Part shown: positions 1 to 64,000 of the stretch, one piece after another | Layout: the number at the start of each line of letters is the position of its first letter | How positions within the stretch are numbered: the stretch's first letter is position 1 | From: Candidatus Thorarchaeota archaeon | Lineage (GTDB): Archaea; Asgardarchaeota; Thorarchaeia; Thorarchaeales; Thorarchaeaceae | Direction of reading: 5' to 3' | Length of the DNA stretch: 64,000 bases | Assembly (NCBI GenBank): GCA_029858305.1 | Contig: JAOUFI010000003.1 | Location: 1 to 64,000 of the forward strand | Program-made: the position numbers and the translations under genes | Notes under the pieces: generated by a model | What the model saw: only the letters and a program-made list of their open reading frames with translations | What the model was told of the DNA's origin: nothing | Databases searched by the model: none

Positions 1-378
1 GAAGAATCCTAGCTCTGCATTGAACTGACCCCACCAAAATTGGATACTGTGGAGACGAGACATTTCCATCATGATGGTTCTCATGATTTTAGCACGCTCT
101 GGTACCTCGAGTTCAGCTATTTTCTCAACTGCAGCGACATAGGGATATTCAGCTAAAAACGCCTCGAGCATGCACATCCGTTCAAGTACAAGTGCTCCCT
201 GCCTGAAGTTCTTGTATTCTAGAACCTTCTCAGCAGAACGATGGAAGTACCCAGCATTCGGATCACATTCAACTACATAGTCACCAACCAGCGTCAGTTT
301 TGTTGCCCATCCATGTGCGCTGACATGCTGTGGTCCGAACCAGATTTCCATTGCTTCATCAAGTATGTCAGGACTCAC
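1..378 (-). CDS. nuoD: NADH:quinone oxidoreductase-like subunit D (NuoD/49 kDa), 5' part only, runs off window start
   Basis: Reverse strand read by eye: GTG start at 378 overlapping the nuoC stop (GTGA); VSPDILDEAMEIWFGPQHVSAHGWATKL...VGDYVVECDPNAGYFHRSAEKVLEYKNFRQG...YVAAVEKIAELEVPERAKIMRTIMMEMSRLHS matches NuoD motifs. Not in the supplied ORF track. Confidence 0.88.
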   Translation of the reverse strand, partial: MSPDILDEAMEIWFGPQHVSAHGWATKLTLVGDYVVECDPNAGYFHRSAEKVLEYKNFRQGALVLERMCMLEAFLAEYPYVAAVEKIAELEVPERAKIMRTIMMEMSRLHSIQFWWGQFNAELGFF

Positions 379-902
379 TCGCTTTCGCCTCCTGTCTTTG
401 GTCTCGCTTTTGGTGGAGTGATACCTGCTTCATCCAGCCTGCTTTGGTCAGTCTGGAATCTTTTGCGGAGAGGAAACACACCTGCAAGCTCATCTGGGAG
501 AAGCAATAATCGAGGGTCGGGATGATTCTTGAAGTCGATTCCAAACATCTCACGAGTTTCTCGTTCATGCCATTCAAAACCTGGAAAGATGTCACAAGTA
601 CTATCAATCTCAGGTCGCTCTCCTTCCAGAGAAACTCTCAACTGCAGTAACATTCGATTGGAGTGAGACCAAAAGATGTAGATTAGTTCGTATTTGTCAT
701 TTTCAAGATCGATACCAAAGATTGACTCGGGCAAAGCGTCATGAACATTCTCATCAATCATGGTCACGATATCACGAATTATGTTGGAAGGCACTGCAAG
801 CTCGATCTCATTCGCTCCCAAAGGTCTTGATGCAACCTCAGGATGCTTATTGATGATCTGTCTTGCGAGAGTTGAAGCTGTGATGCTGGTTGTTTCTGAC
901 AA
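375..902 (-). CDS. nuoC: NADH:quinone oxidoreductase-like subunit C (30 kDa)
   Basis: FEWHERETREMFGIDFKNHPDPRLLLLPDE motif; probable TTG start at 902 just after the nuoK stop (the ORF track extends to 950). Confidence 0.88.
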   Translation of the reverse strand: MSETTSITASTLARQIINKHPEVASRPLGANEIELAVPSNIIRDIVTMIDENVHDALPESIFGIDLENDKYELIYIFWSHSNRMLLQLRVSLEGERPEIDSTCDIFPGFEWHERETREMFGIDFKNHPDPRLLLLPDELAGVFPLRKRFQTDQSRLDEAGITPPKARPKTGGESE

Positions 903-903
903 T

Positions 904-1215
904 TTATTGACCCTCCATCTCCACTGATGTACCGAGGTCAACTGAGCCATATCGGCGGTTGTACATCAACATCAGGACCATTGCTAGAGCAGTATGTGCT
1001 GCAGCAACAGAGATTACAAGGATGATAAGTCCCTGACCAGTGAATGAAAACGCGGGATTAAACAGAGCAATAGCAACAATTGCAATCATGACTCCATTAC
1101 CCATTATTTCAGCTCCAATCAGGATTCTGATGAGGTTTCTTTTCACCATCATCCCATATCCACCTAAACCAATTAGCATGAACGCTAGTACTAGATACCA
1201 AGAAAGAGGAACCAT
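904..1215 (-). CDS. nuoK: NADH:quinone oxidoreductase-like subunit K
   Basis: 103 aa, 3 TM, GLGGYGMMVKRNLIRILIGAEIMGNGVMI...AAAHTALAMVLMLMYNRRYGSVD. Confidence 0.9.
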   Translation of the reverse strand: MVPLSWYLVLAFMLIGLGGYGMMVKRNLIRILIGAEIMGNGVMIAIVAIALFNPAFSFTGQGLIILVISVAAAHTALAMVLMLMYNRRYGSVDLGTSVEMEGQ

Positions 1216-1862
1216 TATTCATCAACCTCCTTCGGTTCAGGGACAGACTGCCCATCTTCAGCGCTTTGCAAGTCATCAATTAATACTGGTTTAGCTTCTA
1301 CTCCGAACTCTCCTGTGATGGCACCGAGCTGCTCGGCTTTGTCCATTCTCAACAGCGATATAGCACCAACTAATGATGTAATCATAATCAATGCAATCAT
1401 CTGCACATAGATGCCATTCTCAAACCATAGCCACTGTGCAAGACCATTCAAATCTTGAGAGATACTGACAAAGGCCTCATTGAAGGATTCTGCCCAAGGA
1501 AAGAGAACTGCAAGAAATCCGGTCATCACGGTTACTACGACAGCAATAACAAGGCTGATCTGACGAGCTCTGGGTGTGGCGAACTTTTCAAGAGTTGAGT
1601 CTTGTGCTCTTGGTAGTAGTAGAACTGCAAAGATAATCAGAGTACTGATGCCTCCAGTATACACTGCGATTTGCATACCTGCAATGAAAGGTGCTTCAAG
1701 AAGGAGAAAGAATCCTGCCACAAATGATGCCATAAAACCAAAGAAAAATGCGGCGTAAACAATCTCCTTGTGCTCTAGAGCAAGATATGCGAGCACTAGC
1801 ACAATGCCTGCCAAGAGTAGGAACTCTATCTGTTCAAAGAGTGCTGGATCAAATCCTTGCAT
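1215..1862 (-). CDS. nuoJ: NADH:quinone oxidoreductase-like subunit J
   Basis: 5-TM layout; FVAGFFLLLEAPFIAGMQIAVYTGGISTLIIFAVLLL typical of NuoJ. Confidence 0.88.
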   Translation of the reverse strand: MQGFDPALFEQIEFLLLAGIVLVLAYLALEHKEIVYAAFFFGFMASFVAGFFLLLEAPFIAGMQIAVYTGGISTLIIFAVLLLPRAQDSTLEKFATPRARQISLVIAVVVTVMTGFLAVLFPWAESFNEAFVSISQDLNGLAQWLWFENGIYVQMIALIMITSLVGAISLLRMDKAEQLGAITGEFGVEAKPVLIDDLQSAEDGQSVPEPKEVDE

Positions 1863-1864
1863 GA

Positions 1865-2332
1865 TTAATGACCTCCTGTAGGATATTGTTCTTTTTCTCG
1901 TTCAGCTTTAGCTCTCCTGTATACATCTAGAGTTTCTTTTCCATCAAGGAATGAGCGTGGAATCATTTTCATGACAAAACCAACTCCACCCATTACTATG
2001 AGAATAAACACAACAACCTGCCAAACAACCTCATACTTGGTTGCATTAGCCCACAAAAGGGTAGAAGAGGATAGCAGCCAAAGGAACGCTCCCATTACGT
2101 CAATGACGACAAACAGTACGGTGTAAACGAAATAATTGTACGGATACGATATGCGTGCAGGACCTACTGGTTCCTCACCACATTCGTATGTTGAAGTCTT
2201 CTCGGAGTTTTGAAGCACATGCGGTCTCAACACCCATGAGGCTAGTAGCATTATAATGACAAGAGCCATCGCAAGTAGCGCCCAAATTATAACCGGAATG
2301 AAATCTAGAAACAATCTACTAGTTTGCATCAT
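1865..2332 (-). CDS. nuoA: NADH:quinone oxidoreductase-like subunit A
   Basis: TYECGEEPVGPARISYPYNYFVYTVLFVVIDVMGAFLW is the NuoA signature region. Confidence 0.9.
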   Translation of the reverse strand: MMQTSRLFLDFIPVIIWALLAMALVIIMLLASWVLRPHVLQNSEKTSTYECGEEPVGPARISYPYNYFVYTVLFVVIDVMGAFLWLLSSSTLLWANATKYEVVWQVVVFILIVMGGVGFVMKMIPRSFLDGKETLDVYRRAKAEREKEQYPTGGH

Positions 2333-2630
2333 AGTTTGAAACCATCCTCTGAAAAGATTCCTATTGTTCTAACGCTTGCGCAGGACCTTACACGGTGATT
2401 ATTGAAGATACCTGTGGAATAGGCCATATCGAGTAGATTCCTGTTTTCAGTCATAGGATTCATCCTGCGCTAGCTGTGTCTCCGTCATTCCAGACCGTAT
2501 CCGCCAGATGATAAATCTTCATGATTCTTAACTTAGCATCATCACAGATTTTGGCCTACAATGTACATTGAAACTTACCGGCTTAGAAAAGTTGCATGAT
2601 AAAAACACTTCGGGAAACCGCTCAAAGAAG

Positions 2631-2638
2631 TTATATAC
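2631..2638 (+). promoter_or_regulatory. TATA-box-like element upstream of the 2685 ORF
   Basis: TTATATAC ~50 nt upstream of the GTG start, purine-rich (BRE-like) sequence before it. Confidence 0.4.
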
Positions 2639-2684
2639 TACAAGGTTTCGAAGAACAACTCGATACATGTATCCACGATTGTAG

Positions 2685-3050
2685 GTGATTTATTTGACCC
2701 GTGGTGAAGAAGGAACATTCTTCTATTATCTGGCGCTCTTACTAGGGATGGCTCTATTAGGAGCCTACTTATGGAATATTTTGACAACGACATTGGCTCC
2801 TCAATACATGTTCTTCCACTGGATCCTTGTCATGAGTTGCATACTACTCATCACAACTGCTTTTGGATTCGTTGCAGCCAACACACGATCAAGTAGGATA
2901 TCTCTAACAATGATATCTGGAGTAGTAGGTGGTATTCATGCCTATCTCATCTTTGTGCTATTTGATTTGATAATGGGAATTATTCTGTTCGCATGGATGG
3001 CTTTAGGACTTCTGGTTGCATTCGCTGCATTTAACTGGATTTACGAATAA
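2685..3050 (+). CDS. Small 4-TM membrane protein, unknown function
   Basis: 121 aa hydrophobic ORF, GTG start, inserted in opposite orientation among nuo genes. Confidence 0.7.
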   Translation: MIYLTRGEEGTFFYYLALLLGMALLGAYLWNILTTTLAPQYMFFHWILVMSCILLITTAFGFVAANTRSSRISLTMISGVVGGIHAYLIFVLFDLIMGIILFAWMALGLLVAFAAFNWIYE

Positions 3051-3060
3051 GTCATTACGT

Positions 3061-3603
3061 CTATTCGTTCGAAGACTCAGATGGAGTATCAGCGGATTCA
3101 CTGGACTCCTCAGATTTTACCTCGGCTTCAGGCGCAGCTTCCACAATTGGCTCAGGCTCGGGCTCAGGCTCAGGACCATAGTGTAGCTTACTAGTATCCA
3201 AGATACCGGGTGAGTAGCTCTCTTCACTAGTATGCATTATTGCAAAGCCTGCAGCAGTAAGGATTGATCCTCCAAGACCCCATGCAGATAGATAGAGTGT
3301 GGTTCCAGCTGCTGGAAGAGCTGTCACAAACTGGTCAATGAAGACGACGAAGAAAAAGCCAGCCAGAACAGATAGGGACATCATTAGGTTTTTTCCTTTT
3401 CCTTTCTCGGGTCTGAAGTACCCAATCAATAGGAAGACCATAAGAATGGAAACGCCACCCAGAAGAGTGAAGGCACTTCCAATTACAATTGCTGAAGCTG
3501 GCATCATGAACCCGAGATATACAAAGTTGAAGATGAATGATGTCAGAATAATGAGACCGAGCCAAAGCAGACAATATGGATCACTATCTTGCCGGATTGC
3601 CAT
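3061..3603 (-). CDS. 4-TM membrane protein with acidic EP-repeat C-terminal tail, unknown function
   Basis: 180 aa; start overlaps the stop of the upstream fusion gene (TAATG), suggesting translational coupling; tail EPEPEPEPIVEAAPEAEV. Confidence 0.75.
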   Translation of the reverse strand: MAIRQDSDPYCLLWLGLIILTSFIFNFVYLGFMMPASAIVIGSAFTLLGGVSILMVFLLIGYFRPEKGKGKNLMMSLSVLAGFFFVVFIDQFVTALPAAGTTLYLSAWGLGGSILTAAGFAIMHTSEESYSPGILDTSKLHYGPEPEPEPEPIVEAAPEAEVKSEESSESADTPSESSNE

Positions 3604-5543
3604 TACTGCATCATCCCCATCGCATCTTGATTCTCATATCTTTGTTGCCAGTGAGTCGTCCCAGCTCGTATCTTGTTCTGCAAAATCAGGTGTGCTCGGA
3701 TAAAGTCCGCGGGTTTGGGAGGACATCCGGGGAGATAGACATCGACTGGTACAATTTTGTCAGGAGGTGTTGCCAAGCTGTATCCTTCCCAGAAGAGCCC
3801 CCCGGAGGCAACACATTGACCGAAGGCAATGACATACTTGGGCTCTGGCATCTGTTCATAGATTCTCCTGAGTCGTGGTGCCATCTTCTTTGTGAGAGAG
3901 CCTGAGATCCATAGGACATCAGTCTGTCTTGGGCCAAACAGAGGTAGCATTCCGAACCTCTCAAAGTCCCATCGAGGGGCGATTCCTGCGGCACCATCCA
4001 CCATGCAGCATCCTATTCCATACTGCATTGGCCAAGGACTATGTGCCCTTCCCCATCTAAGCACCCATTTCAGCGGGGGTACATTCTGCAGCCATTTCAA
4101 GAGGATTGGCGCAATTCGGCCCCAACCATTCCTGAATAGGTCGAAGAAGACCCACATGAAGTACTTGCCGATTCTTAATATGAAAGGAAGCCAGTAAGCA
4201 AATATCTTTCCAGGATTCGAAATCTCCTTCTTATCCCATTCTAGCTTCGCAGCTCGAATTCGAGATAAACGCTGCTTTCCAAAGTACTGATTTGCGTAGT
4301 TTGCAAACCAGATTCCTGTTGAGTGCACATGGCCCCCGTGACGTTGTGCAATTTTGAATATGACAAAGCTCTGTGACCAGGAGAGCATGAAGAAGTGCCG
4401 TCGCTCATCCTCCAGAAAGTATCCCATCATCGTCACGCCAGTCTTCGAGTTAACATAGCCATCAATTCCAGCTCTTGCAGAGGCTTGTTCAAATTGAAAG
4501 TCGTCAAGGATTGCGGCAAGGTTCTCTAGAGGTGCAAATGCCTGACCGACAACTAGTGTTGGACCTTTCTTTTTGATCTTCATGGGATAGTATCGCTCAT
4601 GCCATTCATGATCTGCAACTTCATCATCGTAAACGCGTCCACGATACATCTCAGTGACTTCGCGTACGACTCTCAGTCCCTCTTCAATCTCTTCCTCATT
4701 ACCTTCATATGCAACCATCAATGAACAATGGTGAGCAGGAATCGGGAATGGCTTCTTGCCCTCCCAGATAGCCTTCTTGAGGTCTGTGTATTTTGATTCT
4801 TCGAATTTTATCGTGTAGGGAATTGGTCCATCTTCAAGGATCTTCTCAATCGCAAGGACCATCTGATAATTCTCTTCAAAGCTGGAAACTATGACTTTCA
4901 TCGGCGTTAGAGTTTTGATCTTAATAGTAGCCTTAGTGATTATACCCAAAATTCCCTCAGTATCGCAAAAGAGGTCGAGATCTTTCGTCTTGACTATTTT
5001 TCCAGTTGGCAAAACAACTTCTAATTTAACGACGTTCTTATTGATGTTCCCGTATTTCAAAGAACCAATGCCATCGCCACCTTGGGCAATCCAACCACCC
5101 ACAGTTGCCGATACACCAGATGAGGGATAACATCGTACATCAAGACCTTGCCTATTCAACTCGAATTGAAGATTAGCCCATGATATCCCGGGCTCAACTG
5201 TGACAGTCAAATTCTCACTATCAACTTCGAGTATCTTATTCATACTGCGCAAATCAACGATGATTCCACCCTTGCGCGGAATGGCACCACCATAACCAGA
5301 TGTCCCAGCTGCTCGGGGAACAAGAGGAATCTTGTACTTGCGCGCAATTTCGTAGAGTGTCTGTATCTCCTCAGGAGTCAGAGGCTGTGCTATGGCATCA
5401 GCCTTCGTGTTCATGAGCCAACCAACCTGCTTTGGGAGAGAACCAACATCTTGTCCAAACAAAATCAGTTCATGCTTCGCAGTAATCAGGCGGTCTCCAA
5501 AAACCTTCTCGAGTTCATTTTGTGCTATTTGCTTAAGGACCAT
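3603..5543 (-). CDS. FAD-linked oxidase (GlcD/lactate dehydrogenase type) fused to complex I subunit NuoB
   Basis: N-terminal FAD_binding_4-like region (PLVPRAAGTSGYGGAIPRKGGIIVDLRSMNKI...YPSSGVSATVGGWIAQGGDGIGS) and C-terminal NuoB (YGIGCCMVDGAAGIAPRWDFERFG...RQTDVLWISGSLTKKMAPRLRRIYEQMPEPKYVIAFGQCVASGG...VPVDVYLPGCPPKPADF) in one 646-aa ORF. Confidence 0.9.
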   Translation of the reverse strand: MVLKQIAQNELEKVFGDRLITAKHELILFGQDVGSLPKQVGWLMNTKADAIAQPLTPEEIQTLYEIARKYKIPLVPRAAGTSGYGGAIPRKGGIIVDLRSMNKILEVDSENLTVTVEPGISWANLQFELNRQGLDVRCYPSSGVSATVGGWIAQGGDGIGSLKYGNINKNVVKLEVVLPTGKIVKTKDLDLFCDTEGILGIITKATIKIKTLTPMKVIVSSFEENYQMVLAIEKILEDGPIPYTIKFEESKYTDLKKAIWEGKKPFPIPAHHCSLMVAYEGNEEEIEEGLRVVREVTEMYRGRVYDDEVADHEWHERYYPMKIKKKGPTLVVGQAFAPLENLAAILDDFQFEQASARAGIDGYVNSKTGVTMMGYFLEDERRHFFMLSWSQSFVIFKIAQRHGGHVHSTGIWFANYANQYFGKQRLSRIRAAKLEWDKKEISNPGKIFAYWLPFILRIGKYFMWVFFDLFRNGWGRIAPILLKWLQNVPPLKWVLRWGRAHSPWPMQYGIGCCMVDGAAGIAPRWDFERFGMLPLFGPRQTDVLWISGSLTKKMAPRLRRIYEQMPEPKYVIAFGQCVASGGLFWEGYSLATPPDKIVPVDVYLPGCPPKPADFIRAHLILQNKIRAGTTHWQQRYENQDAMGMMQ

Positions 5544-5822
5544 GAGTCCACTCTCCAGCTCATGAACAGAGCCGCTAGTATTCTGAGGCTGGGAAAGTAG
5601 TAAGATAAAAACCTAACGAGGCAGTGAAAATACTTCTGAGATTTCATTATGTTGAAAGAACAGCACTTTATCTTCGAAATATCTGAGAGCTCTATGGAGT
5701 TATTTACAAAATGAGATGATGTATAGAATGTCATGAAGATGATAAGCTACACTCATACTCACTGTTGAGATGTTGTGGTTACGTCTTGAAACTTACTAAA
5801 TTTTTCAAAATATCTTTAAAAA

Positions 5823-5954
5823 GGCCTCAAAAGTGGTCAACCCCCTAGTCCTGCATTTGTTACACCAGTTACACATGTTGTAGGTACATGGGCAGTCATC
5901 ATAGTTGTTGGTATTCTAATTTCAGAGATTCTTGTCAGGAAAGGAAAATGGTAA
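5823..5954 (+). pseudogene. Remnant of the C-terminal membrane anchor of a surface protein
   Basis: Open segment GLKSGQPPSPAFVTPVTHVVGTWAVIIVVGILISEILVRKGKW* preceded by an in-frame stop at 5817 and lacking a start codon; looks like a linker+TM+basic tail. Confidence 0.4.
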
Positions 5955-6119
5955 CACTGTTCAACCGATATCAAAAATGGTTTTAGTCTGTTATAGCATG
6001 TAGCTATATTAATTTCAGAGTATAGCAATTCATTACTTACTGAGATATAAGCAGTGTATTTTCGTTTCATTTTGTAATTTAGATGATTCAATATTCGAGT
6101 GCGATCTGGTGATTGAAAT

Positions 6120-9100
6120 ATGAAGACCTCTAATAAACTAACAATTACCATTGTTCTTTCTGTTTTCATCATTTTAATTGCTGGAGCCTACTCAGCGGCA
6201 GGCCAACCGAGTCGAACCAGTGAATGTGCACCATGTCATACCCTCGACCTGGTTCATATGACGATTTCATCGAACGCAACCGGAACAGTCGATGCCAAAG
6301 TGGGAAACCAATTCTCGTTAATCATTAATGCGGCATCACTTGATACAAATCCACAAACAGGAAGTATGGCTGTTAAAGTCTATAGTGGATGGGCTGATAA
6401 CAGTCAGTTCTCATTCACAGACCCGTTGCTAGTAATCGATAATGGAGCTGGAGATTCAAACTCGAATAGCGTTCAGATAACTACCACGTTCACATTTACG
6501 CCCCTGGCAGTTGGTACATGGACACTTAGAATCTGGACAGCCGCGTCCCAAGGTGATTCAGGAAGAATATCTCAAAAGCTTGATGTAACAGTATCGGTCA
6601 CACTCTCAGATTCTACTCCACCAACAATCGACAGTCCAATAGACATGATAATCGATGAAGGAGATAATACAAAGAACATTACCTGGAGCCCGTCTGATGC
6701 AAATCCAAGCAGCTATCAAGTTTTTGATGATTCTGTGTCATGGCAGAGTGGGCCCTGGGATGGATCGACTATAACTGTACAGCTTGGTTCACTCGGATTA
6801 GGGACCCACAACATCACTCTTGCTGTGTGGGATGCAGCTGGAAACTCGGCATCAGATCAAGTAGATGTGACAGTTCTCGATGGAACGTCACCTAGCATTA
6901 ACAGTCCAGCAAATGTGACTTACAGCGAGGGTTCCTCCGGATACTCAATAACATGGGATCCAACTGATACCCATCCATCAAGTTACGTAATCTATCGAGA
7001 TGGAGTGTCTGTCAAATCAGGGACTTGGAATGCTAGTATCGAAACAATTTCTGTTTCAGTTGATAGCCTCGCAGTTGGCACGTACAACTACACAATTGTT
7101 GTATCAGACGTAGGAACGAACACCATTGCTGACACAGTGTATGTCATAGTATATGATGGGACATTCCCCACAATCGATAATCCTGCAGATGTAACCTATG
7201 ATGAAGGTGATACAGGATACAGCATCACTTGGAACCCCGCCGACTTGAATCCGGTTAGTTATATCATTTACAAAGACGCAGTACCAGTGAAATCAGGTTC
7301 CTGGAACTCGAGTGCAGAATCCATCAGCATCATAGTTGATGGCCTTGCTGTTGGAAACTACAGTTATGTATTGGAGGTGACTGATATCGGATCTCTTACT
7401 GCGTCGGACCTAGTTTTGGTCATTGTTTCTGATGGGACTCTACCGACAATTAATAGTCCAATCGATATAACATTAAACGAAGGAGTAATAGGATACTCTA
7501 TTACTTGGAACCCGACAGATCTGAATCCACAAAACTACACAATCTACAGAGATGGAGTTCCTGTAAAATCAGGCCTTTGGAACTCTAGTGGTGAGTCAAT
7601 CTCAATTTCAGTTGATGGTCTCGCAATGGGTTCATATACATACCTGATTATTGTTGAGGATGTTGGACATAATCCAGCAACAGATTCAGTTCTTGTCACT
7701 GTAGTTGACGCAACAGATCCTACAATTGATACTCCAATTGACCAAAATGTAGTTGAGGGATCAAGTGGTAATCAAATCACCTGGAGTCCTTATGACCTTC
7801 ACCCATCATCTTATCAAATCTATCGTGAACATGTACTTGTCAAATCTGGAACATGGAATAGCAGTTCAGAAACAATCACATTCTCGGTTGATGGACTCAC
7901 ATTGGGAGTCTACAATGTTACAATAGTTGTATTTGACACAACATCAAGAAAAGCTATTGATACTGTTTTTATCACGGTCTATGATGGAACACCACCAATT
8001 GTTGATCATCCAGCTGACATTGACTATCCAGATGGTGACATAGGATATTCAATCACCTGGTCCCCTACAGACCTGCATCCAGTAAGCTATCAGATTTTGC
8101 GAGAGGGCGTGCAGGTGAAATCGGGTATGTGGAACTCTTCGAGTGAAACAATATTCATATCTGTTGACTGGCTTTCTATTGGATCTTACAACTACACGAT
8201 TGTTCTCGTTGACATCGGTGGCAACATAGTACTTGATGAAGTCATTGTTACGGTGTATAACGCAGACTTACCAACTATTAATCATCCCACCAACCAGACC
8301 ATTTCTGAAGGAGCTGCTGGTCTTTTAGTGATTTGGAAGCCATTAGACCTCAATCCCTCTTCATATGCAATATACAAAGACGGAGTTCTCGTCAAGTCTG
8401 GAGCGTGGAACTCAAGTGCTGAAACAATCAGCATTTCACTCGATGGATTATCTCTGGGCGAGTATAACTTTACTGCCTTGGTTACTGACCTAGACAGCAA
8501 TACAGCGAGTGATACAGTGTGGGTCACTGTCGTTGATGGTACACCTCCTGTTCTTAATCATCCAAACGACATCACGTACGATGAAGGAAGTCCTGGAGGA
8601 ACCCTAACTTGGATTCCAACAGACTTGCATCCTGTGAGTTATACGATCTACTTCGAAGGGTCTCCAGTGAAATCCGGTCTCTGGAACTCTAGTGGTGAAT
8701 CTATCTCGATATCAGTCGATGGACACCTAGTTGGAGGTTATAATTACACAATAAGAGTCGTGGATGTTGATGGAAACATTGACACTGATACAGTGTTCGT
8801 CTATGTGATGGATGGCACACTTCCAACAATCGATACTCCAAGTGATATTAATTATAATGAGGGTGAAGCAGGAGGAACAATCACTTGGGATCCTGCAGAC
8901 TCATATCCAGCGAGCTATGAAATCTTTAGAAATGATGTTCTTGTGAAATCTGGCTTATGGAACCTAACATCAGAAACTATCTCAATATCTGTGACTGGAC
9001 TATCTGTTGGATCTTACAATTTCACAATATTAGTATACGACGTGGGAAGTAATTCTGTTCTAGACACGGTATGGGTCACAGTATCCGATGCAACACTTCC

Positions 9101-10364
9101 AACGATTGATACACCAGTCGATAGACAAATCGACGAAGGTCAGACTGGAGAAATAATTACATGGGATCCATCTGATTTGAATCCGATAAGTTACGAAATC
9201 TACAGAAATCAAGTCATTTTCAGAAACGGTTTATGGAATTCAACTTCGGAAATGATCTCAGTTTCACTTGATGGACTTGGTCTAGGTGTTCACAACTTCA
9301 CATTGGTTGTATTCGACATCGGCTTGAACTCTGCGAATGATACTGTGCTGGTAACTGTCATTGATGGTACATCACCAACTATTGATAGTCCATCCGATGT
9401 CTTCTATGCTGAAGGAGTGATAGGTTATTCTATAACATGGAATCCATCAGACCTTCACCCAGTAAGTTATGAAATACTCAGAGAAGGGGTCCAACTAAAG
9501 ACGGGTCCATGGAACTCATCATCTGAATCCATCACTGTCAATGTGGATAGCCTGACCCTTGGATCATACAACTTCACAATCTATGTCACTGATGTTGGTG
9601 GAAACATTGCAAGCGACACCGTATTTGTTATCGTTTCTGACGGTAATGCACCGACAATTGATAGCCCTCCAGATGTGACATACGATGAAGGAGATACTGG
9701 CTTCTCTATTCAATGGAATCCAGCTGATGCACATCCATCAGGGTATGAGATATACAGAGAGGATGTCCTGATATTCTCTGGACTATGGAACTCATCTTCG
9801 GAAACAATCACAGTATCAGTTGATAGCCATCAAGTAGGAACATACAACTATACGATACGTGTCTTTGATATTGGCGCTAGCAGTGTATCTGATACGGTGA
9901 TGGTCATTGTTCAAGACGGGACATTACCCATGATCGATAGTCCAGCTGATATTGTCTACAATCAAGGCGATACTGGAAACTCAATTACTTGGAATCCCTC
10001 AGATTTGCATCCGATGAGCTATGAGATATTTCGAGATGGAGTGTCGATTAAATCAGGATTGTGGAATTCAAGCAGTGAATCAATTGTTATTATAGTGGAC
10101 GGGCTCACTCTTGGCGTTCATAATTATACGCTTGTTGTTATCGATATTGGTACTAATTCAGCACTTGATCAAGTGAATGTACTAGTCCAAGCCTCAACAT
10201 CTCCAACGACACCCACAACAAGTACACAGACAACAACTCCCGAGAATCCCAATGTACCGCAAATACCCTTGGAGCCAATTTTGATGATACTTGTCACCTG
10301 GATTGGCGTTGGTGTACTTGCGTTTGTCATTGCCGATTTTCTAGTTAGACGATATAGAGGATAG
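6120..10364 (+). CDS. Giant secreted/anchored monoheme cytochrome-like protein with 13 tandem Ig-like repeats
   Basis: Signal peptide, SECAPCHTLD (CXXCH), beta-sandwich domain (WADNSQF...WTLRIWTAA), 13 repeats of ~92 aa, Thr-rich linker, C-terminal TM and RRYRG. Confidence 0.85.
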   Translation: MKTSNKLTITIVLSVFIILIAGAYSAAGQPSRTSECAPCHTLDLVHMTISSNATGTVDAKVGNQFSLIINAASLDTNPQTGSMAVKVYSGWADNSQFSFTDPLLVIDNGAGDSNSNSVQITTTFTFTPLAVGTWTLRIWTAASQGDSGRISQKLDVTVSVTLSDSTPPTIDSPIDMIIDEGDNTKNITWSPSDANPSSYQVFDDSVSWQSGPWDGSTITVQLGSLGLGTHNITLAVWDAAGNSASDQVDVTVLDGTSPSINSPANVTYSEGSSGYSITWDPTDTHPSSYVIYRDGVSVKSGTWNASIETISVSVDSLAVGTYNYTIVVSDVGTNTIADTVYVIVYDGTFPTIDNPADVTYDEGDTGYSITWNPADLNPVSYIIYKDAVPVKSGSWNSSAESISIIVDGLAVGNYSYVLEVTDIGSLTASDLVLVIVSDGTLPTINSPIDITLNEGVIGYSITWNPTDLNPQNYTIYRDGVPVKSGLWNSSGESISISVDGLAMGSYTYLIIVEDVGHNPATDSVLVTVVDATDPTIDTPIDQNVVEGSSGNQITWSPYDLHPSSYQIYREHVLVKSGTWNSSSETITFSVDGLTLGVYNVTIVVFDTTSRKAIDTVFITVYDGTPPIVDHPADIDYPDGDIGYSITWSPTDLHPVSYQILREGVQVKSGMWNSSSETIFISVDWLSIGSYNYTIVLVDIGGNIVLDEVIVTVYNADLPTINHPTNQTISEGAAGLLVIWKPLDLNPSSYAIYKDGVLVKSGAWNSSAETISISLDGLSLGEYNFTALVTDLDSNTASDTVWVTVVDGTPPVLNHPNDITYDEGSPGGTLTWIPTDLHPVSYTIYFEGSPVKSGLWNSSGESISISVDGHLVGGYNYTIRVVDVDGNIDTDTVFVYVMDGTLPTIDTPSDINYNEGEAGGTITWDPADSYPASYEIFRNDVLVKSGLWNLTSETISISVTGLSVGSYNFTILVYDVGSNSVLDTVWVTVSDATLPTIDTPVDRQIDEGQTGEIITWDPSDLNPISYEIYRNQVIFRNGLWNSTSEMISVSLDGLGLGVHNFTLVVFDIGLNSANDTVLVTVIDGTSPTIDSPSDVFYAEGVIGYSITWNPSDLHPVSYEILREGVQLKTGPWNSSSESITVNVDSLTLGSYNFTIYVTDVGGNIASDTVFVIVSDGNAPTIDSPPDVTYDEGDTGFSIQWNPADAHPSGYEIYREDVLIFSGLWNSSSETITVSVDSHQVGTYNYTIRVFDIGASSVSDTVMVIVQDGTLPMIDSPADIVYNQGDTGNSITWNPSDLHPMSYEIFRDGVSIKSGLWNSSSESIVIIVDGLTLGVHNYTLVVIDIGTNSALDQVNVLVQASTSPTTPTTSTQTTTPENPNVPQIPLEPILMILVTWIGVGVLAFVIADFLVRRYRG
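6609..10190 (+). repeat. 13 tandem ~276-bp (92-aa) coding repeats
   Basis: Repeated consensus DGTxPTIDSPxDxxYxEGxxGYSITWNPxDLHPxSYxIYRDGVxVKSGxWNSSSETISISVDGLxLGSYNYTIxVxDxGxNxASDTVxVTV. Confidence 0.92.
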
Positions 10365-10457
10365 GGGCATTGACATTTTGTGAGACAAAGTGGAAAGATT
10401 TTAAGGCGCCCTGCAAAGGTCCACTCTAATCATTCACTAGTTTCGGAGACCTAAACC

Positions 10458-11684
10458 ATGGATTTTCCAGCTCTGAAAGAACATGAACTCCAAGATTACG
10501 CCTTTACTTGTGCCCAATGCAGTTTTTGTCAGGTAGGTCATGGTGCGTGTCCAACCTACAAGGTAAAACGACGAGATACATATTCAGGAAAGGGCAAGAT
10601 GCTATTGACCCGTGCTTTGATTCAAGGTCGGCTAAAACCATCTGAAGGACTCGAAGGTCTTAGAGATGGAATCTTTGGTTGCACACTCTGTGGAGGCTGC
10701 GAGGAAGTCTGCCAAGTAGATATCCCCTTTGTTAAAATCTACCAAGTAATGCGCTCTGAATTCAAAAGGCGCAACATGTGGCCAGAACAGCTCCAGATGG
10801 CTAAAGACACTGTCTTGAAGAGCTTCAATATTCAAGGTCAAGCACAAATGGATAGAATCGAGGGCTGGTCGTACTGGACTCCAAATGAGGATGAATTACT
10901 GGATAGACAGGGAACCAAAGCAAAGACTGCATTCTTCTTCGGATGTGCATCATCATTCCGAGGTGTTTCCATTCAGGCTACAATTGCTACAACACTAATC
11001 TTCGATAAAATTCAAGAAGAGTATACCGTGCTGGGAGAAGAAGAGTACTGCTGCGGTGCTCCTCTCATAATGACAGGAGACTTCGAAGGGGCGAGAGTTC
11101 TTGCTGAACACAATATTCAGAAGTACAGAGAGCTTGGTGTTGAGAGGATAGTGACCAACTGCCCAGGTTGCTATAAAATGTGGGCTCATGAATATCATGA
11201 GTTCTTGGGCATAGATCATGGTTTTGAAATAGTCTATGGTTATCAGTATCTTGCTGATCTCCTTGATAAAGGCAAATTGACAGGCTTCAATACGCCACTC
11301 GATGTCACAGTGACCTACCATGATGGTTGCGATGCTGGCCGAAATGCCGGATTCTATGAAGAACCTAGAAAGGTACTTGAGTATCTTCCAGGAGTTACTT
11401 TTGAAGAACTACCCCATAATAAGGCCAATTGCTATTGTTGTGGCTCTGGTGGAGTCCTAAGAGCAATCGATGCAGACTTTGCAAATCAAATCAATAGACT
11501 CAAAGTAGAAGATATCGAGGCAACAAATGCAAGTATTGTGTCGTCTGGATGTCCCTCCTGTGTTGACTTTATGCATGATCAACTTCCTCAAGCTGGTTCT
11601 AATAAGACCGTGAAGGACCTAGTTGTTCTTACTGCACAGGCGCTCGGTCTCTCTTGGGATGGACTTGACGAGATTTATGGTTGA
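10458..11684 (+). CDS. CCG-domain Fe-S oxidoreductase (GlpC/HdrD/LutA-like)
   Basis: CAQCSFCQVGHGACP, CTLCGGCEEVCQ, EEYCCGAP, NCPGCYKMW, CYCCGSGG, SGCPSC motifs. Confidence 0.88.
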   Translation: MDFPALKEHELQDYAFTCAQCSFCQVGHGACPTYKVKRRDTYSGKGKMLLTRALIQGRLKPSEGLEGLRDGIFGCTLCGGCEEVCQVDIPFVKIYQVMRSEFKRRNMWPEQLQMAKDTVLKSFNIQGQAQMDRIEGWSYWTPNEDELLDRQGTKAKTAFFFGCASSFRGVSIQATIATTLIFDKIQEEYTVLGEEEYCCGAPLIMTGDFEGARVLAEHNIQKYRELGVERIVTNCPGCYKMWAHEYHEFLGIDHGFEIVYGYQYLADLLDKGKLTGFNTPLDVTVTYHDGCDAGRNAGFYEEPRKVLEYLPGVTFEELPHNKANCYCCGSGGVLRAIDADFANQINRLKVEDIEATNASIVSSGCPSCVDFMHDQLPQAGSNKTVKDLVVLTAQALGLSWDGLDEIYG

Positions 11685-11739
11685 GCTACAAACAACCAAT
11701 TCGACAAGCTATTAACAGAAAAAGAATACACAATTTCTA

Positions 11740-13002
11740 ATGAACAGGAAGTCGACGGTTCAAAGTAGGTATCAAAGGAAATGGATCTATGAGGAGATTG
11801 TAGACCGAATACCGCCATTTAGATGGATCCCACGGACATATGATGTCATCGCACAATTGCTTCTTGTAGAAACTGTCGGTGTCTTTGCATTCATTTACTT
11901 TCAGATGCCGTATGAAGCCGCAGTATTTGGTTCGCTAGCAATAATCTATACTGTAGTTTGGTCTTCTGGATGTCTCTATATCGTTCCATGGCTAAGAAGA
12001 CTTCGTGATCCAACGAATGAGATTGAATTTGAAGTCCTTAGAGATTACAAGAGTCGTATTCTTTTGGATCGAAGGCTAGAACTCATTGGGGGCATAATTT
12101 GCTTTGGCGCAGTCATGTCGTATCTTTGGATTGATACTGATTATCTCAGATATTTTCTAGGAAACGGATTCGGAAATCCACTATTGATTATATTGATTAT
12201 AGTGTTAGCTTGGGATATTAGTTACCGTCTTGGACTATCATTAGTGACCACGTTCTTCGCAGCGATAAGATCCATATCATTAAGCCAAGCGGCTAGAAAA
12301 CGAAGGGGTCTAGCTTATACTGCTTATTCAGAGGTTAGAACACTCAAATACCTCGATTTGATCAATCTGTATTGGGGAATCAGCGCAGTTCTACTCTTGC
12401 CCTTGACTCTACGATCCTATTTCTTATTGCTGGGGCTTGCAGGATTTCTTGCAGGCATAATTGGACTTTCTACCTTGAGTCTGCTAGCAATGGAAACCGT
12501 CCCTTGGTTTCCTCCCGATGTTGAGAGTATTTTGCATAACGAAGGATTCGCGTATGTAAGTGTGTGTTCAAAGAAACAACCGCATGTAACACCTGTAATC
12601 TTCGTATATGATGGAAAATACCTGTATTTTGCCATATCAGTTGCCTCGGCTAAATACAGAATAATAAAGAAGAATCCCAAGATTGCAGTCTTGGTTGATA
12701 TGCGCGATAGTAAGTTTCCGATGAAGAATAGGGCTGTGCTTCTGAGAGGAAAAGGGATGATTCTTGGAGACCTATCGATTATGGGATTTTTCAAGCTTTT
12801 CTTGCACGGCCTTTGGCTAATTCGAGTGAGAAACATGTTTGCTAAGAAATATCCTATGTACATGAAATTTTATGAAGATCAGGCTCAGGAACTTCCACCT
12901 GCTTGGCGAAACAAACCGTTCCTCTCCAGGGTAATCGTACGTCTAGAGCCTGAAAAGATAACATACTGGCGTGAGGCCAGACCAACAACCCTACGAGCGT
13001 GA
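11740..13002 (+). CDS. Multi-TM membrane protein fused to C-terminal pyridoxamine-5'-phosphate-oxidase-like (FMN split barrel) domain
   Basis: N-terminal ~6 TM; C-terminal EGFAYVSVCSKKQPHVTPVIFVYDGKYLYFAISVASAKYRIIKKNPKIAVLVD. Confidence 0.7.
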   Translation: MNRKSTVQSRYQRKWIYEEIVDRIPPFRWIPRTYDVIAQLLLVETVGVFAFIYFQMPYEAAVFGSLAIIYTVVWSSGCLYIVPWLRRLRDPTNEIEFEVLRDYKSRILLDRRLELIGGIICFGAVMSYLWIDTDYLRYFLGNGFGNPLLIILIIVLAWDISYRLGLSLVTTFFAAIRSISLSQAARKRRGLAYTAYSEVRTLKYLDLINLYWGISAVLLLPLTLRSYFLLLGLAGFLAGIIGLSTLSLLAMETVPWFPPDVESILHNEGFAYVSVCSKKQPHVTPVIFVYDGKYLYFAISVASAKYRIIKKNPKIAVLVDMRDSKFPMKNRAVLLRGKGMILGDLSIMGFFKLFLHGLWLIRVRNMFAKKYPMYMKFYEDQAQELPPAWRNKPFLSRVIVRLEPEKITYWREARPTTLRA

Positions 13003-13006
13003 AACC

Positions 13007-13492
13007 ATGACACTAAGATTGCCTCATTATGATAGCACCAAGAAGACAACTAAGATTCCAGATGATGCCTTGAACATCCTTCGAGATGGATTCTTTGCGT
13101 ATTTAGGTACGGCTGACCTAGTCTGCGAACCTCATGTAACGGCTATGTTCTATATTTGGGATGATGATTCTAAGACAATCCATCTTATTACTTCAAAAGA
13201 AAGTAAAAAGGTGCTAAATATCAGACGAAATACAAGAGTGAGTGTTACTATCGATCAAAGAGACCCTAAATCACCAGCTCGTAACTCAGGTGTAATGGTA
13301 AAGGGAAGAGCGCTCCTTGTAGAGATGGAGCTTATTGATGATGAACTGACAGTGAAATATCTTGAGAAGTATGTTGAATTTCTAGGAACTGGATATCCTT
13401 TGGGGCTCAGGATTGCGATTCGAGTAGTTCCACAGACAATCTCCTATTGGAAGGGAACTAATTTCTACCGATGGAAGAATCGGAGCTCCTAA
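13007..13492 (+). CDS. Pyridoxamine-5'-phosphate-oxidase-like FMN-binding protein
   Basis: DGFFAYLGTADLVCEPHVTAMFYIWDDDSKTIHLITSKESKKVLNIRRNTRVSVTID; closely follows and resembles the C-terminal domain of the preceding gene. Confidence 0.7.
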   Translation: MTLRLPHYDSTKKTTKIPDDALNILRDGFFAYLGTADLVCEPHVTAMFYIWDDDSKTIHLITSKESKKVLNIRRNTRVSVTIDQRDPKSPARNSGVMVKGRALLVEMELIDDELTVKYLEKYVEFLGTGYPLGLRIAIRVVPQTISYWKGTNFYRWKNRSS

Positions 13493-13496
13493 ATTC

Positions 13497-14600
13497 TCAA
13501 TTGCTTGAAGATGCAGCACTTGCTGCTTTTCTTGCCTGGCGCTCTGTTTGATAATAAAAGGCAAGAGATATTGCAAGACACAAAACACTCAAAATAACAA
13601 CGAACCATGGAGGCGTTGATAGACCAATTAACAGGTACGACAGAGAGAGGAAGAGACCTGTAAACAAGTGATTTGCTACAGTTGAGGCGTAGGCGGGAAT
13701 CAATGGTTGCGAGTATTCATAGTATTTCAATGCATACTTGCATCCAAGCGCTGCAGCAGGCACAGTTGCTAGTCCTAGAAATGTATACCAGTCTGTAAGA
13801 TTGAGAATGATTGGAATTAATATTGACAAATATAGTGAAGCCATCAGAACAACATAGCCCTTAGCCGCTCGTTCGCGTCCAAGCCGCACGACCACTGTTA
13901 GCTTTCCAACTGCTTTATCGGCTTCATAGTCAGGAAACTCATTGATGTATAGAACCGCTGTAATTAGTATGGCAATTGGAATTGAAGGAAAAACAGCCTC
14001 CCAAGCAAGAACTTGTGTTTGAACGAAATAAGCACCAAGAGTCATGAGAACACCAAAGTTGAGACCAATAAAGATCTCTCCAATCCCTCTGTTCACCAAT
14101 CTCAGGGGTGGAGCAGTATAGAAGAAGCCAGAACCTACACCAATGATTCCTAGAATCAGAACTTCAATGCCCCTTGTGTAAGCAAGATATAGACCAATCC
14201 CACCTCCAATTGAGAAGAACACGATTGATTCTGCAAAGACCTCACGGGGAGACATCCAACCTCTCTGTATCATCCTGCTCCCCCCAGTGAATGGACGAAC
14301 ATACTCCACGTTGATATCGTCCGTCCCACTCTTGTGGTCGAAGTAGTCATTGGCCACATTAGATCCAATGTGCACGCAAATTCCAGCTATGAGTGTCAGC
14401 AGGAAAACATCCAGAAGGAACACTCCTGTCGAAGCCCATCCAACACAGGTTCCTAGAATTACTGGAACAATCGCTCCGGTTAGAAAAGGAGCACGCATCT
14501 CAGCCATCCAGATTCGTATTCTCGAAGGTTTTTCTACGCTCACGACTATCACAACATACAGGATTGAAACCATTGCACATTGCACAAAAGACTTACTCAA
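13497..14600 (-). CDS. menA: UbiA-family prenyltransferase, MenA-like
   Basis: GSNVANDYFDHKSGTDD...RPFTGGSRMIQ, INEFPDYEADKAVGKLTVVVRLG; multi-TM. Confidence 0.75.
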   Translation of the reverse strand: MSKSFVQCAMVSILYVVIVVSVEKPSRIRIWMAEMRAPFLTGAIVPVILGTCVGWASTGVFLLDVFLLTLIAGICVHIGSNVANDYFDHKSGTDDINVEYVRPFTGGSRMIQRGWMSPREVFAESIVFFSIGGGIGLYLAYTRGIEVLILGIIGVGSGFFYTAPPLRLVNRGIGEIFIGLNFGVLMTLGAYFVQTQVLAWEAVFPSIPIAILITAVLYINEFPDYEADKAVGKLTVVVRLGRERAAKGYVVLMASLYLSILIPIILNLTDWYTFLGLATVPAAALGCKYALKYYEYSQPLIPAYASTVANHLFTGLFLSLSYLLIGLSTPPWFVVILSVLCLAISLAFYYQTERQARKAASAASSSN

Positions 14601-14682
14601 TGGATTCAGAAAATAAGTATCTATAAGACAACTGCTTTAAGGCACAAACGAATTAACATGAGAGATTCTAGGAGCACTTCTA

Positions 14683-15723
14683 ATGACAGAACGACCAACT
14701 GTTAATCTTGATGCCGACAACCAAATAGAAGAAAGCACAAGTCCAATATATTCATCTGACCTGTTAGAGAATGAAAAAATACACACTAGAATAAATCTCA
14801 TAAATGAGGAGATTAAACGTTGTCTTCTGGATGAGGATGGTGAACCAGCACTCCTCTATGAAACAGCACGACATTTAATTCTTGCAGGTGGCAAGAGACT
14901 GAGGTCATTATTATTGGTACTCTCCTGTGAAGCTGTAGGCGGAACAGTGATTGATGCTCTACCATTTGCTGTTGCTACTGAGTTCGTGCAAACTGCTAGT
15001 CTTATCCATGATGATGTCGTTGATGAGGATAATATGCGTCGGGGAGTAGAAACCACTCATAAGAAATTTGGTGGGAAGATGGCAATTATCGCTGGAGACT
15101 TATTGGTCGCATTAGCGATCAAATTGATAGGAGAGAGATCAACTCCTCAGCTTCTTACATACGTTGCGGCTGGAGGCATTAGAATGTGTGAAGGTGAGGC
15201 CGCTGATCTTCTTATGAGTCAAAAGAAGGACCATTCCTACACGACAAAAGCTGCACTTGAAATCATAAGAATGAAAACAGTCTCGTTTATGGTTTCTGCT
15301 GCAAAGGTAGGAGCTATGTTAGGTCACGCGAATGAAAAACAAATGGAAGCGTTGGTCAGGTATGCAGAGATGTTGGGATATTCATTTCAAATCCGTGATG
15401 ATATTCTAGACATAGTTGCGACGCAGAATGGAACTGGTAAGACAGTATTATCCGATTTAAAAGGAAGCAGAAGCAATTTCGTTCTAGCTCACGCGATTGA
15501 AAACTGCTCACCTGATCAGAGAAAAGATTTCGCGAAGAAACTAAGCGATGGTGATGTTGATTTTATTCTTGAACGAATAAAGGAAGGCAGGTCTGTTGAA
15601 TATTCAACTGAGATCGCAAGGGAATACTTAGAATCAGCAAAACGTGCAATTCAAGGACTTAATTTTGCCAATGAAGAATTATTGACGCTTCTTGCAGACT
15701 TTGCAATGAACCGCCTCTACTAA
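14683..15723 (+). CDS. Polyprenyl diphosphate synthase
   Basis: FARM-like LIHDDVVDEDNMRRG and SARM-like QIRDDILDIVA; GGKRLRSLLLVLSCEAVGG. Confidence 0.92.
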   Translation: MTERPTVNLDADNQIEESTSPIYSSDLLENEKIHTRINLINEEIKRCLLDEDGEPALLYETARHLILAGGKRLRSLLLVLSCEAVGGTVIDALPFAVATEFVQTASLIHDDVVDEDNMRRGVETTHKKFGGKMAIIAGDLLVALAIKLIGERSTPQLLTYVAAGGIRMCEGEAADLLMSQKKDHSYTTKAALEIIRMKTVSFMVSAAKVGAMLGHANEKQMEALVRYAEMLGYSFQIRDDILDIVATQNGTGKTVLSDLKGSRSNFVLAHAIENCSPDQRKDFAKKLSDGDVDFILERIKEGRSVEYSTEIAREYLESAKRAIQGLNFANEELLTLLADFAMNRLY

Positions 15724-15734
15724 TTTTGTAGGAA

Positions 15735-16925
15735 CTAAAGGAACCAATTCAAAGCTTTAACAAGCGTTTTTGATGCGAGAGATATTGGAAGAGGAAGTCG
15801 ACATCGAATAAGCGGTTCGAGAAATCTAACTCCAGCAAGATTCATACAGATATCAGTTAATGTATCCGAGGGCATGACTGTATCAGCGACTCTAAGAACT
15901 TGAAGTGCAGTTTCCAGCTCAAGACCATATTCAGATCTCCACTTTCGTTCATAAAGGGACAAAGAAGCATTTTTTGTCAAATGGTTTACAACGTTCTCTC
16001 CGGCTATCTGACCACCGCATAATGCAGTCGGAATTCCACCTCCATTCGAAGCCATCACATGACCAGCTGCATCTCCGACTAGTATCACATTGTTTGACCA
16101 AGTTGTTTTAAGTGGGCCACCAACAGGGATAATCGCGCCTACTCTTTGCAGTATCTTTGCGTTTTTCGTTTTTTGAGCCAAAGTATTGAATGCAAACCGT
16201 TCAATATACCTCTTCAGTGGAGTCATATCGCCTCCGATGCTTCGTCGCATCCCGAAACCAATATTGGCTATGCCCTCACCCTTAGGTATGACCCATGCAT
16301 ATCCTCCTGGTGCAATCGAACTGCCAAAATACATCTCAACAATAGTTGGATCAATATCAACATCGCTCATGACATATTGTAGTGCTGGGCTTAGATCTGA
16401 TTCAGGCTGGATGAATCTAGGACCAAGGGAACGAGCCACAACTGACTTTGACCCATCAGCTCCAATAACTAACCTTGAGTTTATTGTTTGTACTGAATTC
16501 TTTGTTTTGACTTTCAATTCGTTCGTTATGGAGCGATTAATTACCGTAGAATCTAACTGAATCTCAGCACCAACATTTTCAGCTGAATCTGCAAGATATT
16601 GATCATATCGAGATCTATCAACAATGTTCGCTTCGAAAGGAAACTCGAAAGATTTTCCGTTTGGAGAAATCAGTCTTATGACTTGGGTCTGGTTTGTTAT
16701 AAACTCCGCTGGTACATTAACAGCTTTGGACATCCTCGTCGAGTTAGGAAAAAGTCTTCGTGCCTCTGATGGTGTAGGAATGAGCTCTCCACATTGCACT
16801 GGCGCACCAACTTTGCGGCGACGATCAAGAACGAGAGTATGCAGATCATTTCTTGCTGTCACTTCTGCTGCAGATGTCCCAGCTGGTCCAGCGCCAATCA
16901 CTGCGACATCATATATGATCTTCAT
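15735..16925 (-). CDS. Geranylgeranyl reductase family FAD protein
   Basis: DVAVIGAGPAGTSAAEVTARN, VGAPVQCGELIP, GDAAGHVMASNGGGIPTALCGGQIAGE. Confidence 0.88.
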   Translation of the reverse strand: MKIIYDVAVIGAGPAGTSAAEVTARNDLHTLVLDRRRKVGAPVQCGELIPTPSEARRLFPNSTRMSKAVNVPAEFITNQTQVIRLISPNGKSFEFPFEANIVDRSRYDQYLADSAENVGAEIQLDSTVINRSITNELKVKTKNSVQTINSRLVIGADGSKSVVARSLGPRFIQPESDLSPALQYVMSDVDIDPTIVEMYFGSSIAPGGYAWVIPKGEGIANIGFGMRRSIGGDMTPLKRYIERFAFNTLAQKTKNAKILQRVGAIIPVGGPLKTTWSNNVILVGDAAGHVMASNGGGIPTALCGGQIAGENVVNHLTKNASLSLYERKWRSEYGLELETALQVLRVADTVMPSDTLTDICMNLAGVRFLEPLIRCRLPLPISLASKTLVKALNWFL

Positions 16926-16990
16926 ACTAGAGTATACTCCATGGATTCAACTAAGAAATCGATGGGCACAGGTATAAACCCTTCTTGCTA

Positions 16991-17029
16991 GAAAAAAAGA
17001 AAGTTGGTCAGACATTCAATCCGACCAAC
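16991..17029 (-). terminator. Hairpin plus U-tract terminator for ccmF (minus strand)
   Basis: GTTGGTC (17003-17009) / GACCAAC (17023-17029), followed on minus strand by TTTCTTTTTTTC. Confidence 0.5.
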
Positions 17030-17048
17030 ATCGACTTTTTCAAGAACT

Positions 17049-19121
17049 TTAATTTTCAACAGCTAGTTCCTCAGAGTCTTCAGGAATGTCTTCATAGAGA
17101 TCCTTCTCTTTTCCCTTAAAAGCCCTAAGAAGGGCCTGAGTTTCAATTCCAAACATTGGAAGCATTGCTGAGATCATCAAGAATGCACCCAGCCAAACGA
17201 AAGACACGAGAGGAAGTATTTTTGTATGAACTGTCACTTGGTATATGTTTGGTGCAACGAGTGTAAAACCAGTGACTGCGATGAATATATCTCGAAATGC
17301 GTTTGTCTGCAGGTATACTTGGTGAGTTATCATGTTCCAATCAGGATTGCCCGTGATTACAGCATAGCCTATTCCTACTATTATACTATTATTTGAACTA
17401 TCTATTTCAATAACCTGTAATGTCACAACCATATTGAAATCTCTCTCATTCACCCAGTATTGTAAATTGATGTCAGTCACTTGAATGTAGGTGCCTGGCG
17501 CAATCTCTTGAACACTGTTTTCTACAAAACCAGCATTACTTTCATACACGACGTGCTCGCTCATGAAGACACCTAGAAGTAGTATGATAAGTCCAAGGTG
17601 AAGCATTAGACGACCTATTTCACGAGTACTCACAATCTTGTCCTTTCCTATCATCTGCCTGACGAATGCAATTACAAGAAATGCAATTGCTCCGACCGCA
17701 GGCAACACAAGTAGGTTAGCTGGCCAGAAGTTCGTGGGCAAAGGTCCAGCTCCACCAAACACTGAAAGACCTGCCATTATGCCACCAATGGTGAATAGAG
17801 AAAGCATAATGATTAGTCGTACACGGTTGTTCAGAAATCTAGATTTCAAGCAGAAGAATGCTGAACCTACAAGAAACACACATGCAGCATAGAATCCATA
17901 TTGAAAGAACTCAATTCCTATTCCAATTTGATTGTCTGCTAGATTGGCAGGATCAAGAATTGCCATGCCCAAATTGAAAACCGCTGGATATGCGACACCA
18001 ACTGTGGATGTTGCTGCTACTATGAGCAGACCGATGAAAGCTGTTTTGATTGAGAGTAATCGAATATCTTTCTCCTTGAAAAAGCCAAATACTTCTTCAG
18101 TTTCATCATCAGACATATCACGATAACCAGAATATGTAGTTACAAGCGATCCAAGTATCAAGGTGAAAAGAAGCGTCGCAAGCATGGTCCAGCTCACGAT
18201 GGAAATTCCAAAACCATGGACAGAATTCAGAATTCCACTCCTTGTAACCCATGTTGCGAAAATAACGGTGACATAAGCCATGACAAGAAATGAGTCACGT
18301 AAGACATCATTCTTCCTGAAAATAGGTCTTGCATGATAATATGCAGTTAATAGTAGCCATGGTATTAGTGATGTTGTTTCGACCGGGTCCCATGCCCAAT
18401 AGCCACCCCATCCCAAGACAATATAAGCCCAATACCCACCAATCGCGATACCAGCTGAGAGCATCAACCAAGCAAAGACTGTTGTGAAGCGCACATAGGC
18501 ATTGATCACTGGAATTGGCTCCTTATTACGCTCCTCGCTGCGAAGGGTGAATCCCGCAATCTTTATTGAAAAAGGCACTAAAATCAATGCATATGCAATG
18601 AATATAATCGGTGGATGAATCACGTTCCAGATAGTGGAAAGTAGTGGATTTAGCCCATGTCCATCCGACGGAACTATTCCTTCGATTAATCTAAAGGGAT
18701 CAGCTGCTAATGCATTCACAGCAACAAGGACAGATGAGACCACCATGATAATAGCTGCTCGGTATACGAGCTTATCATCTTCGTATCCTCGACTTAGTAG
18801 TCTAAATCCAAAGTACAGAATGAATGATAGAAATGTCCAAAAGATGAGCGACCCTGATTGTCCAGCCCACAAAGCCGAGATTTTCAACAAAAGACTTGCC
18901 TCGATATTTGTTACTTGGGTAACATATTCGTATTGAAACTGATTTAGGAAAATCATTGTGCCCATCCATAGCAGAGTTCCTGTTGCAGCTATAAAACCAA
19001 TAAAGGAAGCAATGATTGAATACCGTTCATAGTTCTCAATTTTTGGACCCACCACCAGAATGAGGGCATCCAAAATTCCTGCTACAATCGTAGCAATTAG
19101 TAATATTGTACCAATATCCAT
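17049..19121 (-). CDS. ccmF: Cytochrome c biogenesis protein CcmF
   Basis: 690 aa multi-TM with WGGYWAWDPVETTSLIPWL (WWD motif) and NPLLSTIWNVIHPPIIFIAY. Confidence 0.92.
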   Translation of the reverse strand: MDIGTILLIATIVAGILDALILVVGPKIENYERYSIIASFIGFIAATGTLLWMGTMIFLNQFQYEYVTQVTNIEASLLLKISALWAGQSGSLIFWTFLSFILYFGFRLLSRGYEDDKLVYRAAIIMVVSSVLVAVNALAADPFRLIEGIVPSDGHGLNPLLSTIWNVIHPPIIFIAYALILVPFSIKIAGFTLRSEERNKEPIPVINAYVRFTTVFAWLMLSAGIAIGGYWAYIVLGWGGYWAWDPVETTSLIPWLLLTAYYHARPIFRKNDVLRDSFLVMAYVTVIFATWVTRSGILNSVHGFGISIVSWTMLATLLFTLILGSLVTTYSGYRDMSDDETEEVFGFFKEKDIRLLSIKTAFIGLLIVAATSTVGVAYPAVFNLGMAILDPANLADNQIGIGIEFFQYGFYAACVFLVGSAFFCLKSRFLNNRVRLIIMLSLFTIGGIMAGLSVFGGAGPLPTNFWPANLLVLPAVGAIAFLVIAFVRQMIGKDKIVSTREIGRLMLHLGLIILLLGVFMSEHVVYESNAGFVENSVQEIAPGTYIQVTDINLQYWVNERDFNMVVTLQVIEIDSSNNSIIVGIGYAVITGNPDWNMITHQVYLQTNAFRDIFIAVTGFTLVAPNIYQVTVHTKILPLVSFVWLGAFLMISAMLPMFGIETQALLRAFKGKEKDLYEDIPEDSEELAVEN

Positions 19122-19142
19122 AGTAGTTTCACCTGAGCAATC

Positions 19143-21350
19143 TTATCTCGTTCTACTTGATCCTCGCCGCCTCGCTCTTCTTTTTGCGTCTTTCTTTCCT
19201 TCGCGTTGGGCTTCTCTATATCTTCCCCTCTTCCTCTGAACATAGATATAGCCCACACCCGGTGCAGATACGAGCCCTAGTGTTGTAACAATCTGAAAAG
19301 CTGTCCATGGTGATATATAGAAAACGGGTCCAATTACTGTGAGTATATAGAGCCTGCTTTCACCGACATTACCAGACTCATCCATCACCAGAAAGAAGAA
19401 TGCTATTTGATCATTTGCGTTGAATTGTCCAAGTCCAGTGCGCCATATTATTATCTCATCTTCAATCCCTATTGGCGTCATATTTTTGACTATATATGAG
19501 CCTCCATTCAGTTTCCACCAAATCTCACAAGAATTCGTATGGCTTTGTACTGGAAACTCGTAGGTTTCTATGTCTATTATAATATCATCACCTGCTCGGA
19601 CATCACCAGTAGGATAGATGGCGCGAAGCTCGACTGTAGGGGGAAATGTGTCAGTACGTACAATGAAATAGTAAATCCCAGCAATGAAAACACGACCTGT
19701 TGTATCATTGGCAAAGACCTCGAAATTCACTTGAGTGCTATCCTCGAAAGATTCAATCGAATTGTTGTAGACTCCTCCAATCTGTGGATTTGCCAATAAA
19801 GGAAGAATTCCTCGCGTCTCAACACCACCTAAGTTCATTGTATAATTGACAAATACAGTGTCTATGCCATCAGCATCAAGTGCACTTACAGAAAAATCAA
19901 CATTATCCTGAGGCCGAGGATTTGTTGGCGATATCCTGACACGACTGACAATGGGTAGCCCGTAGCCCCATATGCGTTCCAAACCAACTATAGCTTGGGC
20001 TTGCACCGCAGTATAATGAATTTCCCATTCGGGAGAAAAGACCTGCCATTCCTGGTTACTATTAGCTAGAAAACCCTCATGGTCATAGTCCCACAGCCAA
20101 TTCAAAACAAGCTCTAGAGTATCAACAATCAGTCTAATAACATAGATTGAATCGCTTACTTCATACAAATCCTCAAGTGCCGTTGTCATCTGGAACTGAA
20201 TCTCAGTATACTTGTAGTACTTCACATCTTCATCTTCGAGGGGATCATACGGAACACCATCAACCGTTTCTGTATACCAACCACCATTCGGGCCGTCCCA
20301 GTTATTGGTGAGGAGCACTTCAAAGATCTGGTTAGCCGCAGCAAGATATGTCGCGTTTCCGGTTACATTGTATCCATTTACTAGTGCTCTAATCGCCATC
20401 GCATTAAGGTCAGTTACGATTGAATGCCCGACGCTAGCTCCAGCAGGCACAACAACAGTCCCGCCGCTACGATCTACTACCAGCTTTATGCCCATTAACT
20501 CCATTTCATAGTAGTACTTCATATGAAGTAACATGAATGACATTGCGCTATCTGCCATATCAACAAGTGTTGCATTTCCTAACGAAAAACCAGCATCATA
20601 GAGGACCGCGGCTCCAAGAGCAAGGTGATCAAGTCTTTTTCCGTCATTTGGATATGCTTCATCAAAGGATGAAGACACATTCAATGAACCATTTCTCATT
20701 GTATAGTAAAAGAAACCTCCGTAGATTGGATCATAGAGCATATCGGCAAGACAACTCACAGCACTCGCCTTTTCATCTGTGAAATCAAGAGACGAGTTTG
20801 TAGACTCTGCAATTTCAAGAGCCCAATAGGCATATGCTTGGACTCCTGGTCTCTTTGTTTGCCTTACTTCAATTCCTGAGAATTCATTGACATAATAACC
20901 GGAATATATAGGATCCATGAAGGTGCTGACCATTCTATTTGCTGCCCTACTCATCGCAATTCGGTAGGTTTCATTGTTTAAGACTTGGTACGCTTTTGAT
21001 AGAGCGGATATTGCCCAGTAGTAGCTGGCAAGACTAGTCTCCTCAAGAGGACCTATCGTTTGATTGGCACCGCCATCATGAAAGACTCTTCCTGTTGTCA
21101 CATTCATGTGATGATTAATCATAATATCGGCAGTAACCTCTAAATAATCACGGTATGAAGATATGTTGTACTCTGGTTCTTGCGATAATACTATTGACCT
21201 TGCGCTTTGATTGATATCCAATCTATACTCAGGAGTATCAGCTAGATTTGCACCCTGAGCTGGTGCGTTCAACATTAAAGTGGCTAATATTATCGTGACG
21301 ATGATTATTTTCTTCATTCTTTTTCTTTCCTTGTGAAATGTTTCGCGCAA
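19143..21350 (-). CDS. Secreted alpha/alpha-barrel-like (six-hairpin/AGE-like) protein with Ig-like domains, C-terminal TM and basic tail
   Basis: Signal peptide, helical repeats (YSGYYVNEF..., YGGFFYYTM..., NGGWYTET...), Ig-like C-terminal part, TM and RRARRRGSSRTR; 21 bp upstream of ccmF on the same strand. Confidence 0.6.
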   Translation of the reverse strand: MRETFHKERKRMKKIIIVTIILATLMLNAPAQGANLADTPEYRLDINQSARSIVLSQEPEYNISSYRDYLEVTADIMINHHMNVTTGRVFHDGGANQTIGPLEETSLASYYWAISALSKAYQVLNNETYRIAMSRAANRMVSTFMDPIYSGYYVNEFSGIEVRQTKRPGVQAYAYWALEIAESTNSSLDFTDEKASAVSCLADMLYDPIYGGFFYYTMRNGSLNVSSSFDEAYPNDGKRLDHLALGAAVLYDAGFSLGNATLVDMADSAMSFMLLHMKYYYEMELMGIKLVVDRSGGTVVVPAGASVGHSIVTDLNAMAIRALVNGYNVTGNATYLAAANQIFEVLLTNNWDGPNGGWYTETVDGVPYDPLEDEDVKYYKYTEIQFQMTTALEDLYEVSDSIYVIRLIVDTLELVLNWLWDYDHEGFLANSNQEWQVFSPEWEIHYTAVQAQAIVGLERIWGYGLPIVSRVRISPTNPRPQDNVDFSVSALDADGIDTVFVNYTMNLGGVETRGILPLLANPQIGGVYNNSIESFEDSTQVNFEVFANDTTGRVFIAGIYYFIVRTDTFPPTVELRAIYPTGDVRAGDDIIIDIETYEFPVQSHTNSCEIWWKLNGGSYIVKNMTPIGIEDEIIIWRTGLGQFNANDQIAFFFLVMDESGNVGESRLYILTVIGPVFYISPWTAFQIVTTLGLVSAPGVGYIYVQRKRGRYREAQREGKKDAKRRARRRGSSRTR

Positions 21351-21404
21351 TTGCGATGTGCTTTTAAAATTCGGGTTGTGGCTGTATCGGATTGCCTAGA
21401 GCTG

Positions 21405-21439
21405 AAAGAAAAAGGGGTTCCAGATGCCGAAGCATCTGG
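21405..21439 (-). terminator. Hairpin plus U-tract terminator for the multiheme cytochrome gene
   Basis: Perfect 8-bp stem CCAGATGC-CGAA-GCATCTGG with minus-strand CCCCTTTTTCTTT downstream. Confidence 0.6.
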
Positions 21440-21473
21440 TATTGCCCGTACGTGTGTTTGTTTCTCGCAGCGT

Positions 21474-22847
21474 CTATCGACGTCTGCCAACCAATACTCC
21501 TAGGAGCAAGCCAACAAGAATACCACCAGCGGCTCCACCAACAATAATCAGAGTGTCTGCGCTAAATCCAGCAGGTGCTGGTAGATTCTCATAGTAGTAT
21601 GCCTTAGCATCTAGGAGATCTCTAAACGCAGAATTGATCGCATCAAATGTCTCCATTGGATCGTGGAAACCAGATGAACCATCATAGCCGTAATAGCCAA
21701 CAGTGGTTGAAGCAGCGTCAATCTCATCTTGCACATAGTTGGCAAGAGTGATATTTGCGCCAGCTGTCGCATTGTAAGCTGCTACTGCTGTTTCGAGGGC
21801 TGATGCTTCAGCTTCGAAATCTGCTACGAGGGCATCGTATGATGACATAATCTCTTCTAGTTGGTTGATAGCCCACGCTTCTTGTCCTTCATGGCACTCA
21901 GGTGCCTGACCACAGGCGTCTTCTGGGAGAACAGCAAAGGTATGGTTCATTTCAGGTCCATGTGAACCTTGTACAAAACCATGACAATCTGTACACTCAA
22001 CAATGCCGGTCAAGTCATGTGCGCCACCCGTCCATACATTGATGGTCGTGTGACGGGCTGAATTACCGTGGCAGAGACCACAGAGTTCTGTGGAATTCTC
22101 AGCCCATATCTGAGCTGGGTTCACTACCTGTGCGTCATGGATAGCGTGACATGCGGGACAAGTGATAGCGTTGTAGTTGCCTTCGGGATCAAGGTCATCG
22201 TCTTCACCGAAGAAGCCGTTGTAACCGAGGAATCCCTCAGCTGACATGCAGTGCATACAGTCTGATCCTGCATGGCTACTTGTTCTTAGATCTGTAAGTG
22301 AGTTGGCATGAGCCGATTCGGTGTAACCTTCGAGGCCACCGTGCCCTTCATGGATGTGACAAGAGGCACAAACACTACCATTTACTGAGTAGTATGGTGT
22401 GGATGTGTCATGACATGTCAGACAGTTGGTTCCAAATCCATCATGTGTATATGGATAGTCCGTGGCGTTACGCTCCGGAGTCCAACCAATTGCATGACAC
22501 TGAGCACATGTCGCGTTCCAAGCCAAATAGGTTCGTTCGCGAGCACCATTGACCGTGACGTTGCCTGATGTTTCATTATAGTATATTAGGTAACCTGAGT
22601 GGGTGGTCATATTCCAATATTCCCATGTCTGGTTATGACATTCACCTGTCAGGCATGAAACACCATTTTCTTGGTCAGGGGTTGCGAGTTCATGCGCCTC
22701 ACGTACTCTGTCAACGGATAATGTGACAGGTATTCCAGATCCCGTTGGTCCTAGGAGAATGGCGAAACCGATTAGGCAGAGGAACAGGTAATAACCCGCT
22801 ACCATCCGCTTATTGACCCCAGGGGTCTCTTCAGTGTAGTACACCAT
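21474..22847 (-). CDS. Membrane-anchored multiheme c-type cytochrome
   Basis: Six CXXCH (CAQCH, CLTCH, CASCH, CPACH, CGLCH, CTDCH), plus CLTGECH (CX4CH), CGQAPECH (CX5CH) and CMHCM; TM at both ends. Confidence 0.88.
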   Translation of the reverse strand: MVYYTEETPGVNKRMVAGYYLFLCLIGFAILLGPTGSGIPVTLSVDRVREAHELATPDQENGVSCLTGECHNQTWEYWNMTTHSGYLIYYNETSGNVTVNGARERTYLAWNATCAQCHAIGWTPERNATDYPYTHDGFGTNCLTCHDTSTPYYSVNGSVCASCHIHEGHGGLEGYTESAHANSLTDLRTSSHAGSDCMHCMSAEGFLGYNGFFGEDDDLDPEGNYNAITCPACHAIHDAQVVNPAQIWAENSTELCGLCHGNSARHTTINVWTGGAHDLTGIVECTDCHGFVQGSHGPEMNHTFAVLPEDACGQAPECHEGQEAWAINQLEEIMSSYDALVADFEAEASALETAVAAYNATAGANITLANYVQDEIDAASTTVGYYGYDGSSGFHDPMETFDAINSAFRDLLDAKAYYYENLPAPAGFSADTLIIVGGAAGGILVGLLLGVLVGRRR

Positions 22848-23161
22848 TGGTTTTCACCAAACTCTAAGTTTAGGGTTTGTAACTTCCCGACGTATCGCAA
22901 TAAAAAGATGTTCCTTCTAAGGGTATATTAACTATAGATTTTCTTACAAGTTGTAATATTTTGGTTTCAAAATGGTATATAAATTATTATCACGCAAAAT
23001 AAAAAATGCGACTTTAGATATTCTCAGTTACAAAAATGACTGTATTTTGCTTATTATAACAGTCAAATTGAAATCATTTAGTGTTTCAGTAGGATATATA
23101 GATGTATGTTCCGTAACATTTTAAGCAGGGTCGATTACTGACGGAACCCAATAACAAGGAG

Positions 23162-23188
23162 ATATTTCTCGGATAAAACCGAGAATAT
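23162..23188 (+). promoter_or_regulatory. Inverted repeat/hairpin in the 5' leader of the 23208 gene
   Basis: TTCTCGG-ATAAAA-CCGAGAA with additional flanking pairs, ends ~20 nt before the ATG. Confidence 0.4.
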
Positions 23189-23207
23189 ACGATTCGGTGG
23201 CCACCAT

Positions 23208-24404
23208 ATGAAACGTAAAGTCAGAATTGGACTTGTTCTAGTTGCGGCAATAGTCATTATTATGCTTGCAGCAGGCAATGCCTTTGCTCATAGCGAATAC
23301 GAAGTAGACTGTTCAACATGCCACGATGTTTCATCAGGCATGTCAATAACCACAGTATCGACAATAAACACAGGCCCAGGAGAAACTTTTCAGGTTGACG
23401 TTGTTGCGACTGGGTTGGCTCAAGATGTCTTTGTGCTACGCATACCGACTGATGTGGCCGATAATGACCAATTCACAATAAATGTGCCAGCGAACACAGA
23501 GAATCCAGGACTTGTTGAAGACAATGATGCACTAGACTTGGATTCGAACAACAATGGAATTCATGCAATCTACAATATTACAGCTCCCGCATTTTCTGGA
23601 ACATACACACTAATCATCTGGGCAGCTCAACATACTGACAATGGAATCAGTAGATCAATAACTGTAAATGTGATTGAGGGAGGTCCAGGTCCGTCAATTG
23701 GAGCACCATCAACAACGCCACAAGTTCCACTTGCGAACGAAGAATTCACTGTCACGGTTACTATTTCATCCTCAGATACTATAACCTATGTCAGACTGCA
23801 GTATAGTATTGATGGTGGGATTAATTGGCTGAATGTTACAATGTCTGAGTCAGGTGGTTTATATTCTGGTACAATACCCGGATTACCGAATAATCAGGAA
23901 GTGCACTGGCGAATCGTGGCAGCTGATTCTTCTGGAGAGAGAGTTAGTGCTACCTTAACATTCACTGTCGGCGTAATTCCGATAGAGCCTATAGAGATTC
24001 CCCAATTTCATTATGGATGGTTGCTAGGGGCGCCAGCTTTGGTTATTGCCTACATTGGCACGGCTCTCGAGTATTATGATGAAGAGCGATTCACGAGAAT
24101 CCATGGTATGATGCTAGGCATCGCTTATGTATTAACATCCATTAACGTTGTAAGTCTAGTAATGGAACCTGCAGGCGTTTGGGCCGCGATGAATCCTGTC
24201 TATCTGTTCGATCTGAGTAACATGCTCATATTCATGCATGCTTGGCATATCTGGCTTGGCATAATCAGCATGGTTCTGGGCACTCTTGCACTCATAACAC
24301 ATCTTGGAGGGTGGAAGACATGCAATCTTGGATTACCAGCAGTTGTGCTATGGACTATTCTGGGAATAATGGGCTTCTATCTAGGAGAGGTATTTGTTCC
24401 GTGA
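23208..24404 (+). CDS. Secreted monoheme (CXXCH) beta-sandwich protein with C-terminal 4-TM His-containing membrane domain
   Basis: Signal peptide; VDCSTCHD; VADNDQF...GTYTLIIWAAQ; second Ig-like domain; C-terminal TMs with RIHGMMLG, MHAWHIW and THLGGWK. Confidence 0.75.
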   Translation: MKRKVRIGLVLVAAIVIIMLAAGNAFAHSEYEVDCSTCHDVSSGMSITTVSTINTGPGETFQVDVVATGLAQDVFVLRIPTDVADNDQFTINVPANTENPGLVEDNDALDLDSNNNGIHAIYNITAPAFSGTYTLIIWAAQHTDNGISRSITVNVIEGGPGPSIGAPSTTPQVPLANEEFTVTVTISSSDTITYVRLQYSIDGGINWLNVTMSESGGLYSGTIPGLPNNQEVHWRIVAADSSGERVSATLTFTVGVIPIEPIEIPQFHYGWLLGAPALVIAYIGTALEYYDEERFTRIHGMMLGIAYVLTSINVVSLVMEPAGVWAAMNPVYLFDLSNMLIFMHAWHIWLGIISMVLGTLALITHLGGWKTCNLGLPAVVLWTILGIMGFYLGEVFVP

Positions 24405-25875
24405 GGTGATTGAAATGTCAAATACTGATATAGAAACTACAATCACACAAACTCCCGAGAAAGCAACAATAATAGAGATGCTGAAGGGAGTAGTGGGAGA
24501 AGAGAGAGTTTCAGACTCTGAGTTAGAAAGAGTGGTCTATAGTGGAGATCCTGCAGTACTACCTCAGTATCACTACAGATGGAAGAGAAAATACCTTGCT
24601 GATTACGCTGTCCGAGTTGAAAGTGAAGAAGAGATAGAAGGTATTCTGAAAATCGCACGTGAACATAACATACCTGTTGTCCCCAGAGGTGGAGCCTCAA
24701 GCTGTATGAGTTCTTCAAGCCCTAGCCGTGGAGGAATATCTCTCGATCTCAAGCCAATGAACAAGATACTAGAGATTAACAAAAAGGGTATGTTCGTAAG
24801 AGTCGAACCCGGAGTCACGTTCGAAGGACTTGCAAATAGCTTAGATAAAGAAAATCTCACTTTAGGTATCTATCCATCCAGTGCAAAGTCTGCAGTTATC
24901 GGAGGCTGGATTGCATGTGGAGGCAGAGGTGGAATCGGCACTCCATTCTATGGTGGACTTAAGGACCATATCTTGTCATTATCCGTCATAGGAGGAGATG
25001 GCGAAGTCAAGTTGTTAGAGGGAGATGATATCGACATCCTTCTACATTCCTATGGAATATTGGGTGTCATCTTTGAAATCAAACTGAAGGTACATGAGAA
25101 CGTTCGTGAATACAAGTCATTTAGTTATGGATTTAGAACAACCGATGAACTCTGCAATGCAATGGTGGAAATCACTAAGCTTGAGGTCAAGCCAATTTAT
25201 CTAAAAATTGCAGATGACGAGCTGCAGAAATTCAGCAATCCACTCGAAATCGGTAAGTACGTTCTATCAGTGACTTATGTCGATACACCATCAGATATCC
25301 CGCTCGAGGACTTGAAGTCGATCACTGGAAAATATGATGGCGTGTATATCAGCGATGAATTCTCCAAGAAGGAGTGGGATTTGAGGTATGATGCAGAATT
25401 CAATCCCAAAGAACATACAGAGACCTTGATGTTTCAAGAATTCTGGATGCCTGTTGAAAAAGTATCTAAGATGCTTTCAAAATATGAATCATATCGACGT
25501 TCGCACAGGATTCCAGCCCTATGGTTTGGGATGCTTGGTTCTCATAACGAAATGAGACTAGAACTCATGGCAATGATAGATGCAGCTCAGTACCTCAAAT
25601 TCATCTCAAGTAAGGGAATCTTGCACAAGATGATGAAGAGAGCAATCAAATTGGGAGGAGGACCATATACGATCGGTCTTCAGAATTCAATATACATGTC
25701 TCGTGCCTATCCAGCACGATTGACAGAGATGCAAGAGGCGAAGAAGAAGTGGGACCCTAACGGAATCATGAATCCGGATAGAGTCACAAGTTGTTTGACA
25801 TCATTCAGAAGAATAGATGTGCTCTTCTTGCTTGCTACTGCGTTTCGAAGACTCTCAAAATATGTAGGTGGGTGA
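24394..25875 (+). CDS. FAD-linked oxidase (GlcD-type)
   Basis: IPVVPRGGASSCMSSSSPSRGGISLDLKPMNKI...YPSSAKSAVIGGWIACGGRGGIG; C-terminal KWDPNGIMNPDR. Real start may be ATG ~24415. Confidence 0.85.
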   Translation: MFREVIEMSNTDIETTITQTPEKATIIEMLKGVVGEERVSDSELERVVYSGDPAVLPQYHYRWKRKYLADYAVRVESEEEIEGILKIAREHNIPVVPRGGASSCMSSSSPSRGGISLDLKPMNKILEINKKGMFVRVEPGVTFEGLANSLDKENLTLGIYPSSAKSAVIGGWIACGGRGGIGTPFYGGLKDHILSLSVIGGDGEVKLLEGDDIDILLHSYGILGVIFEIKLKVHENVREYKSFSYGFRTTDELCNAMVEITKLEVKPIYLKIADDELQKFSNPLEIGKYVLSVTYVDTPSDIPLEDLKSITGKYDGVYISDEFSKKEWDLRYDAEFNPKEHTETLMFQEFWMPVEKVSKMLSKYESYRRSHRIPALWFGMLGSHNEMRLELMAMIDAAQYLKFISSKGILHKMMKRAIKLGGGPYTIGLQNSIYMSRAYPARLTEMQEAKKKWDPNGIMNPDRVTSCLTSFRRIDVLFLLATAFRRLSKYVGG

Positions 25876-25884
25876 ATCGTTACA

Positions 25885-27009
25885 ATGAATATCGATAATC
25901 TTTCAGAAATACTACGGAATTGTGGTTCATGTAATTATTGTAGAGACACATGTCCTATGTATATCGAGCTAAAATCGGAGCTTGACAGTCCAGGAGGAAA
26001 ACTACGAGCTCTACGAGCATATGCCACTAAAATGAGGAATCCACCAATCGAGCTCCTACAGAGACTCTACTGTGCAGACTGTCGTCGTTGTGAAGCAATA
26101 TGTCCTGCTGGAGTCCCTGTCACAACCATCTGGCATGATGCCAAGAAACAACTACTAAAAACAGGAGCAGAGATGACAGAGTCACTTCAGAAAGTCCTCG
26201 ATTGGATAGAGAAAGAAGGGACACCCTTCATCGGATATGAATCTGATGATAGAACTTTATGGGCTGAAGATCTAAAGCTTCCTCCAGAATCAAATACAGC
26301 GATATTTTCAGGTTGCATGGGTTCATTCTGGTATCCAGATCAACCTGAAACAGTAGTCGACATGTTGCATAAATTAAATGTCAATGCAGGCTATGTGCCC
26401 AGCGAAGTCTGTTGTGGTCTATTCAACTACTGGGCAGGTGATGATGAGGGATTCGAAAAAGTAGTTCGCAAGAATTACGAGATGTTCAAGAAAGCAGGAG
26501 TCGACCATATTGTCACCGGTTGCGGTGGTTGCTATGGCACACTGGCAGAACATTATCCCCACATAATTCCCGACTTTGATATCAAGATTCTGCATACAGT
26601 AGAAGTCTTGGCGGATATGGTTCGCAACGGAGTTCTCACGTTCGAAGAGTTGGAAGGGAGCTATACTTATCACGATAGTTGTCATCTCGGAAGAGCTTTG
26701 GGTATCTATGAACCCCCAAGAGAGATCATAAAGGCGATTCCCGGACTTGAGTTCGTTGAGATGAAAAACAGCAGAGAAAGTTCGAACTGTTGTGGTGGTT
26801 TCCTTTCAGTTCTCGATCCAGATTTAGCTGAATCTGTAGGAAGACGGAGAGTTGCAGAAGCAGAAGAACTAGGAGTTGATGGGATTATCACGACATGCGT
26901 GTCGTGTTATAAGAACCTCAGCTATAATGCAAGGGAAACAAAGCTGAAAGTCATTCAGCTTGATGAACTAATACTAGATAAAGCTAGATCCTCTCAAGTA
27001 GGGGGGTAG
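25885..27009 (+). CDS. CCG-domain Fe-S oxidoreductase
   Basis: CGSCNYCRDTCP, CADCRRCEAICP, SEVCCGLF, GCGGCYG, SNCCGGF, TCVSCY. Confidence 0.88.
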   Translation: MNIDNLSEILRNCGSCNYCRDTCPMYIELKSELDSPGGKLRALRAYATKMRNPPIELLQRLYCADCRRCEAICPAGVPVTTIWHDAKKQLLKTGAEMTESLQKVLDWIEKEGTPFIGYESDDRTLWAEDLKLPPESNTAIFSGCMGSFWYPDQPETVVDMLHKLNVNAGYVPSEVCCGLFNYWAGDDEGFEKVVRKNYEMFKKAGVDHIVTGCGGCYGTLAEHYPHIIPDFDIKILHTVEVLADMVRNGVLTFEELEGSYTYHDSCHLGRALGIYEPPREIIKAIPGLEFVEMKNSRESSNCCGGFLSVLDPDLAESVGRRRVAEAEELGVDGIITTCVSCYKNLSYNARETKLKVIQLDELILDKARSSQVGG

Positions 27010-27028
27010 GAAGAGTTACATAGAAACA

Positions 27029-28372
27029 ATGGAGATGTTAGTTATGAGCAAAGAAAAAGGCACACGAGTTGTTGTCGTAGGTGGCGGAATTTCAGGATTC
27101 AGTTGTGCACTAGAATTGAAAGGTCTGAAGGCACGTTGTACGATTCTTGAAAAAGAGAAGACTGTCGGTGGTCGAGCAAGATCCTACACAGAATCGGGAT
27201 ATGTATTTGACCAAGGTCTGCACTTTTTCGTAGGTGGCTTCAAATCACTTATCCCAATTCTTGAGAGAAGTGGAGTAAAAATGACCACTGTCGGTGAGGG
27301 TGCAGTATGGTTGAAGGATGGGAATAGGCATCTCATCCGTAGATCAGCTGTTGAGCTCGCAAAATTCGGACTTCTTCCTACAGCCGATAGGGCTAAACTA
27401 GGATTACTAGTTCAGGAGAATATAAAGCGAAAGGAAGCCGAGTTCAAAGAACTTGACAAAATGACCTTTTCTGAATATGCCGAGGATAAGAAGATTCCAG
27501 AGTCTATTCAGAATGATTTCTATGAACCTCTTATTAAAACAGTCACCTTCATGCATCCAGATGAGGTTTCTGCAGGACAATATCTATACTCAGAACACTT
27601 GAGATTTGCATATGAGGATGGCTTTAGTGCTATGTATCCAGAACGTGGAGGATTAGGGAGTGTAGCATATACCCTGATGCTTCAAGCACGCAACTTTGGA
27701 GTAGAGCCACAAGTCAACTGTGCTGTCAAGCAAGTAATAATCGAGGATAGTAAAGTCGTTGGTGTTGATTATGAACAGGATGGGGAGAGCAAACACCTCG
27801 ATACCGATGCTGTTGTGATAACTGTTCCAATTGACCTCTTGCCCAACTTTGTGAAAATGAGTGATTTGCCAAAAGAGTTTACACAGAAGATTTCAAAATT
27901 CGAATATACTCCCTCTACTGTTGCTTACTTCGGTCTGAAGTCAAGAGTTTTGGATTTCAATGTTGGAGCCTTTGTACCAGGAAGAAAAATCAACATTGTT
28001 GCTGAAGCAAAGAGAGTATCAGGAGTTTTGGCACCAATTGGTGAGTCCCTCTTAACAGTAACCGGTATTGATAAAGAACTTCTCAAAATGAGTGATGAGG
28101 AAGCTACTCAAGAAATACTTGATGAGCTAGAGATTCTTATTCCCGGAGTAAAAGATAAGGTCACATGGAAGAAGAGTTGGAAAATCTGGAAATCAGTTCT
28201 TAAGCAGCCACCAGGAATCATGGATGACCGCTTGAAGTCTAACCGAACAGGTATACAAGGACTCTATGTTGCTGGTTCATATGCGAACTGCGGCATGTAT
28301 TATGCCTCTATGGAAGCAGCTTCTAGATCCGGTATTGCTTGCGCGGGCGAGATGATTGAGGATCTTAAGTGA
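27029..28372 (+). CDS. FAD-dependent amine oxidase/phytoene-desaturase-like oxidoreductase
   Basis: RVVVVGGGISGFSCALELKGLKARCTILEKEKTVGGRARSYTESGYVFDQGLHFF. Confidence 0.8.
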   Translation: MEMLVMSKEKGTRVVVVGGGISGFSCALELKGLKARCTILEKEKTVGGRARSYTESGYVFDQGLHFFVGGFKSLIPILERSGVKMTTVGEGAVWLKDGNRHLIRRSAVELAKFGLLPTADRAKLGLLVQENIKRKEAEFKELDKMTFSEYAEDKKIPESIQNDFYEPLIKTVTFMHPDEVSAGQYLYSEHLRFAYEDGFSAMYPERGGLGSVAYTLMLQARNFGVEPQVNCAVKQVIIEDSKVVGVDYEQDGESKHLDTDAVVITVPIDLLPNFVKMSDLPKEFTQKISKFEYTPSTVAYFGLKSRVLDFNVGAFVPGRKINIVAEAKRVSGVLAPIGESLLTVTGIDKELLKMSDEEATQEILDELEILIPGVKDKVTWKKSWKIWKSVLKQPPGIMDDRLKSNRTGIQGLYVAGSYANCGMYYASMEAASRSGIACAGEMIEDLK

Positions 28373-28393
28373 CTCTAAGTTCAAATTGATATA

Positions 28394-28417
28394 GCCAAGG
28401 GTGAGACTACCCTTGGC
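28394..28417. promoter_or_regulatory. Perfect 9-bp hairpin between the 27029 and 28464 genes
   Basis: GCCAAGGGT-GAGACT-ACCCTTGGC, followed by TATA-like AACTATATACT; no U-tract. Confidence 0.4.
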
Positions 28418-28463
28418 ATAACTATATACTGCAAGTATGAAATTCAGGACTAGATAGATTCCT

Positions 28464-29672
28464 GTGGTGTACTTTGAGATGACCAAACTGGACTTCATTG
28501 AGAGATACGGGCAAGAAAACGAACCGTATATCTGCGCATCATGTGGGAACTGCACTCTTGTGTGTCCAGTTTACAGCGAATTGAAATGGGAATCCTACGG
28601 TCCCAGAGGAAAGCTCCATGTCGTTAAATCGATAATCGAAGGAGAAGGTGAATTTGGAAAGGATTTCGCTCACAAAATATTCCTCTGCAATCTTTGTGAG
28701 CATTGTACTTCTGTTTGCACAACTGGTATTAGTCTTGACAGATTTTGGGAAGTAGCTAGAGCAGAGGTCAGAGAGAGGGGTCTCTTGCCAGCACCAGCAC
28801 AATTCGTTCTAAAGTCGGTCAAAGAACGTGGCGACATCATGTGGATGGGTTCTGCGGATAGACTCCTTTGGATGGAAGGTATTGATGAGCTGGTCAAAGA
28901 TCGCATCCTGAAAAAAGCCAAAGTTGCGTATTTTCTTGGTTGCAATGTTTCATTAAAATCGCAGCTACATGATGTTGCACAATCAATGGTTAAAATCATG
29001 GACTATGCTGGTATCGACTTTACCCTACTAGGTGAGAAAGAAGTATGTTGTGGTGCTCCTCTGAGTTGGGCTGGAAATCTTAAAGACATCAATGAAATGG
29101 CTGAGAAGAATCTGTCACTGATTCGTGAACTAGGTGTTGAAACTGTAGTTTTTAGCTGCCCCTCCTGTATTCAGACATGGTCGGAATACAGCAAATCTGT
29201 AAAAGAAGACAAGAGTATTGAGCTGTTGACAGCATCTCAATTCATCAACCGTCTAATTCGAGAGAAACGACTTCATTTCGAAGAACAACCTATGATTACG
29301 ACAACATTTCATGATCCATGCATATCTGCGAGGGTCTTGAAAGCGACTGAGGAACCGAGAGAGATAATGGATGAGATTCCCGGAGTATATCATGTCGAAA
29401 TGAATCCATCCCGACAAAACACGAGGTGCTGTGGCGCTCATGGTTTACTTGATGTTGTTGATCCAGTTCTTTCATCAAGAATTGCTGAAAGACGCCTTAG
29501 AGATGTTACTGTTACCCCGGCCACTCGAATTGTCACTGAGTGTCCGCGATGCATTCTAGCATTTGACCTAGCAAAATTTACAACTGGTTATGAGATGTTG
29601 GTACAAGATATTACACAACTTGTAGAAGGTGCTTTGTCGCCAAAAGAACAGGGAGGTGGCAAAGACCACTGA
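28464..29672 (+). CDS. CCG-domain Fe-S oxidoreductase
   Basis: CASCGNCTLVCP, CNLCEHCTSVCTTG, KEVCCGAP, SCPSCIQTW, RCCGAHG, ECPRCIL. Confidence 0.88.
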   Translation: MVYFEMTKLDFIERYGQENEPYICASCGNCTLVCPVYSELKWESYGPRGKLHVVKSIIEGEGEFGKDFAHKIFLCNLCEHCTSVCTTGISLDRFWEVARAEVRERGLLPAPAQFVLKSVKERGDIMWMGSADRLLWMEGIDELVKDRILKKAKVAYFLGCNVSLKSQLHDVAQSMVKIMDYAGIDFTLLGEKEVCCGAPLSWAGNLKDINEMAEKNLSLIRELGVETVVFSCPSCIQTWSEYSKSVKEDKSIELLTASQFINRLIREKRLHFEEQPMITTTFHDPCISARVLKATEEPREIMDEIPGVYHVEMNPSRQNTRCCGAHGLLDVVDPVLSSRIAERRLRDVTVTPATRIVTECPRCILAFDLAKFTTGYEMLVQDITQLVEGALSPKEQGGGKDH

Positions 29673-29740
29673 AAATCAATGAACTCCAAATTGGTGACAT
29701 CGTTGGGGCTGACAATGTATCCACGACTCCAGAAACTTGC

Positions 29741-31390
29741 ATGATATATTCAAAAGATGTGACAAGTCTGCCTGATCTAGCTCATCAAATTGTGAGTCCG
29801 AGATTTGATGTGGTGACTCAGCCTGTGGATGTGCTATCACTTCAAAATCTAATCATCTATGCCATAGAGAACGGGATACCTATTGTACCTCGGGGGAATG
29901 GCACCTCTGGCTGGGGTGGGGCAATTCCCACCAGAGGAGGTCTTTGTATCTCTCTTTCAGCAATGTCGGGAATTTTGTATTTTAACGAATTTGAGTCTGC
30001 TGTGACAGTGGAAACTGGAATTACTTGGAGAGATCTGTTGGCATTCTTGGAACGACTTGGGTTTACATTGCCGGTTTACCCATCAAGTGCCACTGCAGCT
30101 ACAGTAGGGGGTTTTGTCGCCAGTGGAGGTCTTGGAATAGGCTCAACTCGTAATGGAGACATTCTGAAGCAGGTTATTGGAATCGAAGCCATCTTACCAA
30201 ATGGGAAAATTGTCAGATTAGGTAGATTATTGTTGGATTCGAAAACTGATCCACTCAGGGAGAAAGTTGAGGAAGGCAACTCCTGGTTAAGTGAGAAGCT
30301 ATCTGATGCTGGACTTGGCTCTCCAGAACAAGAAACCAAGCTTTTCACTGGGACATATGGCACACTTGGCATCATAACTAAAGTTACACTCAAGACAATA
30401 CCCAACCTCCAGCTCATCCCCTTTTCATGCTCATTTGATCGTATGACTGACCTAGTAAGAGCAGCTGATAGAATACTCTCTGAGGTCAAACCATACTACA
30501 TGAGATTTCTTGCAGATAATTACACTTCTAAATTAAGAGCCTTGAGTGAATATGAAAATGAGAGTGGAAAGTATATTCTCACAGGAGCTCTTCTTGATAC
30601 TATCTACCAAAATGAGGATAACATTGAGATAATCAAGACTGTAACAAACGAGGAAAAAGGATATGTACTAGATGATAAGCGATCATGGTTTTATTGGTCT
30701 GAAAGGCTCTATCCTTTGAGAATCAAGCGACATGGACCAAGCCTTGTTCCTGCAGAAATGCTCGCGCCTATGAACATGCTTCCAGAAATACTTGAAAAGA
30801 CAAAGGCAGAACTTCGAAATTCAAAGGTAGCAATTGAGGGGACACTAAGCAACGATGGCACAACATCATTCATGGTCTGGATTTTGGATGATGAGAGAAA
30901 AAAAGTTTCATTCACCATTGGCTGGTACAGATCTTTTCAGATTGCATCACTCGCTGAAAGGTTCGGAGGGCTCCCATATGCAGTAGGGCTTTGGAACGGG
31001 AGGCATGCAAGAAAATTCTATGGAAATGACTCTTATAAAAATCTCAAAGTAATGAAGAAGAAACTTGATCCATCTAACATAATGAATCCGCTGAAGGTCT
31101 TTGGAGGTAGAGTTACGATTGGTCGTGAATCAATGCTCCTCGGATTTCTATTGGGATTTATTGTAACAATGATTGGAGGATGGTTATTGCCAGGATTACT
31201 TAATCTTGATTGGCTGAATCAATTTCTAAGCTTGAGTCTGGTACAGTTCTTATATTTCCCTAATCTGTGGCTTCTTGGACTAGCTGGAGGTTTGATAGCA
31301 GTCATGATAATCCGATTCATGAGATTAAGCCAGGCACTCGCAATTGGAATTCCAATTCTTAGGATTCTGAGTAAACTGCTTCGACGATAG
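29741..31390 (+). CDS. FAD-linked oxidase (GlcD-type) with C-terminal TM segments
   Basis: IPIVPRGNGTSGWGGAIPTRGGLCISLSAMSGI...YPSSATAATVGGFVASGGLGIGS; C-terminal hydrophobic helices. In-frame sequence homologous to paralogs extends upstream to ~29671, so the start is uncertain. Confidence 0.85.
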   Translation: MIYSKDVTSLPDLAHQIVSPRFDVVTQPVDVLSLQNLIIYAIENGIPIVPRGNGTSGWGGAIPTRGGLCISLSAMSGILYFNEFESAVTVETGITWRDLLAFLERLGFTLPVYPSSATAATVGGFVASGGLGIGSTRNGDILKQVIGIEAILPNGKIVRLGRLLLDSKTDPLREKVEEGNSWLSEKLSDAGLGSPEQETKLFTGTYGTLGIITKVTLKTIPNLQLIPFSCSFDRMTDLVRAADRILSEVKPYYMRFLADNYTSKLRALSEYENESGKYILTGALLDTIYQNEDNIEIIKTVTNEEKGYVLDDKRSWFYWSERLYPLRIKRHGPSLVPAEMLAPMNMLPEILEKTKAELRNSKVAIEGTLSNDGTTSFMVWILDDERKKVSFTIGWYRSFQIASLAERFGGLPYAVGLWNGRHARKFYGNDSYKNLKVMKKKLDPSNIMNPLKVFGGRVTIGRESMLLGFLLGFIVTMIGGWLLPGLLNLDWLNQFLSLSLVQFLYFPNLWLLGLAGGLIAVMIIRFMRLSQALAIGIPILRILSKLLRR

Positions 31391-31613
31391 ATTCAAACCA
31401 TCATGTTTGCCTTAGCAAAAGATTGAAGTAAACAATGTAGTTTGCATCTCTAATCCTAGATGTATATTTGTATATTGAAGTTTCAAATGATATCCAAGAA
31501 TGTAGTTTAACCAATATGCTCAAATATGAGACATATGTTCCAAAACGAAACTTAGCCAAGGTATTTCAACTAGGTAAAGGTACAAAAAGAAACCAAAATA
31601 GGGTGCAAATGGA

Positions 31614-32210
31614 ATGAAACGAAACCGTGTATCGAGAGTCGCCGTCGCCATTGGCTTCTTGCTATTATTAGTTGCTACTGCTGCGGGATCAGTCGGAGCT
31701 TTTCCAAGCCAGACAAACGAATGTGGAACAACTGGCTGTCATGATACGCTCGGAACTTTGACTATTGCCTCTAATTCGACGAGCATGAGTGCAACAACAG
31801 GAGAACCTTTTGCTCTTCTTCTAGATGCAGGAAATGGTGCGGATTGGATAGCTATCAGGAATGGGTGGGCGGATAATTCTCAATTCTTGATTTCTGTAGA
31901 GGAGGTAGAGGATGGTTCTGCGAATGACACAAATACAGCCTCAGGAGCAATATCTGTCGAGGTAACATTCACACCATTATCCTCTGGTGATTTGACAATT
32001 CGTATTTGGACAGCTGCTGGAGGCGATTTAGCATCTTCATTAGATATCACTGTCACAGTGACAGGTGAATCAATAACAACAACAACACCACCGCCCAACA
32101 ATGAAGCAGATTTACTTTGGACCTGGAGAATAATGATGATAATACTACCTGTTTCAGTAGGTGTAGTTCTTCTGATTCTAGGTTTTACTGTATTCAAGAG
32201 GAGATCATGA
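31614..32210 (+). CDS. Secreted monoheme (CX4CH) beta-sandwich protein with C-terminal TM anchor
   Basis: Signal peptide; NECGTTGCHDT; GWADNSQFLI...FTPLSSGDLTIRIWTAAGG; TM and FKRRS. Confidence 0.78.
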   Translation: MKRNRVSRVAVAIGFLLLLVATAAGSVGAFPSQTNECGTTGCHDTLGTLTIASNSTSMSATTGEPFALLLDAGNGADWIAIRNGWADNSQFLISVEEVEDGSANDTNTASGAISVEVTFTPLSSGDLTIRIWTAAGGDLASSLDITVTVTGESITTTTPPPNNEADLLWTWRIMMIILPVSVGVVLLILGFTVFKRRS

Positions 32211-32224
32211 AGTAGGTGATATGA

Positions 32225-32728
32225 ATGGCATTACATCCAGTTTTTGTTCACTTCCACACTGGAATCCTAGCAGCTGCGGCCGCTCTAGCATTGATCAGTC
32301 TAATCTTGCGATTCTTGTTTCGGGATAACATTCGCACTCCTGGGACACGGCTAGCTCGACTGTTTCATTATATTGATGTGTTTATCTTCATAGGTAGCAT
32401 AATCGGCTTCATCGGATTAATTGCAGGTATGATGACAGGATTCATGGAACCAGATTATTCTCTAGCAACACTTGAAGCATTACCGGCTATGAGGTTCAAA
32501 ATTCTCTGGTCCATAGTATGTGTTGAAATATACCTCTTCCTAATGGTTGTCCGAGCTAGACTAGGAGATCGGGTTTGGGTAGGCACGGCTAGCTCCCTAA
32601 TCTACGGTATTCTTGTTATAGTCGGTGGTCTGCTCATAATCATTATTGCTGCACTTGGAGGAATTGCAGTATATGGAGAATCCATACTATCACCCATCCT
32701 TGATTGGTTGGGACTACCATGGCCATGA
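32225..32728 (+). CDS. DUF2231-like 4-TM membrane protein
   Basis: ALHPVFVHFHTGILAAAAALALISL; four TMs with conserved-type His residues. Confidence 0.65.
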   Translation: MALHPVFVHFHTGILAAAAALALISLILRFLFRDNIRTPGTRLARLFHYIDVFIFIGSIIGFIGLIAGMMTGFMEPDYSLATLEALPAMRFKILWSIVCVEIYLFLMVVRARLGDRVWVGTASSLIYGILVIVGGLLIIIIAALGGIAVYGESILSPILDWLGLPWP

Positions 32729-32743
32729 TAAGGAGATTCAGTC

Positions 32744-33922
32744 ATGACAAAACCCTATGAACCTCTCAAAATTGAGGGACTTGATATTGAACCAACAGTG
32801 TGTGCGAGATGTGGTTTCTGCACCTTCGTGTGCCCAGCATATCTTGACACACTTTGGGATTCTCAATCACCGAGAGGAAAGCTATACCAACTGAGAGACC
32901 TTATTAAAAATAAGAAGAAAATCCCTGCTGACTTTGCAGCCAGGATATTCAATTGTACCTTGTGTGGAGCATGCCAGGAAATTTGTCAGACAAACATACC
33001 TCTTTTGAGATTCTGGCAACTTACGAGAGAAGAGATTGGCAATCTTGAAGAATGGCCAGAAATCGTGAATTATATCGATACCGCCTTACAAGAGACCCAA
33101 AACATCATGGAAATGGACCAGGATGACAGAACTCTCTGGACCGATATGGTTGATGACCTTGTAGAAAAGAGAACTGGAATCAAAGCTGAAGTTGCGTATT
33201 TTGCAGGCTGCAACATTTCATTCAAAGGCACCCTCGCTCATCTTGGTGAGAATACGATAAAAGTAATGGATGCAGCAGGTGTCGATTTCACAATACTTGG
33301 CAGCGAGGAGTTCTGCTGCGGCAATCCATATTTTGTAGCTGGTGGCTTCGATAAAGCTCGAGAGCTTGCAATGCATAATCTAGCAGCGCTCAAGGAATTA
33401 GGCGTGAAGACGGTTGTATTCAACTGCCCTGGATGTCATCGAGCCTTTGCAGAGGAATATCCCCATCTACTCGGAAAGGATTCGGTAGAGGGATTAGAGT
33501 TTCTGCCTTTCTCCGAGTTTACCCTAAGACTTCTCAAAGAAGGAAAAATCAAGTTCACAAAGAATTACCCTCACACAGTCGCATGGCATGATCCATGTGA
33601 ACTTGGACGTCATCAGAATATCTACAATCCTGCTCGAGAAGTCCTTAATGCAATTCCCGGACTCAAACTGCGGGAGATGAAGCATGCAAGAAACAAGGCA
33701 AGATGCTGTGGCGGTGGAGGACTGCTGAAGGGGACTAATCCAATGATGTCGGTGAGAATATCGGGTCGGAGAGTTGAAGAAGCGGAAAAGACCGGAGCAG
33801 AATTCATAGCTAGCGAATGTCCATCGTGTACGATGTCATTCAATGACGGAATTGAGCACAAGAATTCCAAAATGAAATTCAAGGATTTGTCACAGATTGT
33901 CGTGGAAGCTCTTGGATTATAG
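32744..33922 (+). CDS. CCG-domain Fe-S oxidoreductase
   Basis: CARCGFCTFVCP, CTLCGACQEICQ, EEFCCGNP, NCPGCHRAF, RCCGGGG, ECPSCTM. Confidence 0.9.
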   Translation: MTKPYEPLKIEGLDIEPTVCARCGFCTFVCPAYLDTLWDSQSPRGKLYQLRDLIKNKKKIPADFAARIFNCTLCGACQEICQTNIPLLRFWQLTREEIGNLEEWPEIVNYIDTALQETQNIMEMDQDDRTLWTDMVDDLVEKRTGIKAEVAYFAGCNISFKGTLAHLGENTIKVMDAAGVDFTILGSEEFCCGNPYFVAGGFDKARELAMHNLAALKELGVKTVVFNCPGCHRAFAEEYPHLLGKDSVEGLEFLPFSEFTLRLLKEGKIKFTKNYPHTVAWHDPCELGRHQNIYNPAREVLNAIPGLKLREMKHARNKARCCGGGGLLKGTNPMMSVRISGRRVEEAEKTGAEFIASECPSCTMSFNDGIEHKNSKMKFKDLSQIVVEALGL

Positions 33923-33933
33923 GTGGTGAAGAG

Positions 33934-35655
33934 ATGTTACGAAAACAACATTTCCAGAAACTTGCAGATATTGTGGGTGAAGATTATTTCTCTGCTGAAG
34001 GATATATGACTCACCTCTACTCACACGACATAGCAGCGCTCCCAGGAATTGTAAACGATGTTCTCAATCCCCATGCGGAAGCAATAGCGCAACCAACTAC
34101 CTCTGAAGTTGTATCAAATCTGCTGAAATACTGTAAAGAGAATAATATCCAGGTTGTCCCGCGAGGACATGGTACATCTGGATATGGTGGAGCGTTGCCT
34201 ACCAAGGGTGGCCTGGTTGTTGAAATGACCAGGATGAATGAGATATACAATATTGACAAAGGTAGCATGACAATTGAGGTAGGTGCCGGTATCATTTGGG
34301 GGAAACTGCTAGAACTCCTCGAGGATGAAGGCCTCTCTGCGGCTGCGTATCCATCAAGTGCACCTTCTAGTACTGTAGGCGGCTGGATTGCAGCTGGGGG
34401 CTCAGGCATCGGCAGTACAAAATACGGGGGAATCAGGGAGCAAGTAGTAGAATTGGAAGTTGTCTTGCCTGATGGAGAGATCATAAGGACAAGTCAATCA
34501 GAAGATTCTGTATTCAATGAAGGAAAAACAAAACCATTCTTTGGTGGTGATGACTCATTCTATTGGGAATCTGAAGAAAGCTCTGCCCCCAATAAAGAGT
34601 CTACTTCATTATTTGTAGATAGCAATGGCACCTTGGGAATAATAACGAAGGTGGTAATGAAGGTCATTCCGCTTCGCAAAATTAAGCCTTTAACAATATC
34701 ATTCCCGAATAAAGAACAGACAATGGGTGCAATGCAGGCTATTCTTCGCATCACACAGCCTTTCTACCTTCACTTCATAACAGACGAATTCTTTGGTATG
34801 TTGAAGGAGGTAGGAAAAGCCCCTGATGTGGCGGGTGAATGGTTAGTTCTCTGTGCTTTAGAGGGAACAGATGAAGAGAATGACGAGGTTGCAGGAAAAA
34901 TCGCTGAAGCAATGGCGATGTATCATGGGACAGTTGAGTCAGACGAGATAGGACATCATGAATGGGATGAACGGTTCTATCCCATGAGAATTAAAAGACT
35001 GGGTCCAAGTCTTGCACCTTCCGAGGTCTATGTACCCTTGGAGAGAATGGTCGATTTCATCGACCACTGCTACAAGCACTTCAAGGGGGAGAGAATGGCG
35101 ATGGAAGGAGCTGTCAATCACCGAAATGAAGTTGCGGTACTCACTTGGTTCTTGGATGATGAACGCCGGAGAATTCCATTTTTGTTTGGATGGTATCGTT
35201 CTCTAGATGTCATCAACATTGGCATAAAGAATGGAGGACGTGCCTATTCCATAGGTATGTGGAATGTAGCTCATTCACGCAAGTTCTACGGAAAAGAAGA
35301 CTACACAAAGATGGCAAAACTCAAACAGAGAACAGATTCTAAGAATTACCTCAATTCGCATAAAGTATTCCCAGGACCGCTATATCTGAGTACAAGAATA
35401 GGATTACTAATCATGTTTGCAGCCGCATTCGTGGTGCCTATCGTAATCATGTTTGCATGGTGGTTAGCTCCAAGTGTAGTTGCGGCTTATGTTCCATGGG
35501 TCGTTGTCAATGACATTGCTAGCTTCTTGCTATGGTTCATAGTCGGACTGGGAGTCGGATTTGTGGTCCAAGAATTTGCCAATCTCATACCGATATCGGT
35601 CGTACTTTCGATTGGATTACCATTCCTCAGATTGGGAAGGAAGATATTTCACTAA
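33934..35655 (+). CDS. FAD-linked oxidase (GlcD-type) with C-terminal TM segments
   Basis: IQVVPRGHGTSGYGGALPTKGGLVVEMTRMNEI...YPSSAPSSTVGGWIAAGGSGIGS; C-terminal TMs. Confidence 0.88.
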   Translation: MLRKQHFQKLADIVGEDYFSAEGYMTHLYSHDIAALPGIVNDVLNPHAEAIAQPTTSEVVSNLLKYCKENNIQVVPRGHGTSGYGGALPTKGGLVVEMTRMNEIYNIDKGSMTIEVGAGIIWGKLLELLEDEGLSAAAYPSSAPSSTVGGWIAAGGSGIGSTKYGGIREQVVELEVVLPDGEIIRTSQSEDSVFNEGKTKPFFGGDDSFYWESEESSAPNKESTSLFVDSNGTLGIITKVVMKVIPLRKIKPLTISFPNKEQTMGAMQAILRITQPFYLHFITDEFFGMLKEVGKAPDVAGEWLVLCALEGTDEENDEVAGKIAEAMAMYHGTVESDEIGHHEWDERFYPMRIKRLGPSLAPSEVYVPLERMVDFIDHCYKHFKGERMAMEGAVNHRNEVAVLTWFLDDERRRIPFLFGWYRSLDVINIGIKNGGRAYSIGMWNVAHSRKFYGKEDYTKMAKLKQRTDSKNYLNSHKVFPGPLYLSTRIGLLIMFAAAFVVPIVIMFAWWLAPSVVAAYVPWVVVNDIASFLLWFIVGLGVGFVVQEFANLIPISVVLSIGLPFLRLGRKIFH

Positions 35656-35733
35656 TACATATCTGATGAATCCGAATCATGTAGACAGACTAAAAAGATA
35701 GTCAGTGGGACATCAGAACAGAAGATGATGTAG

Positions 35734-36414
35734 ATGTCGGCAAAAGCAGTCGTTGTGAGAAATCTCACTCGAAGATACGGTTACAGAGTGGCATTAAAAG
35801 ATATATCACTAGATTTCTCAGAGAATGGGATTCAAGGATTATTTGGAGCTAATGGAGCAGGAAAAACAACACTAATGCGAATCATATCAACGCTGCTACG
35901 CCCTCATAGTGGAACAATCTCCGTTATGGGATTTGATCCGCAAGAAGAACCAGAAGAAGTGAAGAAGTATCTTGGTTTGGTGGGTGACAAAACGCTTCTA
36001 TACGATGAACTATCAGGCATTGAAAATCTTCGATTCTATTCCAAGCTCTATGGATTGCATCGCGACTTCTTTGAAACTCAAGTTGAGGAATTATCTCAAC
36101 GTTTTGCCATCAAAACCTGGCTTGAGGAACCTGTGAAGAATTTATCAACAGGGCTCAAGAAAAGACTGGATATTGTTCGAAGCTTGATTCACAATCCTAT
36201 GCTACTACTTCTGGATGAGCCATTCAGCGGACTAGATAAAGATACTACTGAGGATTTTTGGGACTACCTCAATGAACATAGAAACACAAGAACAACAATT
36301 GTGACAACTCACAATTTAGCCCTTGGTGCTAATTTGTGCGACGAATTTGTCACTCTCAGGAAAGGAGTAGTAATTAATCAAGGTCCAATTTCTCAGTTTG
36401 ATCAGACACTCTGA
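35734..36414 (+). CDS. ccmA: Heme exporter-type ABC ATPase CcmA
   Basis: GANGAGKTTL Walker A, LSTGLKKRLDIVRSLIHNPMLLLLDEPFSGLD; first gene of a ccmABCDE run. Confidence 0.85.
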   Translation: MSAKAVVVRNLTRRYGYRVALKDISLDFSENGIQGLFGANGAGKTTLMRIISTLLRPHSGTISVMGFDPQEEPEEVKKYLGLVGDKTLLYDELSGIENLRFYSKLYGLHRDFFETQVEELSQRFAIKTWLEEPVKNLSTGLKKRLDIVRSLIHNPMLLLLDEPFSGLDKDTTEDFWDYLNEHRNTRTTIVTTHNLALGANLCDEFVTLRKGVVINQGPISQFDQTL

Positions 36415-36423
36415 GGTGATATT

Positions 36424-37104
36424 ATGACGTCAGGCCTAGGCGCAGCATTAGCAATCGCAAAGAAAGACATCATCATTCAGTTACGTAAGAAGTTTGAAGC
36501 ATTCTCAATGTTCCTATTTGCCCTCATCGCAGTCCTCGCATATTCCTTTGCGTTGGTTTCACAAGGATCTATACCAGCAGATGTAGGTAGTGCAATGCTG
36601 TGGGTCATCATTTTCTTCATGGGGATGTTTGGCTTCGCTCCCATTTTCCTCTCCGAGTCAGAAACTGGCACATTACGCGGTCTCGCTACTGCGCCGATTC
36701 CCGCATGGGCGGTCTATGTTGGTAAGGTGATCTATGGTTTTGTTCTGATGGGAATAGTTGAGGTCTTTCTGGTACCGATTATTTCTATACTGTTTGGTTT
36801 TTCTTTTCTAAATGATATTCCACTTACTGTTGCTGTACTCGTAGTTGGAACACTAGATTTGTCAGCAGTTGGTTCAATGGCCTCGGCTCTAGTAATGCCT
36901 TCAGAGGCAAAAGCAACAGTATTCCCCCTTGTCTATTTCCCTACTGCAACGTCAGGTCTAATTCTCCTCATTGAAATCACCAAGATCATTGTATTGGGTC
37001 CAGGCGTTGTGCCGATTATGTTACTATTTGAAATACTTCTTGCTCATCTGATTGCAATGCTGACACTATCGGCTTCTGTGTTTCACTTTGCACTTTCACC
37101 TTGA
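36424..37104 (+). CDS. ccmB: Heme exporter protein CcmB
   Basis: 226 aa 6-TM; FAPIFLSESETGTLRGLATAPIPAWAVYVGKV. Confidence 0.85.
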   Translation: MTSGLGAALAIAKKDIIIQLRKKFEAFSMFLFALIAVLAYSFALVSQGSIPADVGSAMLWVIIFFMGMFGFAPIFLSESETGTLRGLATAPIPAWAVYVGKVIYGFVLMGIVEVFLVPIISILFGFSFLNDIPLTVAVLVVGTLDLSAVGSMASALVMPSEAKATVFPLVYFPTATSGLILLIEITKIIVLGPGVVPIMLLFEILLAHLIAMLTLSASVFHFALSP

Positions 37105-37172
37105 ATGCGTGTCTTCAGCAAAACGTTCATATTGCAAGTAGTAGGGGAATCAGCAGTTCGAGTTGAAAAGCC

Positions 37173-37841
37173 GTGAGCAATACCAGACTGATATTTCTCG
37201 CAGTAGCAGCAGTGATATCATTACTCTATGTCTACATGACATGGATCTTTTCCCCGCCAGATGCGATACTTGGAGAAAACGTTCGCATTTTCTTCCAGCA
37301 CATTGCACCCGCTCTTGTCGCATACGGATTATTTGGAGGGACGTTACTGTGCGGAGTGATGTATCTGTGGAAGGGAGATCTAAAATATGACATCATCGGA
37401 GCAGTATCAATCAAACTTGGACTGTTGTTCACTACGATTACCCTATTGAGTGGAATGTTGTGGGCTAATGCAGCATGGCATTCACCTTGGAATTGGGATC
37501 CCCGCGAAACGACCACTCTCATCTTATGGATTGCATATGCATGTATTCTGGCATATCGAGCTTCTGTAACCGATAGGGAAGCGAGAGCTCAATTTGGTTC
37601 CATTTTCGGAATTGTCGCGTTCCCGATGGTGTTATTGAGCTATCTTTCAATTCGAATATGGAATACTCTTCATCCAATCGTAATTGATGAATCTGGATTC
37701 CATATGGGAATCGAACACATGATGACTCTGTTCGTAGCTATGATTGCTGTCACAATGATTGCACTGATTATGGTCGAGCTAGCGTACAAAGTTGATTCAG
37801 CATATGAAAAGTTGATGAGAATAAGAATGTCAAGGAGTTAA
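37173..37841 (+). CDS. ccmC: Heme exporter protein CcmC
   Basis: AAWHSPWNWDPRETTTLILW (WWD-type), 6 TM; GTG start. Confidence 0.88.
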   Translation: MSNTRLIFLAVAAVISLLYVYMTWIFSPPDAILGENVRIFFQHIAPALVAYGLFGGTLLCGVMYLWKGDLKYDIIGAVSIKLGLLFTTITLLSGMLWANAAWHSPWNWDPRETTTLILWIAYACILAYRASVTDREARAQFGSIFGIVAFPMVLLSYLSIRIWNTLHPIVIDESGFHMGIEHMMTLFVAMIAVTMIALIMVELAYKVDSAYEKLMRIRMSRS

Positions 37842-37845
37842 GAAT

Positions 37846-37986
37846 ATGCAACAGTTTGAACTATTCATCGTAGCCACAATATTTTGGGGTGGTATTTTCA
37901 TTTTCCTATTATACCTTCTAATGAGAATGGCTGGAATCGAGAAACAACTCAAAGTTGTAGAAGCACAGATCGATGGAGAACAATAG
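37846..37986 (+). CDS. ccmD: CcmD-like small membrane protein, 46 aa
   Basis: Read directly (missing from ORF track): MQQFELFIVATIFWGGIFIFLLYLLMRMAGIEKQLKVVEAQIDGEQ; one TM plus amphipathic tail, between ccmC and ccmE. Confidence 0.75.
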   Translation: MQQFELFIVATIFWGGIFIFLLYLLMRMAGIEKQLKVVEAQIDGEQ

Positions 37987-37988
37987 AA

Positions 37989-38375
37989 ATGAGAAAGAAA
38001 ACTCGGATGGCACTTGTTGCAGTCATCTTGGTAGTTACTATTAGTATTGTCGGATATCAAATGTTGAATCTTTATGTCGACCCCTACCTGAGTGTAGATG
38101 CCGTAGTCGAGCATCCTGAATCATTTATGGGTCGTACAATACAGGTCAAAGGAGAGCTTCAGGCAGGATCTCTGACCATTGGTCAAGATAATGTGACATT
38201 AGTATTAGTGGGAGATAATCACACGATCATAGTGCTGTTGCTAGGTGAAGTTCCTGATATGGTGGATGGTCAAGATATTGTTGCGATTGGTACGCTAGAA
38301 TCAGCCACTCTCATAAGAGCAACTCAGATTCTAACTTCATGCCCAAGTAAGTACGAAGCCCCAACTACAACATAG
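37989..38375 (+). CDS. ccmE: Cytochrome c maturation heme chaperone CcmE, Cys-type
   Basis: TM then HPESFMGRTIQVKGELQAGSLTIGQDNVTLVLVGDNHTIIVLLLGEVPDMVDGQDIVAIGTL...CPSKYE; start set to ATG 37989 rather than 37884. Confidence 0.88.
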   Translation: MRKKTRMALVAVILVVTISIVGYQMLNLYVDPYLSVDAVVEHPESFMGRTIQVKGELQAGSLTIGQDNVTLVLVGDNHTIIVLLLGEVPDMVDGQDIVAIGTLESATLIRATQILTSCPSKYEAPTTT

Positions 38376-38380
38376 AGAGT

Positions 38381-39007
38381 CTATTTCCATTCATCCCCAA
38401 AACGAGCCTTATGACCAGGAGGTCTCGGCTCATGCAACCAAGGAACTGGTTCTTTCACTAATATTGATGCCAACTGTGCAACACGTTTTCCCATCTGTGA
38501 TGCCATGGCCATCGCCTCAGTGTCTGCCCTGATATCACCAGGATTCAATGCGAATCCAATTGGCCAATAGACGCCGCCAGGTAGAATCATTTCTTTCACC
38601 ATCATATAGAAGATAATTGTAGATAGAGAATGATCCACACCAGACCTCCGACCTACGGCAAACCCACAGCCTACTTTTCCTTCTAAATGAAGAAATCTAC
38701 CTGTTCGGTCTATTAAATTCTTCAAAGGTGTAGCTACAGAAGCGAAATGGTCTGGAGAACCAAAAATAATACCATCAGCAATTGCCATTCTTTCTGCAAC
38801 CTGATTCAGATCATCATCTTGGACACATTTGCCGAGTGGAGTGCATTCGTTGCAATGTTTGCATTCTCTGATATCAAGGCTTGCAAGGCCGATGAATTCA
38901 ATCAATGCATCTTCCTTTCTTGCAGATTCAAGAGCAGTTTCAATGAGTGTTGATGTATTGCTATTTGTTCTAGGGCTGCCAGAGATTCCAAGAATTCGTG
39001 TTTTCAA
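38381..39007 (-). CDS. NADPH-dependent FMN reductase-like iron-sulfur flavoprotein
   Basis: ILGISGSPRTNSNTSTLIETAL, ECKHCNECTPLGKCVQDDD, GIIFGSPDHFASVATPLKNLIDR. Confidence 0.85.
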   Translation of the reverse strand: MKTRILGISGSPRTNSNTSTLIETALESARKEDALIEFIGLASLDIRECKHCNECTPLGKCVQDDDLNQVAERMAIADGIIFGSPDHFASVATPLKNLIDRTGRFLHLEGKVGCGFAVGRRSGVDHSLSTIIFYMMVKEMILPGGVYWPIGFALNPGDIRADTEAMAMASQMGKRVAQLASILVKEPVPWLHEPRPPGHKARFGDEWK

Positions 39008-39376
39008 ATCAGGTACCTCGATGTTAAAGAATTCGGTTCAAAGGCGTACTTAATTGTTGTTTTTTAATCCGTATATTGTTATTGAGTACGAAAAGTAACT
39101 ATAGCAGGTTCTATGTGCAAAAAAAATTACATTCTGTAAAGAAATCATGAATGAAAACAGCCATTATTGAAAGAAATGTGAAAATCGCCTTTTTGACCTT
39201 TGAGCGCTTCCGACTTTTAGTGGAAACTAAAAAATCAACCTTTGGAATAAGAGAAAGCTTCTGGTTTCTTGGGATGGGGGAAATTGCCCATCTCGTCCTA
39301 ATAAGGAGGTGCAAATTGACTTGGCGATGCTATTATTAGAGAGTCAGATAAATCTAAAAGAAGTAGGGAAGCCACT

Positions 39377-41977
39377 TTGACCAAGCAAACTCCTATGCAG
39401 CGGCAGTATCTTCAGCTGAAGAGACAATACCCAGACTGCATACTAATGTTCCGTCTTGGCGATTTTTATGAGATGTTCAATGAAGATGCAAAAGTGGCTA
39501 GTAAAGCACTTGACATTGTTCTCACTGCACGAGGAGAAGGAGTCAATCGTTGGCCTTTATGTGGAGTTCCCTATCATGCTGTAGATGGATACGTTGCCAA
39601 ACTACTGCAACAAGGCTTTACCGTAGCCGTTGCAGAGCAGGTTGAAGATCCCTCACAGGCCAAGGGTCTTGTAAAAAGGGATGTTGTAAGAGTAATAACT
39701 CCAGGCACTGTTCTTGAGAGCTCTATGCTTGAAGATTCATCAAATAACTATCTGACAGCAATGATCGAGGAGGGTGGTATCACAGGAGTTGCATCTGTCG
39801 ATGTTTCCACCGGGGAATTCCTTGCAGCACAAATAGAAGGTTCTCTAGACAGCGAAGCAGTGATGAATGAGATTGGGAGGCTGGGGCCTTCTGAAATTTT
39901 GCTGCCTGATGGATTGGCGAAGTCAAGTATTTGCAAAGTTTTGCAAGAAACTGGGATTCATATAACATTAAGAAATGCTCTAGATTTCTCAGCATCGAAT
40001 GCTGAAGATTTGCTTAAAGAGCAATATGGAGTTTCCATAATCGATGGCTTTGGAATTGCTGACAAACAGATAGCTCTTGGAGCTGTTGGAGCTGTGCTTG
40101 TGTATCTACAAGACGTTCACAGAACAAGTAAGATCTCTCTCTCAGGACTCAGGACTTATACTGTCGAAACCCACATGGTCGTAGATAGCCAGACCCAGAG
40201 AAATCTAGAGCTTATCAAAAACGCTAGAGATGGAACTCCGCGCGGCACACTTCTCAGTATATTGTCAAAGACAGTCACACCTATGGGAAAACGCAAATTA
40301 AAACAATGGATTCTACAGCCACTAAGAGATGTTGCAGCAATTGAGATGAGATTGGATGCTGTTGAGGAGTTGGCACGAAACGCGCTTATTCGGCAAGGGA
40401 TTGCAAGCAGCCTCAGAGATGTTGGAGACCTTGAGAGAGCAACAAGTAGAATTGTCTTTGGAACATCTAGTGCAAGAGATCTCCTCGGACTGAGAAATTC
40501 TCTATCCAGACTACCAGCGTCTAAAGAAGCTCTTGCATCATGTTCGAGTAAGATGATGAGGGATTCCGCGAATTCTATTGATCCCTTAACTGAGCTTCAT
40601 CTCACGCTCAAAGAAGCCATTCTGGATGATCCTCCTGTCTCAGTTAGAGATGGTGGGATGATTAAGAAAGGATTCAGTCGGGACCTTGATTCTTTGAAGG
40701 AAACAATTTCATCTGATAAAAAATGGATAGCATCGCTTCAAGAAACTGAGAGAAGAAGAACAGGTATTAAATCGTTGAAGGTCGGATTCAATAAGGTCTT
40801 TGGTTACTACATTGAGATCACTCGTTCGAACCTCAACATGGTGCCTGAAGAATATGAGAGAAAACAGACGCTTGCCAATGCGGAGAGATTCATTACACCT
40901 GAGCTCAAGGAGAAGGAATCTGCAGTTCTCGCAGGAGAGGAGCGTATCAATAAACTCGAGTTTGAAATCTATGAGGAACTACGAGAAAGGGTTCGAGAGG
41001 CATCAGCTAAATTACGTCAGAATTCCAATGCAATAGCTATTACTGATGTCTTGGTATCTCTATCTGAAGTTGCTGTAACGAGAAGATATTGCCGACCATC
41101 TCTTAAGACAGACACTCGGATTAAGATTGTAGATGGCAGGCATGCCTCACTAGAGGTGATGCTTGGTCCGAATGAGTTTGTGCCAAATAGTATTGAGATT
41201 GGTGATGGTGGTACTACGCTAATTATCATCACAGGTCCAAATATGGCTGGAAAATCAACTTGGATGAGGCAATGTGCCATCATCGTGCTCCTTGCACAGA
41301 TGGGTTCCTTCGTACCCGCTAAGAGTGCTGAGGTAGGTCTCGTCGATAGGATTTTCACTCGAGTCGGAGCGTTCGATGACCTCACAGCGCGTCAGAGTAC
41401 TTTCATGGTTGAAATGATAGAAACAGCGAATATACTCAATAATGCCACTGAGAAAAGCCTAGTCATCCTTGATGAGATAGGTCGAGGGACATCGACTTTT
41501 GATGGAATGGCTCTGGCTTGGGCAGTCGCTGAACGCATTATTCAAATGAGAACACGTACCCTCTTTGCTACTCACTTCCATCAACTCACCGATATGGCAG
41601 CACAGTTTCATGGTGTAAAGAATGTGCATACCTTAGCGAAAGAGTCAGGGGACACAATAATATTCATACATAGAGTTGTGGACGGTGGAACGGACAAGAG
41701 CTATGGAGTCCATGTTGCCGCTCTAGCAGGAGTTCCTGAATCGGTCGTGAAACGAGCTAGTCAAATCCTCCAGAAGATTGAGAAGGAGAACAGGCTCACT
41801 GTGAGAGATACTATCCCTGATTTTAAATCGACAGAACAGACTAGCTTAGAGTCCTTAGTTATAGAGGACCCTCTTGTTGATAGAATAAGGCACATAGATC
41901 TTGATAGAACTACTCCAATCGATGCACTTATGCAATTGAGGGAGATACAAGAGGAAGCAAAGAAAAGAAAGGACTGA
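39377..41977 (+). CDS. mutS: DNA mismatch repair protein MutS
   Basis: TPMQRQYLQLKRQYPDCILMFRLGDFYEMF; GPNMAGKSTWMRQ; VILDEIGRGTSTFDGMALAWAVAE; TTG start. Confidence 0.95.
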   Translation: MTKQTPMQRQYLQLKRQYPDCILMFRLGDFYEMFNEDAKVASKALDIVLTARGEGVNRWPLCGVPYHAVDGYVAKLLQQGFTVAVAEQVEDPSQAKGLVKRDVVRVITPGTVLESSMLEDSSNNYLTAMIEEGGITGVASVDVSTGEFLAAQIEGSLDSEAVMNEIGRLGPSEILLPDGLAKSSICKVLQETGIHITLRNALDFSASNAEDLLKEQYGVSIIDGFGIADKQIALGAVGAVLVYLQDVHRTSKISLSGLRTYTVETHMVVDSQTQRNLELIKNARDGTPRGTLLSILSKTVTPMGKRKLKQWILQPLRDVAAIEMRLDAVEELARNALIRQGIASSLRDVGDLERATSRIVFGTSSARDLLGLRNSLSRLPASKEALASCSSKMMRDSANSIDPLTELHLTLKEAILDDPPVSVRDGGMIKKGFSRDLDSLKETISSDKKWIASLQETERRRTGIKSLKVGFNKVFGYYIEITRSNLNMVPEEYERKQTLANAERFITPELKEKESAVLAGEERINKLEFEIYEELRERVREASAKLRQNSNAIAITDVLVSLSEVAVTRRYCRPSLKTDTRIKIVDGRHASLEVMLGPNEFVPNSIEIGDGGTTLIIITGPNMAGKSTWMRQCAIIVLLAQMGSFVPAKSAEVGLVDRIFTRVGAFDDLTARQSTFMVEMIETANILNNATEKSLVILDEIGRGTSTFDGMALAWAVAERIIQMRTRTLFATHFHQLTDMAAQFHGVKNVHTLAKESGDTIIFIHRVVDGGTDKSYGVHVAALAGVPESVVKRASQILQKIEKENRLTVRDTIPDFKSTEQTSLESLVIEDPLVDRIRHIDLDRTTPIDALMQLREIQEEAKKRKD

Positions 41978-42015
41978 TTACTGTCTTTAATTGTAAATCA
42001 CAAACCCATAATCCA

Positions 42016-43419
42016 TCAGCCAGTTTCTATGGCTTTCTTTGGAGCCCTTAGCTCTGCTTCAAGTTCTTCAATGTTCACTCTTGGTTCTATGCTCTTGGTC
42101 GCGAGTATTCCAAGTATAACAAAGTTGAGAATAATAGCTCCAAGTATTAGCGGGATACCTTCGTAATATGTATAGATGAAACCTGAAAAGATAGGTGCAA
42201 TTGTACCAACAAGCAGGACTAGAAGCGTTGACAGCCCCAGCATCTTCCCTAAGTCTGCTCGCGGCAGGGATTTCTGGATATAGGCACCCATAGTGGTTGC
42301 CCAGAGATTGTCATTTGTCGATTTCATCGCCGTGGCAATGAACGCAAGCGAGAGAATTACTCCGAGACCGGGATAGATGCTATCAAGCGTGGCAACCCAT
42401 TCCACTGGTGCAACATATTTTACATATTGTGCAATGATCAAGAGACCAAGTGCAAGAGGCATCACAGAATACACTGCAATTGTAATTCTCTTTCCACCTT
42501 TCTTATCAAATGAACGTCCGAGTAGAAGTGTTAATGGTACAGACAATGCAAGGGTGATCAGCATCATGAGGAAAATCTGACCAATATTAAACTCCAGAGT
42601 TTCATTAACATAGAATAAGCTTGAGAAACCATACATGTTATCACTCAGGGCATCTATCATCATAACTGCAACAAAGATAGGAAACACTCTAATCAGTAGT
42701 TTCAGGCCTCGCTTACTCTCTGAAATAAAATCCCTGATGATTGATGCGTTTCGATCCCTCTCTGGTATTGGGGTTGATTCCAACCATATCAACCGAATAA
42801 TGGTAGTAGCTAGGAATCCAACTGCACCGATAAAAAAGATCGTTCGCATTATCTGAATAAATGCCCATCCATTGTTGAACATTATACCCATGGCTAAGAG
42901 AGGACCTAGACCGAATAGAGCTCCCAGAGTGAAAAGACTGACCGCGACCCCTCCATATTTTCTATCGATGACTTGATAGATGTAAGCAGTACCCCCTTGA
43001 CCTGTAAAGTTTGACGTTGCAAGTGTAAGGAGCCCCATTGCAACAATCTCGATTCGATCAGCAAATGAGAGAATGAGAAAACCAATCCCGTTTATCACCA
43101 TGGTAATGATCGCGAGGTTTCTACGATTGTAGTTATCTGCAAGATAACTTGCAACCAGTGTCCCTATGAGCGTCACTATGGTCATTGAAGAAAAGAGAAT
43201 ACCTAGAATGAGGTAGGGGATTCCCAAGTCTCGAAGAAAGAGACTCAGGAAGTTCCAAACAACATTTAGACTTGCCATTATCCAGTTTGTTATTATGAAG
43301 ACTCTGAAGTTCTTGTTTGCCATCAGACTCCTGACTGAGTGACTCCAAGAATCATCGGCAACTTGCTCAAGAGGTACTTGGGGAGTTACTGTAGTCACAT
43401 CAATCGGGTCTTCGCTCAA
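42016..43419 (-). CDS. MFS transporter
   Basis: 12-TM, FLRDLGIPYLILGILFSSMTIVTLIGTLVASYLADNYNRRNLAI. Confidence 0.8.
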   Translation of the reverse strand: MSEDPIDVTTVTPQVPLEQVADDSWSHSVRSLMANKNFRVFIITNWIMASLNVVWNFLSLFLRDLGIPYLILGILFSSMTIVTLIGTLVASYLADNYNRRNLAIITMVINGIGFLILSFADRIEIVAMGLLTLATSNFTGQGGTAYIYQVIDRKYGGVAVSLFTLGALFGLGPLLAMGIMFNNGWAFIQIMRTIFFIGAVGFLATTIIRLIWLESTPIPERDRNASIIRDFISESKRGLKLLIRVFPIFVAVMMIDALSDNMYGFSSLFYVNETLEFNIGQIFLMMLITLALSVPLTLLLGRSFDKKGGKRITIAVYSVMPLALGLLIIAQYVKYVAPVEWVATLDSIYPGLGVILSLAFIATAMKSTNDNLWATTMGAYIQKSLPRADLGKMLGLSTLLVLLVGTIAPIFSGFIYTYYEGIPLILGAIILNFVILGILATKSIEPRVNIEELEAELRAPKKAIETG

Positions 43420-43537
43420 AAGATTTCATTCTTCCATGGTGGCTGTTTTCTTGCTTAAGATAATCAAATTGACTTATGCAAGTTTAATGAATATGATGAT
43501 GAAGGCATCGAGATGAGTGCGAAATACACAGAATCGT

Positions 43538-44680
43538 TTATTTTGCCGAAAGAATTTCATGTGCTTTCTTTAGTTGCTCTATAATGTCAATACCTTGTGG
43601 ACACTTCTCTAAGCACTCTCCACATTCTTCACACGCAGAAGCATCCTTTCCTTGAGCCCATGGAGTTTTGCCAATCGTTGAATAATAGGATTTTGCCTTT
43701 GCCTGATCCCCATAGATCTGATAGCGTTGCAACGATTCAAAAATGAAGTTGATATTGACTTCATTTGGACAAGGTTGACAATACTTGCATTGAGTACAGA
43801 CAAGGTCACACAACTCTTTGAATCTCTTTGCAATACCGTCAATTGATTTCTTTTCTGTCTTAGTTAGTACATTATAATCAGCACTCGAAGTGATGCTTAG
43901 GTTATCATTCAGCATATCGCCAGAGCCCATTCCTGATAGTGCAACTGAAACATTCGGATTACTCAGAACAAACTTGAACGCCAAATCCACGTAATTCTCG
44001 CGTCCGGGTGTCAGCCACTCCTTCATTTCTTCTGGCAGATTTTTTCCTGCAAGACGCCCACCACCTACAGATCCCATAGTCGCTACAGCTAGACCTTTTC
44101 TACCTGCATAATTGATCATCTCATGATTGACTTGGTCCACTATATTGTATTGCACAAGCATTAGCTCAAAATACCCAGAGTCAATAATTTCTTTTAGAAC
44201 TTCAGGCGTATCATGGAAGGAGAATCCTAGATGCTTTATTTTTCCATCCTCTTTTGCCTTCATGGCGCGTTCCAGTAAATTGAGTCCCAGCACCTTCTCT
44301 TCAAACGTCTTTTTATTTAAGGCATGAAACAAATAGAAATCCACGCTCTCTTCATCTAATCGTTGAAGCTGTTCATCCAGATACTGATCAAAGTGCTCCT
44401 GCTTTGTGAACTCCTGCCGACCTACAGGGCATTTAGTTACCAGCGTGACACGTTCGCGATACCCATCTTTTAATGCCATTCCCAAGACTACTTCGCTTTC
44501 ACCACCGTGATAGGTCCAAGCAGTATCCACATACGTAATACCATTGTCAATTCCTTTTCGAATTAGCTTAATAGCTTCTAGTCTATTGATTTTACCATCT
44601 TCAGTTATTGGAAGACGCATACAACCAAATCCAAGTGCTGATACTTTAGTTCCTAGTTTTCCCAGCATTCTATATTGCAT
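43538..44680 (-). CDS. Aldo/keto reductase with C-terminal 4Fe-4S domain
   Basis: VSALGFGCMRLPITEDGKI, YVDTAWTYHGGESEVVLG; CTQCKYCQPCP and CEECGECLEKCPQGIDI. Confidence 0.9.
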   Translation of the reverse strand: MQYRMLGKLGTKVSALGFGCMRLPITEDGKINRLEAIKLIRKGIDNGITYVDTAWTYHGGESEVVLGMALKDGYRERVTLVTKCPVGRQEFTKQEHFDQYLDEQLQRLDEESVDFYLFHALNKKTFEEKVLGLNLLERAMKAKEDGKIKHLGFSFHDTPEVLKEIIDSGYFELMLVQYNIVDQVNHEMINYAGRKGLAVATMGSVGGGRLAGKNLPEEMKEWLTPGRENYVDLAFKFVLSNPNVSVALSGMGSGDMLNDNLSITSSADYNVLTKTEKKSIDGIAKRFKELCDLVCTQCKYCQPCPNEVNINFIFESLQRYQIYGDQAKAKSYYSTIGKTPWAQGKDASACEECGECLEKCPQGIDIIEQLKKAHEILSAK

Positions 44681-44939
44681 GTTTTTTCAACTCGCGAGAT
44701 GTTTTTGCTATGCAACTTGCGCTTGTTAAATTCACGGTTTCTCGTGAGAGTTCATAATAAACCCATCAAGATGTGAATTGAATTCAATTGCAAAAGAAGT
44801 CATTATCCAAACATCGAGCACCTCTTTTTAATTCTTGCCTGGACTGTTTCACAATACACAATAAATGAAAACCAACAGATTTTATTTAGAGTAGGATATG
44901 AGTTGGATACCAAATCATCTGAGAAACACCTAATTTGGA

Positions 44940-45539
44940 ATGAGCTGCTTAGAATGGTTTGGTCATTGGAGGATTGAAAACGTGAGTCCTATAGAGATTC
45001 TTAGTGTGTTAGGCGCCTCTTTTCTCCTCTTCCGAATCTGGCTTGTTGAAATGAAGTTGCCTGATGAACTCCAATTTAGACGTAGATACTTCAGTCGTTT
45101 TTTCTCATATTATACAGGTTTCGCTCTCGTTTTTGGGCTTAGTTTCTATCCGTTTAATGTGATGGTAATGATCGCCTTCCCAATTATACTTGTGACATCT
45201 ATTTGGGACATCAACTTCTACCGCAGGTTCAAGACTCAGACATATTGGACCAAAAACCGTGCTTGGGTGTTAATTGAAAGACTCACTTTACACCCTCCTG
45301 TAGTCATAGTAGCTTTATTCATGATTTTTAATGATGCAAGAAATTACATCCAGCCCCCCAATCTCCTCATGATGATAGTAAGTGCTCTTATCCTCTTTCT
45401 TCCATTCTTCCTACTTGATGCACGGTGGACACGACGTTACAAATGGCCTGAGGCTGTAATTGTAATTGGACTAATGGTCGCATCTGGTGCATCGTTACTA
45501 CTTGCAGAAGCAATTCTTTGGGGTGTTCCATTTTGGTAG
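44940..45539 (+). CDS. Multi-TM membrane protein, unknown function
   Basis: 199 aa, ~6 TM; overlaps the next gene. Confidence 0.6.
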   Translation: MSCLEWFGHWRIENVSPIEILSVLGASFLLFRIWLVEMKLPDELQFRRRYFSRFFSYYTGFALVFGLSFYPFNVMVMIAFPIILVTSIWDINFYRRFKTQTYWTKNRAWVLIERLTLHPPVVIVALFMIFNDARNYIQPPNLLMMIVSALILFLPFFLLDARWTRRYKWPEAVIVIGLMVASGASLLLAEAILWGVPFW

Positions 45540-46819
45540 CTGAAAGCCAAAAGACATCTGATTCATTCTTGGAATACTTCAAGAAATCTCGGCTACTCAA
45601 AATTGGCCTTGCTTTCAATCTCATTTACTTTGTTGGTGCAATTTTTGGTTTGATTTACTTTTTCTTTGAGGGAACAGTTCTTGAAACTGTCTATACTGTA
45701 GACTTTCGTGTTTTCTATGAGGCTGGCCAAGTATTCATAAGCTCTCCAAGCGAAATCTACTCCGTTAATCCAAATGGATTGCCATTCAGATACTTCCCCT
45801 CATTTGCCGCATATATGGCTATATTCACAGGTATTCCATTACTAACACTCTACTTGATCAACATCACGCTGATGATGATTTGTAATCTGGGCATAGTCTA
45901 TTTTGTATATCAAGTGAGCCAACAAAAGGGAGTATCCACTTCCACAAAGAATTTTGAAAGAACACTTCTCTTTGTTTTCATTGCACCTCAGCACATTGTC
46001 AATATCATGTTTGGACAAATCACACAGCTGGCTATACTTCTAGCATTGATCGTGCTGTTTCTATTGCAGTCTTCAAATCATGACTCGCTGGGGTGGTTTT
46101 TTGTTACAGGTATACTAATCGGACTAGCAGCAACCCTCAAACCTTTCTTTCTAGTATTCATTCCTTTTATGGTTCCAATAACTGCAATGGACAGGGTACG
46201 TTTCAGTGTAGCTTTTAGACAATTAGTTGGAGTAGCTCTTGGATTCATGCTAGTAATGCTTCCAAATATTGTGTATTTCTTCACATACCCTTCCGCATTG
46301 GATGGTTTCATCAGAGTGAATCTTTTTGAAGATCTAACTGGTCAACACAGCACAAGCATTACCAAACTAGTAATAGCCTTTGTACCATTCTCTGACACGA
46401 ATCTATTACAAATTATTATTATTCTAATTTTAGGTGGGTTCCTATTCTTCAGAAGTTATGTCCGGTTTGTCAAGACTCCTCCCAATCAGAAAGATTATCT
46501 AAGACACTTTGTAGAGATGACATTTCTCATTCTTCTTGTCTATCCCGATTCATGGTTTCTCTTTCTTGCTATTTGGTATGCATTCTTGGCGCCATCAATG
46601 CTTCATCTATATAATTCTGATTCAGTTTCAGAAATGAATTTGCGGAAACTAGATTATCTATGGTCAGGTGCAAACAATTTACTAGCTTTCTTTTCTATTG
46701 GGATTATTCTACATTACCTAATACTCGGATTTGACCCAATTATCCCAATATGGCTGACAATCCTATTCATTCTATATGACCGTATCTCACAATTAGATAC
46801 TATTTCTACAACTTCATAA
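45518..46819 (+). CDS. GT87/DUF2029-like polytopic glycosyltransferase family protein
   Basis: DFRVFYEAGQVFISSPSEIYSVNPNGLPFRYFPSFAAYMAIF, polytopic. Confidence 0.65.
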   Translation: MGCSILVAESQKTSDSFLEYFKKSRLLKIGLAFNLIYFVGAIFGLIYFFFEGTVLETVYTVDFRVFYEAGQVFISSPSEIYSVNPNGLPFRYFPSFAAYMAIFTGIPLLTLYLINITLMMICNLGIVYFVYQVSQQKGVSTSTKNFERTLLFVFIAPQHIVNIMFGQITQLAILLALIVLFLLQSSNHDSLGWFFVTGILIGLAATLKPFFLVFIPFMVPITAMDRVRFSVAFRQLVGVALGFMLVMLPNIVYFFTYPSALDGFIRVNLFEDLTGQHSTSITKLVIAFVPFSDTNLLQIIIILILGGFLFFRSYVRFVKTPPNQKDYLRHFVEMTFLILLVYPDSWFLFLAIWYAFLAPSMLHLYNSDSVSEMNLRKLDYLWSGANNLLAFFSIGIILHYLILGFDPIIPIWLTILFILYDRISQLDTISTTS

Positions 46820-46871
46820 TTGGCATACCGTATGATTCTTATCAAAGAATAGCGGATAATCTACGATTGTT

Positions 46872-47693
46872 ATGACCGAAGACATAAGCTTGGAGAACTC
46901 GTCTGGCTCACCGATTTCTTTTTCATATTTGAAAAAATTCAATATCTATGCCGGTGTTCTTCATCTAATAACTGGAATACTCATGCTATTCTTGGGTTTA
47001 AATTTGGAGTGGGAGCAGGATGTTTATGCCTTCTATCTCGATTTTCAAATACTTCCTGTTGATCCATTCTTCGTAGTGCAACCGACACCTGTTGTCATAT
47101 TCACACTTTCATACATCGGAGTGATTCTGGCATCATTCCCGTTAATGTCAGCTCTAGCTCATTTCTTAATCGCGTTTCCACTGAAAGACAAGTATGTGGC
47201 AAATCTCCAGAAAGGTATGAACCCATACAGATGGTATGAGTATGCAGTATCAAGCTCAGTGATGATTTTCCTGATCACATTCCTCTTGGGAATTTGGGAT
47301 ATATGGTCACTTGTGATGATTGTTGTTCTGAATGCTATGATGATTATGTTCGGATATCTAATGGAGTATGTTAATCAGTATACAGAGAAAACTACCTGGA
47401 AACCTTTCATATTAGGATGCATTTCTGGTGGAACACCTTGGGTTGTCTTATTCGGATATTTCGCGGCCGCAATTAGTGCTGCAGAAACCAATCCTCCAAC
47501 CTTTGTGTACATTATCATATTCATGTACCTAATCCTCTTCAACATCTTTGCACTGAATCAATTCCTGCAATACAAACGAGTCAGTAAATGGAAAGACTAT
47601 CTCTATGGAGAACGAATGTACATTATTCTAAGCTTGATTGCGAAAACTCTACTTGCATGGATTGTTTTTGCTGGAATATTTGCACCATTCTAA
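46872..47693 (+). CDS. Heliorhodopsin
   Basis: 273 aa, 7 TM; YAGVLHLITG (TM1 His), ALAHFLIAFP (TM2 His), NPYRWYEYAVSSSVMI (TM3 Glu), NQFLQYKRVSKWKDYLYGERMYIILSLIAKTLLAWIVFAG with retinal-type Lys258 in TM7. Confidence 0.92.
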   Translation: MTEDISLENSSGSPISFSYLKKFNIYAGVLHLITGILMLFLGLNLEWEQDVYAFYLDFQILPVDPFFVVQPTPVVIFTLSYIGVILASFPLMSALAHFLIAFPLKDKYVANLQKGMNPYRWYEYAVSSSVMIFLITFLLGIWDIWSLVMIVVLNAMMIMFGYLMEYVNQYTEKTTWKPFILGCISGGTPWVVLFGYFAAAISAAETNPPTFVYIIIFMYLILFNIFALNQFLQYKRVSKWKDYLYGERMYIILSLIAKTLLAWIVFAGIFAPF

Positions 47694-47948
47694 TAAGATT
47701 AAACCAAAAGAGAGTATAATTGATTGAATCAGCAGCATTATACTCTCATTCCATTTCTTATTTGACTGATTACGATTTGACTTGCTTACATTTTAGTATA
47801 TTGAACTCATTATTCCTATCGAACATATTTGAAGTATTTTGAACCTTTAAATTACAAATAGAGCGTTATGAGCAGATATTAAAATTTAGATTTTTATGTT
47901 ACGAAATCTTGCTTATTAATAATAAAATATTGTTAATTTTGTGATTCA

Positions 47949-49004
47949 ATGATGAAGTACGCTATTCTTAACAAAGCGCTTCTTGGAATGGTACTACTAT
48001 TGCTGGTATCATCCATAGTGGTTGTCAGTGCAACAACAACAACTGAGGATGAAACCACAGAGACTGAAACCACGACAGAAGACGAAACTACAACCTCTAT
48101 CAACGATGATGATTCCAATGACCGTGAAGTGACCGTCATGACGACATCTACACATGCTGAAATTGAATCAAAGCTTGAATCAGGAGGTACTGAAGACTCC
48201 TTCAAGATCGAAGTCGATGTTGGTGTTAACGGCGTTGAGTTCAAAATCGCATTTGAAGCTGAAACGGCAACAAATGAAACCGAAAGAGAGTTTGAGGTCG
48301 ATTTCAGCCAGCTAGTTGAGTTCATTGATGAGAACAGCAATGGTGTCTATGATGATTCAGTAGATACTGATGTTCAGACACTAGAGCTGAATAGTTTTGA
48401 ACCAATCGCATACACGACTGAGAACATTTCAGGGATCACCGTACATGTGTTTGATGTTTCAACTACCGATGGCATCTTTGGTGCAAGGATTTATGCGACT
48501 GGAGATTTCACCAATATCAACGGCAGTCTCATTGCTCCTACTCAGGTGAAGATTGATGTGTTCATTCACGACTTCAATTTCACAGACGTGGATTCACAGC
48601 TCGCCTTGAAGGTGGAACTCAGTAGTGAGTTGGAAACCTCTTTCAATGACCAGACCGAGGATGAAGAGGATGGGAGAGCCACCGATGAAGCAGCAGTTGA
48701 CATTCTCATGACAGACACCAATGGTTTCTTCTCTTGGAAGGAATCTGCTGAAATCGATGGAATCGCCCATCAGGTCAACTCTAGCATTCATGAAGTCTCA
48801 GCAACAGAACAAGAAATCTATCTGAACTACCCACAGGGTAGCGAGATAGTTCATGATCCTAAGATTGGTTTTGAGAATCTCCTTATCATGGGGGGGAATC
48901 CCTTGCCAATTGCGGACTTCATTGCTGACAACTTGCTTCCTATCTCCATTGGCCTTGCTATTGTCGTTATTGGATTAGTTGTAGTGGCTAAGCGAAGGTC
49001 GTAG
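47949..49004 (+). CDS. Secreted acidic surface protein with C-terminal TM anchor
   Basis: Signal peptide, TTTTEDETTETETTTEDETTTS linker, Ca-binding-like loop DENSNGVYDD, C-terminal TM and KRRS. Confidence 0.7.
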   Translation: MMKYAILNKALLGMVLLLLVSSIVVVSATTTTEDETTETETTTEDETTTSINDDDSNDREVTVMTTSTHAEIESKLESGGTEDSFKIEVDVGVNGVEFKIAFEAETATNETEREFEVDFSQLVEFIDENSNGVYDDSVDTDVQTLELNSFEPIAYTTENISGITVHVFDVSTTDGIFGARIYATGDFTNINGSLIAPTQVKIDVFIHDFNFTDVDSQLALKVELSSELETSFNDQTEDEEDGRATDEAAVDILMTDTNGFFSWKESAEIDGIAHQVNSSIHEVSATEQEIYLNYPQGSEIVHDPKIGFENLLIMGGNPLPIADFIADNLLPISIGLAIVVIGLVVVAKRRS

Positions 49005-49022
49005 TTTAATCATCGTGGATAT

Positions 49023-49056
49023 GGAGAAGAGATAGAATCTCTTCTCCTAATTTTTT
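49023..49056. terminator. Hairpin with flanking U-tract between convergent genes
   Basis: 11-bp perfect stem GGAGAAGAGAT-AGA-ATCTCTTCTCC followed by TAATTTTTT. Confidence 0.7.
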
Positions 49057-49065
49057 CTATAAAGC

Positions 49066-50964
49066 CTAGATGATGCCGAAGTCATCCAATTCCGTGGTGG
49101 AATCCTGCTTCAGAGCCAATTGATATGCTGGTTGCATCATCTCAGCAGTACTCTTCTTTGTGAGCCTAAATGGCGCCTCCGTCTGCCGAATCAAGCCTCT
49201 CTCCACGAACTCCCTCATATCTATTGGTAGCCAGATTTCACTGAAGTGATCCTTTAGATCGTAGTGTGTAATCTCATCCTCTTTTTCGAGTAATCTCTTG
49301 ACTGGTTCGATAAAGGTCTTCAAGTGTTCATCTAGGTAGCATTCCATCTTCTCCAAAACAGTTTCAACGAGGTCAAATGTTTTCTTTGGAGCATGAACAA
49401 ACTCAGTGAATATTGAATTGAAGAATTCTGGATTGAACTCCAATGCTTGAGCAGTAGACTCTCGTAACGGAATTGCCCTATTCAGAAGAACCTCAATGTT
49501 TGCCATGCGACGTATTCCAGAGGTCATGAAGTTGAGTGCGAAGTGAGGGTCATCTTTTACATCGAGCGCTTTGTATGCCTTGTTGATCAGGTCCTTGCAA
49601 AAGACATAGTTGAGCAATAACAAGTTCTCAAGGTCTCTGGAGCCTATGTTCTGGAGGTCTTCATAGAGATCATGAATCGTGTCATCTCTAGTGAACAGTA
49701 ACGTACTCTTTGAGAAGTACGAATGGAAAATGCTTCCATCTCTTACTCTGTGAACCAATTTTCGAAAGGCATCTCGTGTGAAGAGATAGGTATCAACATA
49801 GACATCCTTCTCAACTAGCGCCTTGTAATGCTGATAGATGTCGTCTCTTGTAACAATAAGTACATCGAGGTCTGACTTTTCCCAGACTGTATCGTAGGAT
49901 AGACTTCCCGCGAGCATGAGTGAAAGGACATATTCATCAGTCTTCACCTTCTGCACTAATTCTTCAGCTGCCACTCTATAATCATCCTGTACTTGCTTGC
50001 GTTCCACCTTCGAAGGTCCAACTAGAGTTGGTATAACCTCATCAGGAAGGAACGACTTCCAATTGAAGTGATACTGAGCCTCATTATACTCAACCACTCC
50101 TTTCTTGGTGATTTTAACTGGATTGATAGTCCGACGGAGAATTCGACGCCTGTGCAAGTGCTCAAGGTCTATGGTTTCCCAGCCACCCTGAGCGAATCTA
50201 TCGTTTATCTCTGTCTGCGTAGCCGTACCTTCATTCTCGGAGATGAAGTCTAGTACAGGCTTGTAAATGTCAAGGTCAAGTGTATCAAGAAACTCATACG
50301 ATTTCCTTAACGTTCGTTCAAGAGATTCGTGCGTCACTTTTGTATCAATGAAACCATCAAAAAGCTCGGGAAAGAGGTCTGGTTTGAGCTCCCTTCCTCG
50401 AAGGATGACTTCTCTGGGGGGGTAGATATCATTCAAGTAGCACAACAAGTATCCTAATTCGCTTAGGGCATGTATAAGAAAATGAAAACTGTGCGGGAGG
50501 TCTCTCTTGATATAGAGATACTTCTCTGACTTTGAGAGGTCGTATCGCACGGCAAGGTCGTATCCCATCTGTTGTAGCTGACGGTCTCGTGTACCAACAT
50601 TCTTGTTCAGGTTTTTGTAGAAATCAGTCAGTGAGCAATCTCGTGAGAAGACCAATTTACTATATGTCAAGAATTGCAGCAGTCCAAGACCTCTTGGTGA
50701 TTGAACATGTCGCATAAAGTCATCACGACTATAGATTTGCACGTCGATTGGAACTCCAAATTCGACAAGTCTTGCTGTGCGGTGCTTTCCATCATCTGTT
50801 ATGACGAAAGCATTTATGTTAGACCGCTCGGTGACCTCATCGTAAGCCATACTTCCGTAGACGATGATTCCCAGGACGTGTGTGTCCTTCTTCGCTCGGG
50901 CGATGAAGCTTGACAAAGCATCATCGAACTGCTTCCGTACTTGCGGATCTTCCATCTGCAACAA
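49066..50964 (-). CDS. Tandem nucleotidyltransferase-domain protein
   Basis: VYGSMAYDEVTERSNINAFVI and AGSLSYDTVWEKSDLDVLIV, each followed by VPIDVQIYSRDDF / VYVDTYLFTRDAF. Confidence 0.75.
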   Translation of the reverse strand: MLQMEDPQVRKQFDDALSSFIARAKKDTHVLGIIVYGSMAYDEVTERSNINAFVITDDGKHRTARLVEFGVPIDVQIYSRDDFMRHVQSPRGLGLLQFLTYSKLVFSRDCSLTDFYKNLNKNVGTRDRQLQQMGYDLAVRYDLSKSEKYLYIKRDLPHSFHFLIHALSELGYLLCYLNDIYPPREVILRGRELKPDLFPELFDGFIDTKVTHESLERTLRKSYEFLDTLDLDIYKPVLDFISENEGTATQTEINDRFAQGGWETIDLEHLHRRRILRRTINPVKITKKGVVEYNEAQYHFNWKSFLPDEVIPTLVGPSKVERKQVQDDYRVAAEELVQKVKTDEYVLSLMLAGSLSYDTVWEKSDLDVLIVTRDDIYQHYKALVEKDVYVDTYLFTRDAFRKLVHRVRDGSIFHSYFSKSTLLFTRDDTIHDLYEDLQNIGSRDLENLLLLNYVFCKDLINKAYKALDVKDDPHFALNFMTSGIRRMANIEVLLNRAIPLRESTAQALEFNPEFFNSIFTEFVHAPKKTFDLVETVLEKMECYLDEHLKTFIEPVKRLLEKEDEITHYDLKDHFSEIWLPIDMREFVERGLIRQTEAPFRLTKKSTAEMMQPAYQLALKQDSTTELDDFGII

Positions 50965-50973
50965 CTCCTACTC

Positions 50974-53805
50974 TCAGGAAGATACCACAACACTTTGGAG
51001 GAACTTGCCAGTGTAAGACTTCTCACACTTGATTATGTCTTCTACGGTGCCCTCCGCGATGACCTCTCCACCTTCGGCTCCACCTTCAGGGCCAAGATCT
51101 ATCACCCAGTCCGCGGACTTGATGATATCGAGGTGGTGTTCAATGACGATAACAGTGTTTCCCGCGTCCACAAGCCTATTGATGGTCTTCAGAAGCATCT
51201 GGATGTCCTGCATATGAAGACCCACACTGGGTTCATCCATAATGTACAGATTATCCTTCAGCTTCTTCAGTTTTCCAAGCTCCTTTGCAAGCTTGATTCT
51301 CTGGCTTTCGCCTCCTGACAAAGTTGGCGCAGGTTGTCCAAGTTTGAGGTATCCCAGCCCAAGCTCCATCATGGTCTTTGTCTTGTGTCGGATGAGTCGT
51401 ACATCCTTGAAGAACTCGCAAGCCTCCTCAACACTCATGTTTAGGACATCTCCAATGTTCTTCCCATTGTACTTGATTTCAAGTACTTCTTCAGAGAAGC
51501 GAGCCCCCTTACACACGGGGCAGACAGTCTGTATATCGGGCATGTACTGCAATTCTATGCGAACAAGTCCCTCGCCGTTACACTCCACACATCGCCCTTC
51601 AGTAGAGTTATAGCTGAATCGCCCAATGCTGTATCCACGTTCCTGTGCCATCTTGGTGTGAGTATAGAGACTCCGTATCTTGTCAAAAAATCCAACATAC
51701 GTTGCTGGCGTCGACCTTGAATGCCTTCCAATGGGTGACTGGTCCACAATCCTGACATCAGAGATATTCTCAATTCCTTCGAGTCTCTCGAGTTTTCCAG
51801 GGAGGATACGAGGGTCATTCATATCATGAAGGAGCTTGTTCCCAAGGACATCCTCGATCAAGGTGCTCTTGCCCGAACCGCTCACTCCGGTGATACAAAT
51901 GAAGACACCGAGGGGGAACTCCACTGAGATATTCTTCAAGTTGTTCTCCGTGGCTCCAACAACCTTCAGAGTCTTTCCATTCGGCGCTCGTGCTTTGCCG
52001 AGGTACGGAATGCTCTTCGTCCCAACGATATACTTTCCAGTCAAGAACTTGGGATTGTTGAGAATCTCTTCCAGCTGACCCTGAGCGACAATCTTCCCTC
52101 CGTGCAGACCAGGTCCAGGTCCTATCTCTATGATATTATCAGCCTGTTTGATAGTTGCAAGATCGTGTTCAATAACTATCACAGTATTGCCCGTGTCCCT
52201 TAGGCGTTTCAGAATGTCCACTATTCGGTTACTATCTCTCATGTGGAGACCTATACTAGGTTCATCAAGCACGTACAGCATTCCCATTAGTTCAGAACCC
52301 AGTTGAGTCGAGAGCTTGATTCTCTGAGCCTCGCCCGCGCTTAGAGTCCTTGCTCGCCTGTTGAGTCGGAGGTAATAGAGACCAATGTCTATGAGGAGTT
52401 GGATACGTTTCCGCAACTCACCAATGACCTGATTCCCTGCCTTCTCTACATCTTTGGGGACTTTTATGGAATCTGCAAACTCCAGTAACTGATTGATAAA
52501 CAGCTCACCAAGTTCGTCGATATTCCTCCCATCCACAGTGACAAGGATTCTCTGCTTGATGAGCTTCTGTCCCTTACAGTCTGGACAGAGATGCTCTGCC
52601 ATTATCTTCCTATACCACTCATAGTGTTCACCCTTCTTCCGGTCATGCTTGTAGAACCTGTCAATATAATTGCAGACACCCATGTACCGGACCTTCTTTC
52701 CCACATCACGATGCCTGTATTTGTTAGGCCAATCCGGAGGCTCTTGAAGTATGAACTCCTCCTTGATACCCCATAGTATCTGATGCTGAATATCCTCTGG
52801 AAGTTCTCCAAACGGAGTGTCCATATCGAACCCCAAATGCTGGCTAACGCTGTACATCCAATACTTGGCATACCACGCAAGAGCCCCGTGTTTCAGGCTC
52901 TTCTTTGGGTCAACGATGATAAGCCTAGACTCCGCCTTCAGGAGTGTACCAACACCAAGACAAGTGGGACAGGCATTCTCTGGCAAGTTTGCTGAGAATG
53001 CTCCAGGAAGAAGTTTGTGCATAATGATATGATGGTCTTTACACCCAAAGCCCTTGTAGAACTTCTCCAATACATCATCAGTGACATTTTCATCTAGTTC
53101 GAACCGGATGAATCCGCTACCAACATTCTTAGCGTTCTCTATAGAAATCGCAAATTGATGATACAAGTCTTGCTTAATGATGATTCTATCGACAAGAACC
53201 TCAATCCGATAGTCTTTGTCCTCATCCAGCTCTATCTTGTCATTGATGCTGAATGGTTCACCATCGATTCGAATCCGTTTGTACCCTTTTTGTCGTATCT
53301 CATCGAACAGGTAAGGATAGTCCTCATCATAGAACTTGTTCACTGGAGCAAGAATCTCAACACTTGTCCCCTCAGGTAAAGTCATGAGGTGATCAACAAT
53401 TTGGTTTGCATTACGTGTGTGGACCTTCCTATTGCAGTAAGGACAATGAGCTTGCCCTAGAACTGAGAAGAGAATTCTCATGTAGCTTGAGATATCAGTC
53501 ATTGTCGATACAGTAGACCTTGGATTAAGAGTCCCAGTCTTTTGTTCGATTGCGACGACTGGTGACAATCCAATGATGGAGTCTACATCAGCACGCTCTA
53601 GCATGGGCAACATGGTTCGAGAAGTTGCTGACATTGATTCGAAGAACCTGCGCTGCGCTTCACTGAAAATAACGTCAAAAGCTAGCGAAGTTTTTCCCGA
53701 CCCCGATAAACCCGTGATGACGGTCAGTTTATCGCGGGGGATATCCACATCGATATTTTGTAGATTATTTGTCCTAGCACCCTTTACACTAATGTATTCT
53801 CTCAT
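50974..53805 (-). CDS. uvrA: Excinuclease ABC subunit A (UvrA)
   Basis: [36 protein letters not shown], two ABC ATPase halves, [16 protein letters not shown]...CPVCKGARF zinc motifs. Confidence 0.93.
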
Positions 53806-53901
53806 TCATTCATGCCTCCCTACATCAGTTCAACCCAGTGCCTCCCTATGACAGGTTACAACGACCCTATGAGAGTTATCGGGCCTGATGATAGCTTGAG
53901 G

Positions 53902-53920
53902 TTTCTCACGATATGAGAAA
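53902..53920. promoter_or_regulatory. 19-bp palindrome upstream of uvrA
   Basis: TTTCTCA-CGATA-TGAGAAA, ~97 bp upstream of the uvrA start and ~150 bp upstream of the divergent wHTH gene. Confidence 0.4.
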
Positions 53921-54069
53921 GTGTTCTGAGCGGGACTCGAATCGTATTTAGAAGGTTCGATTTCAGCAGGATATTCGAATAATTAAAAGGAGGAAGTCAA
54001 TGAGTGTTGACTTATTGGTCAAGTACCGTAGGATTATATCTCTCTAAAACAAGTCATTCCTGATGAACA

Positions 54070-54522
54070 ATGACTTCTGATGAAGTGTTTGAAGCAATAT
54101 CGCACCCGATGAGAATTGCTATTCTGAAGGAATTGGCTAAGAAACCAATTCGATTTGCTGATCTCAAACGGAAATTAAGAATCAAGAGTGGCGGACTCTT
54201 GGACTTTCATCTCAAGAAAATGGAGGCAGTAATAATCACTGATAAGGACGGGCTCTACACACTGAATAATCGAGGATTCGCTGCTCTTCGTGCAGTTCAC
54301 ATTGTTACAAATTATGGCTGGCAGAGAAGATCATGGTGGCTTAATGTATTGATGATGTTTATGCTTAACATCTACTTCTTCTTTACAGCGTTTGAATTTT
54401 ACATCTTTGTAGCAATTCCGACATTTGGTTGGCTTCTTTTCTATAGTTACTGGACCTTTGTGAAGCGAAGAGTTAGTCTAAGAAGTAATGGTGCAGACCA
54501 AGAAAATGTGGAGGTATCATGA
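54070..54522 (+). CDS. ArsR-like winged-helix regulator with C-terminal TM segments
   Basis: EAISHPMRIAILKELAKKPIRFADLKRKLRIKSGGLLDFHLKKME; two hydrophobic helices after the wHTH. Confidence 0.78.
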   Translation: MTSDEVFEAISHPMRIAILKELAKKPIRFADLKRKLRIKSGGLLDFHLKKMEAVIITDKDGLYTLNNRGFAALRAVHIVTNYGWQRRSWWLNVLMMFMLNIYFFFTAFEFYIFVAIPTFGWLLFYSYWTFVKRRVSLRSNGADQENVEVS

Positions 54523-54593
54523 TTTGAAATTTTGGCGTTGTTGTGAAATAATATATTCATTCTGTCGAAAAAATTTGTACTCGAAGGAGAATC

Positions 54594-55379
54594 TTGAATT
54601 TGGTAGCTGTCAGTGTTGAGAGACTTGTAAAATCGTTTGGAAGTCTGGTAGCAGTAAATAATGTCACGTTCGAAGTACGCGAGGGTGAAATCTATGGATT
54701 ACTTGGACCTAATGGGGCAGGCAAAACGACGACAATAAAGTGCCTAATGGGACTCTTGGATCCTGATAGTGGTTCAACCCATATTTACCATGTGAATTCT
54801 CTAGAGAATCCAATTGAGGCCAAGAAACTTGTAGGCTATGTGCCCGAAGAGCACCAGCTCTATGACTCACTGACTCCGCGTGAACTGTTCGAATTCATTG
54901 CTTCAATTAGACAACTTCCTAAAGATAAAACTAACAAACGCATTGGAGAGATGGTGAAAGCACTCGATTTCGAGAAGTATTATGATTCAATGATTGTGAC
55001 ACTCTCGCAGGGGAACAAACAGAAGACAATGCTAATCTCTGCTTTACTTCATGCGCCAAAGCTCCTTATTCTTGACGAACCATTCTCGGGACTTGATGTA
55101 AGGACATCTAAGATAATCAAAGACATCATCCAGATTCATGTGGACAATGGAGGCTCCGTTCTTCTGTCTACGCATGTCATGGAAGTCGCTCAGGGACTTT
55201 GTGATCGAGTAGGGATTATTGACGATGGCGTATTGGTAGGTGAGGGAACACTATCTGAACTCAGAGCTCAGGCAAAAGAAGAGAGTGCTACTCTTGAGAA
55301 ATTATTCCTCCGCCTTACAGAGCAGGAAGAGGAGGTCCAGGTCGGTGTCGATGCTCTTCGGGAGGCACTCTCAGAATGA
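54594..55379 (+). CDS. ABC transporter ATP-binding protein
   Basis: LLGPNGAGKTTTIKCLMG, LSQGNKQKTMLISALLHAPKLLILDEPFSGLD; TTG start. Confidence 0.9.
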   Translation: MNLVAVSVERLVKSFGSLVAVNNVTFEVREGEIYGLLGPNGAGKTTTIKCLMGLLDPDSGSTHIYHVNSLENPIEAKKLVGYVPEEHQLYDSLTPRELFEFIASIRQLPKDKTNKRIGEMVKALDFEKYYDSMIVTLSQGNKQKTMLISALLHAPKLLILDEPFSGLDVRTSKIIKDIIQIHVDNGGSVLLSTHVMEVAQGLCDRVGIIDDGVLVGEGTLSELRAQAKEESATLEKLFLRLTEQEEEVQVGVDALREALSE

Positions 55380-57019
55380 ACTTCAGAGAGCGCTGGAGAT
55401 TAGCAGGCATCATTGCACTACAGATGAGATTCGATGGGTTTCTCAAGAACAATCCTGGAAATATGGCTCGGATAAAGGAAAATCCTGAGAAAATCTCGAG
55501 AAGTATTCGATCTTCAAGCAGGGTGAACAGCATTCTGAGTGTCTTCATGATTATCATGTTGGCAGCACTCACTATTGGTGTCACTGGTTTCGATGCCTCA
55601 ATTGGAGACCTCAATGTCCGACTTGCTGTAGGATTTTCATTCTTCATGGTTCTTGCCTTTGTCTTAATTTTCCTCCTAAATCTCACAACTACAACTGGAT
55701 TCTTTACATCCGGGGCTATGAAATTGCCAAGTATTTTACCTCTTAGTAGAAAGGAACTTGAGAGCCTTGCAGTACTTGCATTTACACGCGTCTTCATTGC
55801 TCCAGCTATCCTCACCGTTACATTGTTCCCAGCGGCGTGTTTTGTTCTATTTGGGCCATTAGCAGGTTTTGTTGCGCTTATTGGATGTCTTGCCACGGTC
55901 TCAGTATCTCTACGTTCGTTGATTGGGTTCTCACGATGGTTCGAAACCAAGATGCTCTCATCAGATGAGTCGAAGATTGGGACTATAGTGAGGATAGCAG
56001 CCACTATAGGGCTTGTTGTTGGAATCATGAGTGTCTATATGCTGTCCAGCTACATCCCGTATATTGTTCAAGGAGTTATCATGTTCGCAGAATCTTTCAA
56101 TGGAACATACTTGGTGCTCTCAGTCCTTTTTCCATTCTCATTTGGTTTCTTAGCCTCAGCTGTGACGCCAGGAGTAACTTTTCAAGATTTGATGATTCCT
56201 TTGGTTTCAGGGGGTATGTCCCTCCTATATGGTTTGATTGCATTAGTATTCTATAGACAAAGCGGAAAATTGCTAAGGGGTCTTGCTATTGGAGGAGTTT
56301 CAACAGGAAGAACTGGGCCACTGAGAGAAATTAGCATCGAAACGCGAACGCCCATAATAGCAGTAATTCGAAAAGATTTGAAGATGGCTACAAAGAGTGT
56401 TGGATCAGCAATCGTCTATGCAATTCCAATCTTTCTGATGATCATGTTGTATCCAATGATAAGAGGGATGTCACAAGACGGGCCGCTCCACAGCATCACT
56501 GCAATGACTGCGATAGCATATGCTAATCTCTTTGGGGGACTAACCGTGGTCTCAGTGATGATGTTTGATACACAAGGGGCGTCTATTCATGAGGGATTGC
56601 CCCTGAGTTCAAGACTAGTCCTTAAAGGAAAAACTGCAATCTCTATCATTCCATACACCATGACAATGCTGTTTATCGCCCTCTTGCTCTCTTTGTTTAA
56701 TCCAATTACACCACTTGTCATCCTTATACCAATTTTAGCTATACCACTCGGATATGCAGTACCGATGTCTGTCGGAGCAGCCATGTATCGCTACAAGGGA
56801 GGTGGTCGTGCTGTAGCTATCAATCTAGCTGCTGACCAAAAAATGGCGTTGATCGCAGGATTTGTAGGAGCAGTTGTAGGACTTGGGCCTCTTCTCGGAT
56901 TTGGGATTGTCATGATAATGACAGGTTCACAGATTTTCAGTTTAGCAACTCAAGCACTTGTCACATTTGGCATCGTTTTAATGGCACATTTCCAGATTCC
57001 AAAGCTCCTCAAGGATTGA
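55376..57019 (+). CDS. ABC transporter permease
   Basis: 547 aa polytopic, overlaps the ATPase stop (ATGA). Confidence 0.75.
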   Translation: MNFRERWRLAGIIALQMRFDGFLKNNPGNMARIKENPEKISRSIRSSSRVNSILSVFMIIMLAALTIGVTGFDASIGDLNVRLAVGFSFFMVLAFVLIFLLNLTTTTGFFTSGAMKLPSILPLSRKELESLAVLAFTRVFIAPAILTVTLFPAACFVLFGPLAGFVALIGCLATVSVSLRSLIGFSRWFETKMLSSDESKIGTIVRIAATIGLVVGIMSVYMLSSYIPYIVQGVIMFAESFNGTYLVLSVLFPFSFGFLASAVTPGVTFQDLMIPLVSGGMSLLYGLIALVFYRQSGKLLRGLAIGGVSTGRTGPLREISIETRTPIIAVIRKDLKMATKSVGSAIVYAIPIFLMIMLYPMIRGMSQDGPLHSITAMTAIAYANLFGGLTVVSVMMFDTQGASIHEGLPLSSRLVLKGKTAISIIPYTMTMLFIALLLSLFNPITPLVILIPILAIPLGYAVPMSVGAAMYRYKGGGRAVAINLAADQKMALIAGFVGAVVGLGPLLGFGIVMIMTGSQIFSLATQALVTFGIVLMAHFQIPKLLKD

Positions 57020-57079
57020 AAGCGCGATTGAGTCCCTTGAGCGAAGATTAAAATCGAGCATCTGTAATCAAAACACAAG

Positions 57080-57736
57080 ATGAAGCCATTACTTACTCCA
57101 TCAATACTAGCAGCAAACTTCGCAAATCTTGAGGAAGACATCAGAGCAGCTGAGAGAGGTGGTGCGGACTATTTTCATCTGGACATAATGGACGGTCATT
57201 TTGTCCCAAACATATCTTTTGGACCGTGGATAGCCAAACAGATGAAGAAGATTACGGATAGACCTCTTGACGCACATCTGATGATAACAAATCCCAGAGA
57301 GTACATTCCAAAGTTTATTGACGCTGGCGTAGAGCTGATCTATCCTCATGTAGAGGCATCATATGATGTCTACAGAACCGTACAGATGATTACGGACTAT
57401 GGAGCAAGAGCAGGCATTACACTCAATCCAGCCACACCGGTTTCTTCTTTGGAGGGCGTAATCGACCTTATCGACTCGGTTTTAATTATGTCAGTTTGTC
57501 CAGGTTTCGGGGGGCAGAAATTCATCCCCTCATCGATGAAGAAAATAACCGATCTTCGAGCTCTTCTCGATGAAATCAAACCGAGTGTTCGCATTGCAGT
57601 TGATGGTGGTGTGACTCTTGAGAACATTCGAGACCTTCGCAAAGCTGGAGCTGATTTCTTCATTGCAGGTTCAGCAGTGTTCAAAGCACCTGATATCGAA
57701 GAGAGAGTACGTGCAATGAAGAAGGCCATGGAATAG
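57080..57736 (+). CDS. rpe: Ribulose-phosphate 3-epimerase
   Basis: LLTPSILAANFANLEEDIRAAERGGADYFHLDIMDGHFVPNISFGP; VDGGVTLENIRDLRKAGADFFIAGSAVF. Confidence 0.95.
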   Translation: MKPLLTPSILAANFANLEEDIRAAERGGADYFHLDIMDGHFVPNISFGPWIAKQMKKITDRPLDAHLMITNPREYIPKFIDAGVELIYPHVEASYDVYRTVQMITDYGARAGITLNPATPVSSLEGVIDLIDSVLIMSVCPGFGGQKFIPSSMKKITDLRALLDEIKPSVRIAVDGGVTLENIRDLRKAGADFFIAGSAVFKAPDIEERVRAMKKAME

Positions 57737-57843
57737 AATTTTATATACACGATTTTTCTCCCAACCCTACGTTTTAAATCATGAATGAATGTTAGACAAC
57801 CTAGTAACAACTTAATCTAGGTCGAAATAGGAGAGAACTATAA

Positions 57844-58494
57844 TTGAAATTCTTCATAGATACTGCCAATGTTGATGAGATTCGAAAGGCTCATGAGAGA
57901 GGAATGGTTGATGGTGTTACCACAAACCCATCACTGGTTGCAAAGGAAGGAAGAGATTTTCGCAAGATTATTGATGAGATTGCATCGTTTGTAGAAGGAC
58001 CGATCAGTCTTGAGGTCATCAGCGAAGATTCAGAAGGAATGATGAAAGAAGCCAGAGAGCTAAACAGCTGGATTGACAATGCAGCCATTAAGATACCCAT
58101 GACCTGGGAAGGTCTGAAGGCAGTCAAGCAGTGCGCAGATGAGGGTATCCAGACAAACGTCACACTATGCTTCAGCGCAAATCAGGCACTTCTTGCAGCC
58201 AAAGCAGGAGCAACCTTCGTTTCTCCATTCATTGGTAGACTTGATGATGTTGGGCAAACAGGGATGGACTTGATTGAGAGCATTGGTCAAATCTATGCGA
58301 ATTATGGAATTGATACAGAGATTATTGTTGCCAGTATCAGGCATCCGATCCATGTCTATGAAGCAGCACTTATTGGAGCAGATATTGCTACAATTCCTCC
58401 TGCAGTTCTTGATAAAATGGTGAACCATCCACTCACAGATGTTGGTATCAAGAAGTTCCTAGAAGATTGGGAAAAGGTAAAGAAAGCAAAGTGA
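57844..58494 (+). CDS. tal: Transaldolase / fructose-6-phosphate aldolase family
   Basis: [96 protein letters not shown] start. Confidence 0.95.
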
Positions 58495-58538
58495 TTGCTA
58501 TCTGTGTTTAATTAAGAACATTAAAGGTAAAGAAGTGG

Positions 58539-58569
58539 AAAGAGGGGATGAAGAGCTCCTCTTTATTTT
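58539..58569 (+). terminator. Hairpin plus U-rich tail downstream of the transaldolase gene
   Basis: AAAGAGG...CCTCTTT followed by ATTTTG. Confidence 0.45.
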
Positions 58570-58680
58570 GATTACAGCGCCTTGCCAATTGCTATTAAGA
58601 TGAGAGGAATTATACCGTAAAGATTAATGACAAGAATGATATGCCGTTGCGTTGTCTATCAACACTCTGTGGGAAGGCCT

Positions 58681-60234
58681 ATGAAGATCGAAGCTGACCT
58701 TGTTATCTTTAATGGGAACATCATCACTATGGATCCTCAAAAACCGAATGCCTCAGCTATGGCGGTGAAGAGCTATAAGGTCCTTGCAGTCGGTGAAGAA
58801 GATGCGGTAATCGATCTTGTTCCGGATGCAAAGCGGGTCATCGATCTTGGAGGTAAAACAGTCGTTCCAGGTTTCATTGATTCACACACTCATCTAACTA
58901 GTAGTGGCGTTAAAGAAGCCCATATCAAATTGAACGAGGCCAAATCAATTGATGAGGCTTTACAAAAAATTAGAGAAGAATTGCATCGTTACTCCAATGA
59001 AGAGTGGATACTAGGGTATGGTTGGGATGAAAGCGAGTGGCCGATTAAACGGTATATTGACGGTAAGGATTTAGATAATGTTAGTATGACCCAACCAATT
59101 ATGGTAACAAGAGTAGATGGCCATCTTGCAGCGGTGAATATGATAGGACTGAAGAAACTCGGGATACCATTGAATCAAGAAGGAGTTCAGAAAGACAAGA
59201 AAGGAAAACCAACTGGCATTTTGAAGGATATTGAGGAAGTCTGGGAGAAGGTGAGACCAAGTCCAGAGAAGATACAAAAAGGTGTCAAAGCAGGGAATAA
59301 AATTGCTAATGGGCTAGGTATCACCACTGCTGTTGATAATGCAAGCAGTGGAACTTTGAAGTATATTCGTGAAGTGGAAACTATGGATAAACTCACTACA
59401 CGGATGATAGTGAATTTCCCTGTTGAGCAGATTGACCATCTTATCGCCCTTGGCATGACCTCAGGAATGGGCAGTCCACTCGTAAAAATTGGGGGCGTCA
59501 AGATATTTACTGATGGGTCCATTGGTGCAATGACCGCAGCAGTATCGAGAGGATACAAAACAGATCCCAAGAACAAAGGGATGCTACTCTTTTCAAAAGC
59601 CAAATACAGCAAAATCGTGCGAAAAGCTGTTGAGAATAATATTCAGACTGTTACGCATGCTATTGGAGATGAGGCCATTGAGATGGTCATAACAACCTTC
59701 GAAGACATTGAAGACAAAAGCATACTACGCGACCAACGCCATCGAATTGAACATGCTGAGCTGATAAATGAGTACCAAATTCGGAGAGCTGTAAGTCTTG
59801 GCCTTATCCTTTCGATGCAGCCCAACTTCGTAGGGCGTTGGCAACATGAGGGAGGTCTTTATGATTCGAGGCTGGACGAAGAAACTGTTCGTGGAATGAA
59901 CATGTTCAGGGTTGCACTAGATAATGGTGCCAGATTGTGTTTTGGTTCTGACGGAATGCCGTACGGACCTCTCTATGGCATCTGGTCAGCAACAACTCAC
60001 CCCAACGAGAGAGTTAAACTCACAGTTGAAGAAGCATTACGATGCTATACAATGGAGAGTGCGTATTCTGTTTTCCAAGAGAGCACACTAGGCAGTTTGA
60101 CTGTCGGTAAGAGAGCTGACTTTGTTGTACTATCAGAGAATATTCTGGAGATACCACCAGATAGAATCAAAGATGTAGATATTGATATGACAGTTGTTGG
60201 AGGTATCGTCGAATATTCCGCAGCGAAACTCTGA
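58681..60234 (+). CDS. Amidohydrolase family protein (YtcJ-like)
   Basis: DLVIFNGNIITMDPQKPNASAMAVKSYKVLAVG, VVPGFIDSHTHLTSSGV; probable start ATG 58681 (track gives 58627). Confidence 0.88.
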   Translation: MKIEADLVIFNGNIITMDPQKPNASAMAVKSYKVLAVGEEDAVIDLVPDAKRVIDLGGKTVVPGFIDSHTHLTSSGVKEAHIKLNEAKSIDEALQKIREELHRYSNEEWILGYGWDESEWPIKRYIDGKDLDNVSMTQPIMVTRVDGHLAAVNMIGLKKLGIPLNQEGVQKDKKGKPTGILKDIEEVWEKVRPSPEKIQKGVKAGNKIANGLGITTAVDNASSGTLKYIREVETMDKLTTRMIVNFPVEQIDHLIALGMTSGMGSPLVKIGGVKIFTDGSIGAMTAAVSRGYKTDPKNKGMLLFSKAKYSKIVRKAVENNIQTVTHAIGDEAIEMVITTFEDIEDKSILRDQRHRIEHAELINEYQIRRAVSLGLILSMQPNFVGRWQHEGGLYDSRLDEETVRGMNMFRVALDNGARLCFGSDGMPYGPLYGIWSATTHPNERVKLTVEEALRCYTMESAYSVFQESTLGSLTVGKRADFVVLSENILEIPPDRIKDVDIDMTVVGGIVEYSAAKL

Positions 60235-60245
60235 GGTGTGATAAT

Positions 60246-62060
60246 ATGGGGAAGGTCAGAGTACTGACCGAGGATCTTGTGTCCTTGATTTCAGCTGGAG
60301 AGGTCATCGAGAATCCTTCTTCTATCGTAAAGGAATTGATTGAGAATTCATTGGATGCAGGAGCAGACATGGTAGATGTAATGATCGAAGGAGGAGGAAT
60401 AAAGACAATCTCGGTTTCAGATAATGGAAGTGGTATCCTCAAGGAGGATTGTCGAATCTGTCTCCAACGTTATTCGACAAGTAAAATCAGTACGAGAGCT
60501 GATCTTGATAGGATAGTTACTTATGGATTCAGAGGGGAAGCGCTTGCAAGCATCGCTTCCGTTGCTGATATAAAGATTGTAACGCGAACAGAGGAAGAAG
60601 AAACAGGAACACTCATTCAGTCTAGGTTTGGAAAAAAACCAACCTACAGCGAGATATCACGTCCAAGAGGGACAACTGTAGAGGTCAGGGATCTGTTCAG
60701 AAATATTGCAGCTCGCCGAAAGCATCTAGCTGATGCAAAGGTAGAATCACAGAGAATCCAGGAGGTTGTGATGAAACATGCAGCTATTCGTCCGGAGATC
60801 GGTTTTCGTCTAATTAGAGATGGAGAAACCATCATCGACAGCCCCCCTAGTCAGACAGCAACAGATAGGATTGCATCTTTATGGGGCAGTGAAATTGCGA
60901 AGGCTCTAATCGATGTCGACTTCGCTGTGGATAATGTAAGAATCCATGGTTTTGTTGCAAGACCTCCCGTATCTCGAGGTAATAGGTCTCGCGAATATTT
61001 CTCAGTGGTCAAGAGACCGGTAACTGATGAGAAGATGAGCCAAGCTCTTGAGTCTGTTTTTTCTACAACCTTGATGAAAGGACAATATCCAATATGCGCG
61101 CTAGATGTTTCAATCGATCTCTCGAAAGTTGATGTCAATGTACATCCAACAAAGAGGGAAGTAAGGATTCTTGACATCAATGAAGTTTGCACAATTTTGA
61201 AAAAAGCGGTTCGTTATTCTTTCGGAGAGCGCGATTTACCGGAAGAGGTAACATCCTTAGAAGATACGATTGGTGAATCTCTTCAGGCAATCTCAACCGA
61301 TATTGTACAAAGTACTACGCCGAGCATGAGCCCAATCTCCCATGAGGATCAGATAGCAGCAGTGCCACTAGTTGAGCAAATGCTACTCAAGCCGATATCT
61401 GATGATGAGCATGAATCTCTCGATGTTGCCATATTAGGCGGAGTCTTCAGAATAATCGGACAGATTCACAATCTCTACATCCTTCTTGAATTCGATGATG
61501 GGCTCTTGATTGTGGATCAGCATGCTGCTCATGAGAGAGTTCTTTATGAGCAACTGCGAAAAGAAATGAATGATGGAACAATAGCCATTCAAGAACTACT
61601 CCAACCCTTTGTACTTAGCTTGAGTCGAAAAGATGCAGAACAGATACTAGGAATCTCAGATATTCTCGATGATATTGGATATACAGTGAGTAGCTTTGGT
61701 GGAAATGATATTTCAATCTCTACACTCCCGGAAATCTTTGGCAGAATAGCATCCGAAAAGGAGCTAATGGCTCTAGTAGACAGGATTATTGATCTTGGGC
61801 AGCATACTGCACGAGAAACCTTCATGGATGAATTAGTCAAAGTAACAGCCTGTCATTCTGCTATACGCTCCGGTCAGCCACTCAATACTGAAGAGATTCG
61901 TAATCTTCTTGTAGATTTGTCAAAGACGAAAAGTAAGTACAATTGTTGTCATGGCAGACCTTCCATGCTCAAGATACTAAAAGATGATATCGATCGCAGT
62001 GTTGGTAGGATGGGACCTGATGCTATTAGTAGATATAGAGCAAGGCATGGTTTGAAATAG
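60246..62060 (+). CDS. mutL: DNA mismatch repair protein MutL
   Basis: DLVSLISAGEVIENPSSIVKELIENSLDAGADMVDVMIEGGGIKTISVSDNGSGI; C-terminal DQHAAHERVLYE, ACHSAIRSGQPL, CCHGRPS. Confidence 0.95.
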   Translation: MGKVRVLTEDLVSLISAGEVIENPSSIVKELIENSLDAGADMVDVMIEGGGIKTISVSDNGSGILKEDCRICLQRYSTSKISTRADLDRIVTYGFRGEALASIASVADIKIVTRTEEEETGTLIQSRFGKKPTYSEISRPRGTTVEVRDLFRNIAARRKHLADAKVESQRIQEVVMKHAAIRPEIGFRLIRDGETIIDSPPSQTATDRIASLWGSEIAKALIDVDFAVDNVRIHGFVARPPVSRGNRSREYFSVVKRPVTDEKMSQALESVFSTTLMKGQYPICALDVSIDLSKVDVNVHPTKREVRILDINEVCTILKKAVRYSFGERDLPEEVTSLEDTIGESLQAISTDIVQSTTPSMSPISHEDQIAAVPLVEQMLLKPISDDEHESLDVAILGGVFRIIGQIHNLYILLEFDDGLLIVDQHAAHERVLYEQLRKEMNDGTIAIQELLQPFVLSLSRKDAEQILGISDILDDIGYTVSSFGGNDISISTLPEIFGRIASEKELMALVDRIIDLGQHTARETFMDELVKVTACHSAIRSGQPLNTEEIRNLLVDLSKTKSKYNCCHGRPSMLKILKDDIDRSVGRMGPDAISRYRARHGLK

Positions 62061-62126
62061 CTCTGAGTACTTTCCATAGATTGACGAAGGTGCATACTGA
62101 TAAGAGAATCTAACCATAGAAAGAAT

Positions 62127-62198
62127 GGCAGTCGATGAGGCTAACAATACTGTCAGAGCCTTGAGCGATGATGAAACGGTGAGCAGCTGAGACTTGCC
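62127..62198 (+). ncRNA. Candidate C/D box sRNA (2'-O-methylation guide)
   Basis: Terminal stem GGCAGTC/GACTTGCC (one bulge); C-like TCGATGA 62132-62138, 11-nt guide, D'-like CTGT 62150-62153, C' ATGATGA 62168-62174, 12-nt guide AACGGTGAGCAG, D CTGA 62187-62190; lies wholly intergenic. Confidence 0.5.
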
Positions 62199-62211
62199 AC
62201 CCTATACACTC

Positions 62212-63249
62212 TCATCTGAGCAATTCATCAACAAGTAAGTCGATTTTGGGAATAATAATCCCTGTTAAATCTTCGAGTCTATCGCGTACACCTTTTATGT
62301 GGTCCACTCTTGACTTAATCATCTCTATGGCATCTGGTCGCATTCCCAACTCATCAGCGCCCAGACTCAATGACGTAGAAATATCAAAAAGACGTCTAAG
62401 AATTGCTGTTACTTCAAAGAATTCAATTTGTTCAACCGGTTTCTGCGCAGCTTTTTCATAGTTTTTGAGAATATCTTCACGCAACTTCATACTACCAAAG
62501 GTCCCAGATAATAGTAAAGTCCAAGCGAGATCCTTACGATAGTCATCAATGCTTGAAGCTCCCCAATCTATTACGTACGGCTTATCACTACTATCAAGAA
62601 GAATGTTGAATGGATGATAATCTCCGTGTGTAATGGATGGTGTAACACTAGAAATACCATCAACTCGTTTCATTAGCCACTCATATATTGGAGTCAATTC
62701 TTTCTTTTGATACTCCTTGAGTGCAATCTTATACCGAGTAAGACGGGAGAAAACTAGACCACGCGTATCGGACAAGGATTGCTTCTCTGAGTCAGTTGCA
62801 AAAGATGTCCAATCTAATCGATGCAAATTCACAAAGAGTCTACAGAAAATTTCCATCCACCTTTTATATTCAAATTCAGAGGCACCTAGTTTTTCATCAA
62901 GAAGCAATCCATCAATTCGCTCCATGAGTATGAATGGATTACCAATAACGCCAGCATCTTTCTCAACGAGATAAACCTCTGGAACAGGATATCCCAAATT
63001 GTAAAGTTGCTTCATCTTTGAAAATTCGGCTAGCGCCTTTGCAGTTGCACCTTTACCAGGGAATATTCGAGCGATAATGCCTTGATCGTGCGATTCGCCA
63101 TTAGATTGCCAATTAAGGTCGAGAGAGATGATTTCTGTTTCCCACCCACTGGTAATATTACGAAGATTGTTGACTTGGAGATTGTTTCTATCTGAATAGT
63201 ATTGGCGAATGTAGTTAATTAACGGTGCAGATTCCATGAAAATACACAT
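62212..63249 (-). CDS. APH-family phosphotransferase
   Basis: ITHGDYHPFNILLDSSDKPYVIDWGASSIDDYRKDLAWTLL. Confidence 0.85.
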   Translation of the reverse strand: MCIFMESAPLINYIRQYYSDRNNLQVNNLRNITSGWETEIISLDLNWQSNGESHDQGIIARIFPGKGATAKALAEFSKMKQLYNLGYPVPEVYLVEKDAGVIGNPFILMERIDGLLLDEKLGASEFEYKRWMEIFCRLFVNLHRLDWTSFATDSEKQSLSDTRGLVFSRLTRYKIALKEYQKKELTPIYEWLMKRVDGISSVTPSITHGDYHPFNILLDSSDKPYVIDWGASSIDDYRKDLAWTLLLSGTFGSMKLREDILKNYEKAAQKPVEQIEFFEVTAILRRLFDISTSLSLGADELGMRPDAIEMIKSRVDHIKGVRDRLEDLTGIIIPKIDLLVDELLR

Positions 63250-63284
63250 ATTATTACACTAAATTAGTTATTCCTATCGACAAC

Positions 63285-63327
63285 AAAAAAGAAAGGAAGA
63301 GAGAGGGCTTTCCAAGAAGACCTCTCT
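63285..63327 (-). terminator. Hairpin plus U-tract terminator for the 63334 gene (minus strand)
   Basis: AGAGAGG (63300-63306)/CCTCTCT (63321-63327), followed on minus strand by a U-rich stretch. Confidence 0.45.
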
Positions 63328-63333
63328 ATAGGT

Positions 63334-64000
63334 TTACTTTTTCTTGGTCGACTTCTTCTTTGGCTTAGGTGCAGGTGCTGAAGATCGTCGCCTCATGACT
63401 AATGCGATGATAACTATCAATGCGATAGCTGCACCGCCAATTATGAGTAGAGTCGTTAAATCAAGTGGGAATCCGCCTCCACCTGGAGCTAGCATGTATG
63501 TAATCTCATTTTGCCAGAGCTCAACTCTATCCTCATAGGTTGAATCATCCTCATCAGTTCCGAAGTTATCGATTAGAAAACCATTGAAGAGAGTCTGTTT
63601 GACGTTGCTTACCACAATAGCTGCATTTCCATCTTGGACATCCACAGATATGCCTGCGAGTGCAGTAAAACCGGGTCGAACTGTCATAGCATCTCCATCA
63701 TCACCGAAAAGCACTACGGATGTGTAATTATGCCCTCCATGATCATTTGGTTCTGTGAAGATAGGATGAGAGGCATCCCAAATATACATTGATGGAGTCC
63801 CAGAAAGCGAGGAGGAGTATTCTACGCCTAACTTTGACCAGAGTGGATGTGTTGGATTGTCATCCAAGTTCCAGTAGGTCATGATCAACTTTCCGCCGTC
63901 ATCTGCGTATGCATAGAGTTCATCCAGAATGATAAGTTCCTGCAAATGGTTCACTGCATTGTAGATTATGAGATCCCATGTCTTAGAATCAATGAAGTCA
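63334..64000 (-). CDS. C-terminal part of an anchored surface protein, runs off the window end
   Basis: Frame stays open past 63954 to 64000 (DFIDSKTWDLIIYNAVNHLQELIILDELYAYADDGGKLIMTYWNLDD); C-terminal TM and SAPAPKPKKKSTKKK tail. Confidence 0.7.
   Translation of the reverse strand, partial: DFIDSKTWDLIIYNAVNHLQELIILDELYAYADDGGKLIMTYWNLDDNPTHPLWSKLGVEYSSSLSGTPSMYIWDASHPIFTEPNDHGGHNYTSVVLFGDDGDAMTVRPGFTALAGISVDVQDGNAAIVVSNVKQTLFNGFLIDNFGTDEDDSTYEDRVELWQNEITYMLAPGGGGFPLDLTTLLIIGGAAIALIVIIALVMRRRSSAPAPKPKKKSTKKK

Follow-up and report, generated by a model that had tools for sequence, protein, structure and literature searches.

The Thorarchaeota are archaeal relatives of the ancestors of eukaryotes. 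Most accounts of Asgard archaea portray them as fermenters or syntrophs, and the means by which Thorarchaeota get rid of their electrons is an open question. The window analyzed here is a 64,000-nt stretch of Candidatus Thorarchaeota archaeon (GCA_029858305.1, contig JAOUFI010000003.1, positions 1 to 64,000, forward strand) in which GlcD-like flavoproteins, HdrD-like CCG iron-sulfur proteins and membrane or haem proteins recur side by side. Are these ordinary lactate/glycolate enzymes or parts of a respiratory system? The reading favored here, with a probability of about 0.5, is that of a conserved, co-inherited electron-transfer cassette in which repeated heads are set on varied membrane parts, likely as an outward electron route. 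It is based on gene content, synteny, the common descent of the heads, their lack of the canonical hydroxyacid site, Hdr-type cysteines, and links to Ccm and MenA/GGR/IPPS genes.

Gene content, synteny and clustering

A preliminary description of this DNA had reported repeated modules with four GlcD and four CCG proteins in 32 kb, and its open reading frames and domains were all recovered in place (Table 1). Within the 32 kb, Pfam FAD_binding_4 plus FAD-oxidase_C is matched by four GlcDs (3603-, 24394+, 29741+ and 33934+), and two CCG domains plus Fer4_8 by four proteins (10458, 25885, 28464 and 32744), in agreement with that count. A hydropathy scan places hydrophobic C-terminal tails on GlcD 29741 and GlcD 33934, bearing out the TM tails ascribed to two of the flavoproteins; the cassette CCG proteins have no TM segments.

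Table 1. Features of the cassette and its surroundings (positions in the window)
Feature	Positions	Strand
M5: GlcD-NuoB (complex I) fusion	3603..5543	-
1414-aa single-haem protein: haem/beta-sandwich domain, many Ig/PKD-like repeats, C-terminal TM	6120..10364	+
M5 HdrD-like CCG partner	10458..11684	+
MenA-type UbiA prenyltransferase (TIGR00751 above cut-off)	13497..14600	-
Polyprenyl diphosphate synthase	14683..15723	+
Geranylgeranyl-reductase family protein (TIGR02032 above cut-off)	15735..16925	-
CcmF/NrfE-type haem lyase	17049..19121	-
Membrane-anchored multihaem cytochrome c, 7 motifs	21474..22847	-
M1 membrane protein: signal/TM, one c-haem motif, Ig-like beta domains, C-terminal 4-TM domain	23208..24404	+
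M1 GlcD-like flavoprotein, without canonical metal/EHG site	24394..25875	+
M1 HdrD-like protein: two cubane [4Fe-4S] motifs and two complete five-Cys CCG motifs	25885..27009	+
FAD-dependent Amino_oxidase/phytoene-desaturase-like protein	27029..28372	+
M2 HdrD-like CCG protein	28464..29672	+
M2 GlcD-like flavoprotein, C-terminal TM tail; first ATG 29741, likely start CTG 29669	29669..31390	+
Single-haem (CX4CH) Ig-like beta-sandwich protein, C-terminal TM anchor	31614..32210	+
4-TM membrane protein, DUF2231-like (below cut-off), invariant His4, 9, 11, 48	32225..32728	+
M3 HdrD-like CCG protein	32744..33922	+
M3 GlcD-like flavoprotein, C-terminal TM tail	33934..35655	+
CcmA, CcmB, CcmC, CcmE (haem c maturation), immediately 3' of cassette	35734..38375	+

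The earlier split into three modules holds for gene content, but its M2/M3 boundary is probably wrong, and it missed gene 27029, a constant cassette member located between modules 1 and 2. Because cyt31614 is separated from GlcD 29741 by 223 bp and the stretch upstream of it is conserved in same-genus genomes, it more likely opens a second unit (cyt31614-DUF2231-CCG-GlcD-CcmABCE) than ends module 2. The true start of GlcD 29741 is probably CTG 29669, which overlaps the CCG stop and is replaced by ATG or GTG in most orthologues. Relatives possess a fourth module (M4), missing in this genome, that consists of a 136-aa 4-TM protein, a GlcD and a CCG protein before CcmA. CCG 10458 adjoins GlcD-NuoB in relatives without cyt6120 at that place.

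At least 11 further Thorarchaeota genomes contain the 12-kb block with gene-for-gene correspondence, several of these copies being interrupted by contig ends, and the Ccm genes come after it in those relatives whose contig reaches so far. Multihaem cytochrome 21474 is divergent from the cassette and is conserved beside it in relatives. This synteny is stronger evidence for a real cassette than clustering is, with random placement giving P ~0.012 for three GlcD starts within 9.5 kb and P ~0.005 for four within 30 kb. The genome encodes ~15 GlcD-like and ~20 CCG proteins, mostly side by side, so that GlcD-CCG pairing alone is routine here. Among 37 genomes of the family, co-occurrence with CcmB is 13/2/0/22 for the c-haem beta-sandwich proteins and 12/2/1/22 for 27029, although the genomes are related and the tests are therefore not independent. 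Together with the synteny, this co-occurrence upholds the proposed tie to c-type cytochromes. A peptide-pattern scan of contigs, sensitive to close relatives only, returned matches that were all Thorarchaeota or same-family "archaeon" records. No published description of the cassette was found in a literature search whose reach excluded most subscription journals and preprints.

Ancestry of the heads and their membrane, haem and lipid partners

In the GlcD tree, M1-M4 and the GlcD-NuoB fusion (M5) form one clade relative to 11 other GlcDs of the genome, six of which were taken into the careful tree, as expected of the paralogous family of membrane-tied GlcD-CCG pairs envisaged earlier. The clade divides into (M1,M4) and (M2,M3,M5). 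Co-duplication, which the preliminary description had proposed to check by phylogeny, is supported for M2, M3 and M5, since their CCG partners branch congruently with the GlcDs (support of 99/96 for (M2,M3) and 99/99 for (M2,M3,M5)). Congruence is limited to these three, as the CCG tree does not resolve M1/M4; the M4 CCG has no clearly common history with its GlcD, and a p-AU of 0.48 merely fails to reject M1+M4.

The haem motifs are CAPCH in 6120, CSTCH in 23208 and CX4CH (CGTTGCH) in 31614, the last of which is overlooked by a plain CXXCH count; 21474 has seven motifs. The spacing in 23208 is CX2CH here and CX3CH or CX4CH in orthologues, and among orthologues of 23208 and 31614 the C, C and H are invariant with 2-4 residues between them. 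Given this conservation and the presence of CcmA/B/C/E/F, the sequences specify a c-type cytochrome system. The haem/beta-sandwich domain of 6120 is homologous to 31614, and a fold search with the cyt31614 model returned generic Ig-like beta-sandwiches only. The description of 23208 as a 4-TM cytochrome stands as to its haem motif; its four C-terminal helices appear in a low-confidence model (mean pLDDT 54.8), too poor for its fold matches to be meaningful, versus three helices besides the signal by hydropathy. Its 4-TM domain has His268, 299, 344, 347 and 365 invariant within its own orthologues. Protein 32225 has four TM segments, and the DUF2231 assignment given to it earlier is sub-cutoff (20.1 bits; cut-off 26.4). 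The conserved histidines suggest that these 4-TM proteins may bind b-haem, the model of 23208 being poor; none of the 4-TM proteins with conserved His gave a family match to HdrE.

Gene 27029 is among the best-conserved genes (89-98% identity in the genus), is found beside MenA in other Asgard genomes, and encodes a protein resembling phytoene desaturase and HpnE, enzymes that act on isoprenoids. The MenA-type prenyltransferase (TIGR00751, 118.4 bits; cut-off 102.15) is nearly family-wide and often lies beside GlcD-NuoB. With this linkage, electrons may feed a quinone as envisaged earlier, but canonical menaquinone was rejected, as MqnA/D had no match in the 37 family genomes and all MenD matches in the family were below cut-off, with no true MenD found. 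Assignment of the MenA-like gene as a DGGGP synthase of archaeal lipid synthesis is less likely, given a score above the menA cut-off and the presence of two other UbiA genes, although neither of those two has a clear assignment. No haem-copper oxidase was found in the family, the ground on which an aerobic chain was rejected.

The M5 fusion lies beside NuoA/J/C, with the other cassette modules ~20 kb away in the window. Same-strand arrangements without cytochromes occur in another Asgard family, where NuoM-N (G058) or NuoL-M-N (G220) is followed by GlcD-CCG-FAD-MenA-GGR-IPPS; the minimal unit there is a cytochrome-free NuoL-M-N...GlcD-CCG-FAD-MenA-GGR-IPPS. In G043, the GlcD-CCG-27029 set is partly accompanied by MenA, GGR and a prenyl synthase.

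What the heads may act on

The preliminary description suggested a paralogous family of membrane dehydrogenases for 2-hydroxyacids (or other compounds) that would pass electrons to quinone or surface haems; on this view each paralogue would have a small substrate of its own. The fold and family are those of GlcD, the pairing with CCG recalls GlcDF and archaeal D-lactate dehydrogenases, conserved Arg/Lys/Tyr residues persist, and divergent paralogues could mean divergent substrates. However, the canonical site, comprised of the H...H of (G/F)HAGDGNxH and the EH of EHG, has its H/H/E metal ligands (aligned H386/H393/E430) in 0 of 33 cassette-clade GlcDs, and position 431, the EHG His, is His only in M5 and Tyr in M1-M4. 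The 2-hydroxyacid reading is thereby left without support, and plain hydroxyacid dehydrogenases are ruled out as the default. Scores for the GlcD equivalog TIGR00387 (108-144 bits) are far below its cut-off of 567.9, one paralogue is fused to NuoB, and the cassette has no GlcE and, in the synteny survey, no substrate-metabolism genes. The dehydrogenase reading as a whole is unlikely; the heads are probably modules for electron transfer or for an alternative substrate instead of glycolate/lactate dehydrogenases. Similar doubt attaches to Hdr-like units, in which the non-cubane CCG clusters would act on a thiol/disulfide couple while GlcD and the membrane parts relay the electrons. Two complete HdrB-type five-Cys motifs (C...CC...CxxC), bridging-Cys position included, occur in 26/26 CCGs of M1, M2, M3 and M5, as opposed to none in E. 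coli GlcF, one in GlpC and one domain only in the M4 CCG. As in HdrD, the CCG proteins have two cubane [4Fe-4S] motifs next to their two CCG domains. They also match HdrB structures, and such complete sets could signify that a disulfide is converted, beyond the simple passage of electrons. Yet several unrelated GlcD-partner CCGs of the genome retain both motifs too, so completeness may not signal catalysis, and we know of no disulfide substrate in Thorarchaeota. A precedent that favors Hdr-like units is the Fpo-associated HdrD/GlcD of Korarchaeia, Bathyarchaeia and Methanomethylicia (PMC10667645, PMC6783470).

A third alternative holds that the GlcD-CCG-27029 set serves biosynthesis or modification of a prenylated carrier, by redox chemistry on its head group or tail, and that the cytochrome link is secondary. 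The gene neighborhoods of G058, G220 and in part G043, the likeness of 27029 to isoprenoid-acting enzymes, and the missing head-group genes (MqnA/D, MenD) would all fit. Nevertheless, biosynthesis would not need several tandem GlcD-CCG copies, these copies co-occur with Ccm and c-haem proteins, and both the fusion to NuoB and the linkage with NuoL-M-N speak for a role in electron transport, all of which makes this alternative very improbable.

Related systems and a possible electron route

The closest described system is the Fpo-associated HdrD/GlcD, a unit described as cytosolic, with CoM-S-S-CoB as its proposed substrate (PMC10667645, PMC6783470, PMC8407382); the preliminary description touched on it only as "HdrD-type". 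Both combine a GlcD-like flavoprotein and an HdrD-like CCG protein with a link to a complex-I-like enzyme, here through GlcD-NuoB and, in another Asgard family, through adjoining NuoM-N or NuoL-M-N. In contrast, the cassette multiplies its head in tandem and adds TM tails, 4-TM His-rich proteins, c-haem proteins, Ccm and the 27029-type flavoprotein. The best PDB sequence match of CCG32744 is mycobacterial EtfD (9ojn), an iron-sulfur/haem b ETF:menaquinone oxidoreductase in which the bridging-Cys position, catalytic in HdrB, is replaced by Thr and His (PMC13083937). EtfD likewise combines two [4Fe-4S] motifs with two CCG domains, which feed a b-haem/quinone site in the membrane, but it is a single polypeptide that includes TM helices and lacks the Hdr bridging cysteines, whereas CCG and membrane parts are separate in the cassette, the CCG cysteines are complete, and GlcD stands in the place of the electron-donating ETF. 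A FAD_binding_4 plus FAD-oxidase_C protein beside CCG is also shared with E. coli GlcDEF and archaeal D-lactate dehydrogenase/HdrD-like pairs; unlike them, the cassette lacks GlcE and the metal/EHG site, and its five-Cys CCG motifs are complete instead of degenerate. Finally, Mco, a proposed methanophenazine:cytochrome c oxidoreductase of ANME archaea, offers a similar proposed route from membrane lipid carrier through cytochrome b to exterior c-haems, but works with VhtC as its cytochrome b plus a multihaem cytochrome, with no homologous GlcD/CCG head described for it (PMC9012536).

On the electron-transfer reading, the repeated unit would be a cytosol-facing head of GlcD-like FAD protein and HdrD-like iron-sulfur protein. 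The M1 head would pair with a 4-TM protein bearing an exterior c-haem, M2 would rely on the TM tail of its GlcD, M3 on a TM tail plus the DUF2231-like 4-TM protein, M4 (in relatives only) on the 136-aa 4-TM protein, and M5 on its fusion to NuoB of complex I. Electrons may pass among FAD, iron-sulfur clusters, and either b-haem in the His-rich 4-TM proteins, a prenylated carrier derived from MenA, or both, with exterior single- and multihaem c-cytochromes exchanging electrons with this chain. We infer donor, carrier and direction; flow would most likely be outward, starting from a complex-I/lipid-carrier pool and ending at a syntrophic partner or an acceptor outside the cell. A complex-I-associated HdrD/GlcD head would thus have been reused on haem-bearing membrane proteins, linking a MenA-derived lipid carrier with exterior c-haems. 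That the whole constitutes an undescribed respiratory branch of Thorarchaeota, with multiplied complex-I-type heads, a prenylated carrier whose head group comes from none of the known menaquinone routes, and surface single- and multihaem cytochromes, is put forward tentatively and is somewhat doubtful.

Loss of the hydroxyacid site warns metagenome annotation against reading such GlcD genes as lactate/glycolate oxidation. The cassette has the appearance of a respiratory exit to the outside of the cell, not of a set of ordinary lactate/glycolate enzymes. A conserved unit of this kind, with heads of complex-I type, a lipid pathway linked to MenA and c-haems on the exterior, would allow outward electron transfer in these archaea to be tested directly.

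Organization of the cassette

The window, 64 kb long, opens a 102.7-kb contig within a 3.04-Mb metagenome-assembled genome. The ORFs lie where the preliminary description puts them, and Pfam domains confirm its four GlcD-type and four CCG-type proteins within 32 kb. Pairing alone is routine in this genome, since it encodes about 15 GlcD-like and 20 CCG proteins, mostly in pairs. Genes placed at random would seldom cluster this closely (P about 0.012 and 0.005), and synteny is the stronger evidence for a cassette. The order cyt23208-GlcD-CCG-27029-CCG-GlcD-cyt31614-DUF2231-CCG-GlcD is conserved in 11 related genomes and in two more from a second comparison, several of these loci being interrupted by contig ends. 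Ccm genes lie downstream in relatives wherever the contig extends. A further module, M4 (a 136-aa 4-TM protein, GlcD and CCG), is absent from the window and sits between GlcD33934 and CcmA in relatives (L066, L069, L070, L072, L074, L077/L078 and L079). In genome G036, M1 with 27029 and M3 with M4 occupy two separate places, and CcmB was not found there. Named relatives of GlcD33934 are Candidatus Thorarchaeota records, the nearest at 94% identity.

The gap upstream of cytochrome 31614 (about 200 bp in relatives) holds a stretch conserved among same-genus genomes, a possible promoter or regulatory element. The cassette is therefore read as two units, and 31614, formerly assigned to the second module, is taken as the first gene of the later one.

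Features of the window, with bare numbers denoting ORF starts
Position	Strand	Feature	Details
3603-5543	-	GlcD-NuoB fusion	M5
6120-10364	+	Single-haem protein	1414 aa; one haem domain (CX2CH), many Ig/PKD-like repeats, C-terminal TM
10458		CCG	M5
11740-13002	+	Membrane DUF7530 and pyridoxamine-phosphate-oxidase-like domains in one protein	Second protein of this type adjoins at 12971
19143-21350	-	735-aa protein	Between CcmF and 21474; position conserved in four relatives
21474		Multihaem cytochrome	Seven haem motifs
23208-31390		First unit
23208-24404		Single-haem cytochrome, 4-TM part	M1; CX2CH
24394		GlcD	M1
25885		CCG	M1
27029		Amino_oxidase family	Nearest models phytoene desaturase and HpnE
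28464		CCG	M2
29741		GlcD	M2; no ATG, GTG or TTG at the site where most orthologues begin; CTG 29669, which overlaps the stop codon of the CCG gene, is the likely start
31391-31613		Gap, 223 bp	Conserved stretch TTAACCAATATGCTC...
31614-38375		Second unit	Ends in CcmABCE
31614-32210		Single-haem cytochrome	CX4CH
32225		DUF2231-like	M3
32744		CCG	M3
33934		GlcD	M3
46872-47690	+	Heliorhodopsin	PF18761, E 4.8e-90

Ancestry of the GlcD and CCG heads

A quick GlcD tree included every one of the genome's 11 other GlcDs, and a careful one left out five of these that are long-branched. The GlcDs of M1-M4 form one clade with the GlcD part of the GlcD-NuoB fusion, a protein strongly matched in most genomes of the Thorarchaeota family; inside the clade, M1 groups with M4, and M2 with M3 and M5. 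The CCG tree recovers (M2,M3) with support of 99/96 and (M2,M3,M5) with 99/99. Sequences from two genomes of another Asgard family (G058 and G220) group with M2/M3/M5 in both trees. Because of these congruent groupings, the proposed GlcD-CCG co-duplication is supported by sequence phylogeny for M2, M3 and M5; on the CCG side the AU test does not reject a grouping of M1 and M4 (p-AU 0.48), yet the tree does not recover it either.

Haem proteins and their distribution

Motif spacing varies among orthologues of 23208 and 31614 (CX2CH, CX3CH or CX4CH), with C, C and H invariant. In its 4-TM part, 23208 has H299, H344 and H347 in common with the 136-aa protein of M4, H268 is nearly invariant, and H365 is invariant among 23208 orthologues only; 32225 has invariant H4, H9, H11 and H48. 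Because of these conserved histidines, we infer that the three 4-TM proteins may hold b-haem. The predicted structure of 23208 is poor (mean pLDDT 54.8). The model of 31614 (75.6) predicts an Ig-like beta-sandwich with a signal helix on one side and a TM anchor on the other, and its fold matches are generic only. Single-haem homologues of 6120 in relatives differ greatly in length.

Among the 37 family genomes, c-haem beta-sandwich proteins and CcmB occur together in 13, the protein alone in two, CcmB alone in none, and neither in 22; for 27029 and CcmB the same categories number 12, 2, 1 and 22. The Fisher values (about 3e-8 and 6e-7, respectively) are descriptive only, because the genomes are related.

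Active sites and possible function

The preliminary interpretation, a paralogous family of membrane 2-hydroxyacid (or other) dehydrogenases, is partly supported: the heads are related, with co-duplication supported for M2, M3 and M5. The canonical hydroxyacid site, against this interpretation, is missing. The 33 cassette-clade GlcDs aligned to E. coli GlcD clearly lack the EHG and GHAGDGN motifs, and none keeps H386, H393 or E430, single columns being somewhat doubtful between such distant sequences. At position 431 the 28 M1-M4 sequences all carry Tyr, and the five of M5 carry His. Hydroxyacid dehydrogenases having an altered site form one rival reading. Another, Hdr-like units active on disulfide, concerns the CCG proteins, where two complete five-Cys motifs are present in 26/26 from M1, M2, M3 and M5 and only one in M4 (E. 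coli GlcF has none, GlpC one). Bridging cysteines are catalytic in HdrB and replaced in EtfD (PMC13083937); unlike in EtfD, the motifs of M1, M2, M3 and M5 are complete. A third rival gives the heads a part in making the prenylated carrier.

Across 231 phylum genomes, 27029 occurs in cassette-bearing Thorarchaeota and three genomes of other Asgard families (36-37% identity). In G058 (NuoM-N) and G220 (NuoL-M-N), complex I genes are followed on one strand by two small ORFs and GlcD-CCG-27029 homologue-MenA-GGR-IPPS, with no cytochrome within either array. A MenA-like gene is nearly family-wide, often close to GlcD-NuoB; in the 37 family drafts, many above 90% complete, MqnA/D had no matches, MenD nothing over cut-off, and haem-copper oxidase was not found. 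Such negatives from drafts fall short of proof, though they recur throughout the 37.

The best reading of the heads is as complex-I-associated HdrD/GlcD units, a type known from Korarchaeia, Bathyarchaeia and Methanomethylicia (PMC10667645, PMC6783470, PMC8407382) and in Thorarchaeota multiplied and paired with differing membrane parts. In cytochrome-bearing Thorarchaeota, the heads probably join c-haems on the cell exterior to the cytosol or to a MenA-derived carrier; we infer the electron direction, donor, carrier and acceptor. This reading as a whole is given about an even chance (0.5).

Follow-up and report, generated by a model that had tools for sequence, protein, structure and literature searches.

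An intact heliorhodopsin gene at shifting genomic locations in Thorarchaeia, with known retinal-forming enzymes undetected

The window, a stretch of 64,000 nucleotides from contig JAOUFI010000003.1 of a Candidatus Thorarchaeota archaeon, contains a gene for a genuine, intact heliorhodopsin (HeR; type-3 rhodopsin). The open reading frame is complete and has no internal stop (Table 1). The protein is an ordinary, well-conserved HeR in an unusual setting, with one clade-specific change in its signalling network. Nothing found in the host points to retinal synthesis of its own, and the location of the gene shifts among relatives. The protein is probably a functional, horizontally mobile, stand-alone light sensor rather than a pump, and would use scavenged retinal.

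Table 1. The heliorhodopsin gene and the features around it in the window
Feature	Coordinates	Strand	Remarks
199-aa membrane protein (44940)	44940..45539	+	overlaps start of 45518
Polytopic membrane protein, 433 aa (45518)	45518..46819	+	same strand as HeR, 52-nt gap between the two
15 nt directly upstream of HeR start	46857..46871	+	ends CGATTGTT-ATG; conserved, probable own start/initiation signal
Heliorhodopsin (HeR) gene	46872..47693	+	273 aa; ATG at 46872, stop codon 47691-47693
Predicted secreted/anchored acidic protein, 351 aa (47949)	47949..49004	+	not found next to other Thorarchaeial HeRs

The identification agrees with the earlier note, which had called the gene a heliorhodopsin of an archaeal genome. 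The Pfam model PF18761 (E 4.8e-90; 301.6 bits against a cut-off of 26.7) and the NCBIfam HeR equivalog NF038020 (E 3e-101; 338 bits against a cut-off of 100) both match the protein over near full length, and PF01036 (type-1 microbial rhodopsin/schizorhodopsin) gives no match at E values up to 1. With phmmer, nearly the entire protein aligns with TaHeR, the heliorhodopsin of Thermoplasmatales archaeon SG8-52-1 (PDB 6is6, 7u55; E 1e-55 with 6is6), and with 48C12 (PDB 6su3, 6uh3; E 7e-46). In the AlphaFold2 model (pLDDT 84), seven long helices are accompanied by a beta hairpin within extracellular loop 1. In Foldseek the model superposes on 6is6 with TMq 0.82, TMt 0.89 and an rmsd of 2.0, and on 7u55 with TMt 0.91. 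The best ten PDB matches are all heliorhodopsins at E 1.5e-13 or better, and other microbial rhodopsins follow at E 4e-3 or worse. A chance match is excluded as the source of the identification. The closest relatives of the protein are from Thorarchaeota MAGs (70-87% identity), followed by Bathyarchaeia and methanogens. HeRs of Asgard archaea and Thorarchaeota have already been published, in a passage of PMC6646929 that cites Pushkarev 2018 and in PMC7110647, and the window HeR adds to these. Its dN to the closest HeRs of the same clade is about 0.10 (~0.09-0.11) and dS is mostly saturated, which indicates purifying selection.

The residues named as hallmarks in the earlier note all align with their equivalents in the solved HeRs. 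The TM7 Schiff-base Lys (TaHeR K238, 48C12 K241) has its counterpart in Lys258 (codon 47643-47645), and the protein thereby survives the sequence part of the refutation set out in the earlier note. Glu123 in the TM3 segment WYEYAVSSS aligns with the counterion Glu107 of 48C12, and His31 (TM1) and His97 (TM2) with His23 and His80 of 48C12. The SxxxK and ESL motifs defined for heliorhodopsins (PMC9601134) are present as S254xxxK258 and E123/S127/L134. The hydrogen-bond network of 48C12 (PMC9726877) was mapped on 86 non-identical HeRs, a sample biased to close relatives, in which the Schiff-base Lys occurs in 82/82 and the counterion Glu in 85/85. The window protein keeps 14 network residues (N16, H23, S76, H80, Y92, R104, E107, Y108, S111, E149, E230, S237, K241, and W246 in 48C12 numbering), that is, all except Gln26, at an overall identity to 48C12 of ~40%. 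The cytoplasmic Asn-Tyr-Glu-Arg-Glu network is present as N24, Y108, E247, R120, and E165. With TaHeR the protein has in common the family, the fold (TM-score 0.82-0.91), the Schiff-base Lys, the Glu counterion, both His residues, and a long extracellular loop 1. It differs from TaHeR in overall sequence (~42% identity), in Thr34 for Gln26, and in Ile264 for the Gln that follows the TM7 Trp.

The second of these replacements had drawn attention before. The TM7 segment LLAWIVFAG reads as the earlier note gave it, but its Ile264 is a poor candidate for the retinal-pocket change proposed there. At this position, Lys+6 (48C12 Q247), Leu or Ile is the commonest state, found in 67 of 82 sampled HeRs (Leu 51, Ile 16, Gln 14, Phe 1), and Gln occurs mainly in HeRs of Thermoplasmata and Actinobacteria. 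By helix geometry alone, the Ile264 side chain should point away from the retinal. By sequence counts, the rarer change is Thr34 for Gln26 in TM1. Gln occupies this position in 68/83 of all sampled HeRs, and the distinct Thorarchaeial sequences have Thr (10/11) or Met (1/11). The HeRs of Bathyarchaeia and methanogens (among loci L010-L047) are the nearest non-Thorarchaeial relatives at ~58-71% identity and, unlike the window HeR, mostly keep Gln26. In 48C12, Gln26 connects His23 with Trp246 on the extracellular side and is hydrogen-bonded to Trp246 (PMC9726877). The window HeR keeps this Trp as Trp263 and lacks the Gln, so the Gln26-Trp246 arm cannot be built as in 48C12. This bond belongs to the mechanism of 48C12 but varies within the family, and membership without it is possible. 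The HeR closest to the window protein (G031/L092, L002) is interrupted by an in-frame TAA in TM1, and the conserved Ser of its SxxxK motif is replaced by Ile. It is perhaps a decaying copy in a lineage that is losing the gene, or an assembly error.

The three neighbours named in the earlier note (44940, 45518, and 47949) exist as open reading frames. For 45518, described there as GT87-like, Pfam and NCBIfam give no match to a GT87 model and no curated family match. The neighbours do not make up a conserved HeR context. Comparison of gene neighbourhoods places HeR at different sites in sister genomes, only the HeR locus L006 (= G015) has a neighbour in common with the window (45518), and the acidic protein is beside no other Thorarchaeial HeR examined. 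The 45518 and 44940 genes form a conserved pair that is independent of HeR: no HeR adjoins it in G001, G002, G014, or G012, the first three of which carry HeR and 45518 on different contigs, while G012 has no HeR. In the G015 locus (L006:1580-4039, minus strand), an 819-aa flavoprotein with amine-oxidase/desaturase-like and Fer4_20 domains is convergent with HeR.

A light-controlled envelope-glycosylation or transport unit, made up of HeR, 45518, and 44940 with the upstream genes as operon partners, is an improbable alternative to the stand-alone sensor. The shared strand, the 52-nt gap, and the repeated adjacency of HeR and 45518 in G015/L006 speak for it, as does co-occurrence when phylogeny is ignored (45518 in 6/10 genomes with HeR against 4/27 without, p 0.012). 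The phylogeny-aware test comprises only 3 independent pairs, with a median p of 0.5. Against it, HeR and 45518 lie on separate contigs in G001, G002, and G014, and although both genes are found together in 6 of the 37 family genomes, each occurs alone in 4 (HeR in G016, G025, G031, and G036; 45518 in G012, G026, G028, and G034). A conserved operon of HeR with the 45518/44940 pair is rejected as a general feature.

Operon partners described for HeR groups are glutamine synthetase, photolyase, and ABC transporter (PMC9529153, PMC9769723, PMC11109279). None of these is directly beside HeR in the window, where an ABC pair (54594-57019) is 7 kb away. Photolyase is rejected as a partner, as FAD_binding_7 photolyase was found in none of the 37 family genomes. 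Several Bathyarchaeial and methanogen HeRs adjoin SOUL heme-binding, pyridoxamine-oxidase-like, UvdE-like, or DUF1722 genes, none of which is present within the window. A SOUL heme-binding gene (PF04832) lies at most three genes from HeR in 10 Bathyarchaeial/methanogen loci (L013, L017, L018, L020, L028, L033, L035, L038, L043, and L044), and a text search for a SOUL-heliorhodopsin link in the literature gave no relevant paper.

Other parts of the window contain redox genes. A GlcD-type FAD oxidase (PF01565, PF02913) and a NuoB-like complex I subunit (PF01058) are fused in a 646-aa chain at 3603-5543 (minus strand), which adjoins complex I-like genes at 375-3603. The region 10458-35655 comprises a run of Fe-S (CxxCxxCxxxC) and FAD-oxidase-like genes, with a 6-CxxCH protein at 21474-22847 (minus strand), and suggests a redox island.

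The mean pairwise identity of the Thorarchaeial HeR loci is 0.588 at positions -15 to 0, against 0.26-0.30 beyond 45 nt upstream, and none of 2000 shuffles reaches this value (0/2000). Because these 15 nt are conserved even where the flanking genes are unrelated, HeR probably brings a start signal of its own. The gene is patchy, being present in 10/37 family genomes, and is at a differing location in nearly every related genome. The same-genus genome G001 has the local order MFS, 44940 homologue (p199), 45518 homologue, ABC pair, RPE, and Tal, with MutS slightly further along the same contig. This kept gene order indicates that the window contig is not a binning artefact. In G001, the interval from the 45518 homologue to the ABC pair spans ~0.64 kb against 7.8 kb in the window. 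HeR, the acidic protein, the nucleotidyltransferase, and UvrA are missing from this interval, and the HeR of G001 is on another contig.

The Thorarchaeial HeRs form one clade (100/98) nested among those of Bathyarchaeia and methanogens (99*; 99/98). A single clade inside Bathyarchaeial HeRs suggests one transfer into Thorarchaeia. MutS was the marker for the genome tree; RpoB was not found in G000. The HeR tree conflicts with MutS: a single clade for the HeRs of the window's genus is rejected (AU p 5.7e-5), and the window HeR is sister to the HeR of a genus-g7 genome at 86% identity, whereas its MutS is 68% identical to that of another g7 genome and 72-80% identical within the genus. HeR presence requires 6 changes on the MutS tree of 21 genomes. 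Simple vertical descent explains this history less well than horizontal movement or loss of paralogues, and misbinned contigs could contribute to the conflict. A viral origin was considered and rejected, the IMG/VR scan having given two distant HeRs only (42-44% identity).

The predicted cytoplasmic loops contain 3, 1, and 5 Lys+Arg residues (total 9), and the extracellular loops and C-terminus contain none. By the positive-inside rule alone, this points to an inverted topology with a cytoplasmic N-terminus, which fits the HeR orientation. In the proposed mechanism, the N-terminus would lie in the cytoplasm and retinal would be bound to Lys258 within the seven helices. Light would isomerise the retinal, and the Schiff-base proton would move to Glu123 and on to the His97/His31 region. 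The change would then travel along Asn24-Tyr108-Glu247-Arg120-Glu165, network residues whose mechanism is described for 48C12 (PMC9726877), and reach chiefly the cytoplasmic face. The extracellular relay may be weakened, Gln26 being Thr34. The protein would use exogenous retinal, would be expressed from its own start signal, and would serve sensing rather than transport, with a downstream partner probably encoded elsewhere than next door. A stronger form of this proposal, that the Thorarchaeial HeRs have lost the extracellular arm, kept the cytoplasmic arm, and signal inward only, from a gene that spreads as a stand-alone cassette among retinal-dependent hosts, is tentative and rather unlikely. 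A light-driven proton transporter like the viral V2HeR3 is an unlikely alternative to the sensor. The family offers the precedent, as V2HeR3 transports protons (PMC9448325), and TM3 and the vicinity of TM6/7 hold carboxylates; but V2HeR3 is viral, and the residue pattern here follows 48C12 and TaHeR, which showed no proton release (PMC9726877).

The supply of retinal for such a sensor was followed through a check for synthesis genes, which the earlier note had proposed. Searches covered MAGs of 74-99% completeness (own genome 89%). Neither the host genome nor any HeR-bearing genome of the family has a match over the cut-off to BCD/Blh, CarR-type lycopene cyclase, or RPE65. The cyclase, searched with working controls, is lacking in all 59 relatives, and RPE65 occurs among them only outside the Thorarchaeial family. 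For BCD/Blh, no genome among the 59 relatives is over the cut-off, and this absence is provisional because the model also matched no control genome; a positive control attempted in 17 HeR-bearing genomes gave no match anywhere. Phytoene/squalene synthase does not track HeR (4/10 genomes with HeR against 6/27 without, Fisher p 0.41). The host of TaHeR has likewise been reported without a retinal-making route, and uptake of outside retinal via the fenestration was proposed (PMC9385722). An opsin expressed without retinal, serving a membrane partner as scaffold or regulator independently of light, would accord with the undetected retinal-forming enzymes of the HeR-bearing Thorarchaeia and is the least probable alternative, as the strictly conserved Schiff-base Lys, counterion, and protonation network would not be needed without retinal.

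Heliorhodopsin function is unsettled, and the proposed partners derive from neighbouring genes, mostly bacterial. The Thorarchaeial HeRs are a counter-case, a conserved protein without a conserved neighbour, a photolyase, or detected retinal synthesis. If the host is unable to make retinal, they would provide a test of light sensing with a scavenged chromophore in archaea related to eukaryotes. For probing the proposed Gln26-Trp246 relay, nature supplies a ready variant in the Gln26-to-Thr change.
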